Of a stretch of 64,000 nt of DNA, positions 1 through 64,000 are shown piece after piece. How positions within the stretch are numbered: the stretch's first letter is position 1; the number at the start of each line of letters is the position of its first letter. The notes under the pieces are model-generated. The model did not search any database. It was not told the origin of the DNA and worked only from the letters and a program-made list of their open reading frames with translations. The translations under genes were made by a program, and so were the position numbers. The DNA comes from a virus: positions 49,046 to 113,045 of IMG/VR virus record IMGVR_UViG_3300037493_003022. The stretch is one strand, 5' to 3'.

Positions 1-5
1 TCGAC

Positions 6-431
6 TCATGGGTCACGATGGCCCTGGATCGTATTGGCGAGAACTACCACCATGAGGAAATGCGTAGACACTTGTCCTGTAGCTTGTACTTTTTCAATTT
101 TGTATCTGCGGTTAAACCAAGCCACCTCACCATCGGTCGATACCCACTCTCCGTCAGCAGCAGAAGGAAAGCGCCGGATAAGTTCTCTCCTGGAGAACAG
201 GAAAGCAACTTCATAGCGTTCTCCGTTTCCAATAACGGAAATCTGTTCAGGAGTGGGTCTGTGGATAGCTCTTCCGCGTATCGTAACTGGTGTTCCGAAG
301 GTCTTTGTTCTTTGTTTGTAGATGTCTACGGTATCGCTCACATACGGATGGTAAACGATAGCGGTACTTCTGAACTCGTTAGTCAGTAGTTCGTCGAGCC
401 GTGCGTCGATTGCTGACTCTTGTGAACTCAT
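6..431 (-). CDS. putative head-completion / head-tail connector protein
   Basis: A 141-residue protein, the last gene of the head cluster in transcription order. Its start overlaps the stop of the preceding gene (ATGA), showing translational coupling. I see no diagnostic motif. The size, the beta-rich middle and the position after capsid and adaptor genes fit a head-closure or tail-attachment protein of the type that follows the adaptor in siphophages and podophages. The role is inferred from position only; a tail-completion protein is equally possible. Confidence 0.5.
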   Translation of the reverse strand: MSSQESAIDARLDELLTNEFRSTAIVYHPYVSDTVDIYKQRTKTFGTPVTIRGRAIHRPTPEQISVIGNGERYEVAFLFSRRELIRRFPSAADGEWVSTDGEVAWFNRRYKIEKVQATGQVSTHFLMVVVLANTIQGHRDP

Positions 432-1201
432 ACTACTACCGCCGTCACGATGTTGCTATTCGAGGACAAAACATTTCTGTCGTAAACTCTGATTCGATAA
501 TAGTACGTTCCGACTGCCAGATCTTCATCTATGTATTCGGCTGTGTGGTTATCGGAAATCAGAGCTATCCTTGTCTCGTCTAGCATTGACGCCAGTAGAC
601 CTCTGTAAACCTCGTAACAAGAGAAGGTCTCGTCGTACAGAGGAGTCCATGCGAGTTCTACGTTGCGCACGTCAAGCAACCTGGAAAGAACAACTGCGTC
701 AGGGCCGTTGTCGAGAACACGTCTCTTCCACCCACCTGTGGTCAAAGAGATCCTCTTCAGGATGCCAGTCTCGATCTCCTGAGAGGTTTCTGTCCCGGCG
801 TTTTTTAGTTCCCCGTCGTACTCATCCTGAAGATCCCTGGCGAGTTTGAGCCAGGTGTCTGCAGTAGACTCCGAGGTAGCTGCGGGGTACTCAACGTGAA
901 GGTCTGGAACTTGAATTCGAGAAAAGTCTGGATTAGCTCCTCCAGAACCCATCGATTCTTCTTCCAGATCGTGAGACGCCCTCATATGGCACATCTCGAT
1001 TGTAGCAAGCTTCACGATTAAGAAAACGCGCCTAGTAGGAACGTCATCTACGACCGCGTAGTCTTGGTTCCAATCCGTATTGTACTTTTGGAGGGCGAAG
1101 TCGATGGCATCTTCGTAATAGCCGTCCTCGAAGACTCTTGTCTCTCCGAAATCAGCTATTCTACGACGCACCTTGTCGATGATTTGAGATACAGTGGCCA
1201 C
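428..1201 (-). CDS. head-tail adaptor-like protein with C-terminal fibronectin type III-like domain
   Basis: A 257-residue protein between the 109-residue gene and the connector-like gene, which it overlaps by four bases. Residues 1-150 are helical and acidic and resemble head-tail adaptors in layout (MATVSQIIDKVRRRI start, then helices with Trp and Tyr). Residues about 170-257 look like one FN3-type beta sandwich: VELAWTPL, YEVYRG, YYYRIRVYD and a Ser/Asn-rich last strand. FN3 domains are common on virion surfaces, where they may bind carbohydrate. Adaptor function is inferred from synteny, the FN3 call from strand pattern. Confidence 0.5.
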   Translation of the reverse strand: MATVSQIIDKVRRRIADFGETRVFEDGYYEDAIDFALQKYNTDWNQDYAVVDDVPTRRVFLIVKLATIEMCHMRASHDLEEESMGSGGANPDFSRIQVPDLHVEYPAATSESTADTWLKLARDLQDEYDGELKNAGTETSQEIETGILKRISLTTGGWKRRVLDNGPDAVVLSRLLDVRNVELAWTPLYDETFSCYEVYRGLLASMLDETRIALISDNHTAEYIDEDLAVGTYYYRIRVYDRNVLSSNSNIVTAVVV

Positions 1202-1207
1202 ACTCGA

Positions 1208-1537
1208 TTACTCCACAAGTCCGTGAGCCCTCAGATGGGCAATAACGTCCTTTGTATCCAAGATCGTTTTGCCAACCTTCAGTTCGATCCACTTGCCAAC
1301 AAACTTTTTGCAAGTTTTCAAGGCTTTTGCAGAGGCTAGATTCTCAGAAATCGCTGTTGGCAATGCAATCTTTGCTTCTTTTGAAGGAACAATTTTTACA
1401 GGCTCAATTACGATCTCTGGTTCTGGTTCCGGAAACTCTTCTACGAGTTCGTCGCTCATCGGAGTTTCATACGCGCTGGCGTCCACGAATTGCTTCTCCA
1501 ATGTCAAAGACCTCGACAGTTTCTTTCTTACAGCCAT
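1208..1537 (-). CDS. hypothetical virion-cluster protein with Pro/Glu-rich linker
   Basis: A 109-residue protein directly downstream of the major capsid gene and its hairpin, preceded by an AGAGG ribosome site. The N-terminal third is basic, the middle is an acidic Pro/Glu linker (EEFPEPEPEIVIEP), and residues 65-109 form a compact basic module with a short C-terminal helix. I do not recognise the family. Its place between capsid and adaptor suggests a minor head protein or decoration factor, but nothing in the sequence proves this. Confidence 0.45.
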   Translation of the reverse strand: MAVRKKLSRSLTLEKQFVDASAYETPMSDELVEEFPEPEPEIVIEPVKIVPSKEAKIALPTAISENLASAKALKTCKKFVGKWIELKVGKTILDTKDVIAHLRAHGLVE

Positions 1538-1557
1538 GAAACCTCTCTCTGGACTAA

Positions 1558-1602
1558 ATCCCCTCGAAGAAACTGGAGTAGAAACAGCTCCTCCGAGGGG
1601 AT
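1558..1602 (-). terminator. hairpin after the capsid gene (terminator or attenuator)
   Basis: A 9-bp perfect inverted repeat (atcccctcg / cgaggggat) with a further GGAG/CTCC pairing inside lies just past the major capsid stop. Read on the minus strand, the stem is followed by a weak T stretch (ATTTAG). A partial terminator here would keep capsid expression higher than that of the downstream connector genes. Confidence 0.5.
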
Positions 1603-1617
1603 AGCCGTGATCCGAAA

Positions 1618-2577
1618 TCAGACGGTCTGGATCCTGACGATGAAGTCGTCTTCCAGAATGGCAGTGCCCATGATGCTGTACCAGGCGAGAGAGTGGCGAC
1701 GGCCGAAGTCTTTCACGCCATCATCGCGCATCTCGACAGGCAGAGCGGTAGCTTTCGCGTAGGCACTGTCCGAGAACAGAACCGCTTCATAGACATCCGC
1801 CGCAGTGCCGCCGACAGCCGAATCGACGAAGGCAGCGAGATAACCAGGATCGGCTGAGCCCACGGCGCCGTTGCGACAGTGAGTCGTGCCGACGAAGACG
1901 ACATCTTCCCAGCGACCCAGCTCGCCGTTGAAGAGGGCGCGAGTCTGGGCGTAGTTCTGAGCGGATACCCAGTCCGGGTCGCGCTTCAGGTAGGCAGCCT
2001 GGTGCGGGTGGAGGAAGCAGACGTAGAAGTCGCCGTTGAACTTCGGCGCGTTCTTGGTCTGGAGAGTTTCCACACCCTGACGGATGCACTCCACGTCGAA
2101 GTAGTCCGTCCCGCCAACGAGGTTGGCGTAGGCAGCGCGGCCACCGGCAAGAACGATCTGCGAACCGGCGACGAGAGCATCGCGGCAAGCGAGGTCGTTG
2201 ACCACCGCGTAATCGCGGCCGAGCTGGATGGCGTATTCTTTCATGAGGTCGTCGAACGAAGCCAGGAGCAGCTTCTCGGAGAGGGACACGGCATTGCCCC
2301 ACTCAGTCACGGTGATCGCCTTCTGAGAAGCACTCATGTTCTTCTCGACCAGGGCGACGTTCTCCGTGAGCTGACCGCCACGAGAGATGTTGTTGTACTT
2401 GTTCATGACGATGGTCTGACCCGGCTGAGCCATCAGCTCAGTCTTCTTGACCGCGAATTCCTCGAAACGCATGATGCCCTGCGCCTCGTGGAGAATGTCC
2501 ATCGAGTGAACGTCAAGAATAGCCTGCGGAATGGCCACATAACTACCGGCCGTTGAAACACCACTGTACGTACCCAT
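1618..2577 (-). CDS. major capsid protein, N4-gp56 / P22 coat-like
   Basis: A 319-residue major capsid protein that builds the icosahedral shell. Features typical of the N4-gp56 family are visible: an N-terminal segment ending in a hydrophobic helix, a central FEEFAVKKTELMAQPGQTI strand region, a DYAVVNDLACRDALVAGS helix, and a C-terminal region ending AILEDDFIVRIQTV. The start has a strong GAGGAGG ribosome site. Codon use is more GC-rich and uniform than in neighbouring genes, as expected of a highly expressed protein. It follows the scaffold gene and precedes a hairpin. No maturation protease gene is visible nearby. Confidence 0.88.
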   Translation of the reverse strand: MGTYSGVSTAGSYVAIPQAILDVHSMDILHEAQGIMRFEEFAVKKTELMAQPGQTIVMNKYNNISRGGQLTENVALVEKNMSASQKAITVTEWGNAVSLSEKLLLASFDDLMKEYAIQLGRDYAVVNDLACRDALVAGSQIVLAGGRAAYANLVGGTDYFDVECIRQGVETLQTKNAPKFNGDFYVCFLHPHQAAYLKRDPDWVSAQNYAQTRALFNGELGRWEDVVFVGTTHCRNGAVGSADPGYLAAFVDSAVGGTAADVYEAVLFSDSAYAKATALPVEMRDDGVKDFGRRHSLAWYSIMGTAILEDDFIVRIQTV

Positions 2578-2609
2578 GAATAAACCTCCTCAGGTTTGGT
2601 TACCGGAGA

Positions 2610-3353
2610 TCAAATAGCCCCGGATCTTTGCTTTGCATCGAGCAGGATTTGAGCGCGACGCTTTTCGTATTCTTCGCCCTTTAGTGAGGCAATTGCTTCT
2701 CGAGTCTGAGGAGTCAAACCGAGAGAGGGACCGCGACCTTCGGAACCGTTCGGAGCGAGAGGCCCTGGAAGAGAGTCGGCAACCTTCTTCTGTTGCTCGG
2801 CTTTGTACGCTTCCAGAAGTGACATCTCATCTTTCCTTGCGGATTCGATAGCTGCGTCAATTTCTTGCTCAGAGTTTCCAGTAACCAACTTCTCAAGCTT
2901 GACACCGGACTCCCGGATTCGGCGTTCGCGGTAAGCTTTCACCTCGAACTCGCGAATTTGAGCCGCTGCGATGCTGGCCGTCTCTTCGATAGCCTTCTCG
3001 AGCTTTTGGTTGTTCTCTCTGAGAGCCTTCAATTCGTTTGCCACTGACTCAAGTTCCGAAGCCTTGCCCTGCCTAATCGAATCGAGATCGGTCTGCGTAG
3101 CCTTGAGTTTGCTTTCGAGTTCTTTGGCAAGCTCTTCGGCTTTGGCTTTTGCAGTTTTCTGCTCTTCGAGTTTGCCAAACACCTTTGATTTCTCATCGGC
3201 GCGAGCTTTCTCAACGAGAGCGTTTACCTGCTCTTCCGTTAGAACTTTTCCCTGGGCTGGAACTTGGCTCTGAGGTGTCGAGTCGGGTGTCTGTCCAGAA
3301 GTCGATGGCTCCTGAACCTTCTGTGTCGAATTCGTATCTTTGTTGTCGCTCAT
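2610..3353 (-). CDS. putative scaffolding protein
   Basis: A 247-residue, highly charged, mostly helical protein immediately upstream (in transcription) of the capsid gene, the usual place of a scaffold. The first 40 residues are Ser/Thr/Gln/Pro-rich and disordered. Residues 45-145 form a long Lys/Glu/Ala coiled coil, and the C-terminus carries a short basic helix (EEYEKRRAQILLDAKQR), as scaffolds use to contact coat. A GGAGG ribosome site precedes the ATG. The sequence shows no protease motif. Scaffold is the best reading; no homologue can be confirmed here. Confidence 0.72.
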   Translation of the reverse strand: MSDNKDTNSTQKVQEPSTSGQTPDSTPQSQVPAQGKVLTEEQVNALVEKARADEKSKVFGKLEEQKTAKAKAEELAKELESKLKATQTDLDSIRQGKASELESVANELKALRENNQKLEKAIEETASIAAAQIREFEVKAYRERRIRESGVKLEKLVTGNSEQEIDAAIESARKDEMSLLEAYKAEQQKKVADSLPGPLAPNGSEGRGPSLGLTPQTREAIASLKGEEYEKRRAQILLDAKQRSGAI

Positions 3354-3392
3354 GTGCCCTCCGGTTTGTCTTTGCTATATCTCGTTTGGGTA

Positions 3393-3593
3393 TTACGCCA
3401 AACGGGGATCGCGAACAGTGGTCTTCATATCATCGGGTTTGACGCTGTTGGACTTGCTGGAAGGGGAGCCGCTGACCTTGCCTGTGTTCCGCTGACCCTT
3501 GGTGTAGGGGAACTCCAGAGTGGCGCCGCGACCACCGTTGTCGGTCTTCCCGTTGTTCCCACTGCTGACGTTCCCTGCTGAATTCGTACCCAT
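3393..3593 (-). CDS. small Gly/Asn/Lys-rich protein in the head cluster
   Basis: A 66-residue, low-complexity, hydrophilic protein (many Gly, Asn, Ser, Lys, no long hydrophobic run). It is accepted as real because an AAGGAGG ribosome site is correctly spaced before the ATG and a good promoter lies just upstream. It sits between portal and scaffold. No family is recognised; a minor head protein or nucleic-acid-neutralising peptide are possibilities. Confidence 0.55.
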   Translation of the reverse strand: MGTNSAGNVSSGNNGKTDNGGRGATLEFPYTKGQRNTGKVSGSPSSKSNSVKPDDMKTTVRDPRLA

Positions 3594-3627
3594 GAAATCC
3601 TCCTTGGTTTTGTTTAGCCTTCATTAC

Positions 3628-3656
3628 AGTATCGAAAGAACACCTGTCACAGTCAA
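3628..3656 (-). promoter_or_regulatory. sigma70-like promoter for the scaffold-capsid genes
   Basis: On the minus strand TTGACT (3656-3651), a 17-base spacer and GATACT (3633-3628) match the bacterial -35/-10 pattern at 5 of 6 and 4 of 6 positions. A leader rich in A and C follows (GGCTAAACAAAACC), then the AAGGAGG site of the small gene. It would drive the scaffold, capsid and connector genes separately from portal and terminase. Confidence 0.5.
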
Positions 3657-3746
3657 GTAACTTCTTGTCGAACTGTTGTCTACTAAGAGATAGACTGCGG
3701 CGAAGTTTTTGGCAAGTTGCGAGGAGTTACGAATTGAACTTAATGG

Positions 3747-5387
3747 TCAGTCGTCGTCGGAAGAGGTTTCAGAAGCAGCTTCAACAGAGGACTTTTTCGG
3801 AGTTTTGAGAGAACCTGCGGCCTGGTCACCCAGGGTGGAAACAATTTTCTCTCCACGGGTTTCATCCGGTCCTCCCTTTGAGAAACCAGAACCTTGTTTT
3901 CGAACGTAGTCAAAGGCGATTCCAGCTTCCATATCTTCGGCAAGGTCCTCTCGGGCCTCTTCGATGATGCTGGAGGTCTCCGACTGCGAGTACCCCATGG
4001 CCTCGAGTTCGAGTCTCCGAGTCGAAATTCCAAGTGCCAACCTCTCGCGAGAGATTTCGAGATTCTTTCTCTTGTCCTGCGGAAGCGGATCTTCAAATAC
4101 CACTTCGTTTCTATACTTATTCCCCTCAAGTTTATCCATCTTTGCTGAGAATGAAGGAGAAGCTAACTCCATATACTTCAGCATGAGTCGGTTGATAAAC
4201 TTTATCCCCTGTCCATACGTAAGAACCTTAACGTCCCTCTTCTGAATCATAGGAAGATACTGCATCTGGAGAGCTACTCCAGAAGGTGACGTTACTGTTT
4301 TCTCGGCTCCCAAGAATTGTTCAGGGGTATTCGACAACTCCAAGAGAGCCCTCTTCAGGTTTTCCCAGTGCAAATTAGCGGCACCTAGGTCACCTTTGAG
4401 TTCAAGATTTTCTACCTTAGCGCCTTCCGGCAAAGCCCACGTTCTATTGGCACCTTTTTCTAGATCTTTAAGCTTTGCTCCGTAGATAATGGTCTGCGGA
4501 GATGCGTGGTAGTTAACAATATCTGAGATGTCCGTTGCCTTCTCGTTCATCTCTCTATTCAAATCCATGATGTCAACTAAGTCAGAGATGCCGTAGTATT
4601 CACCCGAAAGAGGGTAGTTTGGGATATGCACAATCGGAATTTCACCTAGCGGATTCACGCTTTCCGAGATCAAATCCCTGTTTTCGTAGTATCTAACTAT
4701 CGAAGGTCTAATCAGATTCCCAGCCGCGTCGTACACAGGCGACAACCACTCCTCGATTTTCAAAACCATGTTGACAGATGTCATCATGTTCAGGTTTCGC
4801 CTGGCAGAAGGAGCATACGACTCCTGTTTTTCCCGGTAGGTTGGGGTAATCACGATGGCCCGTGTTACCTTTTTTCTATCTACTCCAAAAGGACCACCGA
4901 ATTCAGGAAATACAAGGTGGCTCGGTATGATGTCTACTCTTGGGTAGGGGTCTTCCGTTGGGTCGGAACGCTCCCAGCAAACCCTGGCGAAAACGTCTCC
5001 CGTGACGCCGCCCTGTTGTCCAGCTTCGATGCACCAGAGGTTTTTGTTATTCTTTCTCCAGGCTTCCTCAAGGGCGACACGGACAAACTCCCGGTCTTCT
5101 GATTCGTCCTGCTCTGTTTCAGGGTTGTCAGGGATAACAACGTCAAAACCTTTGCTGAACGTAAAATCGTTGTGCAGGTCTACTATCTTCCTGACGTAGT
5201 TCATAGTGATAACGGGATCTCCCGAATCACGAACATACGACCAGTGTCTGCCTAGATAGTATAGCCAGCACGTTCGATAGAATGCCATCCTTCTGGAGTG
5301 CGTCCGATTTATGTCATCTTGAAAGAAGACTTCGAATGCGTCAGATAAGGAAACTGTTACGTTCGGACTCGGTTGTTGATACGCCAT
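3747..5387 (-). CDS. portal protein (SPP1 gp6-like)
   Basis: A 546-residue portal protein, which would form the dodecameric ring at the capsid vertex through which DNA is packaged. Length and order (terminase, portal, scaffold, capsid) fit the SPP1 gp6/phi29-type portal family. The N-terminal half has Trp/Tyr-rich wing segments (YYLGRHWSYVRDSGDP), then a DLVDIMDLNREMNEKATDISD stem-helix region. The C-terminal 60 residues are acidic and disordered, ending in a Ser/Asp run. The ATG has an AGGAGAAGAGG ribosome site and shares a base with the previous stop (TAATG). Confidence 0.85.
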   Translation of the reverse strand: MAYQQPSPNVTVSLSDAFEVFFQDDINRTHSRRMAFYRTCWLYYLGRHWSYVRDSGDPVITMNYVRKIVDLHNDFTFSKGFDVVIPDNPETEQDESEDREFVRVALEEAWRKNNKNLWCIEAGQQGGVTGDVFARVCWERSDPTEDPYPRVDIIPSHLVFPEFGGPFGVDRKKVTRAIVITPTYREKQESYAPSARRNLNMMTSVNMVLKIEEWLSPVYDAAGNLIRPSIVRYYENRDLISESVNPLGEIPIVHIPNYPLSGEYYGISDLVDIMDLNREMNEKATDISDIVNYHASPQTIIYGAKLKDLEKGANRTWALPEGAKVENLELKGDLGAANLHWENLKRALLELSNTPEQFLGAEKTVTSPSGVALQMQYLPMIQKRDVKVLTYGQGIKFINRLMLKYMELASPSFSAKMDKLEGNKYRNEVVFEDPLPQDKRKNLEISRERLALGISTRRLELEAMGYSQSETSSIIEEAREDLAEDMEAGIAFDYVRKQGSGFSKGGPDETRGEKIVSTLGDQAAGSLKTPKKSSVEAASETSSDDD

Positions 5388-5632
5388 TACCTCTTCTCCT
5401 GTAACGCATTATTCTGTGTGTCTTGTCGTGTCTGCGTCTCATTCTCTTTTACACCAAGATCCCCATACGTCCTAACGACGACATTCTTGCCGGAACCTTC
5501 TGCAAAAGCATCCCTCATAAGATCAATTTTTGTCTTCGGAGGTGTCGGTGGAACTTTTCTAGTCTCATGAAAAAGTTTCATTGACTCCGAAATCTTCCTT
5601 CTAGTTTCGTCTGATCGCTGCATTAGTCCCAT
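5387..5632 (-). CDS. small protein with NUMOD3-like DNA-binding segment
   Basis: An 81-residue protein squeezed between terminase and portal, overlapping the terminase end by 10 bases and the portal start by one. Residues 6-26 (RSDETRRKISESMKLFHET) closely resemble NUMOD3, a helical DNA-binding repeat found in phage HNH and GIY-YIG homing endonucleases. No nuclease motif follows; the rest is hydrophilic. It could be a remnant of a homing endonuclease or a DNA-binding packaging accessory. The NUMOD3 resemblance is by eye. Confidence 0.5.
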   Translation of the reverse strand: MGLMQRSDETRRKISESMKLFHETRKVPPTPPKTKIDLMRDAFAEGSGKNVVVRTYGDLGVKENETQTRQDTQNNALQEKR

Positions 5633-8600
5633 CTCCCATTGTGCCCCGGCCTGCTAGGACGCCTTGATTTGGGCTCAAACACCTTTCGGAATAAGGCCCC
5701 GGCTTCCCTCATATGACTCGCGGCTGTCCATCGGGCTTGTCTTCCAATGAACGGGTTGTCGGTCTCTTCTACTTCCATTGTGCCCTGAACATTGATTGCC
5801 CAGCAAAGAAGCATGGCCGAATCTGGGAAGTCGTCGTAGCAGTTGTCGCCGTCCTTGGGCTTGTGAACAACCATCTGCTGGCCACGCCACTCTTTTTCAA
5901 GGTCGTGCATCTGATTTACGAACTTCTGCCACTTCAAGAGTCGCGTGGCCTGAGCGCCAGCCGGGAAGGTGAAACGCTTCGAACTGATCTCCTGGGAGAA
6001 CACTTTGTAGCCAACATCCTTGGATGCCGCCGTGAAAATGAATGGTTCGACATGAATGTTGTACTCCATAAGATCCGCTGCGAGTCGGGAGTACACAGGA
6101 TCGCCCTTACCAGTTGCGTCGATTACAACTTGGCTTATTTGGTAGTTCTTCAGGAACTCAAGGATTTGAGGGTGCTGAGCTTCATGGTTGTCTCCATGAA
6201 GTTCGAGCCAATTTAGGATGTGGATAGGATACCTGCTTGCCCCGCCAACATCGATTGGAGAATCCCAGAACGCTTTTCCAACAGTAACAACGGTAGAGTT
6301 CGCGCGTCCAACGTCGATGGCTGCGATGATATTTTCCGTCTTATTATCGTAGGTGACTACGTTTGGAGCCCTCTCAAAGTGAACAATCTTCTTGTTCTTG
6401 CCTTTTCCGATCTCAATAGTTAGTCGGTTGTCCTTGTCTTTTATTCCGCACTCGTCGAACAGCTCTGGGTTTACGAACATACCCCGGTCGAGGAGCCAAT
6501 GAAGTCGATACTTCAGTCTGAAATCGTCAGAATCCTCTCCAAGTCGCTCTATTTCTTTCAGAATATACTTACGATAACGAGGATTGTACTTCTGTCCAAC
6601 TGTGTAATCGTACTCGTAATGCCTTCTGTAGCGAGAACGAACAGACCCATCGCTAACATCAGCTCGTTTATTACGACGACAGGCTTCATAAAAGTCAGAT
6701 CTAACTCTGTTACAGGTGCCAATTTTTACGAGAGTACCGGCTGTGTTATGTACGACTATATTATTGGCAATGAAATTGTGCGCCGGATCTGGCATCTCTA
6801 TATCATAAACCTGCTGTTTGCCAGATGATTCAATCGACACAACCCGTTCCCAAACTAAGTCGTTGTCTAACTCCTTTGCGTATCTTTTAGATCCAGATCC
6901 AACTATAATTGACGCTCGTCTCTTATTTCCTCTGAATTCCAAAACTTTTTCTGCGATGACAATCGAGTTACGCTTTCTTTCAACTAGCAGTGGTATGTTT
7001 TTGCAGAAAGCTAGTACGCTATCTTTATCTGAAGTATCTAACTTATAATAGATGCTCCCCTTTTCTGCGTAGCCTTTTCCATTAGAAATAGCTTCGTAGA
7101 TAGAACTCTGTATTCCAAACTTAATTAGAAGATGAGATACTTCTTCAAGAATAACTCTGTTTGCCTGCGATAGTGAGATTGTTACTTTTCGTTCAGTAAC
7201 TCCTATTGTTCCGTCTGTATCGTATAGTCCTCCTAGGAACGCAGCTACTTCCTCTTTTTTGCACTCCCAGATATTAGACGGAACCCTCTTTTTATCCTTT
7301 GTCTGACCGTAGATGTTGGCGGCTCTCAGGAGATTTATCGCTGGGTTTTTACCTTTTTTTGAGCCCTCGACTGAACTAATGCAGCGGACTTCTTTGTACT
7401 CTCTTCTTGCCGAAGTTGTATGGCCTCGTTCTTCTCGACAAGATCCGAGTTGCCTAACCATCCAATCGCCAAGGAAGTCATGTAGCTCTTTGTCTTCTCC
7501 AGAAAAAGCTGGGCTGCAATCCTTGTGGTACGACCCGTCCCCTACAAGCATTCCTAGAACCCTGGCCTCCTCGACACCTATGGAATTTGTTCCAAAGAAA
7601 GGAACAGCTCTCGGAACTGCTATCTGATAACCAACTTTTATATTCTGGAGCGTTTCCCATTTCGGTAGTCTCGGATACGCCCTCGGTTTCCAGATGACTG
7701 GGTGGTCTAAAGTCCCTGTTATCTTCTTTCCTGAATTCAAAGTCATCGTAAGACATTCTTGAATTCCGCTATCTATCTTCCTTATAGGAGTTCCTCTCAT
7801 GAAATGCAGCGTCTCGGAGAAGCACCCGGTCTCCTTTATTGGCATGTCGTCAAGACGAACAATCCTACCGTTTGCCAGTGGAATTAAAGAGTCGCCTGTG
7901 ATACACGCCGCTGCCATCGGATGGATAGACGCGCGAATCTGGCTGGAAGGAATGTCCTGCGACTCTTCCAGAAGGATCAAGTGGTAGGTCTTTCCTTCAA
8001 TCTTCGATTGGGGAGAGGCAGTACCGCAGTCAACGAAGGAACCGTTTGGCAAGACCATGTTCTCTCGAACATCGGTCAGATCCATGTCTACGTCGGGGTC
8101 TAGGAGGGCAGTTTTAGACTCCTTGGAGTACATTCGGGCCTTCATGCGATTCCACATGATTCCGGCCTGAAGGTAGTTGGGAGCATAAATGCCTATCCAA
8201 ACTCCTCTTTCGAACTTCTTTATTCTCTCATCGTGAGGAAGATTTTTGGCTAGGATTGGAAGGAGTACAGATAACCCGCATACAGTTACGGCTACCGTTT
8301 CAGTGTTGTGAGTTACTGTTCCATCTTCAAGCAAGAAACGCTTATTTCCGTCCAACACGAAACCAAAATAGCTCCCGTTACCAGCTTTTGTTATTGAAAA
8401 ACAATACTTGTCTAAGCCGTTAGAGGATCTTATACCTCTAAAAAGATGCTCTTTCCCTAATACTTCCTGTATATGAACGTCCCTGACACTGTTTTCTGAG
8501 ACATCGAACAGGGTAAGTATGTGACTTTCATTTACGGTGTACCTACTGTACCTGGAGTCGTCTGGGGAGATCGTCAGGAGTTTCCCGTATCCGTCTGCGA

Positions 8601-8991
8601 TGGACAATACATTTCTAGCTGTCGAATCATCGCCCATCAGCTTGTCGCCAACCCTCACCTCTTCGACTGGCTTTACGGTTCCGTCGAACATGAGAATTGG
8701 TGTGCCTTTTGCCAGGCACTTTCCCATCTGACGGGCGAACAATGCGGTAATTTCTTCTGCATCTTCGCAAAGCAATGAATAGACAATTCGCCATCCAAAC
8801 TCTAACTCATAGGGGTACAGCTCCACCCCAGTCATATCCTGGGAGTAGGCCATAACCATATCAGCTAGTTTGGATAACTCATCTTTCGTAAGATCCCTTT
8901 GAGGAATCCCGCTGACGTTATCCGCCACTGCTTTTTCGTAGTCGATTGGCTGCTTCTGTGTCTTTGGCGTGTCTTTCATGTCCACGACCAT
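5623..8991 (-). CDS. terL: terminase large subunit interrupted by two inteins
   Basis: A 1122-residue precursor. Removing two inteins (residues 92-229 and 363-749) leaves a 597-residue packaging ATPase/nuclease. Extein motifs: Walker A ARQMGK|TET split by intein 1, Walker B YHLILLEE followed by SQDIP, and a C-terminal RNase H-like nuclease with IAAIDVGRAN, VVIDATGKGD and DDFPDSAML acidic residues. The protein would cut concatemeric DNA and pump it into the prohead. Both inteins must splice for activity, since the first breaks the P-loop. A second in-frame ATG lies four codons in; neither start has a clear ribosome site. A terminator stands just upstream. Confidence 0.93.
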   Translation of the reverse strand: MVVDMKDTPKTQKQPIDYEKAVADNVSGIPQRDLTKDELSKLADMVMAYSQDMTGVELYPYELEFGWRIVYSLLCEDAEEITALFARQMGKCLAKGTPILMFDGTVKPVEEVRVGDKLMGDDSTARNVLSIADGYGKLLTISPDDSRYSRYTVNESHILTLFDVSENSVRDVHIQEVLGKEHLFRGIRSSNGLDKYCFSITKAGNGSYFGFVLDGNKRFLLEDGTVTHNTETVAVTVCGLSVLLPILAKNLPHDERIKKFERGVWIGIYAPNYLQAGIMWNRMKARMYSKESKTALLDPDVDMDLTDVRENMVLPNGSFVDCGTASPQSKIEGKTYHLILLEESQDIPSSQIRASIHPMAAACITGDSLIPLANGRIVRLDDMPIKETGCFSETLHFMRGTPIRKIDSGIQECLTMTLNSGKKITGTLDHPVIWKPRAYPRLPKWETLQNIKVGYQIAVPRAVPFFGTNSIGVEEARVLGMLVGDGSYHKDCSPAFSGEDKELHDFLGDWMVRQLGSCREERGHTTSARREYKEVRCISSVEGSKKGKNPAINLLRAANIYGQTKDKKRVPSNIWECKKEEVAAFLGGLYDTDGTIGVTERKVTISLSQANRVILEEVSHLLIKFGIQSSIYEAISNGKGYAEKGSIYYKLDTSDKDSVLAFCKNIPLLVERKRNSIVIAEKVLEFRGNKRRASIIVGSGSKRYAKELDNDLVWERVVSIESSGKQQVYDIEMPDPAHNFIANNIVVHNTAGTLVKIGTCNRVRSDFYEACRRNKRADVSDGSVRSRYRRHYEYDYTVGQKYNPRYRKYILKEIERLGEDSDDFRLKYRLHWLLDRGMFVNPELFDECGIKDKDNRLTIEIGKGKNKKIVHFERAPNVVTYDNKTENIIAAIDVGRANSTVVTVGKAFWDSPIDVGGASRYPIHILNWLELHGDNHEAQHPQILEFLKNYQISQVVIDATGKGDPVYSRLAADLMEYNIHVEPFIFTAASKDVGYKVFSQEISSKRFTFPAGAQATRLLKWQKFVNQMHDLEKEWRGQQMVVHKPKDGDNCYDDFPDSAMLLCWAINVQGTMEVEETDNPFIGRQARWTAASHMREAGALFRKVFEPKSRRPSRPGHNGRWD
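6745..7905 (-). other. intein 2 of the terminase (387 residues, LAGLIDADG endonuclease)
   Basis: Residues 363-749 of the terminase precursor. Block A is CITGDSLIPL, block B GTLDHPVIW, blocks F/G YDIEMPDPAHNFIANN with VVHN, then extein Thr. Between them lie two LAGLIDADG motifs, VLGMLVGDGSY and FLGGLYDTDGTIG, about 110 residues apart, typical of a monomeric homing endonuclease. Both acidic residues are intact, so homing may still occur. It sits 15 residues after the SQDIP segment of the ATPase. Confidence 0.92.
8305..8718 (-). other. intein 1 of the terminase (138-residue mini-intein)
   Basis: Residues 92-229 of the terminase precursor. It starts CLAKGTPIL (block A, Cys1), has NESHILTL as block B, and ends FLLEDGTVTHN (blocks F/G, penultimate His, terminal Asn) before extein Thr. 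It has no endonuclease domain, so it is a minimal self-splicing element. It interrupts the Walker A lysine-threonine pair (MGK|TET), so removal restores GKT. Confidence 0.9.
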
Positions 8992-9007
8992 AGCACAATT
9001 TAGGCAA

Positions 9008-9050
9008 TAAAAAACCCCTGGAGCGTAGGAAGGATTACGCTCCAGAGGTT
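9008..9050 (-). terminator. rho-independent terminator between the 234-residue gene and terminase
   Basis: On the minus strand a 10-bp perfect stem (CTGGAGCGTA / TACGCTCCAG) with an 8-base loop is extended by GG/CC pairs and followed by a run of six T. It ends the transcript from the gene at 9794, so terminase must have its own promoter or rely on readthrough. Confidence 0.8.
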
Positions 9051-9089
9051 AAAGAAAAACAGAGGACTAAATCGAGGGGCCTGGCAGGA

Positions 9090-9794
9090 TCAATTCTGAA
9101 CAATTTGCCAGTATCCGTCAATCTTCTTGACGCGGTCTTCTACGTCCTTGGACGTGAGACCCAGGACTCTGGCGTAGGACAACGCTTCTTTCTTAGAAGC
9201 GAACTTCTGAACCTTTGATGTTTCCTCCGTGGGAACCTCTTCATCGTCAGAAGCTTCATAGTATTTGAACGTCGGAGGGTCAACAGTGTTCACTGTTTCC
9301 TCGCTCGGCGCGAAAACCTTCTTCTCTCTGGTTTTGCGAACAGCCTTCTCTTTCGGCTCTTTCTTGACTTTTTCGGCCCTCTTTGTTTTCTCGGGTTCCG
9401 CCGGGGCCTCGACCATCACGATCGCGCGCTGAACGCGCACATCCTCGTGGTCCACGTAGGGAACAGTCCCACTGGCGAGAGCCTTCGAGCGGTCGACACC
9501 GCGAGCTTCCTGGAGAAACCAAGTGACGAGCCCGGTTCCGTCCTCCTCGCCGTACTTCGCGCGTTCGGGAGTCCCCTCCTTGTACTGCACGAAGATCGCG
9601 CCGAGAGGTACGCCGACTGTCTCTCGGAATCGCTTCACGGTGATGCTCCCATTGAAGGGGTTCTCCACCGCGTAGTAGCGGAATTCCCCCGAGAGGTCCT
9701 TCTTCGCCCTCTCCTTCTTCTCAGTGGGAGCGACGGTAGGCTCCGTGCCAGGGATTTCAGTTTGGATGTTTTGAGCTTCTTGTGTCGTTTCCAT
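9090..9794 (-). CDS. hypothetical charged protein with C-terminal alpha/beta module
   Basis: A 234-residue protein expressed from its own promoter and closed by a terminator. Residues 1-35 and 130-195 are disordered and Lys/Glu/Pro-rich. A folded core lies at 36-120 (FRYYAVENPFNGSITVKRF) and a small module at 198-234 (KFASKKEALSYARVLGLTS... YWQIVQ). Codon use is GC-rich in the middle. The monocistronic layout next to packaging genes suggests an abundant virion or late protein. No family is recognised. Confidence 0.6.
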   Translation of the reverse strand: METTQEAQNIQTEIPGTEPTVAPTEKKERAKKDLSGEFRYYAVENPFNGSITVKRFRETVGVPLGAIFVQYKEGTPERAKYGEEDGTGLVTWFLQEARGVDRSKALASGTVPYVDHEDVRVQRAIVMVEAPAEPEKTKRAEKVKKEPKEKAVRKTREKKVFAPSEETVNTVDPPTFKYYEASDDEEVPTEETSKVQKFASKKEALSYARVLGLTSKDVEDRVKKIDGYWQIVQN

Positions 9795-9837
9795 TTGTGC
9801 TCCTTTGCACCACCTAGTTAATGGTGGTGTTTGTTTT

Positions 9838-9852
9838 CATGTATTGAGTATA
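9838..9852 (-). promoter_or_regulatory. promoter-leader module upstream of 9090-9794
   Basis: Minus strand TATACT (9852-9847), six bases, then ATGAAAACAAAC. The leader goes on to a CACCACC...GGTGGTG hairpin and an AAAGGAG ribosome site. It is one member of the repeated module described under findings. Confidence 0.6.
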
Positions 9853-9871
9853 TACACAGCTTCGATTAGCT

Positions 9872-10855
9872 TCAAGATGTTTTGTGAAGCTGTGTTTTTA
9901 TTATGTCAACCATGTTTCTAACCACCACGGAACTTCTAAAGTTCTCTACTGAGTTACTAGGACATTCATACTTACCACTATACGCATCGGATACTTTCCT
10001 CTGTGCATCTCCGATAACATATTGAGGGTACATGTACTCTTCTGATAGATACTCGGAGAAGGGAAGCATGTTAGGAACTACAGGAACAGCTCCAGCCATA
10101 ATTCCCTCTACCACAGAAGTATTAAGAGTGTCTCTCATTGATGCGTTAAATATGACTCTCGCGCGTCTCATTAGGGTATAATAAGACTCGCCTTGCAGAT
10201 ATTTAACACAGAATCCGGCTTGCGTGATTGTGTTTAGATACTCATGCTCCGGTCCATTGGAGTTATGGATAGGAGTATTGTATCCTGCTGCAAACACAAC
10301 TACATCTTTGAACGGAGCAAGTATCTGCATGGCAACCATAGGAAGTCGGTCGTTAGCCAACCTTCCAGATACGACTATCAATTCTTTACTGCTAGCGCAG
10401 GGTTTGGAAAATTTCTTCTCGTCAACAGGAAACCCTATTACGTGCATCGTATCCATGTTGCACGAATGGTAAAACATCCAAAAACTACGCAGAGAATGGG
10501 CAGTATTAAAGAAGATTCCTGCAAATCTCTCTCTGTCAAGGTCTCTCCCAAACTCCTCGTAGAACTCTTTCTGCTGTGGCCAGTCGTAGAAACCAAATAG
10601 CTCCGGTCCTCCGTGGTGATGCGCGAAGACAGGCTCGTGTCGTGACTCCGCGAAATCGAGCCACTTCTTGTACCCGTAATCGGTGTCTCCCATCATCAAC
10701 CAGAAATCCACTGGAAGACAGGTTAGGTGGTCGGGTTTCTCGGCGGGGAATACAGATACCTGATGTCCCAGCTTCAACAACTCCGATACTACGTTGTGGA
10801 AGTACGAGAACGTCCACGTACCCTCGAGTGGTTCCCCAATAAATCCGATGTGCAT
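9872..10855 (-). CDS. glycosyltransferase, GT4/GT-B-like
   Basis: A 327-residue protein with the two-domain GT-B layout. The N-terminal acceptor domain begins MHIGFIGEPLEGTWTFSYF and the C-terminal domain has VVEGIMAGAVPVVPN, the nucleotide-sugar site seen in GT4 enzymes. It would transfer a sugar from an NDP donor to an unknown acceptor: phage DNA, virion protein or host envelope. The stop codon lies inside a 9-bp hairpin. It is followed by a lipoprotein and preceded by a terminator-bounded gene. Substrate cannot be deduced. Confidence 0.75.
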   Translation of the reverse strand: MHIGFIGEPLEGTWTFSYFHNVVSELLKLGHQVSVFPAEKPDHLTCLPVDFWLMMGDTDYGYKKWLDFAESRHEPVFAHHHGGPELFGFYDWPQQKEFYEEFGRDLDRERFAGIFFNTAHSLRSFWMFYHSCNMDTMHVIGFPVDEKKFSKPCASSKELIVVSGRLANDRLPMVAMQILAPFKDVVVFAAGYNTPIHNSNGPEHEYLNTITQAGFCVKYLQGESYYTLMRRARVIFNASMRDTLNTSVVEGIMAGAVPVVPNMLPFSEYLSEEYMYPQYVIGDAQRKVSDAYSGKYECPSNSVENFRSSVVVRNMVDIIKTQLHKTS

Positions 10856-10865
10856 GGTGTTTCCT

Positions 10866-11486
10866 TTAAAGTGGGTCGATACAATCTGGCGTTGAACCCG
10901 GCACGTTTACGCACTTCTGCCATCCCATGCAATACGTATTTGTTCTTTCAACAGATTTTCCGTTTAAGCAGACACTCTCACACTTAATCTCAGTCCTATC
11001 GCAACCACAGTAACCTGAGCTATCGCACTCTTGGCAGGCCCCGTTAATAATATCCCACTGACCAAAACGATCACAAGTGTATAGAGCGTTGTCGTAACAC
11101 AAAAAATCACCTTGTCTATAGCAAGGGTTGTTACGAGGATTGCTATCTGTTTCTACGAAGGTATCCGTCGATTCGGTTTGCGTATCGCTTGTTTCCGAGG
11201 AGGTAGAACTTGTTGGGATTTCAGTCTCTGTCTGAGTTCCCGGTGAAACCGTATCGATGCTCGTGTCTGAAGATACCGGAGTCTCAGTTTCCACGGAAGA
11301 TTCTGTAGTTTGCGAAGAGCTGGAAGAGCTGTCGTTGTCAGTAGCAGTATCAGAGCCACTGGGATCAGTATCAGCACTCCCTGTAGAAGTATCTCCAGAA
11401 TCTGCATCGAGATCTCCTTCTGCTTTCTCAGACACCATTGCTGAGCATCCACACACTGCGAACAAAACGATGAGCAACTTCTTCAT
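10866..11486 (-). CDS. Ser/Thr/Asp-rich lipoprotein with C-terminal Cys-rich module
   Basis: A 206-residue protein starting with a lipoprotein signal (MKKLLIVLFAVCGC, lipobox VCGC). Residues 18-115 are an extreme low-complexity linker of Ser, Thr, Asp and Glu. Residues 118-206 hold about 14 cysteines (CYRQGDFLCYDNALYTC, CQECDSSGYCGCD) that probably form disulphides outside the cytoplasm. This layout is common in surface lipoproteins of Myxococcota-like bacteria. In a phage it could act at the host surface, for example in superinfection exclusion, but no target is visible. Confidence 0.7.
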   Translation of the reverse strand: MKKLLIVLFAVCGCSAMVSEKAEGDLDADSGDTSTGSADTDPSGSDTATDNDSSSSSSQTTESSVETETPVSSDTSIDTVSPGTQTETEIPTSSTSSETSDTQTESTDTFVETDSNPRNNPCYRQGDFLCYDNALYTCDRFGQWDIINGACQECDSSGYCGCDRTEIKCESVCLNGKSVERTNTYCMGWQKCVNVPGSTPDCIDPL

Positions 11487-11519
11487 AATACACCTCTTCT
11501 GGTTGTTTGAAACCTTTGG

Positions 11520-11825
11520 TTATTCGAGATTTAAACGCTTCTTCAAGGCATTCGAGGATAACTTAGTGCTATCCGTTCTAGTTACGTACACGCGGTATGA
11601 AGTTCCGTCTGTCATGTAGATGTTTATACTGTCATCGTCCGCACCTGATCTTTCTATAGACTTTATCACAGTCTGTGTTTTAGAAAGTTCGTTTGCAGCC
11701 ATATTCAGGTCTTCTGAAGCAGACCTATCCTTTGACCAGTTATCCATAGCTTCCAGAGACAGAAACACAACTTCTGCTAAGTCAACACGAGTCTTCGCTC
11801 GGACAATGCGTCTTTGTTCGCTCAT
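11520..11825 (-). CDS. hypothetical protein downstream of the methyltransferase
   Basis: A 101-residue protein. The start chosen is MSEQRRIVRAK, whose ATG overlaps the methyltransferase stop (ATGA); a longer reading frame would overlap the methyltransferase heavily. The first 60 residues are helical; the last 40 look like a small beta hairpin region (SINIYMTDGTSYRVYV). No family is recognised. Confidence 0.55.
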   Translation of the reverse strand: MSEQRRIVRAKTRVDLAEVVFLSLEAMDNWSKDRSASEDLNMAANELSKTQTVIKSIERSGADDDSINIYMTDGTSYRVYVTRTDSTKLSSNALKKRLNLE

Positions 11826-12424
11826 GGCTTCTGGTACGCCCTGTAGATGCAAGTGTTCAGCTCTACTTCTTTGATTCGTCGATTGTAGACTTCGAGTCTC
11901 ACTACCGCCTCGAATACCGTCTTCGCGTCCCAAAGTTCCGCTGGAAAGGGAAGTTGGCTACACATGCCTTGTAGAATCCCGGTCACGAGCAAGAGGCCAC
12001 CGGGGTTAACGAACCCGTGGTAGAACTTCTCACAGGCCAGGATGTTCTCTTCGGGGTCCGCGTTTCGCTCGAAGAAATCGGAGACGACGCAGAGGTCAAC
12101 CGGCCCAGGCAGCTTCTTCCACCCCTCTTCGTCGAGAGCATCAGCCACTCGAACCGGCGTCTGGCAGCGATGAAAAGCGTCCCTTGCCGGGCGTTCGCTG
12201 ATTTCAACTGCGTAGCTCCCGCCAGCTCGAGGGAGCATTGTGCTCTCCAGGTGGCGAAGCAACCCGCCTTCACCGCAGCCGATTTCGCAGAAGTTTCCAA
12301 TCCGGTCATACATGAGCTGCTGGGCAATTCCGGCCGTCAAAGGCCATCGATTCCTAACGCGATACCCGAACGGATCTTCCACTTGATACAGTTCATCCAT
12401 CTCTGCTTTGATGTCTCTTGTCAT
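11822..12424 (-). CDS. class I SAM-dependent methyltransferase
   Basis: A 200-residue Rossmann-fold methyltransferase. Motif I is FCEIGCGEGG (residues about 41-50), the acidic strand-2 end is YAVEIS, and VDLCVVSDFFE plus LLLVTGIL form strands 4 and 5. The fold resembles small-molecule or sugar methyltransferases (UbiE/NodS-like) more than DNA methyltransferases: no DPPY or PCQ motif is seen. Its place near a glycosyltransferase suggests methylation of a sugar or glycoconjugate, but this is inference. Confidence 0.78.
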   Translation of the reverse strand: MTRDIKAEMDELYQVEDPFGYRVRNRWPLTAGIAQQLMYDRIGNFCEIGCGEGGLLRHLESTMLPRAGGSYAVEISERPARDAFHRCQTPVRVADALDEEGWKKLPGPVDLCVVSDFFERNADPEENILACEKFYHGFVNPGGLLLVTGILQGMCSQLPFPAELWDAKTVFEAVVRLEVYNRRIKEVELNTCIYRAYQKP

Positions 12425-12427
12425 GAC

Positions 12428-12730
12428 TTACTCCATTAGTAGGTTCACACCTGTGCGTTTAAAGAAATCATGACACTCAGAACCGGACATGGCAACTCTC
12501 CCGTTATAGACACGAATCCCGGTAGTCCCTGGTGTGAGAGCCAAGACAGTAATTTTATCCGATGACGGTTGATAGAGGAGACTGAATTCCTTGTACCCGC
12601 CTAGTTGATTCAAAATCAACTTTGCATGAATGCAGTACGCGGCATAAGAGATCTCTCTAGTTCCAACAGAGTCCTTTTCAAAATGGATTGAAAACGTCTC
12701 ACCGTTAACAATCATCTTCGCCGATTTCAT
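12428..12730 (-). CDS. hypothetical protein
   Basis: A 100-residue protein, mixed alpha/beta, four bases before the methyltransferase gene and overlapping the gene before it by four. It begins with a short beta hairpin (MIVNGETFSIHF) and has a Cys-His pair (YCIHAK). Translational coupling to both neighbours supports it being real. No family is recognised. Confidence 0.5.
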   Translation of the reverse strand: MKSAKMIVNGETFSIHFEKDSVGTREISYAAYCIHAKLILNQLGGYKEFSLLYQPSSDKITVLALTPGTTGIRVYNGRVAMSGSECHDFFKRTGVNLLME

Positions 12731-13077
12731 TTCGGTTCCTCCACAGCACAGAGCACTTTGACGTGCTCTTTAATCAGGTACTCGACTAGGTTGCAGCCAT
12801 GACCTTTAACATCTGCCCACAGGTTGTTGCTTCCGTCGATGCGGACAGGAATGACAAACTTGCTACCATCCTCACGTTCGCACCAGAACCACCAAGGAAA
12901 GCCGGGGCGAACCCTGGAGAACATGGCCACGAAGCGTTTCGATATTTCTTCGAACTTAACCCTGTGTGCCTGCATCTCCGGTGGGACATCGGAGTCATCC
13001 CAGATGAAGTTCTTCCGCATTCGAGCGATGCGTTCTTCCTTGCTCTCCGTGTCCTCAGGTTCAAACACGCCGCTCAT
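12727..13077 (-). CDS. hypothetical protein
   Basis: A 116-residue protein starting MSGVFEPED, whose ATG overlaps the upstream stop (ATGA). A longer frame starting 19 codons earlier is rejected for this reason. Aromatic centre (GFPWWFWCERED) followed by beta strands (VIPVRIDGSNNLWADV). It belongs to the same coupled run as the methyltransferase. Function unknown. Confidence 0.5.
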   Translation of the reverse strand: MSGVFEPEDTESKEERIARMRKNFIWDDSDVPPEMQAHRVKFEEISKRFVAMFSRVRPGFPWWFWCEREDGSKFVIPVRIDGSNNLWADVKGHGCNLVEYLIKEHVKVLCAVEEPK

Positions 13078-13388
13078 GACATCAACCCCTGTACGGTAAA
13101 AGTAAAACCCAGCCCATCGAGTTCCTGGCAGCACGCCACAAACGACATGCTGTTGACATACGCCGGAACGCGGAAGTTCATCTCGGTCTCTCCAGTATGT
13201 TGGCTCTCTGTCATCCCTCGCAACTGCATCCCGAATCCGACCGCCTGCCGGTAGCAGCAGAGGTCATCGAGTGCATTCGAGAATGCGAGTCGGTACTGCT
13301 TCCCACTGACATCTTGAAGAACGCCCACACGGCAAGTGTCCCGGTTAAAGCCATCAAACACACGGCGCATACGTAGGGCAGTCTCCAT
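13074..13388 (-). CDS. hypothetical protein
   Basis: A 104-residue protein with an AAGGAG ribosome site seven bases before the ATG, first gene of the methyltransferase run. It has several cysteines (TCRVGV, DDLCCYRQ, VACCQEL) and no recognisable domain. A promoter-leader module lies 180 bases upstream, so it would have a long 5' leader. Confidence 0.55.
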   Translation of the reverse strand: METALRMRRVFDGFNRDTCRVGVLQDVSGKQYRLAFSNALDDLCCYRQAVGFGMQLRGMTESQHTGETEMNFRVPAYVNSMSFVACCQELDGLGFTFTVQGLMS

Positions 13389-13567
13389 TGAAACTCCTTC
13401 TCAGGTTGGACCTCAAGGGTCATGGGTTGAGGTTGCACAGGAAACATAGAGGGTCCTTGAGCAGCCATTTCGGCTCTGACAGATTTCAGTGAAGCCATCC
13501 TGGAGAGATGCAGGTTCATGGGATGGGCAGAAGAAAGAGGATGTTGGTTTGTTTGGTGTGTTTTCAT
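13211..13567 (-). CDS. possible 118-residue membrane peptide overlapping the next gene
   Basis: Open frame starting exactly at the AUG of the promoter-leader module (MKTHQTNQ). It contains one hydrophobic stretch at residues 62-84 (LPYVCAVCLMALTGTLAVW), which lies wholly in the part overlapping the better-supported gene at 13388. There is no ribosome site, so translation would have to be leaderless. It may be just an open leader. Confidence 0.22.
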   Translation of the reverse strand: MKTHQTNQHPLSSAHPMNLHLSRMASLKSVRAEMAAQGPSMFPVQPQPMTLEVQPEKEFQWRLPYVCAVCLMALTGTLAVWAFFKMSVGSSTDSHSRMHSMTSAATGRRSDSGCSCEG

Positions 13568-13579
13568 ATTAAGATTATA
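13565..13579 (-). promoter_or_regulatory. promoter-leader module upstream of the methyltransferase run
   Basis: Minus strand TATAAT (13579-13574), CTTAAT, then ATGAAAACACACCAAACAAAC. The -10 box is perfect and the six-base distance to ATG is the same as in the other copies. Confidence 0.65.
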
Positions 13580-14020
13580 AGAGGTAGCTTTAGTTAAAGA
13601 TAGTAGTTTATGACATCTTTATTTAGTCTCATGCCTTGCAGACTGTTTATTAGATTCTCAATGTTAAAATTCGCGGGGTTCCTCGTTCTACACCTGGAAG
13701 GTGCTGTTGGCTTGTTTTGGCTTATTTGGGCTTGTTGTCTTTGTTAACCCTATTTGTAAACTGCTAACCCTATTTGCTAATTAGTTATAGCTTGGTGGTG
13801 GGGTGTGGGTGGGCAGACTTAACTAGCTTAACGTGGATGCAAGTAACCAAAATTTGTACGAGGGATTAATAAGACCCGTAGAGTATCGATTTCGTAATCC
13901 AGAATGGCTAAGACCCGTAGAGTGACGAGAGCTAGGACCCCGAGCCATCTGGTCGGCGATTGAGGTCAAACCCATCGTCGACCGTTTGGCACGATTCGTG
14001 CTAAGGGAAAGGGCAGGGTG
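13580..14020. repeat. gene-free stretch with short direct repeats and G/T-rich strand bias
   Basis: No gene is seen. It holds taaccctatttg twice (13745-13756, 13765-13776; 20-base period), three tandem-like variants of tggcttgtttt between about 13708 and 13735, a G/T-only stretch near 13793-13814, and a perfect 15-base repeat taagacccgtagagt (13870-13884, 13909-13923; 39-base period). Spaced short repeats with strand bias are what one sees at replication origins or protein-binding arrays; which applies is not known. Confidence 0.5.
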
Positions 14021-14569
14021 TTAGTCCCCTGCGGCCCGTGCCGCTTTTGCTACCTGCCTAGCGGCAATCGCAGCGGCTTTGACGGCCAGGATTGCGGCGC
14101 GCTCATCGGATTCAGCGTAATGCCAAGCACGGGAGATACGGGTGCGGACAGTGGCGTCTTGCGGCACAGCGGCCGACACAGACACATCAACCACAACTAC
14201 GTCGCTTGAATTGCTAGCGGTTTTGCCGGTGATTGGGTTAACCCAACCGGAATTGATCTTGTTCATGTGGCGGATAGCGTGTTTGTGATCGTTAGTGAAA
14301 CCGAGGCAATAGCGCCCATCGGGACCGTCACCCACCCACGCCCACGCACAGACCTTGCTGGCCGATACCATCTTCGTGAACACACGGCCCGTGGTTGGGT
14401 CGTTAGCTACCATGTAGACCATACCATCGGGGGCAGCGACGGGGGCGACAGGGGCGAGGTCGGTTCCCTCTTCGATCGCGTCCACGAGCAAAGCCAACTC
14501 CTCGCGATTCATGATAGCATTCTCGGGATTGGCCAACTCGACGATAGCTGTTTTCTTGTTCCTTGCCAT
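14021..14569 (-). CDS. hypothetical Ala/Val-rich protein
   Basis: A 182-residue protein with an AGAGG ribosome site and its own promoter. Residues 28-48 are Ala/Pro/Val-rich, the middle has a beta/aromatic segment (VCAWAWVGDGPDGRYCLGF), and the last 40 residues are an Ala-rich helix (AAIAARQVAKAARAAG). Base composition is more GC-rich than the accessory genes and resembles the plus-strand genes of this island, suggesting a shared origin distinct from the rest. Function unknown. Confidence 0.6.
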   Translation of the reverse strand: MARNKKTAIVELANPENAIMNREELALLVDAIEEGTDLAPVAPVAAPDGMVYMVANDPTTGRVFTKMVSASKVCAWAWVGDGPDGRYCLGFTNDHKHAIRHMNKINSGWVNPITGKTASNSSDVVVVDVSVSAAVPQDATVRTRISRAWHYAESDERAAILAVKAAAIAARQVAKAARAAGD

Positions 14570-14661
14570 TGTGAATCCTCTTTTGAGCGCGTGACTTGTT
14601 CGCGCTCTGTAGTGGCGAGTTGTTTGTGTCTCGCCGTTTCAATCAACCATCAACCATCTAC

Positions 14662-14689
14662 ATAATGACACAACGGCAGAAGGAGTCAA
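14662..14689 (-). promoter_or_regulatory. sigma70-like promoter with hairpin leader for 14021-14569
   Basis: Minus strand TTGACT (14689-14684), 16-base spacer, CATTAT (14667-14662). The leader between it and the gene has two short hairpins, GGCGAG/CTCGCC and GAGCGCG/CGCGCTC, before the AGAGG ribosome site. This promoter differs from the repeated module in having a clear -35 box and no ATG at the transcript start. Confidence 0.5.
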
Positions 14690-15143
14690 TAACTTTTCTC
14701 TGCTATTTTTAACTTGGACTAACTTATTTTCGGCATACTCTTTGCAAGTATATCTTTATCTATGGCAAGATTACCTAACCTTTTGTAACCCTAGGAAATC
14801 ACTTGTCTTTTAGGAGTATGGAATTTGTGGTTATAGAAAACATGGAAGATGAGAAAGTGACGGACTAAAAGTAAAGTCGCTCTATGCTCGGTAAATTGTC
14901 GGGGCATACTAGCCTAGCCATAACCCTATGACGCGGCAGGAATAGGCGATTAGATGCTTTCTCGTGAATTCATAGGCTAACGTGCGCAATGGATAAGATT
15001 GACGAGCATAAAAAAGCGAGGAGATAGTAAAAAGCGCTTGCCATACTGAAAAAACGGAGTTACAGACTAATTAACTCAAATGAGAGTCACCAAACACCCG
15101 GCTCCGCGAACTACCCACGCGGGCCACAACGAAAGGATTAAAC
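14690..15143. other. gene-free stretch before the plus-strand genes
   Basis: No open frame with a ribosome site is visible on either strand. Near its right end TTGCCA (15039) with a 17-base spacer and a weak TACAGA could start the plus-strand transcript, and a GAAAGGAT ribosome site lies before the ATG at 15144. Otherwise nothing is recognised. Confidence 0.35.
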
Positions 15144-15422
15144 ATGACACTCTCCGAAAATTGCGTAACGACTCGCAAGGTCATACTCCGCGACAGGGGC
15201 GAACGGTTGGAGTACATCAGAAACGCCAGCACGAGTCACGCAGAGGAAAGGCTGGACGTGGCAACGGTACAAGATTGGATAGTGGACGTGTTGGCTATGT
15301 CTACCGACGACACCGAGCATAACGAGCGCATGGCCTATGCCCGAGCGGAATTGCTAGCGGGAAGTGACAAGCAATGGGATGAGTGCGTAAACCTCTGGTC
15401 GCTGGAAAGCGAGGGGATGTAA
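15144..15422 (+). CDS. hypothetical plus-strand protein
   Basis: A 92-residue acidic, helical protein with a GAAAGGAT ribosome site seven bases before the ATG. It begins MTLSENCVTTRKVILRD and ends in a Trp-containing helix (QWDECVNLWSLESEGM). It is the first of three plus-strand genes linked by one-base gaps or overlaps, the only convincing operon on this strand. No family is recognised. Base use is richer in GC than the surrounding accessory genes. Confidence 0.6.
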   Translation: MTLSENCVTTRKVILRDRGERLEYIRNASTSHAEERLDVATVQDWIVDVLAMSTDDTEHNERMAYARAELLAGSDKQWDECVNLWSLESEGM

Positions 15423-15423
15423 C

Positions 15424-15495
15424 ATGCAAGCCCTATTCACCCTCGCCGCTATCCTGTCCCCCATGCTCGCGCTCGTTTTACGGGTGTCGTTATGA
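15424..15495 (+). CDS. 23-residue hydrophobic peptide
   Basis: A very short frame (MQALFTLAAILSPMLALVL plus four residues) starting one base after the previous stop; its TGA overlaps the next ATG (ATGA). It is almost wholly hydrophobic, so one membrane span. The tight coupling on both sides supports translation. Toxin-like, holin-like or leader peptides look like this; no choice can be made. Confidence 0.45.
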   Translation: MQALFTLAAILSPMLALVLRVSL

Positions 15496-15785
15496 GGTCA
15501 CGCCTACTTGTCATCGGTTTCTTGATTGCCAGTGCTTATGCCTGGCATTGCTCCGCAAGCAATTTCAGCGACTTTCATCGTACCCGCGCGCAACTCGCGA
15601 TAGCTGAAAGACTCCTGTCCAGTGGCGCGACTGACACGGATACCCTTGCGATTGAGAATGCTTGGCGAAATGCTGCCGCTATGGCCCGCAATCTCACAGG
15701 CGCACAACACTCCTCTCTGCTCCGCGACTTTCCCAAAGCGACCGACCTCGGCTGCGGTTCATTCTTCGCGCTTTGCCCCCGATAG
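15492..15785 (+). CDS. small exported protein
   Basis: A 97-residue protein with an N-terminal signal-like segment (MRSRLLVIGFLIASAYAWHC, possible cleavage after AYA). The mature part is helical with three cysteines, ending CGSFFALCPR, and may sit in the periplasm. Start overlaps the hydrophobic peptide stop. Position after a membrane peptide recalls lysis or exclusion gene pairs, but spanin, holin or lysozyme motifs are absent. Confidence 0.55.
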   Translation: MRSRLLVIGFLIASAYAWHCSASNFSDFHRTRAQLAIAERLLSSGATDTDTLAIENAWRNAAAMARNLTGAQHSSLLRDFPKATDLGCGSFFALCPR

Positions 15786-17121
15786 GCTCAAAAGTTAACC
15801 CTCGTTTTTGCCCCTCTCTTTTGACTCCCCTGTCCCCTAGTCCCTCAGTCGCTTGAAAAACAGGGGTTAAAACCCTCGTTTTTGACGCCAAATCACCCGG
15901 TTTTGACGGCAATCAATAGACAACGGGTTTTTTCAGTAGCAATAAACGAGCCAACAACAGACGACGGGTTTTTTCAGTAGTGGCAGAATTACAGTGCGCT
16001 TGGACGAAATTACAGGCAGCTTGGAAACTTGTCCTAAAGAGACTATAAAAATAAAACCGAGTAACCATTTTGGCTGTGAAAAAATTCTTTCCCGCTGCGC
16101 CTGGCTGTTAAGCCCTACCGCACCGAATAAACCAAGGGCTGGGTCCAAACCATCCGTTTCACTTTTTCTGCCGGGGTCTTTTTCGACCGAAAGAGCCTCA
16201 CCCAACCCTACCGACACGACCGAATCGGCTTAAAGCTGGGTTCCAAGGGAGCTTTTCACTTTTTCTGCTCGAAAACCTCAAAAGTTAACCCCTGTTTTTC
16301 GAAGTCTCGTGGGCAAGGGCCTTGATGACCTCCGTGAGATGAGCTTTTTTGGGCCTTAACTTTTCCACTTTTGAGGCTTGTTTGACCCCTCAAACACACC
16401 GAATCGGCCTAAGTCTTAGTTTCTTCAGCATGTATCGCTTTTTCTGCTCGAGGAACCATGCCTCTTTTAGAGCTGAAACCCTCAAACATGGAATCTATAG
16501 GCACTTTTGGGCTCAAAATGAGGCCATTTATCACCTAGTCTGCATAAAGCTGTGACCCAATGATTCCAAGCACTTAGGAGTTTTTGGTTCAACTTTCCCC
16601 CTAGGGCTGAAAGAATTAAACTGCATAAAAAGATGCGCTTTGGAAGATTGACTGCATATCTATAGAAAAGGCATCTGGAAAGGAGCTTTTTGGCTCAAAG
16701 TTGGCTTTTTCCGATACAAACGGGTGACTGTAGCTTCGTGTGCTGGCCGGTATATACCGATACACTTGAACCTAAAAGCTCAATGATCTCAAACATCTAG
16801 GCTACATGAACACTCACCCTAGGAAAGAGACCAGAAAAAGGGGTATTGGAGAGGTAGTTACTATGTATTACTCTCTAGTTATGATCATAGTTAATAGAGA
16901 GAATCTTAGAGGTTTTGGAGGTATTGAGAGGTCTGGAGGATGAAATCCTCAATGATTTCACATACATTCGGAGGTTTCTATCGCCGCGAATTTTTGTAAA
17001 TTTTAGGTAGGTTCAGAGACCATACAGATAGTGACACTACCTGTATGTCAGTATCACTTTGATATCTTTGAATGCAGCTCTTTGAAGGATTTCATAGGGG
17101 CAGAACCCAGGAGGGTTCATC
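15786..17121. repeat. 1.3-kb gene-free region with dispersed direct and inverted repeats
   Basis: No gene is supported. Direct repeats seen: ctcaaaagttaaccc (15787-15801, 16277-16291), aaccctcgtttttg (15797-15810, 15871-15884), acgggttttttcagtag (15923-15939, 15964-15980), accgaatcggc followed by t/c-taa (16219, 16398) and ctttttctgctcga (16259-16272, 16438-16451, partial at 16161). Inverted repeats: ctctcta/tagagag (16871-16901) enclosing the palindrome tatgatcata, and tgaaatc/gatttca (16941-16960). The picture fits an origin, a regulatory locus or a decayed insertion. Confidence 0.6.
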
Positions 17122-17697
17122 TTACCCGTGAAATTTTTCGACTTCGCGAAGATGCTCATCTACGAAGGCATTCAGCCTATCAGGGAGGGTACTCGTATCT
17201 CCCATCTCCCCGGTGTATCCCAACCTCCTGAATGCCTCACACACCGCAAACACGATGTCACTGTAGGCTGTAGCCTTTGCCCACCAGTGCTGGACAGAGT
17301 TGCCCTTGTAGATGTTCTTATCAGCCAGATCCTCAATCTGTTGTTCGAGGTGCCCTATCTTCTCCCCGAGAGCTAGCTCCCTGAAGATTGCAGACACTCT
17401 TTCAGACTCAGCCTTATCCCTGGCTTCCTCTAGTTCTGAAGAACTGATCGTGATTGTGGCCTCGACATTGGAGAGGTGCTTGTCCATGCAGTCTCCTATG
17501 AGGAACATGGGAATGGTCGTGTCACTGCGCATACAGAAACACGTCTCCAGTGGAGTTGAGTCCCCTATCCCAAAGAGAACGTACTTCCCATCCTTGTTCT
17601 TTCTACAGTGCATGGGGAAGGGCTTTGCATGGATGTACCCTGTACTCTTCACATAGTAGTGCCCCTCTTTCTGAGGGATTTCAGTTGTCCACTTCAT
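17122..17697 (-). CDS. hypothetical protein with coiled-coil segment
   Basis: A 191-residue protein at the end of the accessory gene run, overlapping the previous gene by 17 bases. The start MKWTTEIPQKEG is chosen for its GAGGAAG ribosome site. Residues 1-45 form a beta unit (GHYYVKSTGY) seen at the start of many phage accessory proteins. Residues 90-130 are a charged coiled coil (SELEEARDKAESERV). Function unknown. Confidence 0.55.
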   Translation of the reverse strand: MKWTTEIPQKEGHYYVKSTGYIHAKPFPMHCRKNKDGKYVLFGIGDSTPLETCFCMRSDTTIPMFLIGDCMDKHLSNVEATITISSSELEEARDKAESERVSAIFRELALGEKIGHLEQQIEDLADKNIYKGNSVQHWWAKATAYSDIVFAVCEAFRRLGYTGEMGDTSTLPDRLNAFVDEHLREVEKFHG

Positions 17698-18061
17698 CTT
17701 CTTCCTCATCCTTGGCGGAAATCTCTGTTGCCACTCCGCGCCGTGACTGCTGCAACTCCCACTGGATAGCTGTCAACTCCTGGAGAGTGCCGTGTAGCAC
17801 CAACTGACCTCGCCTGTTCTTGTTATAGTTGTCTGCGATGGTAATCCTCAGCTTATCGATCGCTGCGCTCCATCCAGCCCGAAAAGTCTGCGCCAAGAAG
17901 TCCATCTGCTCCTCGGTGGTGTTGGTGAGCACGGACTCATGAGAAGTCAGATACTCTCCAGCCGCTCGCTTTGAAGCCATCGCAACTGTGTAGCTGATTC
18001 CTTGCGATTCATCTGCGTTTAATACCCAACGAACATCTTCTGGCGTCATAACCTTACTCAT
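17681..18061 (-). CDS. hypothetical protein with acidic tail
   Basis: A 126-residue helical protein ending in a strongly acidic tail (KDEEEDEVDN). Acidic C-termini of this kind occur in ssDNA-binding proteins and DNA mimics, but the body shows no OB-fold signature. Follows the zinc-ribbon gene in the same run. Function unknown. Confidence 0.5.
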   Translation of the reverse strand: MSKVMTPEDVRWVLNADESQGISYTVAMASKRAAGEYLTSHESVLTNTTEEQMDFLAQTFRAGWSAAIDKLRITIADNYNKNRRGQLVLHGTLQELTAIQWELQQSRRGVATEISAKDEEEDEVDN

Positions 18062-18079
18062 CTTCTTCCTCCGCGAATT

Positions 18080-18295
18080 TTATTGATCACCGTAATTAGA
18101 AGGATGCCCTGGATGAAAGTAGTCTCCGTGATCGTCATCCGACTCCCACCCACTCCCAGGATCATCCCAATTTGGCCTGGTGCATCGACAGGCTGGATAC
18201 CTCGAACATCCCCAGAATTCATGGCCATCGGACATCCGAGATCGATGAACCATTGGTGCATTACACCTACTGCAATTTGGAACAGGAGTATCCAT
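18080..18295 (-). CDS. topoisomerase-type zinc ribbon protein
   Basis: A 71-residue protein consisting of one zinc ribbon of the topoisomerase I C-terminal type: CSRCNAPM, then WGCSRYPACR, with the cysteines at CxxC and C-x5-C positions. A Gly/Asp/His-rich tail follows. The start MDTPV has an AGAGGGAG ribosome site; longer and out-of-frame readings were dropped. Such stand-alone ribbons bind nucleic acid. The role in the phage is unknown. Confidence 0.65.
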   Translation of the reverse strand: MDTPVPNCSRCNAPMVHRSRMSDGHEFWGCSRYPACRCTRPNWDDPGSGWESDDDHGDYFHPGHPSNYGDQ

Positions 18296-18321
18296 TGGCT
18301 TCTCCCTCTCCGCGAATTTCT

Positions 18322-18612
18322 TTAGAGGCGACCTCTCTTCATGACATTGGTTGTTCGAGCATTCCAACCGGCGAGATAACCATCGAGGTAGAGTCTGACG
18401 GATGCAAAGTCTGCCCTGGAGCAATCAACACTGCGCATTCCGTCAACAGTGGGATGGATGAAAACTGTGACAGAAGGAAAGCGTGTCTTCAACCTCAAGG
18501 AGATGTCTTCAGCCTCTTCTACGGTGAGACTGCCTACATAGGACTTGTTACTATCACTCGGATAGTTCTTGCGGAGGAAGATGTCCATCTTGTCTTCGGA
18601 TAGGCCGTTCAT
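18322..18612 (-). CDS. hypothetical protein
   Basis: A 96-residue alpha/beta protein in the accessory run, three bases downstream of the next gene. A central strand-turn-strand (RFPSVTVFIHPTVDG) and a C-terminal helix with Trp (YLDGYLAGWNAR) are visible. No family is recognised. Confidence 0.45.
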   Translation of the reverse strand: MNGLSEDKMDIFLRKNYPSDSNKSYVGSLTVEEAEDISLRLKTRFPSVTVFIHPTVDGMRSVDCSRADFASVRLYLDGYLAGWNARTTNVMKRGRL

Positions 18613-18615
18613 CGT

Positions 18616-19017
18616 TCAACCCTCCTTGGGGATGTCTGATTGAAAGAAGTACCCACAGGCTTCCTTGTCACCGGAATTTTCGACTCCCTTTTGTGGGATT
18701 TCACAACAGATTTGCCAGGCTTCATCCCTGTGGCAGCAGTTACCGCCGAAGTGGTGACACCTCTTGTCACAGACAAAAGGGTCTACCCCGTTGGTCCTCC
18801 AGAAGAGAAGCAGTGCTTCTAGGAAGCCCATCATGTCGGCCTCTGGGGATTTGAGGAGTTCTTCCCACATACCTGTCTGGGGAAGGAGCATGAAGATGCG
18901 CTCGTACTTCTGCCCTTCAACAGCATGGCGCTGTATAGAACCGTCTTCGAGGTCAGCGACGAGCATGCCGGTGGTGTTTTTGTCACAGTCCGTGAAGAGG
19001 AATGTCGCGGTTTTCAT
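18616..19017 (-). CDS. hypothetical Cys/His-rich protein
   Basis: A 133-residue protein starting MKTATFLFTDCDKN, with its ATG overlapping the upstream stop. Residues 85-110 carry a dense metal-site-like cluster (CDKRCHHFGGNCCHRDEAWQICC). The N-terminal half is a beta sheet with DxEDGS turns. A zinc-binding role is likely from the cysteine spacing; function is unknown. Confidence 0.5.
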   Translation of the reverse strand: MKTATFLFTDCDKNTTGMLVADLEDGSIQRHAVEGQKYERIFMLLPQTGMWEELLKSPEADMMGFLEALLLFWRTNGVDPFVCDKRCHHFGGNCCHRDEAWQICCEIPQKGVENSGDKEACGYFFQSDIPKEG

Positions 19018-19211
19018 CAGAGCACCTCGTTCGCATTGAAGTTCATGCCGAAGAGGTAATCCTGAGCGGCCTGAAGTCCTTCGGGAGTTTCGTAGTCGTG
19101 TATCCACCGCATTGAGATTGGGTCGAGTACGTACTCAACCTTGAAGAACTCTTGTACGAGTCGGAGGTTCTCACGAGTGGACACATAATGCCGATTGGGA
19201 GTGGTATTCAT
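19017..19211 (-). CDS. hypothetical small protein behind a promoter-leader module
   Basis: A 64-residue protein starting MNTTPNRHYV after a CAGGAG ribosome site. The module AUG at 19274 is in frame and would give a 21-residue longer product (MTHNYQQN start). Which start is used is open. No family is recognised. Confidence 0.5.
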   Translation of the reverse strand: MNTTPNRHYVSTRENLRLVQEFFKVEYVLDPISMRWIHDYETPEGLQAAQDYLFGMNFNANEVL

Positions 19212-19271
19212 CTTGAGCTCCTGACACAGTTCAAAATTGCGTGATTGCAAATTTTGTTGGTAGTTGTGTGT

Positions 19272-19286
19272 CATGCAAAGAGTATA
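19272..19286 (-). promoter_or_regulatory. promoter-leader module upstream of 19017-19211
   Basis: Minus strand TATACT (19286-19281), CTTTGC, then ATGACACACAACTACCAAC. It starts the run of genes between 19.2 and 17.1 kb. Confidence 0.6.
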
Positions 19287-19353
19287 GTGGTTACTCATGA
19301 ATGATGGAAGATGGTAAGTTAGTTCTTCAGAAGTTTTCTCTTACCCGCGAAAT

Positions 19354-19530
19354 CTATTCTTGCTGTGACTTGAGAACTCTTGGATGAATAACACCCTGAG
19401 ATTTAGCTGCTAACTCATGGATAGCCCACCCAGTTACCTCTTCACACAGAAGATCTTCTGGACCCTCTCCTTGCGGAAGATAGAAGTAACAATCGCTCTT
19501 AGGATGCCACCATAGATTGTACTCAGTCAT
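19354..19530 (-). CDS. 58-residue hypothetical protein
   Basis: A short frame starting MTEYNLWWHPKSDCYFY and ending in a TAG. Its ATG overlaps the last codons of the previous gene by eight bases, the usual coupling here. The product is acidic in the middle (GEGPEDLLCEEV) and has no recognised domain. Accepted on coupling and natural amino-acid composition. Confidence 0.5.
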   Translation of the reverse strand: MTEYNLWWHPKSDCYFYLPQGEGPEDLLCEEVTGWAIHELAAKSQGVIHPRVLKSQQE

Positions 19531-19714
19531 AGCGTGCCCTCCTATATGGACCTGTTACAGAGCCATCCTCATGCACGGCGTAGACCTTGTAAGAGATATC
19601 TGTATCTCTGAAAGCCTCATAAGCCACGTCATGGGCTTCATCTTCTCCTTTAATATTGCTCTCCCAACATGGACCACCGGGAACACGTACTTCATAGAAA
19701 CAAATCTTACTCAT
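19523..19714 (-). CDS. hypothetical small protein
   Basis: A 63-residue protein starting MSKICFYEVRVPGGP, three bases after the radical-SAM stop. It is a short beta-rich unit with an acidic helix (KGEDEAHDVAYEAFRD). Its place directly behind a radical-SAM gene could make it a substrate or partner, but it has no leader-peptide signature. Confidence 0.45.
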   Translation of the reverse strand: MSKICFYEVRVPGGPCWESNIKGEDEAHDVAYEAFRDTDISYKVYAVHEDGSVTGPYRRARYD

Positions 19715-19716
19715 GG

Positions 19717-20304
19717 TCAGTCTGTCTCCTCTGAACAATCACAGAGGTTAGCATCATCTGGAATCTTGTACCCTGTGATGACGTTCCCATATTTCTTCTT
19801 CTTACACCCGCAGGCGTAAAGGTCTCCATTCCAGTTCATCCAGATGCCTGGACAGGCGCATCCCTTGGTAGCTCCCGAGATGTCCTTTCCTCTACCCTGC
19901 TTGCAAATCCTTTCCCCTGTCCTATGCTCTAAATCCTCAAAGGCACATTGCACCCTGTCGGATACCATCCAGGATTCATGGTAGCGAGTCCGGGAGAGAG
20001 CCACGTAGAAGACATCACTGAGTCTGGAGAGGAAGATGGCTTCCCTCTCGTTGCTCCCGTTTGTGATTACTCCTGATCCCTCCATCTCGACATTCGAGTA
20101 GAGAATCTGAGTCACGAAGGATAGGAATGCAGGATGGTCTGTTGGTTCCCCTCCTCCAAGGAAAACACCTTTTCCCAAGTCCTCAGCCAGCTTCACTCCA
20201 GCCGCGAAAACATTCTCGGCCCTATAGTGCCTACCTCTTGGTGAGGCGTTTGCACAACAATGAGCGCACTGCATCTTGCAGTGGTTCGTTAGAAAGAAGT
20301 ACAT
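19717..20304 (-). CDS. small radical-SAM protein
   Basis: A 195-residue radical-SAM enzyme. The cluster motif CKMQCAHC (CX3CX2C) lies near residue 10, followed by the SAM-binding GGGEPT and VITNG strand. The C-terminal part has CACPG, WNGDLYACGC and a final CDC, resembling a short SPASM-type auxiliary cluster region. It is shorter than typical 300-residue family members, so a partial barrel. Substrate is unknown; peptide or nucleotide modification are both possible. Confidence 0.75.
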   Translation of the reverse strand: MYFFLTNHCKMQCAHCCANASPRGRHYRAENVFAAGVKLAEDLGKGVFLGGGEPTDHPAFLSFVTQILYSNVEMEGSGVITNGSNEREAIFLSRLSDVFYVALSRTRYHESWMVSDRVQCAFEDLEHRTGERICKQGRGKDISGATKGCACPGIWMNWNGDLYACGCKKKKYGNVITGYKIPDDANLCDCSEETD

Positions 20305-20305
20305 C

Positions 20306-20512
20306 TTACATCATCCTGCATCCAGTGAACTGCTCCAGAGCACCGATGGCTTTGAAGCAAGCGTCAACCAGGGTCATTCCCGTCGCTTCAAACATGCCTT
20401 TATGCTTTCCTACGGTACCTTCAAGGGTGACTATCCAACCCTTGTCACTGCGGTTGATCTGAACAAACTCATTCATTCGGATGGTCCTCAGAATCACTTC
20501 TTCATCAGTCAT
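20306..20512 (-). CDS. hypothetical small protein
   Basis: A 68-residue protein upstream of the radical-SAM gene and overlapping the previous gene by four bases. It is a small antiparallel sheet plus helix (GWIVTLEGTVGKHKG, then LVDACFKAIGAL), a layout common in phage accessory proteins with a DUF-like single-domain fold. Function unknown. Confidence 0.5.
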   Translation of the reverse strand: MTDEEVILRTIRMNEFVQINRSDKGWIVTLEGTVGKHKGMFEATGMTLVDACFKAIGALEQFTGCRMM

Positions 20513-20811
20513 GACTGACCTCCAAAGTTATCAACATCACACATAGCTGCTAGGTCTAGTTCAGACCTTTCCTCCCTTACCCTCTTTTCTGCCTGCTCTA
20601 TTTGATCAAGAATCTCAAAGGGTTCTCTCAGTTCTTCATGGTCTCTAAAGAAGAGTTCTAACTTCATAGCATGGTAGATTGGAGGGAGTTTATCTTCGTC
20701 GTAATGAACTTTTTCACCTAAGTAACGTCGAGTATTCAATAGATGAATCCGTGACATGTTCTTCACGGGAATCTCCTCACCGCTCTTTGTTTTCCAGGTG
20801 TAGTTCTTCAT
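20509..20811 (-). CDS. hypothetical protein
   Basis: A 100-residue protein starting MKNYTWKTKSGEEIPVKNM; the beta-hairpin start followed by SRIHLLNTRRYL is typical of small phage proteins that begin with a TxxGxxIPxxxMxxxHLxN pattern. The remainder is a charged helix. Start overlaps the stop of the preceding startless frame. Function unknown. Confidence 0.55.
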   Translation of the reverse strand: MKNYTWKTKSGEEIPVKNMSRIHLLNTRRYLGEKVHYDEDKLPPIYHAMKLELFFRDHEELREPFEILDQIEQAEKRVREERSELDLAAMCDVDNFGGQS

Positions 20812-20990
20812 TTTGGAAGTCCTTGACTGCAAATATGAGCAGCTTCTAAAGCCGCTGTCTTCTCAGAAAGGCAGTCTGGGCAGAGAGCTACGGTGATGTC
20901 GATGACATCGTTCCATATCTCATGTCTCTCTATCTCCAGCTTTCTTCCGCATCTACAAAACGCTCTGAGATCTTTCTTCTTTGCCCTGGC
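20808..20990 (-). pseudogene. open frame with no start codon, continuing the upstream gene after its TGA
   Basis: After the TGA of the gene at 20991 the same frame stays open for 60 codons. It encodes a natural-looking zinc-type sequence (FCRCGRK ... LCPDCLSEKT) and ends in TGA overlapping the next ATG (ATGA), as real genes do here. There is no ATG, GTG or TTG in frame. Either the TGA is a mutation or error splitting one gene, or it is read through, or translation re-initiates unusually. Confidence 0.45.
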
Positions 20991-21209
20991 TCACTCCTCT
21001 CCGAATTCTTCTCTTACGAGTTTTCTATTCTCCTCTATCCGTAATCGACACTGATTATCTAGCTTATGCGTCATCATAAAGGAAGCTATATCTATAGGGT
21101 AATCAAGAAGCTCATTATAGCAGTTTTGGCAGATGTACCCGTACTTAGGAGAATACTTCTCACAGAGGATAGCTTGGCAACCTCTTCTATTACAGGGCAT
21201 GATTCCCAT
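20991..21209 (-). CDS. small cysteine-rich protein
   Basis: A 72-residue protein starting MGIMPCNRRGC after a GGAGG ribosome site. The cysteines CNRRGCQAILC and ICQNCYNE look like a zinc ribbon. A much longer upstream extension overlaps the preceding gene and is rejected. The frame continues past the stop (see the startless segment). Confidence 0.55.
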   Translation of the reverse strand: MGIMPCNRRGCQAILCEKYSPKYGYICQNCYNELLDYPIDIASFMMTHKLDNQCRLRIEENRKLVREEFGEE

Positions 21210-21210
21210 G

Positions 21211-21438
21211 TTAGTCCTCCAAGATTTGTACGCCGTGATGAAAGGTTTGAATCTCAATAAGATCGCAACGAGGACATCTGAACTGAAACCCGTTTTCTTC
21301 CCGCAAACTCTGAAGGAAGAGTCCGCAGATGGATGGACCCTCGTCAGGAGTAACGACGAACCGGCAGTCACTACCTGACGACGTTGAGCAGATATTCCCC
21401 TCTGCTATATCAAGAACAACTTTAACCTTGAGTTCCAT
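21211..21438 (-). CDS. hypothetical protein with Cys pairs
   Basis: A 75-residue protein, first gene behind a promoter-leader module, ATG overlapping the stop of a 13-codon leader frame (TAATG) after an ACGGAG site. Contains FRCPRCDL, a CxxC knuckle, plus two upstream cysteines. Function unknown. Confidence 0.55.
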   Translation of the reverse strand: MELKVKVVLDIAEGNICSTSSGSDCRFVVTPDEGPSICGLFLQSLREENGFQFRCPRCDLIEIQTFHHGVQILED

Positions 21439-21479
21439 TAGTAGCTCCGTTTGTTGTTCGAAGTTTGTGTGTTGTGTTT

Positions 21480-21495
21480 CATCAAGAAGATCATA
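21480..21495 (-). promoter_or_regulatory. promoter-leader module upstream of 21211-21438
   Basis: Minus strand TGC-TATGAT (extended -10; hexamer 21495-21490), seven bases, then ATGAAACACAACACACAAAC. The leader AUG opens a 13-codon frame whose stop overlaps the next gene start. Confidence 0.6.
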
Positions 21496-21539
21496 GCAGA
21501 AAACTATGACGAATGGGAGTTAATTAAGCTAGCTTCAAA

Positions 21540-21816
21540 CTAGAATCTGCTGATTTTGAAGTTCCCATCCTTATCCTGAAAGAGATCTGCTCCTGGAATG
21601 AACTGGAGCTTCTGCTACTTGGTTGCCTTGCTGAGTTGAAACTTGGACGAGTACGCCTAACCCTTTGATGGTCATGACCTTCGTACTCTTCATCCAGCCG
21701 CCTTCTTTCGAAGAAGCTTTCCCAATGCAAACCCACGCTCCTGGATCTCCGTGAACTCGGACATCGGAAACCTTCTCTTTCAACTCTTCCATGTTCGTAA
21801 CGGTTAGGTCTTTCAC
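21540..21816 (-). pseudogene. phage accessory protein gene with a frameshift near its 3' end
   Basis: The frame from 21816 encodes 81 residues and reads through KSTKVMTIKGLGVLVQ and STQQGNQVAEA, a pattern I know from small phage proteins that continue xxFxPGxxI. In the present frame it derails to PVHSRSRSLSG and stops. Shifting one base in GCTCCAGTTC gives QFIPGADLFQDKDGNF and a TAG at 21540-21542, which fits the family. So a one-base indel (real or sequencing) or a programmed shift is present. Start overlaps the previous stop (ATGA). Confidence 0.6.
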
Positions 21817-22070
21817 TCAGATACCTCCTCGTAAGTCATCTGGAAAATGTCATCCTTACAGGGATAGAGTTCTCCTTTGACGCCTCGGATGATCCACTCC
21901 CCTATACCAGCTTTCATTGCGCCTTCGAGGGTTTTAATCTCGATGGTTCGGTCTATTGGATTGTAAATTACACCCCGAACATGCTCTGGATTTGGATGCG
22001 TAGCGTCGAAGGTAGAATCCGTGATCTGTACTGCCTCAATGACTACTGGCTTCTTTCTGAACTTCTTCAT
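21813..22070 (-). CDS. PGDYG-type small phage protein
   Basis: An 85-residue protein with the full pattern of a widespread small phage/prophage family: start FRKKPVVIEAVQ, middle IEIKTLEG, and GEWIIRGVKGELYPCKDDIF near the end. The family is structurally a small beta fold of unknown role. It overlaps the frameshifted gene by four bases and is separated by one base from the next. Confidence 0.75.
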   Translation of the reverse strand: MKKFRKKPVVIEAVQITDSTFDATHPNPEHVRGVIYNPIDRTIEIKTLEGAMKAGIGEWIIRGVKGELYPCKDDIFQMTYEEVSE

Positions 22071-22071
22071 A

Positions 22072-22401
22072 TTATCCTCTTTGTTCTTTCGAGCATGTTT
22101 TCGATTGAGTTTTGAATACCTCTTTAGTTACGTTTACTCCATCTACAATAGACCTACACCAGCAATCTGGTGTGTCGCAGGAGAGTTTTCTTGCTGCGGC
22201 TTCTTTATGGCGAGTAATGATAGTGTCAATCGAAGCTACACCGACTATATCATTGTGATGAAACCACCTTCGAGATAAGCCGTGACCTTCACAATGGTAA
22301 ACGACGTTACCCTGGTAATTCTCATCGACTTCGAAAACTCTGAATTCTCCGTAACCTTTGACTGTTACTATATCTCCTACCCTGAAGTCTCTAGTAGTCA
22401 T
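22072..22401 (-). CDS. hypothetical protein with SH3-like beta start
   Basis: A 109-residue protein starting MTTRDFRVGDIVTVKGYGEF, an SH3-like barrel opening (RVGDIVTV, YRVFEVDE). ATG overlaps the upstream stop. The second half is helical with CDTPDCWC cysteines. Function unknown. Confidence 0.5.
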   Translation of the reverse strand: MTTRDFRVGDIVTVKGYGEFRVFEVDENYQGNVVYHCEGHGLSRRWFHHNDIVGVASIDTIITRHKEAAARKLSCDTPDCWCRSIVDGVNVTKEVFKTQSKTCSKEQRG

Positions 22402-22712
22402 GGCTTCCACTTTTTGGCAGCTGCGCACACAGATTTAATCGCTGCTCCATCCCACCCCTTCCACCCTAACTTCCTAGACGCGGCATCCTGGAGAGCGAAC
22501 ACATCAGCATCTCTAATGGGGTCTCCCTCCATAGCTACAATATAGCCGGCGACAGTTAGGTAGTGCCTTCCACAAGAGAAACCCCAATCAACTAACGGCT
22601 TCTCTTTATTCTGATTCCCAAAACTTACGTTATCGACCCACTTGGTGCATGTCGCGCACATCTCTGTCTGGCAGCTTGCGCAGCCAACTGATTCTTTGGT
22701 TTCGTCGGTCAT
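22398..22712 (-). CDS. hypothetical cysteine-rich protein
   Basis: A 104-residue protein with CASCQTEMCATC near the N-terminus and a further CGRHY, suggesting a zinc site. The C-terminal half is helical (ALQDAASRKLGWKGW). Overlaps the next gene by four bases. Function unknown. Confidence 0.5.
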   Translation of the reverse strand: MTDETKESVGCASCQTEMCATCTKWVDNVSFGNQNKEKPLVDWGFSCGRHYLTVAGYIVAMEGDPIRDADVFALQDAASRKLGWKGWDGAAIKSVCAAAKKWKP

Positions 22713-22713
22713 G

Positions 22714-22764
22714 TCACCGATCCCTTGAGCAGAGTAGGAATATACTGATTACTGTACCCTTCAT
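22714..22764 (-). CDS. possible 16-residue peptide
   Basis: A tiny frame (MKGTVISIFLLCSRDR) with a GGGAGG ribosome site five bases upstream, between the membrane peptide and the next gene. Hydrophobic centre. It may be a leader peptide that couples the two genes, or chance. Confidence 0.25.
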   Translation of the reverse strand: MKGTVISIFLLCSRDR

Positions 22765-22765
22765 G

Positions 22766-22894
22766 TTACCTCCCAGTAAAAAAGAACGTCCACACTGGAG
22801 CTGACGGATGTGCTAGCGACCAAATGAGGTACTTAACTAAAACGATCGCTGCTATAAATACAGCTACGGCTAGGACAATCATAAACTCCTTCAT
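22766..22894 (-). CDS. 42-residue single-span membrane peptide
   Basis: The product begins MKEFMIVLAVAVFIAAIVLV, one clear transmembrane helix, followed by a short aromatic tail (PVWTFFFTG). Gene starts one base after the previous stop. Small membrane peptides of this kind occur in phage early regions and can block host functions; target unknown. Confidence 0.5.
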   Translation of the reverse strand: MKEFMIVLAVAVFIAAIVLVKYLIWSLAHPSAPVWTFFFTGR

Positions 22895-22895
22895 A

Positions 22896-23093
22896 TCACT
22901 TCTCTAGCTCCCAGTTTGGTTCAAAGTTATGGATTAAATTCCCTACCTCTTTCGGGGTAAGCACACCTTTCTCTATGAGAAGCATGAGCAGACCTGGAAC
23001 TATACCCTCGAGAGATCTAAAGCACGAGGTCTCTATCTCTCTATCGAGATGAACTTCTCGGTGTCCCCATGCGTCATGTTCTACTATCCTCAT
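22896..23093 (-). CDS. hypothetical small protein
   Basis: A 65-residue protein starting MRIVEHDAWGHREVH, ATG overlapping the upstream stop. It is a helical unit with a hydrophobic centre (IVPGLLMLLIEKGVL). A longer upstream frame is rejected because it lies over the preceding gene. Function unknown. Confidence 0.45.
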   Translation of the reverse strand: MRIVEHDAWGHREVHLDREIETSCFRSLEGIVPGLLMLLIEKGVLTPKEVGNLIHNFEPNWELEK

Positions 23094-23359
23094 CTGTCGC
23101 GAATCCTTTCGTAGTATCCTTGGACGATGGCGTCGTTCTTGTACTGTCTCGCAGCAGAAGAGTCTTCGAAGCCCTCTTTCTCCATCTGCCACGCTCTGAA
23201 ACGAACCTTCACTCTATCCATGAGTACGTTGTAGGTTTCTTGATTCTTTAGATCGAGAGTTCCATCTGGAGAAGACTCCATCATCTTCTTCGCTTCTTGG
23301 CCGAAGATTTCTGAGAAGCGATCGGCTTCTTCTTGAGTCTCTATGACTGCGATAGTCAT
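23090..23359 (-). CDS. hypothetical helical protein
   Basis: An 89-residue, mostly helical, charged protein (ADRFSEIFGQEAKKMME; RVKVRFRAWQMEKEGF). Overlaps both neighbours by four bases. No family is recognised. Confidence 0.45.
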   Translation of the reverse strand: MTIAVIETQEEADRFSEIFGQEAKKMMESSPDGTLDLKNQETYNVLMDRVKVRFRAWQMEKEGFEDSSAARQYKNDAIVQGYYERIRDR

Positions 23360-23565
23360 ACTCCTGCCTCGTTATGACGATCCTCTGTAGAGTTCAACAG
23401 CGAGAGATAGTAGTCCTCGGAGATGATAACTACCTTTTGTCGTGCGAAAAATCCGCAGCTAGAAAGAACTGGCCGAAGGTCATTCCAATTCTCAGCTCTA
23501 ATGGAAAGGGTGTTGTTATAGGACTGCGACGGTACAATCAACGCATCACACACTACAGGCTTCAT
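23356..23565 (-). CDS. hypothetical small protein
   Basis: A 69-residue alpha/beta protein, MKPVVCDALIVPSQSY start, then a helix and strand ending SEDYYLSLLNS. First gene of a coupled set after a 70-base gap. No family is recognised. Confidence 0.45.
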   Translation of the reverse strand: MKPVVCDALIVPSQSYNNTLSIRAENWNDLRPVLSSCGFFARQKVVIISEDYYLSLLNSTEDRHNEAGV

Positions 23566-23636
23566 TTTGATTCTTCTCCGTTGGCTGTTTGGGTCTCATA
23601 GACCGAACATGTAAAACTCTTCAACCATATTTGGCT

Positions 23637-23858
23637 TTACCATCTCGGACCCAGCTTCTCATCCCGATCGCGAATTTCTATGAGATAACCGATGGCACTC
23701 TTTAACCCGTGGATAGCAATCAGATTCATCAAATCTGTAAACATCAACCGAGTCTTCAGCTCACCGATCTTAGATACGAGCTTTGGCCTCGTGAGAGCAC
23801 GAAGAGAGGTCATGGCCTCATACCAAGCCTCTGCTGACTTTCTATCGATTATGTCCAC
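23637..23858 (-). CDS. hypothetical helical protein
   Basis: A 73-residue helical protein (WYEAMTSLRALTRPKLVSKI; LMNLIAIHGLKSAIGYLIEI). Start overlaps the previous stop. No domain is recognised. Confidence 0.45.
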   Translation of the reverse strand: MDIIDRKSAEAWYEAMTSLRALTRPKLVSKIGELKTRLMFTDLMNLIAIHGLKSAIGYLIEIRDRDEKLGPRW

Positions 23859-24235
23859 TACTGGACTCTCCAGACTTGATAGATACCTTTGCTACCTGAG
23901 AGGTTGAATTCCGAATAGGTAAACTGACCTACTTCCAATGCTGCGGGGAAGACGATTCCTTTGTTACCACTGGGAAGGTAGTGCGCGTAACTCCGAAGAT
24001 ACACATTACCTTCATCGATAACTCCTATGAGACCTGGAGTTAGGAACCCGCCTTCCTCATCCCTTGGAGGATTTCCGTCATTGGCATCCCACAGGATGAA
24101 CTTCTTTATCGCGATACCTTTTGCCATTTTGCAGGAGTTCTCACATGCGAGAGCTTTCTCGGCTGATTTGTACCTCGTGTTACAAAGCTCGCAAACGAAC
24201 CTGTGGATAACTACTTCTTCGATCGTCTCTTTCAT
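23858..24235 (-). CDS. hypothetical zinc-finger-type protein
   Basis: A 125-residue protein starting with a C2-type knuckle followed by another cysteine pair (FVCELCNTRYKSAEKALACENSC), a spacing like C2H2/C2C2 fingers in phage accessory proteins. A beta-rich C-terminal domain follows (GLIGVIDEGNVYLRSYAHY). Coupled to both neighbours. Function unknown. Confidence 0.5.
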   Translation of the reverse strand: MKETIEEVVIHRFVCELCNTRYKSAEKALACENSCKMAKGIAIKKFILWDANDGNPPRDEEGGFLTPGLIGVIDEGNVYLRSYAHYLPSGNKGIVFPAALEVGQFTYSEFNLSGSKGIYQVWRVQ

Positions 24236-24465
24236 TGGTGATCATTCCTTACTCGCTCTCTTTCGAGGAAAGCTAGTGCTCGGTACTTAGTGAGAGCATC
24301 AATCAGGGCATCTGCTGATTCTGGTGTGATATGCCATGAGATAGGTTCCTCATTGTCGCATAGGGCGAGAGAAGAGATCTTCACATGGGGACCTTCACAC
24401 TTGAATAGAAGTGCCCCATCCTTGTGATAAATCTCAAAGCACGGTTGAACTTTAGCTTCGGTCAT
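24232..24465 (-). CDS. hypothetical small protein
   Basis: A 77-residue protein: N-terminal beta strands (CFEIYHKDGALLFKCEG), then a helix (ESADALIDALTKYRALAFLE). This sheet-plus-helix layout recurs in several small genes of the run. Function unknown. Confidence 0.45.
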   Translation of the reverse strand: MTEAKVQPCFEIYHKDGALLFKCEGPHVKISSLALCDNEEPISWHITPESADALIDALTKYRALAFLERERVRNDHQ

Positions 24466-24746
24466 TCTCCACCTCTTTCTCGAATCTTGTTTCTGAGTTC
24501 TTTGACTCTAAGTTTGTAATCAAGATCCTTACCGTAGTTCATAGTATGCGTCGTCAGGTAGTCTATCCAATGCTCAAGGGCGAGTTCTACTTCCTTCCAC
24601 TCCCATACAGTTAAGTCATCTATGGGGAGAGCTTCTTTCATTCTAAAATTAATACAAGTAGCTACTAGATTACCTTGATGTTCATACTTTGAGAAAACTT
24701 CACAATGCAATCTACTATAGCATACTGAACATAGATGTTCTGTCAT
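24462..24746 (-). CDS. hypothetical Cys-containing protein
   Basis: A 94-residue protein with CSVCYSRLHCEVF at the N-terminus and a helical, charged C-terminus (DLDYKLRVKELRNKI). Overlaps the previous gene by four bases. Function unknown. Confidence 0.45.
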   Translation of the reverse strand: MTEHLCSVCYSRLHCEVFSKYEHQGNLVATCINFRMKEALPIDDLTVWEWKEVELALEHWIDYLTTHTMNYGKDLDYKLRVKELRNKIRERGGE

Positions 24747-24750
24747 GGTT

Positions 24751-25056
24751 TCACCTTAAATCGCAGTCATCGAATCTAGGACATCTGGCCTCATCCAACA
24801 ACTGCTTGAGATGGATGATTCCCTCTTCTGCTGATTTTAACTTACCTCGGAGTTCCTGATTCTCATTATAAAGAGCGACAGTAGCGTAAGTCTGAGCTTT
24901 CAATTCATCTACTAATGTATCCTTAGACTCAGATCTATCCTTGCACCCTAAATAAGAGCAAGATGGGCACTCTATCCAAGCTCGAATAACCGTACCATCA
25001 GGAACTTCATTAGAAACAATGGAGCCGCAGTTACAGCAACGAATTCTCATCTCCAC
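24751..25056 (-). CDS. hypothetical zinc-ribbon / coiled-coil protein
   Basis: A 101-residue protein: zinc ribbon (RCCNCGSIV ... IECPSCSYLGC) followed by a coiled coil (LYNENQELRGKLKSAEEGI) and a final cysteine pair. Overlaps the preceding gene by ten bases. Nucleic-acid binding is plausible from the ribbon alone. Confidence 0.5.
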   Translation of the reverse strand: MEMRIRCCNCGSIVSNEVPDGTVIRAWIECPSCSYLGCKDRSESKDTLVDELKAQTYATVALYNENQELRGKLKSAEEGIIHLKQLLDEARCPRFDDCDLR

Positions 25057-25475
25057 ACCACCCTTCCAGTAACCACCCTGCCGATTTTGATTCCAGGAAT
25101 CTGGAGAAGGAGACGCTCGTAGATGCCGATGCCTACCCTATCAAGCCCGGAATAGGACTCGCTTTGGGAAAGAGCTGCCAAGGTTTTGAAACCACCTCCA
25201 AGAGCAGGCATCATCCTTGCTGCGGCTTTTCTATCAGCGTCCGTGAACTTATCGTCAGCATCCGGGTGGAGCGAATGGGAGAGCATGGGACCGGACAGGA
25301 CGTGCTTGATGAAAGCTCCTTCGTCTGCTTCATCAGCATCATAGACGAGAGCGTTTTCTTCAGCGTTTTCCACATATCCTTCCAGGGTTCCACCCGAGGA
25401 CGAGCAATCTCTTGCTGAAGCGTGCCATCCAGCAAGTCCTCTACCAAGACACGTCCATTTGGTGTCGTAGGGCAT
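25047..25475 (-). CDS. hypothetical protein
   Basis: A 142-residue protein with an acidic middle (VENAEENALVYDADEADEG) and a C-terminal half that could form a small alpha/beta domain ending IGRVVTGRVVWR. Shares its first base with the stop of the gene before it. No family is recognised. Confidence 0.45.
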   Translation of the reverse strand: MPYDTKWTCLGRGLAGWHASARDCSSSGGTLEGYVENAEENALVYDADEADEGAFIKHVLSGPMLSHSLHPDADDKFTDADRKAAARMMPALGGGFKTLAALSQSESYSGLDRVGIGIYERLLLQIPGIKIGRVVTGRVVWR

Positions 25476-25690
25476 CAGTCTTCCTCCTCTTCTCCATGTA
25501 GCGCTTTCGGCATTTTCTTTTCGAAAAGATCTGCGAGCTTTTGCATAGTTTCGGAGATCTCGAAATCATTCTTATCGTCGAGTTCTTGAGCTTCAGGATA
25601 AGCTCCGATGGTCAGTTCGAGCATTTCAAAAGCCCGAAAGAGCATCGAGCATTTACCACTATTCGCAGTCTCTTTTTGCCATACAAACAC
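25475..25690 (-). CDS. hypothetical acidic helical protein
   Basis: A 71-residue helical protein ending in an acidic tail (LHGEEEED). Preceded by a GGAGG-like site. No domain is recognised. Confidence 0.45.
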   Translation of the reverse strand: MFVWQKETANSGKCSMLFRAFEMLELTIGAYPEAQELDDKNDFEISETMQKLADLFEKKMPKALHGEEEED

Positions 25691-25710
25691 GAGTCACCTC
25701 CGTTTGTTGT

Positions 25711-25914
25711 TCAGAGTCTGGGCATGTTCTCCATCTTCGATCTTCGTAACTCACGATAGTCCATCTCTTCGATGATGAGAGAGATTCTACGTTTGGCGGC
25801 TTTGAATTGTGATTCCATCTCACCCATGTAGAGTTCGGCGTCAGTCAACTCATCGTCGAGTTGCTGATCCGTCATCTTCTCTACTTTGGCATCATTGTCC
25901 GGGTCGTAGGTCAT
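25711..25914 (-). CDS. hypothetical helical protein behind a promoter-leader module
   Basis: A 67-residue coiled-coil-like protein (MTDQQLDDELTDAELYMGEM). Start MTYDPDND follows a GAGGAG site. The leader AUG at 25950 is in frame and would add 12 residues (MKTTRNNNEESE). Function unknown. Confidence 0.5.
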   Translation of the reverse strand: MTYDPDNDAKVEKMTDQQLDDELTDAELYMGEMESQFKAAKRRISLIIEEMDYRELRRSKMENMPRL

Positions 25915-25947
25915 TTCAGACTCCTCGTTGTTGTTTCGAGTTGTTTT

Positions 25948-25962
25948 CATGAATCAATTATA
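25948..25962 (-). promoter_or_regulatory. promoter-leader module upstream of 25711-25914
   Basis: Minus strand TTG-TATAAT (hexamer 25962-25957), TGATTC, then ATGAAAACAACTCGAAACAAC. A consensus copy of the module, likely promoter for the long run of small genes from 25.9 to about 21.6 kb. Confidence 0.7.
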
Positions 25963-26018
25963 CAAGATAGCTGTAGATAAGAGAAGATAAAAGAGAAGTC
26001 TACAAAGATTAACTAAGG

Positions 26019-26282
26019 TCACACATTATCCCAAGCCCTCTTATCCCCGTATCCAAGTTGAGCACCTTCAACAAGAAATACATCACTACGGCTATCGCCT
26101 GGGTTAAGACAAGCTTCTTCAGGTTCACCGAGTTCACACTCAAAATCTTGCCGCTGGATAGCTCCTGCGATGGAGTATTCGAATGGCCAGTGCGGCTGGC
26201 TCATGATTCGAACATCAGCATCATCGTTGGCACCGTCGTCAGAGATCTCTTCTAAAAGCTCAATCAAAGCTCTGAGTTTCAT
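26019..26282 (-). CDS. hypothetical small protein of a known phage type
   Basis: An 87-residue protein starting MKLRALIELLEEIS, followed by an acidic DADVRIMSQPHWPFEYSI segment and ending in a LVEGAQLGYGDK motif. The layout L..L...L........V.....P..P.....I occurs in many phage small proteins. Function unknown. Confidence 0.55.
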   Translation of the reverse strand: MKLRALIELLEEISDDGANDDADVRIMSQPHWPFEYSIAGAIQRQDFECELGEPEEACLNPGDSRSDVFLVEGAQLGYGDKRAWDNV

Positions 26283-26283
26283 T

Positions 26284-26496
26284 TCATACCTCCATATATA
26301 CCCATGGTCTTACTGTTTCAGTTGAGACTCTGTGAAACTTAACAGCGGTATATCCTGGAACAATATCTTCCCTTTTACCTCCGCGTGTTTCTAGGCGGCG
26401 AGAATATTCTAGCGGAAAGTAGCGAGGAACTTCATGTTCATCCTCAAAGCCATCTTTCCAGAAGAATTTAACTCTGACGTAGCTAGAGTTACTCAT
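26284..26496 (-). CDS. hypothetical small protein
   Basis: A 70-residue beta-rich protein, MSNSSYVRVKFFWKDGFEDE start with ATG overlapping the previous stop. No family is recognised. Confidence 0.45.
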   Translation of the reverse strand: MSNSSYVRVKFFWKDGFEDEHEVPRYFPLEYSRRLETRGGKREDIVPGYTAVKFHRVSTETVRPWVYMEV

Positions 26497-26696
26497 ACTT
26501 CCTCCAGATGTTCGCAACAGTCTTCGAGGTCGCCGTTTTGTTCGAAGTCACAGTCCTGGGGAACATTCGTATTCCACGGCTTCCTATTCCAAGATGGCGC
26601 TAGAGGACAACCTCCCATCATACCTTTTCGATGATGGGTACAGACGACCTTCTTACCCTTGAGAACGCCCCCGTCTTTCCAGTCAACTTTCTCCAT
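26493..26696 (-). CDS. hypothetical Cys/His-rich protein
   Basis: A 67-residue protein after a GAGGAGG ribosome site. VCTHHRKGMMGGCPLAPSW and DCCEHLEE suggest a metal site. Start overlaps the end of the 53-residue cysteine protein. Function unknown. Confidence 0.45.
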   Translation of the reverse strand: MEKVDWKDGGVLKGKKVVCTHHRKGMMGGCPLAPSWNRKPWNTNVPQDCDFEQNGDLEDCCEHLEEV

Positions 26697-26844
26697 CTGA
26701 AACCTCCTCGTATCTATTGCAGGCGGGAGAATCTTCATCTTTTGCGAGATAGAACTTCAAACAACCTGTTTTATAGCGAAAATACTCGCATGAAGCACAA
26801 GTGGGAGCTTCGTTTTGTTCATTTTCGTTTTGATTGTTTGGCAT
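26683..26844 (-). CDS. 53-residue four-cysteine protein, apparently leaderless
   Basis: Frame starting at the AUG of a promoter-leader module (MPNNQNENEQNEAP), with no other start and no ribosome site. The body has CASCEYFRY, GCLKF and SPACNRYEE: the C-x2-C-x8-C-x12-C spacing also seen in the N-terminal units of the 292-residue protein at 40677. If real, it supports translation directly from the transcript 5' end. Confidence 0.5.
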   Translation of the reverse strand: MPNNQNENEQNEAPTCASCEYFRYKTGCLKFYLAKDEDSPACNRYEEVSDGES

Positions 26845-26856
26845 GAGTCAATTGTA
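26842..26856 (-). promoter_or_regulatory. promoter-leader module upstream of 26683-26844
   Basis: Minus strand TTTGC-TACAAT (extended -10; hexamer 26856-26851), TGACTC, then ATGCCAAACAATCAAAAC. About 250 bases upstream of it (26857-27110) hold no gene. Confidence 0.6.
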
Positions 26857-27110
26857 GCAAACAACTGAGTTAAAAAGAAGGGAATAAGAAGAGCTGTTTT
26901 TGAAGAAATAGCTGTGAAAACTGGGGGTTCGCTCCGCTCACCATATTCAAGCAGAGGAAAGGAAGAAAGGCAGGACTTAAGAGTGTCATATCCTAGATAG
27001 CATGTCAAGAGAATAAGTTAGACCTATCTACCTAGTGGAAATGATTGGTATTTCGGGAGAAACGATTCTTAGGTGAGAGCTACATTACTCCAGTTTTTCC
27101 AACTTTAGCT

Positions 27111-27332
27111 CTAGCCTAAATTCGGAGTTCGAATAACAACCTCATTCAGATTGTACTTAGCTACTCCAGCTTCTGTTTCTGAGGGATACTGCATAGCCCA
27201 CTTGTCGCCGAATGTGTGGAGCATCTTCTCTCGGGCTCTATCCCAGCTTCCTTGAATCTTAATGTAGCATCCAGCAAAGACGGGATGACCAACACCAAAC
27301 GTAAAGACCCACTCTCTGATGTCTTCTGTCAT
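27111..27332 (-). CDS. hypothetical small protein
   Basis: A 73-residue protein with a strand-helix layout (GCYIKIQGSWDRAREKMLHTF) recurrent in phages, where similar proteins read YxxIxGxxxxARxxMxxxFGxxWxxxY. It overlaps the zinc-ribbon gene by four bases. Function unknown. Confidence 0.55.
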   Translation of the reverse strand: MTEDIREWVFTFGVGHPVFAGCYIKIQGSWDRAREKMLHTFGDKWAMQYPSETEAGVAKYNLNEVVIRTPNLG

Positions 27333-27571
27333 GATTTCACCTTGTAGGGAATTGGAGCGTCCTCGTCTACTTCTTCTTCCTTGAAGGAAATTTCGCCAGA
27401 AATAAGAGCTTGCTCAGCTCCCATTACAGAATCGAAATTGCCGCATACTGGACATCGATAACCCATTGCGTCAGGTTCAACTCCGTCTGCTGTGAACTCT
27501 TCACAGATCGTACACCAACCCGCATCGTCCTCCTGGGCAGCGAGGTACTCCTCTTCTAGAATAATCTTCAT
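27329..27571 (-). CDS. zinc-ribbon protein
   Basis: An 80-residue protein with a classical two-knuckle ribbon: WCTICEEF and YRCPVCGNF about 20 residues apart, then an acidic tail. Probably a metal-stabilised small adaptor; partner unknown. Confidence 0.55.
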   Translation of the reverse strand: MKIILEEEYLAAQEDDAGWCTICEEFTADGVEPDAMGYRCPVCGNFDSVMGAEQALISGEISFKEEEVDEDAPIPYKVKS

Positions 27572-27579
27572 CGGTCCTC

Positions 27580-27867
27580 CTAGTCAGTGAATTCGGGAAC
27601 GGCCCCGATAACTTGATACACGAGAGAGTGCTTGATGAGACAGGTACACTCGGCGAGGGACAGTCCGGGCCATAGTTCGCGATACCTGGGATGGTAACAG
27701 TCCATCCGGCTATGAGGAATCTGGTTAAGATTCGGATCTTCCAGAAAGAGTTTCGTCAACTCCTCCTTGGTTCCGAAAATCGTCGTGTTGAGAAAGCTAA
27801 CTCCTGTCATCTTCCTCATATGACAATATTTCTCGAAATACTCCCTGCTTGTCTTACATTTCAGCAT
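27580..27867 (-). CDS. hypothetical protein
   Basis: A 95-residue protein with scattered Cys/His (EKYCHMRKM, MDCYHPRYRE, ECTCLIKH), perhaps a single metal site. Shares its first base with the previous stop. No family is recognised. Confidence 0.45.
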   Translation of the reverse strand: MLKCKTSREYFEKYCHMRKMTGVSFLNTTIFGTKEELTKLFLEDPNLNQIPHSRMDCYHPRYRELWPGLSLAECTCLIKHSLVYQVIGAVPEFTD

Positions 27868-28217
27868 TAAACAATCCTTCCGTAAGGGCCGTCATCGGCC
27901 GCATTTGCATCCTGTTGTTGTCGAATCAACTCGCCATAACGACGAGTCACATCGTAAATTAGCGGAGCCTGGAGGAAGGGAAACCACCCGGCTGAGTGAT
28001 CCTTGCACACCCTCTCGATGAGTTCCTGAATTTCGGTAGGGTCGGAATCCTCGGAGAGAAGATCAACCTCTACCGAGTATTCGTAAACGTCCTCTCGCCA
28101 GACATCATCCTTCCTGCGCGCAAAATAGCCCTCGCTATCCAAAGAGGTGACGTAAATACTCTCTAGACATCCGTCCGGGCATTTTCCAGCGTTCAGATTG
28201 CAGGAATTACACTTCAT
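27867..28217 (-). CDS. hypothetical protein with Cys-rich N-terminus
   Basis: A 116-residue protein starting MKCNSCNLNAGKCPDGC, a compact four-cysteine unit, then an acidic domain (VEVDLLSEDSDPTEIQ). First gene after a consensus promoter-leader module, with a GGAGG site. Function unknown. Confidence 0.5.
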   Translation of the reverse strand: MKCNSCNLNAGKCPDGCLESIYVTSLDSEGYFARRKDDVWREDVYEYSVEVDLLSEDSDPTEIQELIERVCKDHSAGWFPFLQAPLIYDVTRRYGELIRQQQDANAADDGPYGRIV

Positions 28218-28251
28218 GATCGACCTCCATTGTTTGTTTGGTGGTTGTTTT

Positions 28252-28266
28252 CATGAGTTAATTATA
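28252..28266 (-). promoter_or_regulatory. promoter-leader module upstream of 27867-28217
   Basis: Minus strand CTGC-TATAAT (extended -10; hexamer 28266-28261), TAACTC, then ATGAAAACAACCACCAAAC. The leader AUG frame is out of register with the gene and stops inside it. Confidence 0.7.
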
Positions 28267-28319
28267 GCAGACGCTTAGATAAAGAGGAGGGAAAACAGAG
28301 AGCTTAAAGAAGGAGAATA

Positions 28320-28454
28320 CTACCCGTAATTAGCTAACGGGGGTTAGGCCGCATTAGATTGCCTTGAACGGATAATCCACTGAGCGCAAACGATTGTTCA
28401 TTCGAGTCCCTAGGCGCACCTAATTACGGGTAGCACCGAAGAATTATTCTTCGG
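28320..28454. ncRNA. structured intergenic element bounded by a 14-bp perfect inverted repeat
   Basis: ctacccgtaattag (28320-28333) pairs perfectly with ctaattacgggtag (28420-28433), enclosing 86 bases that contain a further ctaac/gttag hairpin. A second perfect 8-bp hairpin (ccgaagaa tta ttcttcgg, 28436-28454) follows at once. No T run or frame is present. It could be a structured RNA on either strand, a leader processing site or a DNA-level element. Not a cloverleaf. Confidence 0.45.
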
Positions 28455-28466
28455 AAATCTCCAAAA

Positions 28467-28697
28467 TCACAGTAACCTACTTCTGAGTTTCTCCAAAATT
28501 TTGATGCAACTCTTGCAGGTAACTTTTTCTAAATAAACTGTGAGCTTGTACTTAGACCCCGTATACATGGAAGACCTGGATTCTGCTTTGCATACAGGTG
28601 TCGGTTCGAAGAATCTACCATCTCTAAAGTGAATAACAACAGCTCTATCCCTATTTCTAGTTCTAAGAGAGCTTTCTTCCCCCATCATCGTTCCCAT
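28467..28697 (-). CDS. hypothetical small protein with CxxC
   Basis: A 76-residue protein with the layout VIHFRDGRFFEP, PVCKAE, then VTCKSCIKILEK, which recurs in phage proteins that carry one zinc knuckle split over two strands. Start overlaps the 58-residue gene. Function unknown. Confidence 0.55.
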   Translation of the reverse strand: MGTMMGEESSLRTRNRDRAVVIHFRDGRFFEPTPVCKAESRSSMYTGSKYKLTVYLEKVTCKSCIKILEKLRSRLL

Positions 28698-28861
28698 TCT
28701 TTAGGAAGAAACCCGCCCTTAGAAAGCCACTCGTCAAGACCCATAACTAGGGATACAAGACGATCAGCTTTTAACTCAACCTCTCTGCTGGAGAGATAAG
28801 AGCCCGAATCTAACTCTTTCGTTATCTCACGAATCTCTCTAAGATTTTCATTTGGGTCCAT
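28685..28861 (-). CDS. 58-residue hypothetical protein
   Basis: A short frame starting MDPNENLREIREITKELD, helical, ending GGFLPKEWER. Its ATG overlaps the previous gene and its stop overlaps the next, as usual in this run. No family is recognised. Confidence 0.5.
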   Translation of the reverse strand: MDPNENLREIREITKELDSGSYLSSREVELKADRLVSLVMGLDEWLSKGGFLPKEWER

Positions 28862-29087
28862 CTATAACCTCCAGTATCTGCTTCAAGGAAGCATTGTCGA
28901 AAGATAGGACTTTCATCCACCTGCCAGCTTGATAACGAAATCCAGAACCACAGCACAAGCAAAGAACAAGAGAGTCTTTTGGCCCGGTGTTAGAAGCGCA
29001 TGAGCACCAGGAGTCTCGATAGAGTTCGACGCTTTCCCTGTGAGGGCTTTCACTATCTTCTACCTCCTTGAAGATGATCTCAGTCAT
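28848..29087 (-). CDS. hypothetical cysteine-rich protein
   Basis: A 79-residue protein with SWCSCAS and CLCCGSGF knuckles, probably one zinc site, and a C-terminal helix. One base separates it from the gene upstream. Function unknown. Confidence 0.45.
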   Translation of the reverse strand: MTEIIFKEVEDSESPHRESVELYRDSWCSCASNTGPKDSLVLCLCCGSGFRYQAGRWMKVLSFDNASLKQILEVIDGPK

Positions 29088-29088
29088 T

Positions 29089-29676
29089 TCAATCTTGAGT
29101 GATAGCTTCTATTGAAAGAGGATACTTAGTTGGTTGTTCGCTATCGTACTCCGCATACTTAGTACGCCAGAAGTCACGATCGTCTGAGAGGGCTTTCTTC
29201 TCATTGGCGAGGCAAGCCTTCTCGTATGCTTGCTCACGAACACGGCTTTCCAGCTCTTGAATCCTGACTTTCTTCAGAGTGATCTTCTCCATAAGCTCCT
29301 CGTTCCTTGCGAGCGCAGCTTCATGGAGTTGCTCAAGTCGAACACGAGTAGTCTTCTCCTTGCAGGTCTCCTTGACGGCAAGGTCTCTGATCTCCTCGTA
29401 CTCCTTCAGCTCCTTATTGCGCTGAGCAGCTTTCTTGTGAAGCTGGGTAGTGATCTCTTTGAACTCGTCCTCTTGGTCGTCAAGTGTGGCCATGAGAGCC
29501 CGAATGGCAACCTCAGCGAGTTCCTTGCTCTCTAGGACGACTGTCAGGTTGTACGAGATGCCCGACTTAGTTGTGAGGATCTCGTGTTTCGCATTCGGCC
29601 CGAATGACATCTTGACCTGCTGCTCCGCACGTTCCGCATTCGTCAGAGTTTCTTCGTTCATCTTCGTCTCGTTCAT
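29089..29676 (-). CDS. hypothetical long coiled-coil protein
   Basis: A 195-residue protein; start MNETKMNEE chosen for the AAGGAG site. Residues 45-65 give a small beta hairpin (ISYNLTVVLESKELA); residues 70-175 are a nearly continuous charged coiled coil. GC-richer codons than neighbours suggest good expression. Function unknown. Confidence 0.55.
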   Translation of the reverse strand: MNETKMNEETLTNAERAEQQVKMSFGPNAKHEILTTKSGISYNLTVVLESKELAEVAIRALMATLDDQEDEFKEITTQLHKKAAQRNKELKEYEEIRDLAVKETCKEKTTRVRLEQLHEAALARNEELMEKITLKKVRIQELESRVREQAYEKACLANEKKALSDDRDFWRTKYAEYDSEQPTKYPLSIEAITQD

Positions 29677-29757
29677 GTCTGTTTCTCCTTGGGTATCCAT
29701 CGTCTAGTTGCGCGGAATCCATTTTCCGCAAAAATCTGTTTAGTCGGTCAATATCCA

Positions 29758-29913
29758 TCAGGAAATCTTCTTTCCGATGACAGCGAGAACCCTGTATGAG
29801 TCGCGGGGAACCATGTCAAGGGCGTCTGTGATAAGATCGAGCCAGGAATTCTCGATAGTGATGATTTCGGTGACGCCGTCTCTCTTCAACGAAACTGTGA
29901 CAAACCACTTCAT
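29758..29913 (-). CDS. 51-residue hypothetical protein
   Basis: Short protein MKWFVTVSLKRDG with two strands and a helix (WLDLITDALDMV), after an AAAGGAG site. A leaderless start at the module AUG (29973) is in frame and would add 20 residues. A 287-residue reading of the same frame is rejected because its upstream part lies over two better genes. Confidence 0.5.
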   Translation of the reverse strand: MKWFVTVSLKRDGVTEIITIENSWLDLITDALDMVPRDSYRVLAVIGKKIS

Positions 29914-29970
29914 TTCAACTCCTTTTGCTACGCTCCTCGTATTGAGTGAGCAGTTTGTTTGATTAGTTGG

Positions 29971-29985
29971 CATGTAGGAATCATA
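29971..29985 (-). promoter_or_regulatory. promoter-leader module upstream of 29758-29913
   Basis: Minus strand TATGAT (29985-29980), TCCTAC, then ATGCCAACTAATCAAACAAAC. Confidence 0.55.
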
Positions 29986-30026
29986 TAGCAGAACTTGATC
30001 AGTTTCGAGCATTTTAAAACGGCTGT

Positions 30027-30299
30027 TTATTTTGGTTTCCCGCCGTTTATCGAAATCTTGATATGCTTTCCGTCCTCGTTCGTCTCCGCGTCTTCGTGTA
30101 GAAGCTTCGAAAAGATAGCCCATGATTCCCATTTGTCGGGCTTCTTTTCCTTTGGTTTCTTTCCATAGTTCAATAGGAACTTCGGAGTTATTAACTGGTC
30201 CAGCTCCATAATAGCGTCCATAAATCCGCATAATACAGAGTTCAGAGGACGCCATAGCAGCAAGATCAGCCGCCTGGACACCCGCAGGAACCTCTGCAT
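30027..30299 (-). CDS. hypothetical basic protein
   Basis: A 90-residue frame whose ATG follows the previous stop directly (TAAATG). The likely folded part starts at MELDQLITPKFLLNYGKK; the first 26 residues may be untranslated if a later ATG is used. The end is Gly/Lys-rich. Function unknown. Confidence 0.4.
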   Translation of the reverse strand: MQRFLRVSRRLILLLWRPLNSVLCGFMDAIMELDQLITPKFLLNYGKKPKEKKPDKWESWAIFSKLLHEDAETNEDGKHIKISINGGKPK

Positions 30300-30554
30300 T
30301 TACGACCGGCGGGAAGTACAGAAGTGGCCCATGATCTCTGAAAGCTTCTTGTCGAAGATCCTGGTGACAGGAAGAAGCATGTTCTTCAACTCCTCCAGGT
30401 CGTTCTCGTCGAGATCGTCCTCGGGAAGACTCCACTGGATAGGAGCCTCCGAAGGGGTAATCTCCAGAGTGATTTGGAAACTCCCGCTCTTCTCCACGGC
30501 TCGAACTTGAAAGCCTCCAGCGATGACACCGAACTTGATATTGTCTGACCTCAT
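30300..30554 (-). CDS. hypothetical protein
   Basis: An 84-residue protein with an AAAGGAAG ribosome site, first gene behind a promoter-leader module. Beta-rich N-terminal half (FQVRAVEKSGSFQITLEI) and an acidic helix (EDDLDENDLEELKNML). Function unknown. Confidence 0.5.
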   Translation of the reverse strand: MRSDNIKFGVIAGGFQVRAVEKSGSFQITLEITPSEAPIQWSLPEDDLDENDLEELKNMLLPVTRIFDKKLSEIMGHFCTSRRS

Positions 30555-30618
30555 GATGACTTCCTTTTGAACACCTTTTCATTTGTTTGCGAAATACGAA
30601 CAAAGTTTGTGATGTGTT

Positions 30619-30633
30619 CATGGGTTAATTATA
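30619..30633 (-). promoter_or_regulatory. promoter-leader module upstream of 30300-30554
   Basis: Minus strand TATAAT (30633-30628), TAACCC, then ATGAACACATCACAAAC. About 120 bases upstream (30634-30754) hold no gene. Confidence 0.65.
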
Positions 30634-30754
30634 GGGGATAGCTTGTTGGTTTAATAGTAAAAAAGTTAAACATATCTCAGTTGAAGAGAATTAGTGTGCG
30701 AGGGTATGCACAGATAAAGAAGGGAGATCAGGTAGAGAATTTTACAGAAGATAC

Positions 30755-31075
30755 TTAGGAGAGAACGTGCGAGGAAGAGGGGTGCTCAAGAACTTCTAGT
30801 TCATCACCGGCTTGGAAAGGGAGCGACTCAGTATCGAATCGAATCTCTTCCTTCAGAGGATTGTTTCCACCCGAGGAATACTCTTTCCACATTCGTTTCT
30901 TTTTGAGATCTCCGACAAGGATAACTGCGATTGTCGATCGCTTATTTAAGCGAGGTCTGCCGAGAACAAGCTTTGTGCCAGGGTCGTAATCAGAAGCCTT
31001 CAGGATTACGTAATCCCAAACATTCAACCCGTCATTGAAAGTTCCATCCGGTTGTACTACCCAGCGGTAACCCAT
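30755..31075 (-). CDS. hypothetical protein
   Basis: A 106-residue beta-rich protein (YRWVVQPDGTFNDG; WDYVILKASDYDPGTKLVL) with a GGAGATG site. Basic centre (DLKKKRMWKEY). No family is recognised. Confidence 0.45.
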   Translation of the reverse strand: MGYRWVVQPDGTFNDGLNVWDYVILKASDYDPGTKLVLGRPRLNKRSTIAVILVGDLKKKRMWKEYSSGGNNPLKEEIRFDTESLPFQAGDELEVLEHPSSSHVLS

Positions 31076-31141
31076 GAAACATCTCCAGTCTTCGACTTAC
31101 AGACCGCTAACCACAAAGCTTTTTACTTTTTCGGCTCTATC

Positions 31142-31462
31142 TCAGTTGTAGAGAATGGGAGCCTTGGAAGTAGGGAATGCGATAACATTGCCCTCATATA
31201 CCATCGGAACAGGCTCATGGAAAGAACTAAGAGACTCTCTAACTAAAGAATCGAACTCGACCGGGGAAATTTGGCAGGCACTTGCGGAATAAACTTTCAT
31301 GCTAATCAGCAGTTGGCCCAGGGCGTCTTTGAATTCTTCTTTCGAGAGCTTCTTGGACATGTGGGTGTGCGACTCGGAGTCACCGTCACAACTCTTTTTG
31401 TACGTGAAGGTAGCGGACAGATCTTCAGATTGAGTATTCTTGCTGCGACAATGCTCACACAT
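31142..31462 (-). CDS. hypothetical protein
   Basis: A 106-residue protein starting MCEHCRSKN, overlapping the HTH gene by eight bases. A helical middle (LSKEEFKDALGQLLISM) and no recognised domain. Function unknown. Confidence 0.45.
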   Translation of the reverse strand: MCEHCRSKNTQSEDLSATFTYKKSCDGDSESHTHMSKKLSKEEFKDALGQLLISMKVYSASACQISPVEFDSLVRESLSSFHEPVPMVYEGNVIAFPTSKAPILYN

Positions 31463-31979
31463 TCCGTTTCTCTCTTTCTATGTCTGCGATTCGTCGAATC
31501 GTCTCATTGCAGACACCCATTAGTTCCGCAATGGTCTGATGAGTCCAGCCTCGGCTTAGCAGGCGCTGAACTTTCTTTCTATCAGCGTCGCAAAGCTTAA
31601 CCTGAACTTGTTTTTCGATGGATTCTTTTTTGACGGAGTGGACAAGGCGATTCACTTTTGCTCTGGACATGCCAAGAAGAGCTGCAATAGACCTTTCGGA
31701 TTTACCGAAACGCTTCAATTGCCGGGCTTGCTCTATCTCTTCTTCTGTAATGCTGCCTGGAGATCGGCGGGGCTTAGACCAGCCCAGTTGGTCGAGGGTC
31801 TCTACATCGTAGACACCTACTGGGCGTCCGTGGTGGTCTAGTTCAACTGCGACTAAACTATCTTTTCGCCCTTCAATGCCAAAAATAACTACTGGTCCGA
31901 TGTCTTCATGGCGTCTGTGTTCCCCCGGAAAGAAATCTATATGTTTTTTGCCATCCGGGACAAACGTGGTCGAGTTCAT
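31455..31979 (-). CDS. DNA-binding protein with two helix-turn-helix motifs
   Basis: A 174-residue protein starting MNSTTFVPDGKK after a GGAGG site. Residues 10-65 form a small beta domain (HEDIGPVVIFGIEG). Two resolvase-type HTH motifs follow: GKSERSIAALLGMSRAKVNR (about residues 93-112) and GWTHQTIAELMGVCNETIRR (about 146-165). The pair resembles the HTH repeats of transposases and ParB-like regulators but no catalytic domain is present. Probably a regulator of phage transcription. Confidence 0.65.
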   Translation of the reverse strand: MNSTTFVPDGKKHIDFFPGEHRRHEDIGPVVIFGIEGRKDSLVAVELDHHGRPVGVYDVETLDQLGWSKPRRSPGSITEEEIEQARQLKRFGKSERSIAALLGMSRAKVNRLVHSVKKESIEKQVQVKLCDADRKKVQRLLSRGWTHQTIAELMGVCNETIRRIADIEREKRNV

Positions 31980-32112
31980 CAAATGCCTCCAATAAACACC
32001 AACGAGTCTCTTCTGTCTCGTTATCATAAAGATGGCGAGAAGCCATCGCCACAGCCCAGAGGGCTCGTTCTCTGGAGAGGGCCTTCTCACTGCCTGGAGG
32101 GTTCTGGCTCAC
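31906..32112 (-). CDS. hypothetical protein with GTG start
   Basis: A 68-residue frame whose GTG overlaps the stop of the MazG-like gene (GTGA). Natural composition (LWAVAMASRHLYDNETEETR). It overlaps the HTH gene by 74 bases in another frame, which is unusual here, so either this end or the HTH start may be misjudged. Confidence 0.4.
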   Translation of the reverse strand: MSQNPPGSEKALSRERALWAVAMASRHLYDNETEETRWCLLEAFDELDHVCPGWQKTYRFLSGGTQTP

Positions 32113-32717
32113 TTGGAGTATGCTTCCTTCTCAGAAACTAAATCACGAGTGATCGCTCTCGATTCAGAGAATTTATCGCCGTAACGAGCTTGGAGCTTGG
32201 CGATGTTCTTATCGAGAACTTCTTCCACTGTAATGCACATCGCCGCACAGCACAAAAGAACGCTGTCGTAGTAGCCGGAAAGAACGTCGCGAACCAGCTC
32301 ATGGTCCAGCTCTTTCCCATAGAAGATATGGGCCTTAACCATGTCGCAGAAGGTGGAGCTGTAAAGACAGAGCTTCAGGCAGCCGTCCTCCAGAATCATT
32401 TGGCTGATACTCATATCAATGATTTCGGGGGTCTGACCACCAAAGTCAGACATGTCTGCGAATCCGCAAGAGCAAGCGAGATTCAAAAACCAGCAGCAGT
32501 CTCCAAGCTCGGCAACGACTCCCTGGAAGGTCTCGAGAGGCCAGTCGGCCATAGCCTCGAAGCCGACGATCTCCAAAACCTCTCCTGCTTCTGAGGACAT
32601 CCCAAGAGCTGCATGGAGGGTATCAACACTGGAAAAGGAGGACATCCTCTGCTTGATGGCGGGGTAGTCTCCTGCGGCAGTTCGCAATGCGAGAGGGGAA
32701 TACTCTTTCGGTGTCAT
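32109..32717 (-). CDS. MazG-like nucleotide pyrophosphohydrolase
   Basis: A 202-residue all-alpha NTP pyrophosphatase. The metal-binding pattern is visible: MSSEAGEVLEIV (ExxE) and AELGDCCWFLN (ExxD), with the late N-terminal helix HAALG and the closing KLQARYGDKFSES typical of MazG-like/phage-type enzymes. It is longer than stand-alone MazG-like proteins because of an insertion at residues 95-160. Such enzymes cleave (d)NTPs or alarmones to monophosphates and could shape the nucleotide pool, relevant to modified guanine use. Substrate not determined. Confidence 0.75.
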   Translation of the reverse strand: MTPKEYSPLALRTAAGDYPAIKQRMSSFSSVDTLHAALGMSSEAGEVLEIVGFEAMADWPLETFQGVVAELGDCCWFLNLACSCGFADMSDFGGQTPEIIDMSISQMILEDGCLKLCLYSSTFCDMVKAHIFYGKELDHELVRDVLSGYYDSVLLCCAAMCITVEEVLDKNIAKLQARYGDKFSESRAITRDLVSEKEAYSK

Positions 32718-32718
32718 G

Positions 32719-33072
32719 TCATTCTCCTGTTAGTGCGTGGTAAGCGACTTCTGCGGCGCCTTGTCGTTTACTCCGCGGATCGTTTTCGTGATAGGTGGAA
32801 TCCTTAACTGTCCCAATGCCTCTGCATAAACGACAACGATGAACGAATTCCTCCCTTCCAGAAGGAAGCGTCCTAATTACATACGGAAAATTGAATGTCT
32901 TTATGGTGCGGTCGCCCTTCCAGATAGGATAGAATCTTCCCGACCCGCCGCAAACCCTGCACTCGCCTTCAATTTTCTGACTCACAGGATGGACAAATTT
33001 TCCTGTCCCATTGCATTTTTTGCATGGATATGAAAATGCACCCTCTCCATTACATTGCGGACATGTTGCCAC
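32719..33072 (-). CDS. DnaJ-type zinc finger protein without J domain
   Basis: A 117-residue protein with four CxxCxGxG-like repeats: CPQCNGEG, CKKCNGTG, CRVCGGSG and CRLCRGIG, the order of the DnaJ central zinc domain. No J domain or HPD is present. Such stand-alone modules occur in phages and may bind unfolded protein or host chaperone partners. One base separates it from the MazG-like gene. Confidence 0.7.
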   Translation of the reverse strand: MATCPQCNGEGAFSYPCKKCNGTGKFVHPVSQKIEGECRVCGGSGRFYPIWKGDRTIKTFNFPYVIRTLPSGREEFVHRCRLCRGIGTVKDSTYHENDPRSKRQGAAEVAYHALTGE

Positions 33073-33108
33073 GATTCCTCCTCTACCAAACTTAGTTAAC
33101 GAGTGGAA

Positions 33109-33306
33109 CTACGCCGAAAGGCGCGGGGAAGTTTTCTTGAGCCGCTTCGAGTGAACGGTAATAGAACCGCACACAATGCACATCTCAACATCTATCCCCT
33201 CGGCGAAAGATTCCACTTTCCATTCATAACCACAGGCACACTGAACGGTGTGTCGAGGATCGTGAGTTTTGGTGGCTTCTACTGTCTGTCCGGTTTCGGT
33301 ACTCAT
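33109..33306 (-). CDS. small zinc-ribbon protein
   Basis: A 65-residue protein with CACGYEWKVE and MCIVCGSI knuckles, a typical two-pair ribbon, and a basic C-terminus (HSKRLKKTSPR). Probably nucleic-acid binding; function unknown. Confidence 0.5.
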   Translation of the reverse strand: MSTETGQTVEATKTHDPRHTVQCACGYEWKVESFAEGIDVEMCIVCGSITVHSKRLKKTSPRLSA

Positions 33307-33358
33307 TGTGTACCTCCTGCTTTGATAGTAGGCAACCTCTCACGAATTTCAAGGGCTG

Positions 33359-33547
33359 TCAAACCGTTTTTAACTTCCTGAGAGACAAAACAGACACAAT
33401 CACAGTCTCTACCCGGTGGGAATCTTCGTCAACCCGAGTAACAGAAACCACCTTGTTTGGGTGGAAGCGTTTGACTACGTAAACAGGACTACTTGGATGA
33501 ATTTGAACGCTTTCTCCTACTAGGAACAGGTGCTTCGACAACTTCAA
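33359..33547 (-). CDS. hypothetical protein with TTG start
   Basis: A 62-residue beta-rich protein (LFLVGESVQIHPSSPVYVV) that I start at a TTG because an AAAGGAG site lies six bases before it. It overlaps the preceding gene end by 59 bases. Alternative starts are further upstream in an unlikely Arg/Ser-rich stretch. Function unknown. Confidence 0.4.
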   Translation of the reverse strand: MKLSKHLFLVGESVQIHPSSPVYVVKRFHPNKVVSVTRVDEDSHRVETVIVSVLSLRKLKTV

Positions 33548-33755
33548 CTGCCTTCTCCTTTGGTTTTCGATAGTAGAATCCGAACGAAGACAGAGTTGCT
33601 TTCGTGAGAACGACCGCATTGCTATCGGAAGGCTCTAGGGTAACTAGAAGTCCGTCGTCAGCGATAGTCTGAAGTCCCCAGCCATCAGCAGTTCCTTTCT
33701 TCTTTTTGTATGGAAGAACTTTACGGTCTCCTTGTTTAACAGCTTCAACTCTCAT
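33489..33755 (-). CDS. hypothetical protein
   Basis: An 88-residue protein with an AAGGAGG site. Basic N-terminus (KVLPYKKKKGTADGWG), beta core and a Lys/Arg/Ser tail. Function unknown. Confidence 0.5.
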   Translation of the reverse strand: MRVEAVKQGDRKVLPYKKKKGTADGWGLQTIADDGLLVTLEPSDSNAVVLTKATLSSFGFYYRKPKEKAVEVVEAPVPSRRKRSNSSK

Positions 33756-33764
33756 GATGCCTCC

Positions 33765-34094
33765 TTATCTAGTTATAGTCTCAGAAGAGACAATATCGAA
33801 TCCCCGCTCCCAGAAGTGGTTTACGAACACATCGAACTTGGGATCCTCCGAGCAGGAGAAAAAATCGATAAGAGCTTCGTTCTTTTCTGGCCAACTATGG
33901 AGAGTGCTGTGTGATTCTGAAAGCAAAACAGCCGTGGTAAATCCATGCGGGTAGAACTGGTGCTTAGAAACCTGGAGAAGATGCGCTCCAGACTTATGAA
34001 GAGCCTCTATGAGAGTATTCTCCAACAGGAGATTATCGTACATCCTCACTGAATTTCGGCAGGAGACTTTCAAGATCAAATGCTGGTAGCTCAT
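33765..34094 (-). CDS. speD: S-adenosylmethionine decarboxylase proenzyme (SpeD/SpeH-like)
   Basis: A 109-residue prokaryotic-type AdoMet decarboxylase. The self-cleavage site is clear: LSESHSTLHSWPEK matches the family SESHxSxHTWPE, where the Ser after Glu becomes the pyruvoyl cofactor. LIDFFSC matches the D-x-F-T-C segment with the catalytic cysteine. Length fits the short bacterial form. The enzyme makes decarboxylated SAM for spermidine synthesis, and polyamines neutralise packaged DNA. No aminopropyltransferase gene is visible. A GAGGAGGATACCA site precedes the ATG. Confidence 0.82.
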   Translation of the reverse strand: MSYQHLILKVSCRNSVRMYDNLLLENTLIEALHKSGAHLLQVSKHQFYPHGFTTAVLLSESHSTLHSWPEKNEALIDFFSCSEDPKFDVFVNHFWERGFDIVSSETITR

Positions 34095-34296
34095 TGGTAT
34101 CCTCCTCTCTGATTTTTATAGGAAGCGCACTGGGAGTAGCGAGGGAACAAGTACCTCGAAGTGTAGGAGGACTTCCTAGGTCCCAGTCGGGAGGAAGAAT
34201 ACTGTTCTCGATAGCTCGAAGAGTCTCGATAGACCCCTTGATATCTCGGAGCTTCTGTTTGAAGTTCTTCTTACTAGAAATTTTCCGTCTGCCCAT
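34033..34296 (-). CDS. hypothetical basic protein
   Basis: An 87-residue protein, basic N-terminal half (GRRKISSKKNFKQKLRDIKG) and a Pro/Leu-rich second half. It overlaps the decarboxylase by 62 bases and the membrane peptide by 23. No family is recognised. Confidence 0.4.
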   Translation of the reverse strand: MGRRKISSKKNFKQKLRDIKGSIETLRAIENSILPPDWDLGSPPTLRGTCSLATPSALPIKIREEDTNELPAFDLESLLPKFSEDVR

Positions 34297-34480
34297 TGTC
34301 TATCACTTCGCCGATGACGAAGGAGCCTCCTATTGTGACAACTTTTTTATTTCTAGCATCTGAGAACAGTCCAACTGCTAGATACAGAATGAACAGAATA
34401 GACGCCATCAGAACTAGAAGTGAGAAGGAATACAGGGGATCTTGATATGCCAGTTTCCTTCTTTGTGGTTGTTGTTTCAT
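34274..34480 (-). CDS. small membrane protein starting at a leader AUG
   Basis: A 68-residue protein with one transmembrane helix (YSFSLLVLMASILFILYLAV, residues 18-37) and a short C-terminal beta tail. The only suitable ATG is that of the promoter-leader module (MKQQPQRRK), so translation would be leaderless, unless an internal ATG (MASILF) is used. Function unknown. Confidence 0.45.
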   Translation of the reverse strand: MKQQPQRRKLAYQDPLYSFSLLVLMASILFILYLAVGLFSDARNKKVVTIGGSFVIGEVIDNGQTENF

Positions 34481-34492
34481 GATGAAAGTATA
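34478..34492 (-). promoter_or_regulatory. promoter-leader module upstream of 34274-34480
   Basis: Minus strand TTGA-TATACT (extended -10; hexamer 34492-34487), TTCATC, then ATGAAACAACAACCACAAAG. Confidence 0.6.
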
Positions 34493-34521
34493 TCAAACAA
34501 CCACAAAGAAAGAAATGGTTA

Positions 34522-34713
34522 TTAGTAATCTGCGGAAGGTAGCTTGGAACACGGATAGTGAATCGAATAGGTATCTCTAATAGAAACTACTGGATCACCA
34601 AGATCGCAATCAACTCTCACATACCGTTTCTCTGACTTCGCATCGAGGGCAATTTTGCTGCCATCTCTTGTGATAGCGAATACGATCTCTTTACCGCATT
34701 CCTTGCAGAGCAT
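34522..34713 (-). CDS. small Cys-knuckle protein
   Basis: A 63-residue protein of the phage type that begins C-x2-C-G-x-x-I (MLCKECGKEIVFAI), followed by a TRDGSKIALDAK strand and a closing HYPCSKLP. It shares a base with the stop of the gene upstream. Function unknown. Confidence 0.55.
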   Translation of the reverse strand: MLCKECGKEIVFAITRDGSKIALDAKSEKRYVRVDCDLGDPVVSIRDTYSIHYPCSKLPSADY

Positions 34714-35093
34714 CAGGACGCCGGGGTGATGGTGACCTTGTCGTCTTTGAGAGTCACGTTCGACATCTCATTGGCGAAGCGAGTCAGAGCGCTGATAACC
34801 TGCTCCTCGGACACGCCCGGACGCTCGGCGACGATGTGGGCAACCACATCAGCGACCTTCACGTTCTTCTTGCCTTCGAGGTACTTGGCGATGATCGGCT
34901 TGATGCGGAAGCGCTGCGGGCCTTCCTTCTTGATGCCGACCTTCTTGCGCAGGTCCTTCAGCTCCACGTCGATCTGCTCCAGGCGAGCAGCGAGGGTGCT
35001 GCGCTCGGTCTCGAGCGTGCTGAGGGCGAGCTGGCCCTGCTCTTTCCAGGCGTTGTAATCGAAGGTGCTCATGTTCGTGTTCTCGTTGGTCAT
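34713..35093 (-). CDS. abundant-type protein with coiled coil and winged-helix-like end
   Basis: A 126-residue protein; start MTNENTNMSTF follows an AGGAGA site. Residues 15-45 form a coiled coil (LETERSTLAARLEQIDVELK); residues 60-126 look like a small winged-helix unit (VADVVAHIVAERPGVSEEQV). The gene has clearly GC-richer, uniform codons like the capsid gene, pointing to high expression. A nucleoid-type or virion DNA-binding role is possible. Confidence 0.55.
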   Translation of the reverse strand: MTNENTNMSTFDYNAWKEQGQLALSTLETERSTLAARLEQIDVELKDLRKKVGIKKEGPQRFRIKPIIAKYLEGKKNVKVADVVAHIVAERPGVSEEQVISALTRFANEMSNVTLKDDKVTITPAS

Positions 35094-35131
35094 TTTCATA
35101 TCTCCTGTTGTGTCGGGAAAGTCCGACGGGT

Positions 35132-35530
35132 TTACATCCAGGACAACGCCAACTGGCGCGTGAGTCCTGTGCCGATCGTGTCGGCTGTTCTACGTGCGTA
35201 AATAGTCCCACCAGCCGGGAGACCTGAAGTCACCGTCTGGAGAGTCCCATTCGTAACCACGACTCCTGTTGCGAACGAGTACCACCGAGTAGCGGCAGCC
35301 ACGTAATTCGCGGGAGTTGCTTCTGCGTCAAGCGTCTCTGCGAGAGCGTACAGAGTAACCGTAAGCGTCTCGGTGCTTGTTCCCAGCAAAGCCAAGATAA
35401 GCTTTGTAGGAACTCGGGTAACCGTATTCTTAAACGAGAAAAAATGATTCGTCAAGATGGTAGTAGGAGCTGCTACGGGATCAACGTCCGCAACACCCTG
35501 ACCGAAAGTACCAAAAGATTGAAGTCGCAT
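35132..35530 (-). CDS. Thr/Ala-rich probable virion protein
   Basis: A 132-residue protein of beta-strand character rich in Thr, Ala and Val (ILALLGTSTETLTVTLYALAE; SGLPAGGTIYARRT) and without cysteine. This composition is typical of head-fibre or decoration proteins. It stands alone between accessory genes and the transglycosylase, far from the head cluster, so the role is uncertain. Confidence 0.45.
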   Translation of the reverse strand: MRLQSFGTFGQGVADVDPVAAPTTILTNHFFSFKNTVTRVPTKLILALLGTSTETLTVTLYALAETLDAEATPANYVAAATRWYSFATGVVVTNGTLQTVTSGLPAGGTIYARRTADTIGTGLTRQLALSWM

Positions 35531-35581
35531 TCTTTTCTCTCCTCGCTGTTTCCAGCTTACAGACTCTATCTTAGCGAAAAA

Positions 35582-38521
35582 TTACTCTTCGTCAAGTGAG
35601 CTGTCGTTCAAATCGGAACTTTTCTTCGTTGAAGGCGTAACATTTATGATCCTGTTAGCCTCTCGCTCAGCCTTTGTATTCCCGGAACCGCTAGTCCCAT
35701 GACCCGTTGGTGCAAACACTGAGGCGAGCATCTTAGAGATGCTTCCAGAAGACGAAGATTTAGCTTGAATTACTAATTCTTCCTGCGCCCTTGGCTGGAA
35801 AATAACTCTCGCTTGCTGCACCATGCCTAGGAATTTCTGCATTTCGTTGGAGACGTTGGCGTCGAGAACACCGCCCTGAGCTTTCTCAAACATCACGCCA
35901 GTCATAACACGACCATACTCAGCCTCCAAGACGACTTGGATAGCTTTGTGAAGATCTGCTGTTGTTTCAAGCCGGATGTTGATGTCGTACCCACAGGGCT
36001 CCTTAGCCTTGTACCGAGGACAACGACCACTCAGAAAGCAGGTGTCGCAGTGGAGAATTTCGTGGGCTCGATCGTCGAACCGAGCATCGTCAACTAGAGC
36101 GAGTCGTCGAGATTCTGCGCGAGCGAGAGACTGCTTGCGGTCAATCAAACCCTCGGTGTTGAACACCTTCGATTTGAGAGTGAGAGCCTGGTCCTTCTCC
36201 TCTGGAGTGAGCCAGTAGCAGTTCTGCACGTTGAAGCGAATCGAATCTGCCCACTGCTTCCAGGCAAGGGCGTTCATCAAGTCTACTTCTTTTCGCTTGT
36301 CGTCCTCGATGTCCTTCCAGACGATTCCGTTTTCTTCAAGTCTGGTTTTGAATCTTCTTCTAACGTCTTTATGAGTATGGTCGTAGTAGCGAATACGACC
36401 GTTTTGGAAGACCATGGTGTTGCCAAATCGCGAACCCCCAACCCAAGTAGTGTTGTGAGCAAGAATCTCGTTTGCAATAAACCGCTCAGCACCCGGAACT
36501 TCTAAGTCATATACTTCCCTTGTTTCCAGGGGCAGGGTCTCTATCTTTATAATTTTAAGATAGTTCAACTCAGATTCATAAACACCTGGATTAAAATACT
36601 TAGTGTAATCAGTTCTTCCGACGAATTCAGTTTCGGAATCCCAAAGATCACCGCTAATCCATCTACCACGACAGTGCGCGAGGGAAGCGGGAATTCTCGA
36701 ATGGTACGGAAGTCTCTTTTCCTTTCTATAAGTGACAACTTTTCTCTTCGTAAAGAAACCTATTTTGGATTCAAACTTTTTCTTAGCTTCATTTGAAGAG
36801 ATTGTAACCCGGTAGTGTTTGGTATTAGACAAACCTTTTGAACAAGGAATGCCCATCAAAAATAAAGCTGCGAAAACTTGGTCAGATAACTCCTCGCTAA
36901 TGGAAGAAGTATACGGCTTATCACCTGCGCTACCATCAGAGCTAAAATAACCCCTCAAAACATGACATGCTTGTTCTTCACTCAAAGACCAGAACCAGCC
37001 TGGAAAGGCTTTATTTGCTGCCCCGGAAGGGAACCCCGCTGCTCGAAGCCATCGAGCAAAAGAGTGGCTTGAAAAAGAAGTGTCTCCTTGTTCATGCTCA
37101 GTTAGAACTCTGTCGAACCGACTAGCAATCAACCTTGCCAACTCGACTGGTTCTTTGTCTAAACCACAAGAGCAATTAATAGAGGTCTCGCTAGAAAAAC
37201 TCCCGTTTCCAACCCAGTAGCCTAGAAACTCTAACATCTCCTTGTCTAACTCGACACAGAGTTTTTCTGTTGGAGAATCATGCCAACGATTGTTCAGATA
37301 AGGAACGCTGTAGGAGAACTCCAACTTCTCCAAGCCCTGTCCAAGCCATTTACCTCGGCTAGGGCATACTATCCAATCACCTTCTTCAAGAAGGGATGGT
37401 TTAGTCTCTAAAAGATCTCCTTCAGGCCCCATTCTAAACAAACTGTGATCGGAAGTAACTTCAAGAGATAAACCACTGGCAACTGTAATCTTTAGGAATT
37501 CCTTCTTTACAGTATGCTTAACGACACTCCTCAAAGGAACCCATTTGGTTACATACTTGCCATCTTCTTCGACAACAGAGAGCGTCTCTGAATCGGGAGT
37601 TGCGACCCTACCCTCGAAACCCACTAATTCTTCGTTGTCCTTAAAACTATTATAGAGATCTTCTATTGAAATTCGTTCTGGGTATGGTCCTTGTTTGAAC
37701 CAAACCTTGCTAGAACCACCTACGGAAGAATCGATCGAGTACCACTTGCCGCGTATAACCACATCGGCAGCGGTAGCACCGAATCCATGAAACACGCATC
37801 CATACTCTCTACCTTTGTTGGTAATCTCGATGATGTCGGCGAGATGTTTTGGATTCCCAATCATAGCGGAACCAATCGCTATGTAAGGATACTTATCGTA
37901 CCAACCCATCTCAACTAACTGGTTCACAGATTCATTCTGAACAACGGGAACGACGGGGACGTTTGATGCAAGGAGATCGTCCTTGAACTCCTCCATTTGA
38001 TACTGAGTAAATTTCGCATGAACGTCAACCTCAGCACACCCAGCAAACAAATGTCCGATCCGTTTAAGCTCCTGATAGTAGTCCTTCGTGTACTCCTCAA
38101 CGTCCATCCCCAAATCCTTACCGCCGTTGATGGCTTGGATCAGAGAGAAACCCCCGGAATCGAGGAAAACGAAATCGAATCTACCTAGGTCTTCTGCGAT
38201 CTCCTGAACAGTTAGTTTCTTGAGCCATTTCCTAGAATAAAAGTACGAGATAAGGATGTTCCTAACACCAATTCGATACAGACCATCTCGATACTCTCGA
38301 CCATCGGCTCCAGCGAAGCAGAGCTTAATACCGAAGCATCTTCTATCCAACTGAAGTGTTCGGTCCCACTTCATGAGAAAAGAATCTAACTTAGGACTTC
38401 GGATAGTTCCCGTAGCAAGCTGCTCATCAGTCTTCCCTTCGTCATCGTTTGGGAGTTCCATATCCTCCGTTGGAATCTTTACGTTTTCAAACTGGTCGAT
38501 AGTATCGAAATCGTCTGACAT
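35582..38521 (-). CDS. dpdA: DpdA-like 7-deazaguanine transglycosylase interrupted by an intein
   Basis: A 979-residue precursor; removing the 425-residue intein leaves 554 residues. The extein has the tRNA-guanine transglycosylase fold: FVFLDSGGFSLI corresponds to the DSGGFQ active-site loop, GCAEVDVHAKF lies on the next strand, and FHGFGATAADV and YSIDS|TTWVGGSRFG follow the SVDST pattern of DpdA enzymes. A cysteine cluster near the end (HCDTCFLSGRCPRYKAKEPC) fits the zinc site. DpdA proteins swap guanine in DNA for preQ0-type bases. The preQ0 synthesis genes lie 6-9 kb upstream in the same run. Target could instead be tRNA, but the sequence is nearer DpdA. Confidence 0.78.
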   Translation of the reverse strand: MSDDFDTIDQFENVKIPTEDMELPNDDEGKTDEQLATGTIRSPKLDSFLMKWDRTLQLDRRCFGIKLCFAGADGREYRDGLYRIGVRNILISYFYSRKWLKKLTVQEIAEDLGRFDFVFLDSGGFSLIQAINGGKDLGMDVEEYTKDYYQELKRIGHLFAGCAEVDVHAKFTQYQMEEFKDDLLASNVPVVPVVQNESVNQLVEMGWYDKYPYIAIGSAMIGNPKHLADIIEITNKGREYGCVFHGFGATAADVVIRGKWYSIDSSVGGSSKVWFKQGPYPERISIEDLYNSFKDNEELVGFEGRVATPDSETLSVVEEDGKYVTKWVPLRSVVKHTVKKEFLKITVASGLSLEVTSDHSLFRMGPEGDLLETKPSLLEEGDWIVCPSRGKWLGQGLEKLEFSYSVPYLNNRWHDSPTEKLCVELDKEMLEFLGYWVGNGSFSSETSINCSCGLDKEPVELARLIASRFDRVLTEHEQGDTSFSSHSFARWLRAAGFPSGAANKAFPGWFWSLSEEQACHVLRGYFSSDGSAGDKPYTSSISEELSDQVFAALFLMGIPCSKGLSNTKHYRVTISSNEAKKKFESKIGFFTKRKVVTYRKEKRLPYHSRIPASLAHCRGRWISGDLWDSETEFVGRTDYTKYFNPGVYESELNYLKIIKIETLPLETREVYDLEVPGAERFIANEILAHNTTWVGGSRFGNTMVFQNGRIRYYDHTHKDVRRRFKTRLEENGIVWKDIEDDKRKEVDLMNALAWKQWADSIRFNVQNCYWLTPEEKDQALTLKSKVFNTEGLIDRKQSLARAESRRLALVDDARFDDRAHEILHCDTCFLSGRCPRYKAKEPCGYDINIRLETTADLHKAIQVVLEAEYGRVMTGVMFEKAQGGVLDANVSNEMQKFLGMVQQARVIFQPRAQEELVIQAKSSSSGSISKMLASVFAPTGHGTSGSGNTKAEREANRIINVTPSTKKSSDLNDSSLDEE
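36452..37726 (-). other. intein of the transglycosylase (425 residues, Ser1, LAGLIDADG)
   Basis: Residues 266-690 of the precursor. The N-terminal residue is Ser, not Cys (SVGGSSKVWF), block B is TSDHSLFRMG, blocks F/G are YDLEVPGAERFIANE with LAHN, and the next extein residue is Thr. LAGLIDADG motifs are FLGYWVGNGSF and VLRGYFSSDGSAG. The boundary is set by restoring YSIDS-TTW in the extein. It sits beside the substrate-binding SxDST loop, so the unspliced enzyme should be inactive. Confidence 0.88.
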
Positions 38522-38530
38522 ATCTTCCTC

Positions 38531-39709
38531 TTATATCCCGCGAGTCCTTCCGCGAGCTATGGCGGAACCCATGGTCTCAGTATAAATCTTAACGTAGTTC
38601 TCAACTAATGTTGACCACAGAAACTGTTTTGCGTGCTCGAATAAAACAGTGCGGTCAAAGGGTTCCGCTGAAAGAGCAGCGACAATCTTCTGGAGAGTCT
38701 CGTAGGAGTTCGGGTCTTTCCAGTCGCCCATGGAGATGAGTGGGCCACTCCAGCTATCAGGTTCTGGATTGAAGCAGACTACGTTCTTGCCGAAAGAAAA
38801 AGCGGCGAAGTTGTTGTCATTCCCAATCTTCGAGGGATCGAGAACAAACGAGCAAGTATCCAAGAGATTCTCGAATTCCTTGGATGGCGGGTTAACGAGG
38901 AACTCCCGAACCTTTGGATGAGACTTCTTTATGAGGTCCCTCAGTTTGTGCTCCTTCATCTCATTGAAGGAAGAAAGAACGATCTGAACCCCCATCTCCG
39001 GGTGGAGATTCTGAAGCAGCCGGGGAATAAGCTCCGCTCCCGCGACAGAGGAGGACAGCGAAGGAAGAGAAATCAGAACGAACTTCTCATCCTTGTGCTC
39101 TCTCTTTTCATCAACAGAGTAGACACCCTCGGGCATCGCGTAAGCTGACTTCCCATGCTGCTGGACCTTCTTCGCAAGCTTCTGACTGGCGGCGATTACG
39201 CAGTCTGCGTGCTGCATGGTGAGAATTTCCGCTGTGAACGCAGACCAGGCCAATTCTTTCTTCCTGATAGGAAAGTAGTCGATGGGAGAAAGTCCTTGGC
39301 AAATTTCGGAATCGAAATCGTACGAGCTGCAAGAGACACTATCCACGAAATCCTTTGCGTATCGAACGACAGTGGGGGTTCCACCAACCAACTGCTCGAC
39401 AATCAGAGGGGAACAGTCGCAATCAGCCTGTACGATGTCAGGCTTCAATGGGAGGAGCATCTCGTGAATGAGAGAAGCCCGGTGGTAGTTATCGGATACG
39501 TTCGGCATAAGCAAGACATCGATAGGACCGTATTGATAAGAAAGCGGCTGCTCATCGACAGGCTTGTTCTGGATTGCGATGACGCAGACTTCGTGACCGT
39601 TTTCGCAAAGAGCGTTTGCGAGACCCAAGGTGTACTTTGCGCGAGGATCCTGAACATCATCAGAATTCTCATGGTAAAAAGGCGACTTTGTGAAAAGAAC
39701 GATATTCAT
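38531..39709 (-). CDS. glycosyltransferase, GT4-like
   Basis: A 392-residue GT-B-type protein. N-terminal domain: MNIVLFTKSPFYHENSDDVQ and NALCENGHEVCVIAI, the usual GT4 opening. C-terminal domain: FVLISLPSLSSSVAGAELIP, LVDTCSFVLD-like strand and FGKNVVCFNPEPDSW. It overlaps the family 2 transferase by four bases. It could add sugars to modified DNA bases, virion proteins or envelope. Donor and acceptor are unknown. Confidence 0.7.
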   Translation of the reverse strand: MNIVLFTKSPFYHENSDDVQDPRAKYTLGLANALCENGHEVCVIAIQNKPVDEQPLSYQYGPIDVLLMPNVSDNYHRASLIHEMLLPLKPDIVQADCDCSPLIVEQLVGGTPTVVRYAKDFVDSVSCSSYDFDSEICQGLSPIDYFPIRKKELAWSAFTAEILTMQHADCVIAASQKLAKKVQQHGKSAYAMPEGVYSVDEKREHKDEKFVLISLPSLSSSVAGAELIPRLLQNLHPEMGVQIVLSSFNEMKEHKLRDLIKKSHPKVREFLVNPPSKEFENLLDTCSFVLDPSKIGNDNNFAAFSFGKNVVCFNPEPDSWSGPLISMGDWKDPNSYETLQKIVAALSAEPFDRTVLFEHAKQFLWSTLVENYVKIYTETMGSAIARGRTRGI

Positions 39710-40680
39710 TTTGACTCCTTTGTTTGCTGGCCAGTCTTCTCCTCTAGAAGATTGGACATTTTCTCGATAAATTCCGGGTCAAGAGTAGCGAGTTTAACCA
39801 TCACATATGCCAGGTGCTCTCTTCGTCGAGCATCCCAATCGGACATCTTCGTATAGTTGTCATCTTCTTCGCGAACACCACCGGAAGGTGCGGTAACGTG
39901 CCACGAGACACAACCTGTATCAAAGAAGAACTTATATCCAAAGAACTTTGCAATCTGAATCATCCAGACTGCGTCTGCGTGCATGGAACAGTGGCCAATA
40001 TCTTCCCATAGAACCCTGGCGTCAGGCTTCATAAAGAAGTTGGCAGCCGACGCGAGATGGGAATACCGAATCCCCACATCGTTCATGAAGCGAGAAAACT
40101 GACCGGGTTCGAGAACGAGTTCTCCCTTCTCGATGCAGCACTGGGTAATGGGAACACTCTCAGGCCAGGAGATGTACGGGAGACCCTCCGGGCCTGAGTA
40201 GGAAGAACCTGTCTTCTTCATGTACGGAGTCATGGCACTCACAAGGACAGGAGCACCGTGCTTTTGCATCTGCTCATTGCACGCCTTCTTCAGACGCTCC
40301 AGAGTGTCCGGCTGGAGAAGGTGGTCATCATCCGTCTTGTAGAGATATTCGTACCCCTTGAACACAGCCTCAGTGAGAATGAAGTTGACGGCAGCCACTT
40401 CAGATCTCCCCGCGACTTTCACATGCTCATAGAAGCAGTCGTGACCGAGAGCGTTGAGAGTGGAAAGAAACCGCTCAACGGGAGCTTCTAAAATATCGAG
40501 AGGCTCATCACCGGTATCCACGATGAGAACATCGAAGGCTTGCTCAGTCTGGTGAATGAGCGAGGACAAAAGGATGCTCAGATACTCAGGACGATCCCGA
40601 GTAGGAATAGCCACGAGAATCTTCTCATCCTTTGAGAGTAAAGAAATCTCGATATAATTCAATGGCTCTTTCTTTTTCAT
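39706..40680 (-). CDS. glycosyltransferase family 2
   Basis: A 324-residue GT-A enzyme. Start MKKKEPLNYIE has its ATG over the previous stop and a GGGAGAGAAGG site. Nucleotide-binding strand ILVAIPTRDRPEYL, acidic DDD motif YKTDDDHLLQPD, and a C-terminal DAVWMIQIAKFFGYKF helix are visible. It is followed by a GT4-like gene, so the two may act in sequence on one acceptor. Confidence 0.8.
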   Translation of the reverse strand: MKKKEPLNYIEISLLSKDEKILVAIPTRDRPEYLSILLSSLIHQTEQAFDVLIVDTGDEPLDILEAPVERFLSTLNALGHDCFYEHVKVAGRSEVAAVNFILTEAVFKGYEYLYKTDDDHLLQPDTLERLKKACNEQMQKHGAPVLVSAMTPYMKKTGSSYSGPEGLPYISWPESVPITQCCIEKGELVLEPGQFSRFMNDVGIRYSHLASAANFFMKPDARVLWEDIGHCSMHADAVWMIQIAKFFGYKFFFDTGCVSWHVTAPSGGVREEDDNYTKMSDWDARRREHLAYVMVKLATLDPEFIEKMSNLLEEKTGQQTKESK

Positions 40681-41555
40681 TTGCCTTCTCTCCCTTTTCG
40701 TAGTTCGGCTATCTGCCAAATCAAGAAATAGCCGCTGGTATCCTTTACGTCGTTGTCACTTGGATAAGCTTCTCCGCGAGCAAATCGGGATAGCTTATCA
40801 TCGATTCGAACTTTGATCTGCTCAATCGGATCGGCTTTGCTGAGAATGCGAACTGGATTCAGAGCCGAGTCACCGTACGTTTTGTTCTTAAATAGCAAGA
40901 ACGACTTCATCTCAGCTAGAACTTCGTCTAGATCTTTTTCGAAATCTGTTCTAGTAGGATCAACCCAACCTAAACGTGAATGATCGCAGGAGCACTCTCC
41001 GGTTGAACTCGCAGCTCTAATCTCTGCGTCAGACAACCCTCTAGGATTTTCGTGAGGAGCAACTGGTGTTTTCTCCTCAAATCTACCGGGATATTTTGCC
41101 CCATTTAGCACTACGTTTCCGTCCGCTGTAACCTCGCAAGGAACAGTAAACATATGACAGATGTCGCTATTTTTATGGATTCCTTTTTTACCTTTAGTGC
41201 AATGGTTGTAATCAAAAAAGCAACACGATCCGCAGAGCCTAACAAGAGACATGGCTTCCTCTTCTCCTTTCGTAAAAGGTTTTCCAATGGATTCAAGATA
41301 ATTTCTCAAACAACTTAACTCCTCAGTATTGGGAGTACTCTCATAAAATAAATCGCATTCAAAAATACCATCTGCCATCACATATGTATCTTTGACGCTA
41401 CAGAATTTATCTCTGTAATAGTGGCACTTTGAACACAAACTCATGGTTATCTCCCTTTTATAGAACGAACTGCATTCAGAAGATCCTAGTACGTGAGTGG
41501 TCTGTCGGCCACAAACCGTACCATCTGAACGGACACACTTATCGCATAAACTCAT
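40677..41555 (-). CDS. Cys-rich repeats fused to a DUF1599-type (nucleotide modification associated) domain
   Basis: A 292-residue protein. Residues 1-130 hold three related Cys-rich units (LCDKCVRSDGTVCG, LCSKCHYYRDKFCS, LCGSCCFFDYNHCTKG), each a C-x2-C-x(7-8)-C-type zinc knuckle. Residues about 205-292 match the DUF1599 pattern: FLLFKNKTYGDSALNP, IDDKLSRFARG and DTSGYFLIWQI. That domain is associated with nucleotide modification in phages, consistent with the neighbouring preQ0 genes. It overlaps the glycosyltransferase start by four bases. Exact reaction unknown. Confidence 0.68.
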   Translation of the reverse strand: MSLCDKCVRSDGTVCGRQTTHVLGSSECSSFYKREITMSLCSKCHYYRDKFCSVKDTYVMADGIFECDLFYESTPNTEELSCLRNYLESIGKPFTKGEEEAMSLVRLCGSCCFFDYNHCTKGKKGIHKNSDICHMFTVPCEVTADGNVVLNGAKYPGRFEEKTPVAPHENPRGLSDAEIRAASSTGECSCDHSRLGWVDPTRTDFEKDLDEVLAEMKSFLLFKNKTYGDSALNPVRILSKADPIEQIKVRIDDKLSRFARGEAYPSDNDVKDTSGYFLIWQIAELRKGREGK

Positions 41556-41557
41556 AA

Positions 41558-42385
41558 CTACTTTCTCAACATGTTAAGAAAAGCATCAGGATTCTCAAGG
41601 CACGCTTCATGGAGCTTGTAGAACATCGAAGTCCCCCAGTTGCCTCTTTCCGCCTGGGAAGGGTGCTCAAAGTGATGGCAGAGTGCTTTTGAAGTGAAGA
41701 CACCCTCGCCCATCTTCGCGGTCATGTAGGTGTCCTCTCTCGGGAGCCTTCCGAACTCACCAATCTCTGAGCACTCCTTCAAGAAGGAACTCCTGCGGAG
41801 AAGGATGGCTTGCGTACCCGAGCAGGGAATCAGACACTCCAGAGTTTCCGTGTATTGGAAGTATGGAATGAACCACGGGTACTTCTGCGTCCACATTTGA
41901 ACAGACGGATCCGCGATGTCAACTGGAGTATCGCGGTATCCATCTGCCGCAAAACTCGCGGGAACCAAGAGGCAAGTAGGAACAGCCCACGGGGTTTCTT
42001 CTCGGATGATCGCATTGATAAGTCCCTCTGAGCAGTTGGGTTCAAGAACTACGTCATCGTCGATCATGAGAACGAACTCATTGCGAGCTTCCCTAACGAG
42101 TTCGAGTCGGGCAGCTCCGATGCCCTGCTTATTGCGGTTTCGAAGAATCTTGATTCGGACACCCTTTAGAGAAAGGACATCGAGGGCTTGGTTGATGCAG
42201 TAGTTCTCTGAGACCGGCTTCTTTGCCTCGTCAAGAAGAATCACTTCCGTTGGGAGATTCGTTTGGTGAGCAAGCGCCATGAGAACCATAGGGAGAGTTT
42301 CCTCTCTGCCGATGGTAGGAATGGCGGCCGAGTACACACGAACTTTCCCGGCGTCACTTGCAGTTGATTTTTGAATCTTTGCCAT
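41558..42385 (-). CDS. glycosyltransferase family 2
   Basis: A 275-residue GT-A enzyme: VYSAAIPTIGREETL strand, LMIDDDVVLEPN with the DDD metal site, and PREDTYMTAKMG corresponding to the catalytic ED motif. Its C-terminus has a HHFEHPSQAERG segment. Different in sequence from the other family 2 gene. Acceptor unknown. Confidence 0.8.
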   Translation of the reverse strand: MAKIQKSTASDAGKVRVYSAAIPTIGREETLPMVLMALAHQTNLPTEVILLDEAKKPVSENYCINQALDVLSLKGVRIKILRNRNKQGIGAARLELVREARNEFVLMIDDDVVLEPNCSEGLINAIIREETPWAVPTCLLVPASFAADGYRDTPVDIADPSVQMWTQKYPWFIPYFQYTETLECLIPCSGTQAILLRRSSFLKECSEIGEFGRLPREDTYMTAKMGEGVFTSKALCHHFEHPSQAERGNWGTSMFYKLHEACLENPDAFLNMLRK

Positions 42386-42728
42386 TTTTCAACTCTCTTT
42401 CTCTCTTTCGACGATATTGCGTTTCCGCATTTTTAAGCTGACCACATTTCTTTCGGGCAGCTTTCTCTTCACTCAAAGGGAATATACACGACTCAGTAAT
42501 GGGTGAACCAAATCCCATAACAAAATGGTCTATTTTAACTCTTGATGAAGTTAAGGTTCCCAAGTGCTCAATCCTAATAGCCACTAATTTAGCTACATGG
42601 ATTGTATAGTTCTTAATCGGAGTTTCTTTCTCATGGCCGCACTCCCCGCAAGCTTCAAATATGTTCGTAGGAACGATCACATAATGAAGTTCTCCGAGAG
42701 TGAATTTAGACTCAATCGTCGTTGGCAT
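42354..42728 (-). CDS. hypothetical protein
   Basis: A 124-residue protein starting MPTTIESKFTLGELHYVIVP. It has an EACGECGHEK zinc knuckle and a basic C-terminal helix (QYRRKRERELKNGK). Overlaps the glycosyltransferase start by 32 bases. The pattern of a CxxCGH in a beta frame is common in phage proteins of unknown role. Confidence 0.5.
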   Translation of the reverse strand: MPTTIESKFTLGELHYVIVPTNIFEACGECGHEKETPIKNYTIHVAKLVAIRIEHLGTLTSSRVKIDHFVMGFGSPITESCIFPLSEEKAARKKCGQLKNAETQYRRKRERELKNGKDSKINCK

Positions 42729-43014
42729 TTGAGGACCGCTTCTCTCTTGCGAGTTTAAGTCTTTCAGACATAGCCAACCGTTGCTCATCTGTAATCGTTC
42801 GAGTGCTATCTTCCTTCAGAACTTGTCCCTTTAGCCGGTGGTTATACTTAGCCCACTCTAAATCAGGGGTTGCCTTTTTATAGGGCATCCACGAGTAAAG
42901 AGGGCAGGCATTGACTCCGCAGTCATCCTTGTCGTCAAAATAATAACCACAGCATTCATGACACTTGGCTAGGATAGCCTCCGAACGAGTTACTCTGTCG
43001 TTTTCTTGAACCAT
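42712..43014 (-). CDS. hypothetical Cys-rich protein
   Basis: A 100-residue protein with KCHECCGYY, DCGVNACPLYSWM: the C-x2-C ... C-x4-CPL-x-x pattern found in small phage proteins encoded near nucleases. The C-terminal half is a charged helix. ATG lies in the end of the radical-SAM gene. Function unknown. Confidence 0.55.
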   Translation of the reverse strand: MVQENDRVTRSEAILAKCHECCGYYFDDKDDCGVNACPLYSWMPYKKATPDLEWAKYNHRLKGQVLKEDSTRTITDEQRLAMSERLKLAREKRSSNANDD

Positions 43015-44054
43015 TGTTGAGCCTCCGGGATCAAGTGACCAATTTGGTCTTCAGTCAGTTCATGTCTAAAGGACTTACGTCCTTCCTCTTGTGTACTACC
43101 CTCTCGGGTTGCTCGCTGGATGGATTCGTAAGCGGGATCCCAAAAACACCCGGCGCACGTAGGTTTTCGGGAAATTACCTCTGCATATTTAATGGCGTTC
43201 GAAGGGATAACCAAGTCGAGAACATGAATCTCAACTGGCAAAGGTTGGTCAACACAGAGCCTGAGCATTCCATCTGCGTCGATGGTAAGCACGCTCTTAT
43301 CGTGGCACTTCCACGACTGCCGCAAGAAATTTTGGGGCCAGAGGTCGAACCAACCCGGCTCGTTGTGCATGAGGAATCGACCACTCTTGGCCATCAAAGA
43401 GAGGGTCGGGGAAACTCCTTCAATCTGCTCTTGGGAGGGGAGGTCGTTCCGATCACCGCTGGAGTAGTCGTACTGGAAGATGGGAGCAGGGCACTGAAGA
43501 GGAGTGCAGATGCTCCAGATACCCTCTTTCGAGAGCATCTTTACGATGTCGGGCATAGAGTCGATGTTATGCTTCGTGACTGTTATGCACGTAACGAGAT
43601 CCCTTATCCCGAAGTTATCTCGGAACATTTTAAGGGCTGACAACCCATTCTGTGACTTCAAAAGGGCTGGCTTATCGGGAGATAGTTTCGGGGTATCACC
43701 ATCAAAGGAAGTGCTCCAGTTGGACAATCCGTGGTCAACTAGATTTTTAGCGTACTCTCTATCTTTTAGAACACGTACAGAGTTAGAGATAACTGCGTGT
43801 TTAACTCCGAGCTTATTACAATGCCCAATGAACATCGGAAGCTCTTCTCTGACAGTCGGTTCACCACCGAAGAAGATAATAGGTGCCCCAGGCCACTGCT
43901 TGGATATAAGCTCGATGGTCTTCATGACCTGATATGTACCCATCTCAGGGTATCTCAGGGAAGATTTGGTAATCTTGCAGTAGCTACAATTGAGCTGACA
44001 TCTCCTTGTAAGGAGGAATTCAACTTTCAGAACAGGGATATTAGAAGCTTCCAT
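42990..44054 (-). CDS. radical-SAM enzyme with C-terminal cysteine cluster
   Basis: A 354-residue radical-SAM protein. CX3CX2C motif CQLNCSYC at about residue 18, FFGGEPT (SAM binding) at about 60, VISNS later, and a C-terminal CAGCFWDPAYE segment that resembles a twitch/SPASM auxiliary cluster. It lies directly after QueC with four bases between, in the preQ0 run, so it may modify the deazaguanine base or a sugar. It is distinct from QueE. Substrate unknown. Confidence 0.78.
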   Translation of the reverse strand: MEASNIPVLKVEFLLTRRCQLNCSYCKITKSSLRYPEMGTYQVMKTIELISKQWPGAPIIFFGGEPTVREELPMFIGHCNKLGVKHAVISNSVRVLKDREYAKNLVDHGLSNWSTSFDGDTPKLSPDKPALLKSQNGLSALKMFRDNFGIRDLVTCITVTKHNIDSMPDIVKMLSKEGIWSICTPLQCPAPIFQYDYSSGDRNDLPSQEQIEGVSPTLSLMAKSGRFLMHNEPGWFDLWPQNFLRQSWKCHDKSVLTIDADGMLRLCVDQPLPVEIHVLDLVIPSNAIKYAEVISRKPTCAGCFWDPAYESIQRATREGSTQEEGRKSFRHELTEDQIGHLIPEAQQWFKKTTE

Positions 44055-44058
44055 TTGT

Positions 44059-44772
44059 TCACCCTAGAGCGGACAGAATCCGCTTGGTCCTATCCGGGCT
44101 GTACTTTCCTTCAATTGCAGCTTTAACATAGTCACGAGCGACTTTGCTAGAGCGAGGTTCAACATAAAAATCATTAAGGTTAGTATGCACGTCACTTAGG
44201 GTAAATGCAATATAGCGCCTAATACAAGCAGGACAATTACCGCAATGTTGGTAATAAAGAGAGGTCGTCATCCTTGGATGATAACAAGACCACGTTTTCT
44301 TTAACTTAAATGCGGTGCCTCCGTTTTTGAGATACCATCTGAACATGTCTATTTTATCCATGTTAAGAAAAGGAGCAGCAACTCGAATATCCTGTCCCAG
44401 AGTATTAAGCAAATTCTCCATCCCAAATAGAAACTCTGGTTTTCTATCAGGGATAGACAGCTCGTCTTTCTGAACAGTTAGATAGATGGTAGTCTTTCCA
44501 GTAACGTACTTCGCAGCAGCTAGGCATAGAAACGCATTTCTATACCAGATCGTAGCGTCGGGCTCTTCCCACTCACCGAGACCCTCTAGAGCATGAACTA
44601 TCCGAGTGTCTGGAGAAGTCTCTCGGAGAGCCCGCAATTCGCACTCTTTGTACTTGTGCCCAAGATTGAAGTAGATGGAGTCTACTTTAGTCGGATCTCG
44701 CTCCTCTGATAACACCTTATGCAGAGTGATAAACGAATCCGGTCCTCCGCTATAGAGAACGAGATGATTCAT
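44059..44772 (-). CDS. queC: 7-cyano-7-deazaguanine synthase (QueC)
   Basis: A 237-residue PP-loop enzyme converting 7-carboxy-7-deazaguanine to preQ0 with ATP and ammonia. PP-loop LYSGGPDSFITL is at the N-terminus, and the zinc site CYHP ... HCGNCPACIRR near residue 170-190 matches QueC. Length is normal. The TAGGAGATACCA ribosome site is shared with three other genes. It completes the FolE-QueD-QueE route present here. Confidence 0.9.
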   Translation of the reverse strand: MNHLVLYSGGPDSFITLHKVLSEERDPTKVDSIYFNLGHKYKECELRALRETSPDTRIVHALEGLGEWEEPDATIWYRNAFLCLAAAKYVTGKTTIYLTVQKDELSIPDRKPEFLFGMENLLNTLGQDIRVAAPFLNMDKIDMFRWYLKNGGTAFKLKKTWSCYHPRMTTSLYYQHCGNCPACIRRYIAFTLSDVHTNLNDFYVEPRSSKVARDYVKAAIEGKYSPDRTKRILSALG

Positions 44773-44781
44773 TGGTATCTC

Positions 44782-45162
44782 CTAACCGAGTTGGGAAGTT
44801 TTTTCAAGCTGCGTAAGAAGAGCAGCTCTAATTCCTATTGCATAGGGGTCGAACGGAGAGGGAAAATTCCGGTCGTCTACGTAGACGTGGGCGTAGGGCT
44901 TTCCCATGATCAACTCATCGTAAGCAACCCCGTGCTTATCCAGCCAAGAGATAGTCTTGGTAGTATCTGACACAGGGCGAGCTGTATGAATGATCACATG
45001 GACACCCTTGTTGTGCAACTCCCACATGATGTCGATGACAGCTTGGATGGGATCGCAGTTCTCGTATGCCCAACCTGCGGAATCAGAGTACACGTCTTGA
45101 ATAGTACCCGTGGCAATGACTCCATCCAGGTCGAAACAAATGATGGGGACTCGTGCTTTCAT
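44782..45162 (-). CDS. HAD-family phosphatase-like protein
   Basis: A 126-residue HAD-fold protein: FDLDGVIATG (motif I nucleophile DxD), IIHTARPVSD (motif II T), and KPYAHVYVDDRN (motifs III/IV Lys and DD). It resembles small phage or capsule-type HAD phosphatases. In the preQ0 operon it might dephosphorylate a pterin or deazaguanine precursor, or be a 5'/3' nucleotide phosphatase. Overlaps FolE by four bases. Confidence 0.75.
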   Translation of the reverse strand: MKARVPIICFDLDGVIATGTIQDVYSDSAGWAYENCDPIQAVIDIMWELHNKGVHVIIHTARPVSDTTKTISWLDKHGVAYDELIMGKPYAHVYVDDRNFPSPFDPYAIGIRAALLTQLEKTSQLG

Positions 45163-45731
45163 TTTGAATCCGAGCGAACCTTCATCAAATCGAAAAATTC
45201 TTCCTTGGGAATTTCTCCTTTGATGTCGGAGGTGACGGTCACATGATTGGGTTTCTTAACTCCCCGCATCGACATGCACATGTGAGTACCTTCGACAACA
45301 ACGATAACTCCTTGCGGCTTTACTTTCTCGTAAATGAAGTTCGAAATTTGAGAGGTGAACTGCTCTTGTATCTGAGGTCTCTTCGCAAACCAGTCTACGA
45401 TTCGACCAAACTTAGAGAGTCCAACAACTTGGTCATTTGGAATGTACCCAATATGAACCTTGCCGTAAAACGGAACCAAATGATGCTCGCAGATCGAAAA
45501 ATAATTTATGTCGAGCACCGCAATCATTTGATTGCAGTCACCTCTGGAGAACGTAGTTATGACAGGCTCTGGCTCGCGAAGACCTGATGTCAACTCAAAG
45601 TACATCTTGGCGACGCGCCTAGGAGTATCCAAGAGACCTTCCCTGCCCGGGTCTTCTCCAATCGAACCCAACAATGTCAAAATAGAATCTTCAACATTGT
45701 CGATTCGACGTTGGGAAATCTCTTCTGTCAC
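45159..45731 (-). CDS. folE: GTP cyclohydrolase I (FolE)
   Basis: A 190-residue enzyme that converts GTP to dihydroneopterin triphosphate, the first step to preQ0. The zinc ligands are visible in FSICEHHLVPF and GTHMCMSMRGV; QEQFTSQI and GLSKFGRIVDWFA are also typical. Full length for the type I enzyme. Overlaps the gene upstream by four bases and the HAD gene downstream by four. Confidence 0.93.
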   Translation of the reverse strand: MTEEISQRRIDNVEDSILTLLGSIGEDPGREGLLDTPRRVAKMYFELTSGLREPEPVITTFSRGDCNQMIAVLDINYFSICEHHLVPFYGKVHIGYIPNDQVVGLSKFGRIVDWFAKRPQIQEQFTSQISNFIYEKVKPQGVIVVVEGTHMCMSMRGVKKPNHVTVTSDIKGEIPKEEFFDLMKVRSDSK

Positions 45732-46132
45732 TTCTTGGCTCCCGGCATTTGGATAACATTTTTGATCTTTGAAATCTGATCGTTGACCTGAGACTGCGCC
45801 TGAGTTCGGGCCATGTCCATCTTCAACTCGGAGATGGTCATCTTAGCTTGAATCATGCAGCTCACATCTTCGAGCATACTCGAGCACATGTTACGAACTT
45901 CACGAAGAGAAGCAGCGTGGTTCTTCTCAACGGAAGGAAGGTCGGTGATGGCGTCGATCTTACCGTCGTCAAACTGGACGAGAAGGACGGCGGTGATGGT
46001 CTTTCTCGACGTGCCACTCTCCTCGGGAGCTTTCACGGGAAGCTCCTGGGAAACAGGCGGCGCAGCTTCCGGGGAAGCGCCTACGGGTTCACTGTCGTCG
46101 TTACCTTCACGATACGGAGTCTCAGTTGCCAT
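45728..46132 (-). CDS. hypothetical protein between QueE and FolE
   Basis: A 134-residue protein: Pro/Glu/Ser-rich disordered N-terminus (residues 1-42), a strand pair (AVLLVQFDDGKIDAI) and a long helix to the end. GC-rich codons. Not a known preQ0 enzyme; perhaps a structural or regulatory partner. Coupled to FolE by a four-base overlap. Confidence 0.5.
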   Translation of the reverse strand: MATETPYREGNDDSEPVGASPEAAPPVSQELPVKAPEESGTSRKTITAVLLVQFDDGKIDAITDLPSVEKNHAASLREVRNMCSSMLEDVSCMIQAKMTISELKMDMARTQAQSQVNDQISKIKNVIQMPGAKK

Positions 46133-46142
46133 GGCTTCTCCT

Positions 46143-46841
46143 TTATCTCACTCTCATAATGATGTGAGTCTGTGGTATGACTCTCCAGGTTTCCCCGTAG
46201 AGTTGTTTTCTTTTCAGGGAAAAGGCTAACGCCTCATTCACATTCTTCCGCCATTCCCAACCCACAACTCCTCCAGCGGGAGTCTGTGGCTGAACTATCA
46301 GGTTCATCAAGGATGAAGTGGTCAGATTGAGAGCGCAAGTAAGATCACCTTCGTTGAAGTTAACTGGGAATGGAATAAGAACCTTGAAGGAGGTAGCTAA
46401 CTCAAGAACATTAGGCCCTAAAGGAACAACCTTGGGGCTAACAGTAATTTCAGAAAAATATCCAAGACAGTCATCTACTTCTGAAACGTGACTAGAAAGG
46501 ATTCGCTCGGCGGCTAAAGACCCGTTTGTTTCGAGATGCAGCTCCATCCCCAATTCTTTTATCGAGGATAGAATCTGACTATCAACCTGGAGAAGAGGCT
46601 CGCCTCCAGTTATCACGCAAGCGAGACCTCGTGGTCGGATATGCCGGATCTGACAACAGTCCTGTATGTGCTCTAGGATCGTAACTATCGACAAGTCTTC
46701 CCCTGTATCGTGGGGAGTATCGCAGAACTCACAGACAGTATTACACCCAGAGAACCTAACGAAGACAGAGGGTCTGCCAATATGAGAACCTTCACCTTGA
46801 ACAGACAGAAAGATTTCGTTTACTTTATAGGTCTTAGTCAT
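46143..46841 (-). CDS. queE: 7-carboxy-7-deazaguanine synthase (QueE)
   Basis: A 232-residue radical-SAM enzyme that ring-contracts carboxytetrahydropterin to 7-carboxy-7-deazaguanine. EIFLSVQGEGSHIGRP is the QueE N-terminal substrate segment, FSGCNTVCEFCDT carries the 4Fe-4S cysteines, and VITGGEPLLQ binds SAM. Length is normal. Overlaps QueD by four bases. Confidence 0.92.
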   Translation of the reverse strand: MTKTYKVNEIFLSVQGEGSHIGRPSVFVRFSGCNTVCEFCDTPHDTGEDLSIVTILEHIQDCCQIRHIRPRGLACVITGGEPLLQVDSQILSSIKELGMELHLETNGSLAAERILSSHVSEVDDCLGYFSEITVSPKVVPLGPNVLELATSFKVLIPFPVNFNEGDLTCALNLTTSSLMNLIVQPQTPAGGVVGWEWRKNVNEALAFSLKRKQLYGETWRVIPQTHIIMRVR

Positions 46842-47293
46842 CTTACAAGAACCTCATGTTTAGCGAAGGACGTAGGATTCTCCCAAACCTCAACGCTATG
46901 AACCGTTGCGACAATATGATTGTCACTTAGGATTCGAGGAAAAATAGAAAGAGACAGGTATTCAGCCATACCCTCTGCCGTTGGGTTGTATGGCATAGAA
47001 TATGGGAGTTCGATACCGGATATGCTTTCGTTTTTGACGAGGTTCTCAAAATATTCGGTGAGAGGATCATCGATACTCAGAATTAACTTATGGTCCCACT
47101 TTTCGTCAAGCCAAGTCTGAAAGTATCTTTTGATAACACCGAAATCTAGCGAAATTTTGCGTGCATCAAGGGATCGTGTCGAGAGAGTGACAAAAACTTG
47201 ATAGTGGTGACCGTGGATATTAGCGCACTTACCTTCGTATCGGTACAGGCGATGCGCAGCGTCAAAAGTTAGTTTCTTTGTTACGGAAATCAT
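46838..47293 (-). CDS. queD: 6-carboxytetrahydropterin synthase (QueD)
   Basis: A 151-residue QueD/PTPS-family enzyme. TFDAAHRLY gives the first zinc His, KCANIHGHHYQ the catalytic Cys and two further His ligands, and the LDFGVIKRYF and PYNPTAEGMAEYL segments are typical. It turns dihydroneopterin triphosphate into carboxytetrahydropterin. Overlaps SpoVS and QueE by four bases each. Confidence 0.92.
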   Translation of the reverse strand: MISVTKKLTFDAAHRLYRYEGKCANIHGHHYQVFVTLSTRSLDARKISLDFGVIKRYFQTWLDEKWDHKLILSIDDPLTEYFENLVKNESISGIELPYSMPYNPTAEGMAEYLSLSIFPRILSDNHIVATVHSVEVWENPTSFAKHEVLVR

Positions 47294-47580
47294 CTTTTCA
47301 CCACGATTAGTCTGATTGCAGTTTTCTTAATTCCGTCAGCTAGTTCGTCAGCAAAACAGGGAATGACTTTCAAATCCCACCCATAAGAGGCACCCATTCC
47401 CCGAGCGATAGCTACAGCCTTCACGGACTGATTTACGGCTCCCGCTCCCATAGAGATAAGTGAAACAGTCTTTCCTTCTTGGATGTACTTGATTACGGCC
47501 CCTGCAACCTTTGAGGCTTGCGAGCCCCCTGCAACTCGAAGTTCCATCTCGTCAACTGTGTCATCGTGCTGTGTCTTCAT
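47290..47580 (-). CDS. spoVS: SpoVS family protein
   Basis: A 96-residue protein matching stage V sporulation protein S: KVAGAVIKYIQEGKTV, SMGAGAVNQSVKAVAIARG and a closing TAIRLIVVKR. SpoVS has an Alba-like fold and probably binds nucleic acid; in Bacillus it influences sporulation and in other bacteria gene expression. It is full length. In this phage it sits at the head of the preQ0 genes, just after the resolvase, so it could be a host-programme modulator or a nucleoid-type protein. Confidence 0.85.
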   Translation of the reverse strand: MKTQHDDTVDEMELRVAGGSQASKVAGAVIKYIQEGKTVSLISMGAGAVNQSVKAVAIARGMGASYGWDLKVIPCFADELADGIKKTAIRLIVVKR

Positions 47581-47588
47581 GTCATCTC

Positions 47589-48140
47589 CTAGCGCATGGA
47601 TTTGCGAACAACCTCAACAGCTTCTCGCTGATGATTGTTCGTCAACTCCATGTACCCTAACACAGCACGACCCAATTGAGCTAACCCAAAGGCATCTGCA
47701 TGGTTGTCCGTCTTAAAGGCGATTCCGTACTTCGCCGAGAGAGCAGAGACAACATCTAACTTCTTACAGTTACCTTTGCCAGTAATAAACTTCTTCAAAG
47801 TCGTAGGAGGAACTTCAATAGTTGCATCAGCAAATCCGCAGATTCTATCCCTAAGGATACCTCCGAACTCGCCTAGCGTTACGACAGACGCCCCTTTGGC
47901 CCCAAAGGCATACCCTTCTATCAAGCAAAGCTTAGGAACAGTTATCTTAATAATGTCAACGACGTTGTTCGCCAACTTATTGTATCGCTTGAGTCTACCT
48001 TCGAGAGTCTTATCTGGTTTAGAGGAAAACTCCATATAAGAGTCCCGTCCATCTTCTGTAAGATACACTACTGCCAAACCCGTTAATGATGGGTCAACAG
48101 CTAAAACACCGTGCTTAGGCAGTAGCATATACTCGGTCAT
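47589..48140 (-). CDS. RuvC-like Holliday junction resolvase
   Basis: A 183-residue RNase H-fold nuclease: first acidic motif GVLAVDPSLTGLAVV, second LCLIEGYAFG, and a DNHADAFGLAQL pair near the end, i.e. D...E...DxxD. It would resolve branched DNA before packaging. Overlaps the gene upstream by four bases. Confidence 0.82.
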   Translation of the reverse strand: MTEYMLLPKHGVLAVDPSLTGLAVVYLTEDGRDSYMEFSSKPDKTLEGRLKRYNKLANNVVDIIKITVPKLCLIEGYAFGAKGASVVTLGEFGGILRDRICGFADATIEVPPTTLKKFITGKGNCKKLDVVSALSAKYGIAFKTDNHADAFGLAQLGRAVLGYMELTNNHQREAVEVVRKSMR

Positions 48141-48631
48141 GCTGACCTGAATTTACTTTCTTCGAAGTCAGCGGACCTTCTAGAAATCTCTCTGGAGATG
48201 GTGGAATACTTATTTTCGTAACCTTCAAGAAGAGCTTTGATCATCTTCTTCTCGGCTTCAGTTACGAGAACCTTGGCCTTGATCTCTTGGATGTCCTTCG
48301 ATTGCCCCACGCTAGCTTTGTGCTCAGTGACAGTCTTGTAGTCGCCCTTGGACTTGAAAAGTCTCACCTGTTCTGTAACCGCGAGTTCTGTCGAGAAAGC
48401 GGCGTAATTCGTCTCTGCGATAGCGAGCTGATACCGAGCGTAGCTGGCCCATCCTGACCAGGACGTGAGATGGTAAGCGAGTTCCGTACTTTCAAGGTCG
48501 GCCACATTCTCAGGCCATTCCAGAATTCCGGCAATTGGTCTTGAAGGGATTGGAAGTCCAAGTTCTTCCACGTAGGCCCGCGCCTTTTGAAGTGTTTGGC
48601 TATCTTCGTGGTCATGTTGTTTCTCCGGCAT
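48137..48631 (-). CDS. hypothetical helical protein of the recombination run
   Basis: A 164-residue helical protein between the PD-(D/E)XK nuclease and the resolvase. The N-terminal 35 residues have a short LPIPSRPIAGILEWP segment; the rest is helical with many Lys and Glu (LVTEAEKKMIKALLEGYENK). Its company suggests a recombination or repair accessory. No family is recognised. Confidence 0.5.
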   Translation of the reverse strand: MPEKQHDHEDSQTLQKARAYVEELGLPIPSRPIAGILEWPENVADLESTELAYHLTSWSGWASYARYQLAIAETNYAAFSTELAVTEQVRLFKSKGDYKTVTEHKASVGQSKDIQEIKAKVLVTEAEKKMIKALLEGYENKYSTISREISRRSADFEESKFRSA

Positions 48632-48639
48632 GTCTGACC

Positions 48640-49524
48640 TCAGTTCTTGAAGAGAGCGAGTTCATCAAAACTCTTCTGACCAAAGCAATGAGAACAGCGA
48701 GAACACTTCTTCGCTGGCTCTTTCAGCATAGAAATACATTCTTCTTTTCTATCAGGAAGAGTGTGATTCCTAATTGCTTCTTCTACTATCCTGGGCTTCT
48801 GAAGTTCCAGTCTTGCGGCCCTAGAGTCTAACTCCAGAAAGAACTCCTTCTCTGCGGAATCATTCTTCTGAATATACAGAAAGATAATTCCCACTGGAAT
48901 AGGAGAAGGGACATCGGACTTATAGTTACGAATCTTGGATTGAACAATAAGTTCCGCGTAGATTTGGGCTTGCAGTTTATGACTCTCGTAGGGTTCATCG
49001 AGAGAACCAAATCCAAAACTATTTATGGTCTTAATTTCAAGAACGTACCATCTGTTTTCGATCAGAATGAGTCCGTCAGAGTGGCCAACCGCAGGGAGTT
49101 CGCAGCCCTCCAGAGGAGATAGAACTGGGACTTCTCGATAGATGAAGTGCCTACTTGAATCAGAACACGCGGGGTTGCTACATGTCTTCGGGGTGAATCC
49201 AAACTGGAAATAGTGGCAATGAGAGCACTCCCAGCGACCCCAAAGAATTCCCATCTTAGACAGGTATTCATTCTGATACCAGGCGTGGAGAGCCGTGCCG
49301 ACATCCCAAATCCTCTCGGTCTTGACATCGATGGACTTGGCTTTCGCTGGTCCAAGAAGCTTATCGAGGACAGAGAGGCGAGGACACATCCCGGCGAACT
49401 GGGAAGGGTGCCAGCCGTCCTCACGGGGCTCTTTGTTGATGGCCCTTTCACGAAGAAATTGAGACAGGGTTGGAACGAGTTTACCTGGACTATGGACTTC
49501 TTTGATGAGATCCTTGAGGCTCAT
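48640..49524 (-). CDS. PD-(D/E)XK nuclease, Cas4/RecB-like
   Basis: A 294-residue nuclease. The core GHSDGLILI ... YVLEIKTINSFGF gives the D and ExK residues. LQAQIYAELIV matches the QhxxY helix of RecB/Cas4 enzymes. A central zinc-like insertion is CSHCHYF ... CSNPAC, and the C-terminus has CSRCSHC, reminiscent of the Fe-S cluster of Cas4/AddB-type nucleases. It lies with a resolvase and RecA-type genes, so an exonuclease in phage recombination is likely. AGGAGATACCG site before the ATG. Confidence 0.8.
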   Translation of the reverse strand: MSLKDLIKEVHSPGKLVPTLSQFLRERAINKEPREDGWHPSQFAGMCPRLSVLDKLLGPAKAKSIDVKTERIWDVGTALHAWYQNEYLSKMGILWGRWECSHCHYFQFGFTPKTCSNPACSDSSRHFIYREVPVLSPLEGCELPAVGHSDGLILIENRWYVLEIKTINSFGFGSLDEPYESHKLQAQIYAELIVQSKIRNYKSDVPSPIPVGIIFLYIQKNDSAEKEFFLELDSRAARLELQKPRIVEEAIRNHTLPDRKEECISMLKEPAKKCSRCSHCFGQKSFDELALFKN

Positions 49525-49562
49525 TCGGTATCTCCTAGTATGTCTGTGCTATGTCTGAAATC

Positions 49563-49590
49563 AGAATACGCTTATCTTTTAGAAATGCAA
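49563..49590 (-). promoter_or_regulatory. sigma70-like promoter for the nuclease-resolvase-preQ0 run
   Basis: Minus strand TTGCAT (49590-49585), 16-base spacer, TATTCT (49568-49563), 38 bases before the nuclease ATG. It lies inside or just after the 68-residue zinc gene end, the last clear gap before a 12-kb nearly gapless gene run. Confidence 0.45.
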
Positions 49591-49599
49591 GTCCTTTGT

Positions 49600-49806
49600 T
49601 CAAGCCCTGATGGCGTTTGTTAGGTCCAATTCACACTTACATAGTTTGCAAAGAAGCCAAACTACGGACTCGTTACGATTTTTAACAGTGACGGCTGTTT
49701 GCGCGAAACACTCAGGGCATTTCTGCCCGTCATGAACCGTATATGGGCCATCACATTCCTTGCTAAACGAAGGAGTAGCCTTTGTAAATTGTCCAGCTAT
49801 AGTCAT
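49600..49806 (-). CDS. small zinc-ribbon protein
   Basis: A 68-residue protein with KCPECFAQT and LLCKLCKCEL knuckles about 25 residues apart, a normal zinc ribbon. It follows the structured RNA elements. Function unknown. Confidence 0.5.
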   Translation of the reverse strand: MTIAGQFTKATPSFSKECDGPYTVHDGQKCPECFAQTAVTVKNRNESVVWLLCKLCKCELDLTNAIRA

Positions 49807-49831
49807 AAGGATTTAGTACCACTTTCTCGGC

Positions 49832-49917
49832 ATTCGGGCTAGGAATCGAACCTAGAATCTTCGGGACGAGAAGATTATGGCCCCACTAAGATAATTCTCA
49901 GATGGCCCATCCCGAAT
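49832..49917 (-). tRNA. tRNA-like element with intact acceptor and T arms but irregular centre
   Basis: 86 bases on the minus strand. ATTCGGG pairs perfectly with CCCGAAT (7-bp acceptor), and CTAGG-TTCGATT-CCTAG is a perfect T arm with canonical loop. The 55 bases between do not make a normal D arm. They form CTGAG/CTTAG and AATCTTC-TCGTCCC-GAAGATT hairpins; if the second is the anticodon arm, the loop shows GUC (Asp) but with C instead of U before it. CCA is not encoded. It may be a degenerate tRNA, a tRNA mimic or a tRNA with an insertion. Confidence 0.45.
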
Positions 49918-49922
49918 AAGAA

Positions 49923-49994
49923 GCCGCCACAAGTAATTCTCACGGACCATCCGTAAGAATTGACCCAAAGACGCATAGACAACCCTGTGGCGGC
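49923..49994 (-). ncRNA. structured RNA candidate next to the tRNA-like element
   Basis: 72 bases closed by a perfect 9-bp stem (GCCGCCACA / TGTGGCGGC), with an inner 12-bp hairpin (one G-T wobble, loop TGG; 49935-49961). It shares GGATGG, TGAGAATTA, CTT and GTGG in the same order with the middle of the tRNA-like element, suggesting duplication. Not a cloverleaf. No frame overlaps it. Confidence 0.45.
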
Positions 49995-50001
49995 CCCAAA
50001 A

Positions 50002-51147
50002 TCATTTCTTAGAAACCTTCTCCAAAAGCCCGCCGGCAACTCTCATAATTTCGATCTTTCGCTCGTCGTCGTCAACTTTATTCCCCGCTACCCAGGAGAT
50101 AGCGTTCGACATACGCCACACGGAATTACCCGGAGGAAGAGCAACGACATCGGGTGTGTTGTAGCGATCCTTGACGAGTTCCAGCTCTCCCTTATTGAGA
50201 TGCTTGGAAAGGTCTCCAATCATCTTCTTGGGATCGATCTCGGTCTCGTGAGCCTTCTTAATCACATGGCAGAAGGCATCCACTGCGTCTGGAGAGATTC
50301 CCTGCTCGACGACATCCTTGATCTGAGAGGCTGTCGCCTGCGTGTCGAGGGCGTAGGTTTGCTGACTCCACGTCATGTCCTCCGTGAGCCGCTTTCCCAA
50401 GTGAATTTGTCTGAAGCCGACCTCGGTGATCGCGTAGTTGGTACACCAGAGCCTCATGGCGAAAGCACGGATGGTGTGGGCACCGTTGCCATAGTCGGAG
50501 TTCTCCCACATGACGCCGAAGCACATCACCTCGTTGGGAACCGGCTCGAACACCCTGGGAAGGAGCGCCTTGAGGGCGACTTTCGTTTCGCTCCCGTACC
50601 CTTCGATGGGGACGAGCCCGTACTTCTGGCATTCCCCGGTGAACGACTCCAGCAAGGGGCGAGAGTCGAGGCGTCGGTAGCGATCGGAGAGGAAGCCGCG
50701 GAGTCGACCCTCGTAGGAGCGCGTCAGGAACTTGTCTTTCTCATGCCCGTACAGCTCGTTGAGATTTTTCGCGAGAAGACGATGACCCCATCCAGCTTGT
50801 TCTGGCTCTCGCAGGTACTCGGCGAACTTCATGGGAAAGTTTGCGCGAGAACAGACCTGCTGCATTGCGAACTTCTGGATGGAGAGTGGAGAGAACTCCG
50901 TGTTGTCCTGCATCCCAACAAGGATGTCGTTCGGGGAACCTGTGGGACGCTCGTCGATGTTGCCGTCAAACATAAGACGACTACCTTTGACGAGATGGTC
51001 AGTGGGAACCTCCGTCATAACCCGGTTGATGATGGCAGCGCCCTTGTTCCGGCCGTTTTCGAACTTCTCCTCCATGATGCGACGAGCGTTGTCGGCCGCT
51101 GCGGAAGCAGCTTCGTTGTAGTTCTGTGAACTGTGATGAACGAGCAT
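50002..51147 (-). CDS. DUF932 family protein
   Basis: A 381-residue protein of the DUF932/phage-plasmid-like family. Recognisable parts: FSPLSIQKFAMQQVCSRANFP near residue 85-105, FLSDRYRRLDSRPLLE, and VMWENSDYGNGAHTIRAFAMRLWCTN, with a helical C-terminal part. The family is common on phages and plasmids near replication genes; its biochemical role is not established. GC-rich codons suggest strong expression. ATAGGAGATACCA site before the ATG. Confidence 0.78.
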   Translation of the reverse strand: MLVHHSSQNYNEAASAAADNARRIMEEKFENGRNKGAAIINRVMTEVPTDHLVKGSRLMFDGNIDERPTGSPNDILVGMQDNTEFSPLSIQKFAMQQVCSRANFPMKFAEYLREPEQAGWGHRLLAKNLNELYGHEKDKFLTRSYEGRLRGFLSDRYRRLDSRPLLESFTGECQKYGLVPIEGYGSETKVALKALLPRVFEPVPNEVMCFGVMWENSDYGNGAHTIRAFAMRLWCTNYAITEVGFRQIHLGKRLTEDMTWSQQTYALDTQATASQIKDVVEQGISPDAVDAFCHVIKKAHETEIDPKKMIGDLSKHLNKGELELVKDRYNTPDVVALPPGNSVWRMSNAISWVAGNKVDDDERKIEIMRVAGGLLEKVSKK

Positions 51148-51233
51148 TGGTATCTCCTATGTTTGCCGACAACTCGTCCCCAACCCATTTGGGAAGTAAG
51201 CGTCAGCTATTCTTTTTTTCGGGAATCTACGAA

Positions 51234-52328
51234 CTAGGCTTTGACGAAGAATCCTTCCATCGCTTCCTCAGCGACGGAATAGGTGACCTTGGCACGTTTG
51301 CCAGTCCCCTGAGCCTTTTCAACAGCGAGCTCCCTGGCGTGAGCGCCTACAGCTTGAGTCAGCCAGTTGCGGAAAACAGGAGACTCGATGTTCAAAGAGA
51401 ACTTCGATTTCTCATTTCCGAGACCTTCCACGACGGAGATGATCTCCTCGGAAGCTTTCTCATTCATGTCGATGTCGTCGGGAACGAGGTCCGCGAGGGA
51501 AGAATAGAGATTGGTGATCTCTGTGAGGTCAGCCGGGTCGAGCTTGCGATAGTCGACAGCCTTCAGGCGATCGATTTTCTCGGCGTCGTACCCAAGACCC
51601 GCTCCTATAACCACGGTGCTCTTCGTGATGACACGGACAAGCTCCGTAATGCTCGCGGGATCGACTTCCTTGGGCTCTTTGGGAGCCTTCTCAGTCTCCT
51701 CGATCTTCTTTTGGAGCTTCTCCAGCTCCTTGTTGACGAGAGTCTCCAGCTTCTTCGAAGACAGCTCCTCGGCGATCTCGAGGAACTTTCCCTGCTTCTC
51801 GCGGGGGAGACGATCGATCTCCATCGCTGCGGAGATAGTGATGCGACCGTCGTGGACGGCTTCCCGGACGATGTCCTGGAGCTTCAGAAGAGCGAACCGC
51901 TTCTCGATGCGGCGAATCTTCACGCCAAGGGCAACAGCAATGTCCTGGGTGGACATCTGGTGATCCTGCTGGAGACGAGCGTAGGCGTTGGCTTCGTCGA
52001 TGGGGTTGAGGTCTTCCCGTTGCACGTTCTCAGTGATGTTGACCAGCAGCATCTGCTTCTTGGTAACGTCACGGCGCTTGACGACGATCACCGGAACAGT
52101 TGCCAACCCTGCGATTTTTGCGGCCTCAAGACGCCGGAAACCTGCGTAGATTTCGACGCCATCTTCAGGGTTCTCCTTGCTCTTGCCGAGGAGGGGCTCC
52201 TTGATGCCGATAGCCTTGACGCTCTCGACGAGTTCTTCCAGATCACCGAGTCCCTTCTGACGGGTATTGAACTCCGCGTCAGCAATGACTTTCTCGATCG
52301 GAAGATACATCAATTCTCCATTTGCCAT
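51234..52328 (-). CDS. ParB-like partition/nuclease family protein
   Basis: A 364-residue ParB-type protein. N-terminal domain: LEELVESVKAIGIKEPL, IYAGFRRLEAA (GxRR nucleotide-binding box) and LVNITENVQREDLNPIDEA. An HTH follows (MSTQDIAVALGVKIRRIEKR). The C-terminal half is a Lys/Glu coiled coil and an unknown domain. ParB/Srx-type CTPases in phages act in partition or transcription silencing. No ParA is visible. Confidence 0.85.
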   Translation of the reverse strand: MANGELMYLPIEKVIADAEFNTRQKGLGDLEELVESVKAIGIKEPLLGKSKENPEDGVEIYAGFRRLEAAKIAGLATVPVIVVKRRDVTKKQMLLVNITENVQREDLNPIDEANAYARLQQDHQMSTQDIAVALGVKIRRIEKRFALLKLQDIVREAVHDGRITISAAMEIDRLPREKQGKFLEIAEELSSKKLETLVNKELEKLQKKIEETEKAPKEPKEVDPASITELVRVITKSTVVIGAGLGYDAEKIDRLKAVDYRKLDPADLTEITNLYSSLADLVPDDIDMNEKASEEIISVVEGLGNEKSKFSLNIESPVFRNWLTQAVGAHARELAVEKAQGTGKRAKVTYSVAEEAMEGFFVKA

Positions 52329-52330
52329 GT

Positions 52331-53368
52331 TTACTCCTTTAGTTGAGTGCAGGTTTCGGCACTCTTGTCAGATCGTAGTCTAACGAATTGGGGATGCCTG
52401 ATAGCTCCCTTTTCAGTCAGACCATTTCCTGAAACTTCTACCACGATACCTAGTAGTTTGTCTTTGTTCATCGTGAACCATGCGCGAGATCCTTCTGGTT
52501 GAACAGAAGAATAGGGTTCGATCCAACTACCTGATCGATTAGGTTGACCCGGTGCTCCGTGGTCAGTTACCCATTCTACGTTTCCATCAACCATACCCGA
52601 ACATTTGCCAACTTTAGTTAGTTTTCCGTTTTTGTAAATACCGAAATTGACTGCCCCTACCATATTTCGGAATTTACCTCTGGGTTTCCCATCCTTAAAT
52701 CCCATGACAACTACATCATAGGTAGCTGCCTTCTTCTTTTTAGTCCAGGCTTTCCCATAGTGTGCAGAGGGATCTTTAAGAATCAGCCCCTCGCCACCGT
52801 CTTTAAGTATCTCATCGTACCAATTTTGAATTTCATCCTTATTCGAGGTCAGCTTAAAGGGATTAAACTTAATGAACGGAGAATCAAGATCCTCAACGAC
52901 TTCGTGAAGCATCTTCTTTCGGCTATACAGAGACATCCCCCGAACATCCCGGCCATTGACAAAGAGAATATCGAACGCTCTAAAAGCAGCGAATCCGAAT
53001 TCCCTCTGCCAAGCGATAGCTTGGTTGGGAAGAGCGCCCGTTACCGATTGCACAGCTTCAAAAGGATGACCCGGAACAATCAACTCCCCGTCGAGAATGG
53101 TAAAATTTAACTGCCTAACTCGCATAGTTTCGGCCGCTGCGGTCATGATCTGAGGGACGTTCAACCCGTTCTCTGCATACTTTCCAGTCTTCTTGGAAAT
53201 TCGCCTGGAAGTGAGATACGGCCTCTCGAACTGACAGTGCATGTGAAGGAGGGCTCTATGACCGTCGAGCTTCTCCTCTGCCATGACAATAAGCGAAGAT
53301 TCAACTTTTGTAGGGTCGGGACAACGACCATCACAAGCACCTGGTTCGATTTCAAGACGCTCGAACAT
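52331..53368 (-). CDS. ATP-dependent DNA ligase
   Basis: A 345-residue ligase. Start MFERLEIEPG follows an AGGAGGAG site. Nucleotidyltransferase motifs: I EEKLDGHRALL (Lys adenylation site), III LDGELIVP, IV GGEGLILKD, V AATYDVVVMG with preceding KKKK, then an OB domain (FRNMVGAVNFGIY). It seals nicks in replication and recombination. An unusual CDGRCPDP cysteine pair precedes motif I. Two bases from ParB. Confidence 0.9.
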   Translation of the reverse strand: MFERLEIEPGACDGRCPDPTKVESSLIVMAEEKLDGHRALLHMHCQFERPYLTSRRISKKTGKYAENGLNVPQIMTAAAETMRVRQLNFTILDGELIVPGHPFEAVQSVTGALPNQAIAWQREFGFAAFRAFDILFVNGRDVRGMSLYSRKKMLHEVVEDLDSPFIKFNPFKLTSNKDEIQNWYDEILKDGGEGLILKDPSAHYGKAWTKKKKAATYDVVVMGFKDGKPRGKFRNMVGAVNFGIYKNGKLTKVGKCSGMVDGNVEWVTDHGAPGQPNRSGSWIEPYSSVQPEGSRAWFTMNKDKLLGIVVEVSGNGLTEKGAIRHPQFVRLRSDKSAETCTQLKE

Positions 53369-53381
53369 GACTCCTCCTAAT

Positions 53382-53999
53382 TCAGATTTTGACGCCGAAT
53401 TGTTCGGCTTCTTTGATGGTGAGCGGGCGGGTCCAGTTGACTCTCCCGAAGATGGCTTCGATTCGTTCGCGGACGTGGGTCGCAACCCAACAGGGCCTTC
53501 CTTCGACATCTTTCAGCGGGGGGTCTTCCTTGGGATTGATTCCGAGCTTCTCGGCATCCTGCTTTTCGAGAACTGGGATGAGAAGCAGCTCGCCGAATTC
53601 GGAGTGGGCAACATCGACACCTTCAGGCATTCCCACGTTCTTGGCTTTGATGTCCCACTTGGGACTGACCCACGTTGCGAGGAAGATACGCTGTCCAATC
53701 AGGCACTCGCCGTTTTCGAGCTTCCTGGGAAGGATCTCTGAGTTGTATTTCCATTGGACAAAGGAAGCGAGCGCTTTCCTACCTGCGAGTTTCATGCTTC
53801 GTTCGCGAGATTCCTTCTTTTCCAATCTCTTTTGGTCGTCATACCACCCGAGAGGCTTTCCAGGAACCGCTTTTGTTTTTTCCAGTCCCAGGCTAAACCC
53901 GAGACCTTCTCCCATCATGTTCGGTCGTGTTTCTCTTTTTGCACCTTGCAGGGGGTCGGTGTTCCAGTTGGGGCCACGCGGTTTCGAATCATTGGGCAT
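53382..53999 (-). CDS. hypothetical replication-region protein
   Basis: A 205-residue protein; start MPNDSKPRGPNW follows an AAGGAG site. A leaderless start at 54047 is in frame and would add 16 residues. It has a disordered N-terminus, a middle with YNSEILPRKLENGECLIGQRI and a C-terminal WVATHVRERIEAIFG segment. Its place before ligase and behind a promoter suggests a replication or ssDNA-handling role. No family is recognised. Confidence 0.5.
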   Translation of the reverse strand: MPNDSKPRGPNWNTDPLQGAKRETRPNMMGEGLGFSLGLEKTKAVPGKPLGWYDDQKRLEKKESRERSMKLAGRKALASFVQWKYNSEILPRKLENGECLIGQRIFLATWVSPKWDIKAKNVGMPEGVDVAHSEFGELLLIPVLEKQDAEKLGINPKEDPPLKDVEGRPCWVATHVRERIEAIFGRVNWTRPLTIKEAEQFGVKI

Positions 54000-54044
54000 G
54001 GTGTTTGCTCCTTGTTTGTTCGAATTGAGGCAGGGTGTTTTGTG

Positions 54045-54059
54045 CATAGGAAGATTATA
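54045..54059 (-). promoter_or_regulatory. promoter-leader module upstream of 53382-53999
   Basis: Minus strand CTTGC-TATAAT (extended -10; hexamer 54059-54054), CTTCCT, then ATGCACAAAACACCC. A TTCAAG lies 17 bases upstream as a weak -35 box. It should drive ligase, ParB-like and DUF932 genes. Confidence 0.65.
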
Positions 54060-54086
54060 GCAAGAGACAAGGGCAGCTTGAAGAGA

Positions 54087-54434
54087 TTAGATAAGTCCGC
54101 GTGATTTTAACTCTATCTTTATGAGTTTTTTATCCTCGATGGGAGTATCTTTGCTCTCAAATTTTTCAACAACCTCCAAGGTATCAAGGAGGCGCGCAGT
54201 TATTAACTTGTAGCCATCCTCTCCGAGGGGGGATAGTCCCAACCAAAACTCACCTAACAGTTGCCTAGGGCTTATCTTCCATTCTTTTTCCTTTATCAAA
54301 GCCTTAAAAGCTTGGAGCAAGAGAAGGATTATGGAATCGCAACCTTCATTAGCTTCTTCCTCTGTTGAGAAAGGAACGCAAATGTGACCCAAAGCTCTGG
54401 CTACAATTGTTCTAGGATCGTCTGAGTCGATCAT
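54087..54434 (-). CDS. hypothetical helical protein
   Basis: A 115-residue helical protein (DDPRTIVARALGHI; IILLLLQAFKALIKEKEW). Last gene of the RecA run before a promoter. No family is recognised. Confidence 0.45.
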   Translation of the reverse strand: MIDSDDPRTIVARALGHICVPFSTEEEANEGCDSIILLLLQAFKALIKEKEWKISPRQLLGEFWLGLSPLGEDGYKLITARLLDTLEVVEKFESKDTPIEDKKLIKIELKSRGLI

Positions 54435-54457
54435 GAGGAACCTCTTTGGAAGGAAAA

Positions 54458-54847
54458 CTACTCGTTGATGAGATTGTTAAAAACTTCGAGGGGAACAGCA
54501 ACCCACTCCTTGGGGATAGGATCAGGAATGCCGTACATGGAGATTACTAATGCGGGGTCTTTACCTGTGGTAGACGCCTCTCGATAAATCTTTCCAAGGA
54601 CATCTGGAGTGACATTGAAGCGGTCCTTCTCTGTCTCCTTGCATTCGAAAACAAAGTCCTTGGTGACTCCATCTCCCTTGCGGGAAGGCCACGCTTGGTT
54701 TCCAGATCCAGGAGTTAGCTTGAACCCGAGTTTCTGTGAAAGACGTTTCTCGTTTCGCAACGATTTGGTCTTCACGTCCTCTGGTTCCTGCTCATCCCAC
54801 ATCTTCGGAGTCGGTTTCCTCGGAGGAAGGTTCTTTGGAGCTTTCAT
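54458..54847 (-). CDS. PD-(D/E)XK endonuclease-like protein
   Basis: A 129-residue protein with NEKRLSQKLGFKLTPGSGN, KGDGVTKDFVFECKETEKD: the E ... D ... ExK pattern of resolvase/VRR-NUC-type nucleases, with the Gly-Ser-Gly loop typical of archaeal-type junction resolvases and phage recombination nucleases. It overlaps the RecA gene end by 56 bases. Probably acts on branched or recombination DNA together with RecA. Confidence 0.7.
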   Translation of the reverse strand: MKAPKNLPPRKPTPKMWDEQEPEDVKTKSLRNEKRLSQKLGFKLTPGSGNQAWPSRKGDGVTKDFVFECKETEKDRFNVTPDVLGKIYREASTTGKDPALVISMYGIPDPIPKEWVAVPLEVFNNLINE

Positions 54848-57287
54848 TCGGTCTTTCCAGTCCCTCTTCTTGCCACATGAGTTCTCGAGAACGAACCCTA
54901 TCCATGAGGTCCTTCATGAGAACAGGATTCTGGCTGAGGAGGATTCCTGCCTTCTCGTCACCTTGAACCTTGGACCCATCAGGCATGGTCAGCCACCCGG
55001 CTCCTGCTCTCTGGATGATTCCCCAGTAGGAAGCAGCTCGAATGACTTGGACAGCAGTATCCGTGTCACCGACTCGATGAGCGCCTCTCTGAGCGACAAA
55101 GTAGAGGGCGAATTGGCCACCTTCAGTGACAGGGTAGGTCTTGTTCTTCTTAACGACGAACTCGACCTGCACTCCAATTGGACGACCCGAACCCTTGTCT
55201 ACGATCTCCTCGGACTTCTTGAGACGCAGCTCGACGGATTGGTAGAAGTCGGGAGCCTTCCCACCGGGAGAAGTCACTGTAGGGTGGTAACCTCCTAGGG
55301 CCAATCGAAGCTGATTGACCATAAAGATCGTACACCTCGTCTCCGAGAGAAGTCCGAATGAGTTTAGACCGGAGGTCCATTTGCGGAACGCCTTTCCTAG
55401 CAGGCGTGCCATCACGCCTACCTGCCATTTCTCCGCGCTTTCTTCCACCTCAATACCCGGAGTAAGGGCTGCAATCGAATCCACAATGAGAAGATCACAC
55501 TCCCTACTACGGATACATTGGTCAGCGACATCTATTGCTTGCTCCGCGTACTCTGTTTGGATGACAAGAAGGTCTTCTACACAGACGCCCCACTTAGCAA
55601 CCCAGGTAGGATCGAATGAGTTATGAATTATCAACCCTTCGGATAGAAAATTCTGCTCATCGAAATCGATTTCTTCTAAAGACACATCGAAGGTTCGGTG
55701 CTTCTCAGGAAGCTCGGTGACTGATAAAATCTCCAGCTTAATGTAATTTTTGTAATACTCCCTCCGATCGCTGGATTTAATGGAGGCCACAGCTTTTTCA
55801 AGCCTCTCACGTTTGTACGAATAAATAGGAAATGAAGATAAAAATGACTCTATATCTTCGAGTCCTTGGATACTCACTTTCCAATTAATACAATAGCCAT
55901 CTTTTTCCGATGGGCTTAGCGAAGAGTAAATTCCAAACTGCAAAAGAGCAGACTGGATATCCAGAGCTAACAACCTGCTGGTGGTAGAAAAGTGTGCGGA
56001 AGCTCTTTTCTGGTACGCGGGGTCTACGCTGCTACCATCAGCCATAAAAATTCCTGCTAGAACTTGAGATAGCTGACTACGAGACAGACCCTTTGGCAAC
56101 CTCCGATCAACCGAAAACTTACCAAAACATTCGAATTGCTCAAGCCACAGGTGAACTTTGTTTTTTCTACCCTTGAAAAACTTTGGATCTGCTGAGAAAT
56201 TCTTTGGGGGTCTCTCTAGTTTGAGCCGAGAAGCTCTGCTTCTTCTCTCGAAGGACGAACAGATTGAAAACTTCTCTAAATAGTCTACGATCGTATCTCT
56301 CCCGCAGCCAACTAAATCTGCAATCTCAGATACGTATAAGTTGGAATTCCAAAGCCCAAGCAAAGAGTCTCTATCTAAATTATACTCCTCTCTCGTAGAG
56401 ACTATATTTACGTTGGCGCTACTTACATTAACTCTGCAATCAAGAGGTGATACAATAGCCTCAATGTCCTCAATTATGCAGGTGTCTATGTTAGAGATGG
56501 ACGCCTTATCGTGCAAACCATCTCCAATATGGAGACCTAACAACCGATACAGAGAATTGGATTCCCCTGGGATTGATAGCTCTATCTTCTTAGGAGTGTA
56601 TACAATATCCCCTGGAACCAACTCACTAACCTCAGAATACCCGCAGGAAGTAAGAACCTTATGATTCCCAGTAAGCTTTATCGATCTTCCTCCTCTTGTC
56701 TGAACTTCATAAACGGAACGGACGCCTGAGTCTGATACGATAGCGTTAGTTTCTTTGAAGTTACCTTCTTTATCGAAAGATAGGGTCTTAAAAGAAACTC
56801 CCAAAGGTAGAGTGTCTACCGGAACGTATCTACCTTCTGAAGACTCATATACTAAAGTCCCTTCCGCTAGGCAGTGCTCGGCATCGAGAACGACGACTCT
56901 CATTGGAGAGCGTTTTCCACACTTACAGTCGATGTCAGTAACTTCTCCGGTAAGGTCATCGACAATCTCAAAAGCTTTCCCGCAGAAACGACAGTGCCTC
57001 TGTGCGTTTGCAGCAGTCTTGTAAGTAATTCCCGACTTACCCGTGGAGAAATCACCTTTGACAATCGTGATTCGACCACGAGGAATGCCTCCTCCGATCT
57101 TCATGTCGAGGTCAAAGATGCCCGTGGGAATTCGGTCAACGACTAACGAGATAGCTTCTGAAGCTGGAAGAATAGTTCCGGGACCATAATTCGCGTTGAT
57201 GGATGCAAGAAGACTCTTCAGGTCGCCCCTCTTGGGCTGACCCTTTTTCTCGGGCTTCTCAGAGTCTTCTTTTTTCTGACGTGCCAT
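54792..57287 (-). CDS. recA: RecA-like recombinase interrupted by an intein
   Basis: An 831-residue precursor; removing the 418-residue intein (residues 139-556) leaves 413 residues. Walker A is GDFSTGKS (about 79-86), Walker B LLIVDSIAAL, and loop 2 with FMVNQLRLALGGYHPTVTSPGG is typical of RecA. Unusual is a four-Cys insertion at 99-124 (CRFCGK ... CKCGK) between Walker A and VLDAEH, absent from bacterial RecA as I know it. It would form filaments on ssDNA for strand exchange. C-terminus is acidic and ends in SEETDSEDVG. Confidence 0.92.
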   Translation of the reverse strand: MARQKKEDSEKPEKKGQPKRGDLKSLLASINANYGPGTILPASEAISLVVDRIPTGIFDLDMKIGGGIPRGRITIVKGDFSTGKSGITYKTAANAQRHCRFCGKAFEIVDDLTGEVTDIDCKCGKRSPMRVVVLDAEHCLAEGTLVYESSEGRYVPVDTLPLGVSFKTLSFDKEGNFKETNAIVSDSGVRSVYEVQTRGGRSIKLTGNHKVLTSCGYSEVSELVPGDIVYTPKKIELSIPGESNSLYRLLGLHIGDGLHDKASISNIDTCIIEDIEAIVSPLDCRVNVSSANVNIVSTREEYNLDRDSLLGLWNSNLYVSEIADLVGCGRDTIVDYLEKFSICSSFERRSRASRLKLERPPKNFSADPKFFKGRKNKVHLWLEQFECFGKFSVDRRLPKGLSRSQLSQVLAGIFMADGSSVDPAYQKRASAHFSTTSRLLALDIQSALLQFGIYSSLSPSEKDGYCINWKVSIQGLEDIESFLSSFPIYSYKRERLEKAVASIKSSDRREYYKNYIKLEILSVTELPEKHRTFDVSLEEIDFDEQNFLSEGLIIHNSFDPTWVAKWGVCVEDLLVIQTEYAEQAIDVADQCIRSRECDLLIVDSIAALTPGIEVEESAEKWQVGVMARLLGKAFRKWTSGLNSFGLLSETRCTIFMVNQLRLALGGYHPTVTSPGGKAPDFYQSVELRLKKSEEIVDKGSGRPIGVQVEFVVKKNKTYPVTEGGQFALYFVAQRGAHRVGDTDTAVQVIRAASYWGIIQRAGAGWLTMPDGSKVQGDEKAGILLSQNPVLMKDLMDRVRSRELMWQEEGLERPNESSKEPSSEETDSEDVG
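55620..56873 (-). other. intein of RecA (418 residues, LAGLIDADG)
   Basis: Residues 139-556 of the precursor, between VLDAEH and SFDPTW. Block A CLAEGTLVYE, block B LTGNHKVLTS, blocks F/G FDVSLEEIDFDEQNFL with LIIHN, next extein residue Ser. LAGLIDADG motifs are LLGLHIGDGL and VLAGIFMADGSS, about 160 residues apart; in between is an HTH-like segment (VSEIADLVGCGRDTIVDYL). The endonuclease looks intact. Confidence 0.92.
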
Positions 57288-57670
57288 CAGCGACCTAAAG
57301 TCCTTCTGCGAGAAGCGATCAACTTCTCTTCGTACCCATCTTTGTCAGGGTCTTCCTTACCCTTGACGATCCTCTGCTGGCGAGACACCTCGTCCTCCGC
57401 GAGCTTCTGGGCGACAGACAGAGCTTCGGGAATCTCTTCGACGTAGCAGGGAAGAGTCACAGAGACATCACACTTGACGCTCTCGTAGTTCCCCATGTTG
57501 ATAGTGAGACCAAAAGATGCGCGAACATAAGCAGGCTCGACTTGAAAAGTCATAACCTCAAGTTGGTTGGATTCGTTCTCTTCTGGCTTCGAAGGTTTCC
57601 CCAGCTTTGTGAATTGGCGACTTACAAACATCTTTGCCTCCACTGTTTCAGTCTTCTGTGATTTTGACAT
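57287..57670 (-). CDS. hypothetical RecA-associated phage protein
   Basis: A 127-residue protein sharing a base with the RecA start. The core ASFGLTINMGNYESVKCDVSV and LPCYVEEIPEAL is a pattern I have seen in phage proteins encoded beside recombination genes; it looks like a small beta-barrel unit with a C-terminal basic helix. A single-strand binding or RecA-loading role is possible but not shown. Confidence 0.55.
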   Translation of the reverse strand: MSKSQKTETVEAKMFVSRQFTKLGKPSKPEENESNQLEVMTFQVEPAYVRASFGLTINMGNYESVKCDVSVTLPCYVEEIPEALSVAQKLAEDEVSRQQRIVKGKEDPDKDGYEEKLIASRRRTLGR

Positions 57671-58262
57671 ATCCTGGTCCTTCCAGTTCTTCTACCCCGT
57701 ATGGATAGTTGGCCCACAATTGAAAAGTCTTCTTAAAGAACTTTGTTCTTGATAACTTAAATCTGGCAACCTGCTGACCATAACTATGCTCAACGCTAGC
57801 GTAGTATTTCGCCATCTCGCGAACCTGGAAAGCAGTATACAGTCTCCAACCTCTAAGGTCACGATACATGGCCTTTGGAAGAGCGCCCGTTTTCTCCCAC
57901 ATAAAGATAGTTTGAGCCTTCCTGTCAAGGCGCATAGCTAACTGCCCGGTGGTATACATCTCTGTTTCGATCTCTCGCCCATCGGGAAGACAGACCTTAA
58001 ACAGAGTTGGAGTTTCGTATCGAAGATTCTGTTCTTTTAATCGAGCACGCTTCTCTTGAGATTGCTTCTTTTTAGCTTCTCTTGCACGTCGAAGAACTTC
58101 TTCTCGATACTCGGGATCTTCAAGATAGCGCTTCTTTCGCGCTTCTATGATGGCAGTTTTATTCTTCTCGTAATAAGTCGAATTGTGCTTCGACCTATTT
58201 TTCTTGCGCTCTTCCTCTTCCTCTTTAGGAATAGGTTCGCCGAGTTTTCTGAGTTCCGCCAT
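57648..58262 (-). CDS. MerR-like helix-turn-helix protein
   Basis: A 204-residue protein. Start MAELRKLGEP has its ATG just after the previous stop. Residues 15-85 are a very basic helical region (KKRYLEDPEYREEVLRRARE). Residues 108-155 hold a MerR-type winged HTH: YTTGQLAMRLDRKAQTIFMW and LYTAFQVREMAKYY. Probably binds DNA in replication or regulation. Overlaps the next gene by 23 bases. Confidence 0.6.
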   Translation of the reverse strand: MAELRKLGEPIPKEEEEERKKNRSKHNSTYYEKNKTAIIEARKKRYLEDPEYREEVLRRAREAKKKQSQEKRARLKEQNLRYETPTLFKVCLPDGREIETEMYTTGQLAMRLDRKAQTIFMWEKTGALPKAMYRDLRGWRLYTAFQVREMAKYYASVEHSYGQQVARFKLSRTKFFKKTFQLWANYPYGVEELEGPGYVKITED

Positions 58263-58263
58263 G

Positions 58264-58785
58264 TTACTTGCTCTTGAGTGTCTTGGGGATGAGGGCGATA
58301 ACTTCGGAAGGCTTCTTAACAATGAGAGCAAAGGTCGGAGCACCTATGCTGGAACAGGCTTTGATCTCCGCAGGGGAGATCTCGCCAAGCGCAACGAGCG
58401 CCTCGACCTTGGCTTCATCGACAACCTTGGTCATGATCTTCTCGATGTCGAAGTTGCGCTCAACGAGCAACCCTTTGAGAATTTTCACGTCGAGAGACGT
58501 TTTCCCGGACTTCTTCTGCTGCGTGATGGTGCCATCCGACATGGGCGGCTGATACTCGAAGTGACCCTTGGGGGTCAAGGAACCCTTCGATTCCGCGAGT
58601 TCCATGAGATACTTGCGGAGCTGATCCTTGCGAGCACCAACAACCTCCTTGTCGATGAGGTCAAGGACAGACCAGGCTGCGAGAACCTCCTCGTCAGACA
58701 TGTCCTCCGGGGGAGTCTTCAACAGCTTCTCTGACTTCAGAAGATTGGCAGTTTCACGAAGGATCAGCTTTTCGTTTTGTGTCAT
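58264..58785 (-). CDS. hypothetical replication-region protein
   Basis: A 173-residue protein, helical N-terminal half (MSDEEVLAAWSVLDLIDKEV), a Gly/Lys loop near residue 90, and a C-terminal region KSGKTSLDVKILKGLLVERN then VDEAKVEALVALGEISP. GC-rich codons imply good expression. It starts a transcript behind an A/C-rich leader. No family is recognised. Confidence 0.5.
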   Translation of the reverse strand: MTQNEKLILRETANLLKSEKLLKTPPEDMSDEEVLAAWSVLDLIDKEVVGARKDQLRKYLMELAESKGSLTPKGHFEYQPPMSDGTITQQKKSGKTSLDVKILKGLLVERNFDIEKIMTKVVDEAKVEALVALGEISPAEIKACSSIGAPTFALIVKKPSEVIALIPKTLKSK

Positions 58786-58820
58786 GGCGATGACTCCTTT
58801 TGTTTTGGTTGTTTGTGTTT

Positions 58821-58837
58821 TAACAGAGTACAGAATA
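58821..58837 (-). promoter_or_regulatory. variant promoter-leader module upstream of 58264-58785
   Basis: Minus strand TTGC-TATTCT (extended -10; hexamer 58837-58832), seven bases, then GTTAAAACACAAACAACC, i.e. the leader without an AUG. An AAAGGAG ribosome site lies before the gene. Confidence 0.5.
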
Positions 58838-58870
58838 GCAAAAATCCTAATTAAATGGAAGAGAAATTAT

Positions 58871-60271
58871 TTATCCGTGAACAGTATACCTTAATTTTTT
58901 ATACTGTCGGCGACGGAATTCCATCCCACCTTCAAAGGGATTCGATAAGTCAACGTCGTACAGATCTTCTGCCCCCTCTTTAAGAAGAACCAGCTCCATT
59001 TTTTCATCGAAGAAGTCTAAAACGACAGGGGCACCCTTTCCCTCAAAGATACGAAGAATTCTTCCAACCGTCTGTTGAATCGAATTCTGAGGGGTAGCCA
59101 TGATAAGAGTATCCAAATCAGGGATATTCAAACCTTCGCTGGCCATCTGGTAGGTGGAAAGAATGATCGACTTCTGTGCGGCTATATCGAGTTTCGCTTG
59201 TTTTGTGCCTCCCACATAGAAACCAACTTCGTCCGCTCCCATTCCTTCCGTTGCGAGGCGTTGTGAAAAATAATCAAGCTGCGCGCGCCTCTCCGATATG
59301 ACCAGAACTTTACGGCCTGCGTTATACGCCCGAATAATGTAACGAAGAACAGCTTCATTTCTACCTACATGACTAGCTAGGGCAGTTACGAGAACTGCTC
59401 GTTGAGCTTTCTTATCCAGCCAGGGTTTGTACCAAACTTTTTGAGGAATCTTAACGTCGGTCTTGATAACGTAAACGTCTGGGGTGAGCGTGCTAGCCTC
59501 CAGAACAGGCCCACTGGAGGAAATGTGCTTCGTGATTACTTTCCAGAGTCCGTCTTGTCTACTCGGGGTTGCTGTGAGGCCGAGTCGATATCTCGCTGGA
59601 AATCGGGTGATGGCCTTTTGCCAGAGGGCGGCTCCGTAGCGATGAACTTCATCGCAAATGATAAGACCAAAAGAATCATAGAAAGAATCTCCATAGTCAC
59701 GGCGACTGTTAACCACAGACTGAGTAACAGCAATGACAATATCATGCGTGCGACCCGTGTCAACAACATCTCTTTGCATCCTTCCTACTGTTATCCAGGG
59801 AGCAAGCATCCGAAAGGCTTCTTCCCATTGTTTGGCCAAGAATTCCTTATGCACAAGTATGCAGGTGGATACGCCTATTTTGAGTGCTATCTCTGCACCC
59901 ATCACAGTCTTCCCGGTTCCGCAAGCTGCGATAAGGAGACTCCCTCCTTCGCTATGGATAGTCTGTAAAGTATCTCTGATAGCTATGTCTTGACCATCTC
60001 TAGCTTTGAATAACGAGTTCTCTGTATGGTCAAGATGCCTGCCATCCGAAGTCATGTCATAAACAGTGTCTCCAATAAACGAAGTAGCGTAGCAACGAGG
60101 AATACAGACTTCTCCAAACTCCTCGTTGTATTCGTAAATCTCAAAAGTCTCTCCGTCCTTCTCTAGTTTCAATTCGTCGAGAATTTCAGGAAGCTTAGGA
60201 TGGTTTTCAGGTACGCGAAGAAACCCATCCATATCGATTCGAGTTCGTTTACTTGGCAGTTGATCTGACAT
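58871..60271 (-). CDS. superfamily 2 DNA helicase, XPB-like
   Basis: A 466-residue helicase. Motif I AACGTGKT, Ia ILVHKEFLAKQW, II CDEVH, III LTATP, IV VLVISERRAQ, V STYQMASEGLN, VI QQTVGRILR are all present and in order, so the enzyme looks complete. The N-terminal 100 residues may be a DNA-recognition domain. Of XPB/RadD-type helicases in phages, roles in replication restart and recombination are known. It overlaps the polymerase gene by 23 bases. Confidence 0.88.
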   Translation of the reverse strand: MSDQLPSKRTRIDMDGFLRVPENHPKLPEILDELKLEKDGETFEIYEYNEEFGEVCIPRCYATSFIGDTVYDMTSDGRHLDHTENSLFKARDGQDIAIRDTLQTIHSEGGSLLIAACGTGKTVMGAEIALKIGVSTCILVHKEFLAKQWEEAFRMLAPWITVGRMQRDVVDTGRTHDIVIAVTQSVVNSRRDYGDSFYDSFGLIICDEVHRYGAALWQKAITRFPARYRLGLTATPSRQDGLWKVITKHISSSGPVLEASTLTPDVYVIKTDVKIPQKVWYKPWLDKKAQRAVLVTALASHVGRNEAVLRYIIRAYNAGRKVLVISERRAQLDYFSQRLATEGMGADEVGFYVGGTKQAKLDIAAQKSIILSTYQMASEGLNIPDLDTLIMATPQNSIQQTVGRILRIFEGKGAPVVLDFFDEKMELVLLKEGAEDLYDVDLSNPFEGGMEFRRRQYKKLRYTVHG

Positions 60272-63029
60272 AGGCTTTCTCCCTTACTTTGCCATCACTC
60301 TTTGCGGAGTTCCAGTTGTCACCAATACCTGGAACAGCAGTCATTGGAGCGCGAAGAGCAACGGCATGTTCCATATGGCGTTGAACATCAGAAGCAGCCT
60401 CTTCAATAAAATCCTCAGTGGCTTCAAAAATAAGTTCGTCGTGAACCTGGGACAGAAGCTTAGCTTTCCCTTTACCCGTGTAGTAGTCATATAACACATC
60501 TCGAGAAAGCCACTCTTGATACAGATTCCTCATGGCGATTTTGATAACGTCAGAAACACTACCTTGGTCGGGAGTATTGCTAGCTTCATGTTGAGCTAGC
60601 ATTCGCTTATATGAGTTCTTATTACGTATGTCCTCGATGTAGCGAATCCGCCCGGTGATAGTCCTAACGTACCCGTGCTGTTCTGCGTACTTGTGCATCC
60701 TCTCATGGTATTTTCTAACGAGTGGATAAGTTCTATGCCAGGCATCCCAAAGTCGCTGTGCCTCTTTTTCAGAGACTCCAACGATTTTTCCTTCTTTGTT
60801 TTTCGTGTCTTTAAGTTGTCCCTGAAGAGTTTTCGTTCCCATCTCATAGATGAGTCCAAGATTAATGACCTTTCCAGTAGGACGATCGCATTTACAATTT
60901 TCAGCGGTAAGACTGTGTAGGTCAAGACCCTCGTTGTACGCTTTCAGTAGCATGGGATCTTGGGAAAGATGGGCCATCATAACAAGGTCTGCTTGGGAAT
61001 AGTCAGCGACTCCCATCTTCCAACCTTTGGAAGCTATAAACGCATTTCTTATCTTATGGCCTTCTTCTGACTTCTGAGGAATATTTTGCAGGTTAGGGTC
61101 TGAGGAATTATGATTTATGAAACCTTGGGCTACATAGGAATGATCTTCTTCTACTTCGATGTCATAGACTTCCATTGTTCCCAAAGAGAAGATTGAAGCA
61201 ATCCTATTCGCTTTTGGTGTAATCTCTGGTGACCAGCCAGAGAGCACAATGCAAGGTTGTCTAACTCGTTGTTCAATGGATTCTCGTCTATGTGATGAAC
61301 TACTAAGGAGCTTGGAAGATTCTCCGGGGAAATCTTCAGTGCCTGCGACATAACTATCCGATGAACAAAGTAGCGGACATCTCCTACTAGAGCTGTCAGA
61401 TATCCCTTGCAATCCGAGCAAACGCCCTTCCAATTGTGATGGTTCTCTCCTAGCTTCCCCTTCATGGGATTCTGATCTCCCATCTTGCTCCTGGAGTACC
61501 TCAGTTGTTTCTCCAATACCATCCGTTCTGGATCTACATTCTGCTGGAGAATGGCAACAACTGTATGGTAAGTTGTTTTTAACCGGGAACGTATCTGTTG
61601 TATCGTTGGCTTCTCTGGATCTACTAAATACTGTTCCAACACCATCTTCACTGAAACAGGGTCGTTCAGGACCTTCTTCGACACAGACATTAAACACCTC
61701 TTCTCCTGAGGAGAGTTCGCCCAAAGAACACCAACCATCTGGAGTGAGAAATCTGTGCTCTTTGGTACAGTCTATTCTGCACCCAGACTCTAAAACGACC
61801 CGGAACATTGTGTCAAGACCTTTGAGAATCTTCCTGACTATAGGTCGATATCTTCCTCGATGAGTTAGAATTTCGTCGCCTTTTATGACTTCATACTCGG
61901 AAATCTTAAAGTCTCCGCGAGTGGTTTTAAGAAGAGTATCTCCAGATACACATGCGAGACGTCCGGTACGAGTTCCACATTGATTAAAATCACCCCGTAG
62001 TCTTTCGTCCTCGTAAAGTTTACAATGCTCAATTAAAGGAAGGGTGTAGGTACTACAGAGCTTATCTAACCGTTGGAATCTAGACTTGAGTTCGTATGCC
62101 CTATAAGCGTCAGTGTCTTTAGAAATTGCATTTCCGACTCGTTCGAGGTGCCCGGCATCGACAGAATAGAATCCTGATTTGCCACGCTCAAACTTGAGCT
62201 GCTCGGCTGGCCACCATTGGAGGTCTTCATACAATCGTCGTGACACTGCTTGAGAACTTGAGATAGAGACGCCAACCAAGGCTTCAAACTGTCGGCGAAC
62301 TTCTTCAAGCTCTGTTCGGAATTCGGTGTCAAGGTCATCCAGATACTCCATGTCGATGTTGAAGCCGGATTCTTTCATGTGAACGAGAACTGGAATGAAA
62401 GGCATCTCCAAGTCGGTAAACACCTTGGTCAACTGTAGCTCTTCAAGTTCAGGCAACCAAAGATCAGCAAGACGAAGACACTGGAGAGCATCGTCGGCGC
62501 AATACTTGGTCATCGTGTCGATTGGAACATGGAACGCCTTGGAACGAGAGTTCATCACCTCTTCCCAGGTAGTCATGTTGTACTTCAAGTATTCTTTCAC
62601 GGCGGCTTTTAATTTAAGTCCACCCGCACCCTGAAGTTTCTTACCGAGAAGATATTGAAGAACCATTGAGTCGCGGATTTTATACTTAGGTTTAATGCGC
62701 AAAGTGCGAGAAACCATATACTCGAACTTGGCATTGTGAGCCCAGATTTCTTTAGTATGGTCAGTGAGTACGTTCTCAAGTATCGTCATGACTCGTTGAC
62801 GATTGGCATTGATACCGCTCGCGTGCATCATGGGAACGTAACAAGACTCTCCATCTGGGAAAGCGAATCCAGCCCCAACGACTTCTATTTTGTCGTGTTC
62901 AAGGGCAGCTTTTTCGTTGCTGGAAAAGCTAGCTGTTTCGTAATCGAGTCCTATTGAGTCAGCGGCAGCTAATTTCTCTGCCAACTTAGACAACTCTGAT
63001 GTTGTGGCTACGGTGTAGGCTTCTGACAT
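60249..63029 (-). CDS. polA: family A DNA polymerase interrupted by an intein
   Basis: A 926-residue precursor; removal of residues 360-641 leaves 644. N-terminal DEDD 3'-5' exonuclease: GLDYETASF, WAHNAKFEYM and YCADDALQ. Polymerase: RTGRLA|SSDPNLQNIP spans the intein site, motif A GVADYSQADLVMM, motif B TGKVINLGLIYEMGTKTL, motif C LSQVHDELIFEA. Motif A has Ala where many have Ile-Glu (DYSQIE), and motif B has Leu for Phe. No 5'-3' exonuclease domain is present. This is the replicative polymerase candidate. The splice must occur for the template-binding region to form. Confidence 0.93.
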   Translation of the reverse strand: MSEAYTVATTSELSKLAEKLAAADSIGLDYETASFSSNEKAALEHDKIEVVGAGFAFPDGESCYVPMMHASGINANRQRVMTILENVLTDHTKEIWAHNAKFEYMVSRTLRIKPKYKIRDSMVLQYLLGKKLQGAGGLKLKAAVKEYLKYNMTTWEEVMNSRSKAFHVPIDTMTKYCADDALQCLRLADLWLPELEELQLTKVFTDLEMPFIPVLVHMKESGFNIDMEYLDDLDTEFRTELEEVRRQFEALVGVSISSSQAVSRRLYEDLQWWPAEQLKFERGKSGFYSVDAGHLERVGNAISKDTDAYRAYELKSRFQRLDKLCSTYTLPLIEHCKLYEDERLRGDFNQCGTRTGRLACVSGDTLLKTTRGDFKISEYEVIKGDEILTHRGRYRPIVRKILKGLDTMFRVVLESGCRIDCTKEHRFLTPDGWCSLGELSSGEEVFNVCVEEGPERPCFSEDGVGTVFSRSREANDTTDTFPVKNNLPYSCCHSPAECRSRTDGIGETTEVLQEQDGRSESHEGEARREPSQLEGRLLGLQGISDSSSRRCPLLCSSDSYVAGTEDFPGESSKLLSSSSHRRESIEQRVRQPCIVLSGWSPEITPKANRIASIFSLGTMEVYDIEVEEDHSYVAQGFINHNSSDPNLQNIPQKSEEGHKIRNAFIASKGWKMGVADYSQADLVMMAHLSQDPMLLKAYNEGLDLHSLTAENCKCDRPTGKVINLGLIYEMGTKTLQGQLKDTKNKEGKIVGVSEKEAQRLWDAWHRTYPLVRKYHERMHKYAEQHGYVRTITGRIRYIEDIRNKNSYKRMLAQHEASNTPDQGSVSDVIKIAMRNLYQEWLSRDVLYDYYTGKGKAKLLSQVHDELIFEATEDFIEEAASDVQRHMEHAVALRAPMTAVPGIGDNWNSAKSDGKVREKAYVRSTAK
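61107..61952 (-). other. intein of the DNA polymerase (282 residues, no in-frame endonuclease)
   Basis: Residues 360-641 of the precursor. Block A CVSGDTLLKT, block B DCTKEHRFLTPDG, blocks F/G VYDIEVEEDHSYVAQG with INHN, next extein residue Ser. Residues about 90-245 are a Ser/Arg/Glu-rich stretch with no homing-endonuclease motif; that DNA encodes an HNH endonuclease in the +1 frame. So the intein frame has been kept open through 180 codons of another gene. Confidence 0.88.
61151..61690 (-). CDS. HNH homing endonuclease encoded out of frame inside the polymerase intein
   Basis: A 179-residue HNH endonuclease in the +1 frame relative to the polymerase, wholly inside the intein and between its splicing blocks. 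Start MSVSKKVLNDP at 61690 has a GAAGAGGTG ribosome site four bases upstream; an ATG at 61738 is an alternative. A helical N-terminal part (PTIQQIRSRLKTTYHTVVAI) is followed by a NUMOD-like MGDQNPMKGKLGENHHNWKG, then the HNH core VHRIVMSQAL, LVVHHIDENPLNNELDNLAL and GHQRLHQK. All metal ligands look present. Confidence 0.85.
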   Translation of the reverse strand: MSVSKKVLNDPVSVKMVLEQYLVDPEKPTIQQIRSRLKTTYHTVVAILQQNVDPERMVLEKQLRYSRSKMGDQNPMKGKLGENHHNWKGVCSDCKGYLTALVGDVRYFVHRIVMSQALKISPENLPSSLVVHHIDENPLNNELDNLALCSLAGHQRLHQKRIGLLQSSLWEQWKSMTSK

Positions 63030-63104
63030 GGAGTTCCTTTGTTCAATGAAAATGGCCAGGAGATAATTCTCCTGACCGTTTCCATATGAGAGGGGTTTTA
63101 GAAA

Positions 63105-63803
63105 TCAGAACTTGACGTTGTCTTCTACCTCTCCCTCAACTTCAGTGTTGACAGGAGTGGCATCGTCTTCGTCGTAGCCAACGGGCTCCATGACGCCAGA
63201 GAGAATCTTGACGATCTCCTCTTTGGTCTTCGGGGCAAAAAGTTCCGCGTAGTCGAGCGGAAGAACATCGAGAGGGAGTTCCGTCTTCTCCTCCCAATCG
63301 AAGGTGTCCCCGGTATTGGGACTCTCATCGGTGGCACGGGAAACGTCTACTCGCCAACCCCTCAGACCCTTTTTCTTGTCGGCAGCTTTCTGAAGAATTT
63401 TGCCGACCTTGGTCTTGCATACGAAGAGGCGGATCTCATCCTTGTGGGTCTTCTTGTCAGCCTTGGACTCCCATTCGGAGTGGTCGATCACCGTGTACGC
63501 GCGGGCGAGGTAGGGCTTGTTGTTTCCCTCGCAAAGAGGACAACCCCGGCCGAGGCAGGTAAACCAGTTCTTCCAGTCGTCGTTGATCTTGATCTGATGC
63601 TCCATGAACGCGAACGGGAGGTCATACCCCTTTGGGTGAGTCATTCCGTCAACGAAGGTCAGGATCTTGTTTTTGTCAGCCTTCATCCAGATGCGGGGAA
63701 CCTTACCACCAGCCTCACGGCGCTTCTTCTGCTTCTCCAGTTCAGCATCGAGAGCTTTGTTCGCGCGATCACCTGTGTAGGCCCAACTTGGTGCGTTACC
63801 CAT
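63105..63803 (-). CDS. putative single-stranded DNA-binding protein
   Basis: A 232-residue protein upstream of the polymerase with the composition of phage ssDNA-binding proteins: basic, aromatic N-terminal half (VPRIWMKADKNKILTF), a zinc-like loop WFTCLGRGCPLCEG as in gp32-like proteins, beta strands (ARAYTVIDHSEW, EIRLFVCKT), and a strongly acidic tail (TEVEGEVEDNVKF) of the type that recruits partners. GC-rich codons fit high expression. An AAGGAG site precedes the ATG. Confidence 0.65.
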   Translation of the reverse strand: MGNAPSWAYTGDRANKALDAELEKQKKRREAGGKVPRIWMKADKNKILTFVDGMTHPKGYDLPFAFMEHQIKINDDWKNWFTCLGRGCPLCEGNNKPYLARAYTVIDHSEWESKADKKTHKDEIRLFVCKTKVGKILQKAADKKKGLRGWRVDVSRATDESPNTGDTFDWEEKTELPLDVLPLDYAELFAPKTKEEIVKILSGVMEPVGYDEDDATPVNTEVEGEVEDNVKF

Positions 63804-63873
63804 TCGAGGCTCCTTTTTCTATGTCGCGGTGGACATTTTGGTTACCCGTATTTTTAACAATCAAAAATTTGGG

Positions 63874-63888
63874 CATGAAAAGAGTGTA
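63874..63888 (-). promoter_or_regulatory. promoter-leader module upstream of the ssDNA-binding protein gene
   Basis: Minus strand TACACT (63888-63883), CTTTTC, then ATGCCCAAATTTTTG. A weaker copy; the six-base spacing to ATG is kept. Confidence 0.45.
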
Positions 63889-63917
63889 TATGAGAACTTA
63901 ATCAAAGGAAAGATAAT

Positions 63918-64000
63918 TTAATGGGAATTATTCGACTTACAATGCGGAAACATGTCGTTGTAGGGGCCGCCCATTCTTCGAACATGAAAGGCTAAAACCT
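63918..64000 (-). CDS. 3' end of a gene entering the window
   Basis: A frame open from the window edge to TAA at 63918-63920, encoding a natural-looking end (VRRMGGPYNDMFPHCKSNN). The 5' part lies outside. A second frame is also open for most of this short stretch, so the call is tentative. Product unknown. Confidence 0.35.
   Translation of the reverse strand, partial: VLAFHVRRMGGPYNDMFPHCKSNNSH

Follow-up and report, generated by a model that had tools for sequence, protein, structure and literature searches.

A family-A DNA polymerase gene in this viral DNA very probably harbors a composite homing element, in which a splicing module is combined with a separately translated HNH nuclease that is overprinted on it in another reading frame. 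The window, i.e., the whole 64,000-base stretch that was analyzed, corresponds to positions 49046-113045 of a 113,045-base IMG/VR virus contig. Judged by sequence comparison, the layout is a real and maintained device and not a sequencing error, since it recurs in no fewer than 20 polymerase genes of viruses and prophages that are only distantly related. The elements of the locus are as follows.

60249..63029 (-), family-A DNA polymerase gene with intein, 926-aa precursor, based on the ORF and profile matches
61953..63029 (-), N-extein, 359 aa, comprising the 3'-5' exonuclease and the beginning of the polymerase, ending in TGRLA
61107..61952 (-), intein, 282 aa, from Cys1 to His-Asn, with Ser at +1
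61680..61952 (-), N-terminal half of the splicing domain (intein residues 1-91), carrying blocks A and B, pLDDT about 92
61233..61679 (-), linker in the intein frame (residues 92-240), free of stops and predicted to be disordered, a shadow of the HNH frame
61107..61232 (-), C-terminal half of the splicing domain (residues 241-282), carrying blocks F and G
60249..61106 (-), C-extein including the stop codon, first residues SSDPNLQNIP
61695..61707 (-), Shine-Dalgarno AGGAGAAGAGGTG, 4 nt 5' of the HNH start codon
61151..61690 (-), ORF of the HNH endonuclease, in the +1 frame with respect to the intein, 179 aa and a TAG stop
61217..61363 (-), HNH core, residues 110-158, including VHHID..NN..DNLA..GH..LH
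61154..61201 (-), last 16 HNH codons, overprinting the conserved intein block F, both frames constrained
61083..61106 (-), 24 nt 3' of the intein (SSDPNLQN), with the intron sites of other phages 12 or 18 nt in

The usual picture of an intein is that of a single protein comprising two domains. The host polymerase gene in the window is a single 926-codon ORF and not two ORFs as in a fractured gene with a split intein. It matches the profiles DNA_pol_A (E=2.3e-83), an exonuclease domain (E=6.9e-15) and Intein_splicing (8e-10); the intein C-terminus is recognized by TIGR01443 (7.9e-8) and the N-terminus weakly by TIGR01445 (0.003, below the cut-off). The intein occupies residues 360-641 of the ORF, bounded by TGRLA and SSDPNLQNIP, and displays a catalytic Cys1, the T..H of block B and a C-terminal His-Asn followed by Ser, one of the residues (Ser/Cys/Thr) expected after an intein. 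Residues C1, H66, H281 and N282 are invariant in 15 members, with either Ser or Cys at position +1. In the AlphaFold model, residues 1-91 and 241-282 form a confident HINT fold (pLDDT about 90) and no structure is predicted for the linker (pLDDT about 35). The solved structures nearest to the model of the splicing halves are mini-inteins, headed by the Ssp DnaB mini-intein (E 2.5e-8). Neither the profile search nor the predicted structure revealed an endonuclease domain in the intein's own frame, in agreement with the preliminary description, which had reported intact splicing ends and no in-frame endonuclease. Its long linker of about 180 codons is indeed free of stops, but the part without predicted structure is shorter and comprises about 149 residues (92-240).

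The HNH ORF extends from an ATG at 61690 to a TAG at 61151-61153 (179 aa); an alternative upstream ATG at 61738 would give a product of 195 aa. In the intein gene the +1 frame is open over 206 codons. No other same-strand alternative-frame run in the window is as long, and the window's three other intein genes, which have an in-frame LAGLIDADG, reach 72-99 codons. The HNH protein matches Pfam HNH_3 (1.2e-7) and PHROG HNH (8e-17), and residues H132, H133, N141, N145, H154 and H158 are invariant in the member alignment. An N-terminal helical domain and the HNH core are predicted by AlphaFold; a Foldseek search with this model gave no significant match, with I-HmuI among the top entries (E 0.65). 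The nuclease had been placed between blocks B and F, which is largely correct, except that its frame also covers block F. The ribosome site in the window, caGGAGaaGAGGTGtttaATG, has a predicted duplex energy of -7.4 kcal/mol, a value equaled by 0.9% of nearby positions. In most members a Shine-Dalgarno sequence precedes the conserved HNH start (combined p for the ribosome sites about 1e-12; L009 and L082 have no convincing site), which supports the earlier proposal of a +1-frame HNH with its own ribosome site. The start codon lies near intein codon 70-88, and the protein begins with MS(V/I)SK in most of 20 loci.

Members of the family were searched with a degenerate DNA pattern combining the intein end and PNLQxIP, yielding 34 IMG/VR stretches, about half of which have the out-of-frame HNH architecture. 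Scans with the HNH alignment added further viral loci and one locus in a Rubritepida MAG. With near-copies counted once, 20 distinct complete loci (window included) are available, all at one polA position, in addition to two partial loci (L012, L084); most are metagenomic contigs without assigned hosts. Across 15 aligned sequences, the HNH proteins are 41-50% identical to that of the window and the intein frame 24-36%. Cultured phages gave no near DNA match to the window, a search of the cultured-phage collection found no member of the polA out-of-frame family, and a direct IMG/VR search with the window polymerase returned no relatives. By inspection, the same polA site is also occupied by in-frame HNH inteins (L004, L005, L016, L020, L023, L033, L034) and by one in-frame LAGLIDADG intein; the out-of-frame layout is therefore one solution among several. 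Homologs in which the HNH frame is broken and the intein persists had been named in advance as evidence against the element, and the HNH frame is truncated in none of the complete members. The near-copy of L007, L036, shows a change from HH to HR (VHHID to VHRID) with an intact intein, possibly a decaying nuclease. In L035 (near 6290, reverse strand), the N- and C-intein of polA lie in different frames with stops between them, for which a split intein, a frameshift and a fractured gene are possible alternatives.

The constraint on both frames was assessed by shuffling codons synonymously. In 20,000 HNH-synonymous shuffles of the HNH gene in the window, the intein frame acquired 9.2 stops on average and was never free of them, while the observed number is zero. 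Over all loci, intein-frame stops are absent in 20/20 against 2.8-12 expected (summed log10 P about -69), and HNH-frame stops are absent in 20/20 against 2.3-5.9 expected when the intein-frame protein is kept (summed log10 P about -49); these sums treat related loci as independent, without phylogenetic correction, and are descriptive only. As controls, five HNHs from group I introns and two chromosomal homologs contain 7-26 stops in the same frame. The suggestion that selection keeps both frames open is hereby upheld. In the comparison of codon positions proposed with it, mismatches in the overlap amount to 0.453/0.384/0.598 by HNH codon position, so that the intein wobble is the most conserved position: the HNH wobble varies most and the intein wobble least, the reverse of the N-terminal splicing half. 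It is thus the HNH frame that governs substitutions in the overlap, and the intein linker is its unconserved shadow, with an identity of 0.223 vs. 0.214 expected from the HNH protein alone. The tail over block F (last 16 codons) has an identity of 0.415 vs. 0.224 expected. From this pattern of codon positions and identities it follows that the HNH frame is constrained throughout, the linker by the absence of stops only and the tail in both frames. A function of the linker deduced from its conservation was dropped as a candidate, this conservation being nearly what the HNH frame alone imposes; a small excess in BLOSUM score (0.395 vs. 0.313 expected) probably reflects shared ancestry.

In the proposed mechanism, the HINT-fold mini-intein encoded in the polymerase frame would excise itself to leave a working polymerase, with a disordered 149-residue linker at the place where an endonuclease domain normally sits. 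The +1 frame would supply the HNH homing endonuclease as a free protein, with a helical (helix-turn-helix-like) domain at its N-terminus; its translation would start at its own ribosome site within the polymerase mRNA. This enzyme would cut or nick the intein-free polA of co-infecting phages at the TGRLSSSxPNLQ codons, and repair of the cut gene would copy intein and nuclease together. Selection in the overlap would preserve the nuclease and keep the intein-frame linker only stop-free. Splicing and mobility would then be provided by two proteins from one DNA stretch, with two frames kept over large divergence. Such an organization would explain mini-inteins that seem endonuclease-free yet spread, and it will escape annotation that forbids nested genes. 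It also offers a natural system to study selection in overlapping genes, with the intron-borne homologs and the in-frame HNH inteins of the same site as clean controls.

The distribution of the element suggests mobility. The intein is absent, at precisely the corresponding position, from polymerases that are 57-74% identical to the one of L022. Comparison with intein-less relatives, as had been recommended, was thus successful for L022, but searches of cultured phages and IMG/VR yielded no relative of the window polymerase with an empty site. HNH identity exceeds the identity of the adjoining exteins in 130/171 pairs, with a weak correlation (0.29), a pattern as expected for horizontal spread. 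Together, the patchy site occupancy and HNHs that are closer than their exteins point to spread. The nearest cultured HNH relatives reside in group I introns of phage polA, inserted either at P^N or at NL^Q within SSSxPNLQ. These points lie 12 or 18 nt away on the 3' side of the intein site, and group I intron matches were found there. One of these HNHs, I-PfoP3I, is an experimentally characterized nicking enzyme whose nick lies 4 nt 5' of the intron insertion point and whose recognition sequence spans positions -3 to +11 (PMC3428280). As this intron-borne relative is characterized for this polA stretch, the HNHs of inteins and introns likely share their target stretch, and we infer that the nuclease target in the window lies within 61083..61106. 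Given its relationship to intron HNHs located 12-18 bp away, a nuclease already specific for the stretch probably reached the intein site. A single polA target would in this way link intein nucleases to group I intron nucleases. The tree does not support a single origin of the intein HNHs, as the chromosomal homologs L153, L155 and L158, which lie outside inteins, fall among them. In L153 (near 3805-4546, a Verrucomicrobia MAG) and L155 (near 3793-4501, Erythrobacter litoralis), a polA-like fragment stops at the TGRL site and is followed by an HNH of the family; neither fragment has an intein or Rfam intron match.

Other readings of the locus have to account for the same observations. Programmed +1 ribosomal frameshifting, which would fuse the N-terminal intein half to the HNH, is compatible with the window itself, where the HNH frame is open for 27 codons upstream of the ATG; it is nevertheless quite improbable across the family. 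An HNH-frame stop occurs at most 27 codons upstream of the ATG in 20/20 loci and immediately 5' of it in L024 and L030, so that upstream frameshifting cannot supply the HNH N-terminus in these two, and the start position, the MS(V/I)SK motif and the ribosome site are all conserved. Because of the abutting stops in L024 and L030, independent initiation of the HNH is favored on sequence grounds. The insertion could also be read as a group I intron with its HNH gene, as the nearest cultured HNH relatives sit in such introns. This is scarcely credible given the complete HINT splicing fold and the polymerase frame that is open throughout; in addition, no intron match was obtained for window positions 58000-64000 or for seven members (E 0.1 or laxer) in a search that found the intron controls. 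Sequencing or assembly frameshifts in an ordinary in-frame HNH intein, a type that does occur at the same polA site, have an equally negligible probability, since two compensating indels would be needed in each of 20 loci in which both frames are stop-free. Moreover, the in-frame HNHs at the polA site look unlike the out-of-frame family, and the cultured phages TJE1 and Highwayman have the same kind of layout in TerL. Independent metagenomes and a bacterial MAG show the same out-of-frame arrangement, and this recurrence excludes the sequencing error that had been listed as a possible objection.

The alternative that deserves most weight, although still unlikely, is an HNH gene that invaded a mini-intein and is kept for another role, e.g., the exclusion of competing phages, without currently mobilizing the intein. 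HNHs of phage introns, e.g., I-HmuI, can cut both intron-plus and intronless alleles (PMC3428280), and the gene could be maintained by biased cleavage instead of homing. This reading is opposed by the patchy occupancy of the site and by HNHs that are more similar to each other than the exteins are. Homing and another role are compatible and not exclusive, and we retain the composite homing element as the preferred reading.

This layout cannot be called unprecedented: that would be too strong, as an out-of-frame HNH in a brucellaphage TerL intein was mentioned in one sentence in 2015 (PMC4422536, Virol J). That case concerns TerL and not PolA, and dual coding is not put to a test by comparison or by structure in the passage in question. 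A preprint on actinobacteriophage inteins (bioRxiv 10.1101/2025.01.02.630785), whose title mentions non-canonical architecture and which is cited for overlapping frames in PMC11855218, may already describe out-of-frame nucleases in inteins. Hidden out-of-frame HNH insertions were reported in the methylases of phages ShiLan and Pacc40 (PMC11855218, Genes 2025). Similar to the polA element, these consist of an out-of-frame HNH within a stop-free in-frame insertion for which homing was proposed; however, they lack intein splicing motifs, and hence a known way to remove the insertion, as well as a ribosome site, whereas the window element has both a HINT splicing domain and ribosome sites. The polA group I intron HNHs such as I-PfoP3I (PMC3428280) are the nearest cultured relatives and act on the same polA stretch, but are carried by a self-splicing RNA intron and have no second frame to keep open. 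Ordinary HNH or LAGLIDADG inteins share the HINT splicing domain with a nuclease between blocks B and F; their nuclease belongs to the intein protein itself and is read in its frame, while that of the window polA has a separate frame and would be a free protein.

Out-of-frame nucleases are not limited to this polA family. By inspection, the same scans contain at least a dozen loci of TerL inteins with an out-of-frame HNH; L124, L148, L123 and L204 have Pfam matches both to terminase and to intein or Hint domains. The layout in TerL is also present in the cultured Tetrasphaera phage TJE1 and Acinetobacter phage Highwayman. L220 has an out-of-frame HNH within an N6/N4 methylase intein. In L028 (2196-3098), a DUF559-type nuclease of 301 codons is read from a polA intein in its +1 frame, and L019 (2-412) is a similar partial case; the layout thus extends to a second nuclease family. 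The nuclease frame differs by host gene, with +1 for PolA, both HNH and DUF559-type, and mostly +2 for TerL HNHs. The four TerL HNHs included in the tree form a separate group, and the arrangement therefore probably arose more than once. It appears reasonably likely that out-of-frame nuclease inteins form a widespread, repeatedly evolved class occurring in PolA, TerL and an N6/N4 methylase, of which the PolA lineage shares its target stretch and nuclease family with neighboring group I introns. If true, overprinting would offer inteins a general means of carrying a nuclease that need not fold inside the splicing domain. Two further layouts were observed. L149 (3715-4309) encodes DnaE (Pol III alpha) with an apparent intein and an out-of-frame HNH seemingly located before block B. 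The methylase-like genes of L111 (3838-4261) and L123 (3877-4381) resemble the ShiLan insertion in that they contain an out-of-frame HNH but show no intein motifs on inspection.

Besides polA, the window contains further intein genes, so that the phage carries at least four. The 1122-aa ORF at 5623-8991 (-), beside the portal gene, combines intein and LAGLIDADG domains with weak TerL matches and probably encodes a terminase interrupted by at least one intein. A queuine tRNA-ribosyltransferase-like gene at 35582-38521 (-), with a possible role in 7-deazaguanine modification of DNA, is interrupted by a LAGLIDADG intein, and a RecA/UvsX-like recombinase with a LAGLIDADG intein is encoded at 54792-57287 (-).
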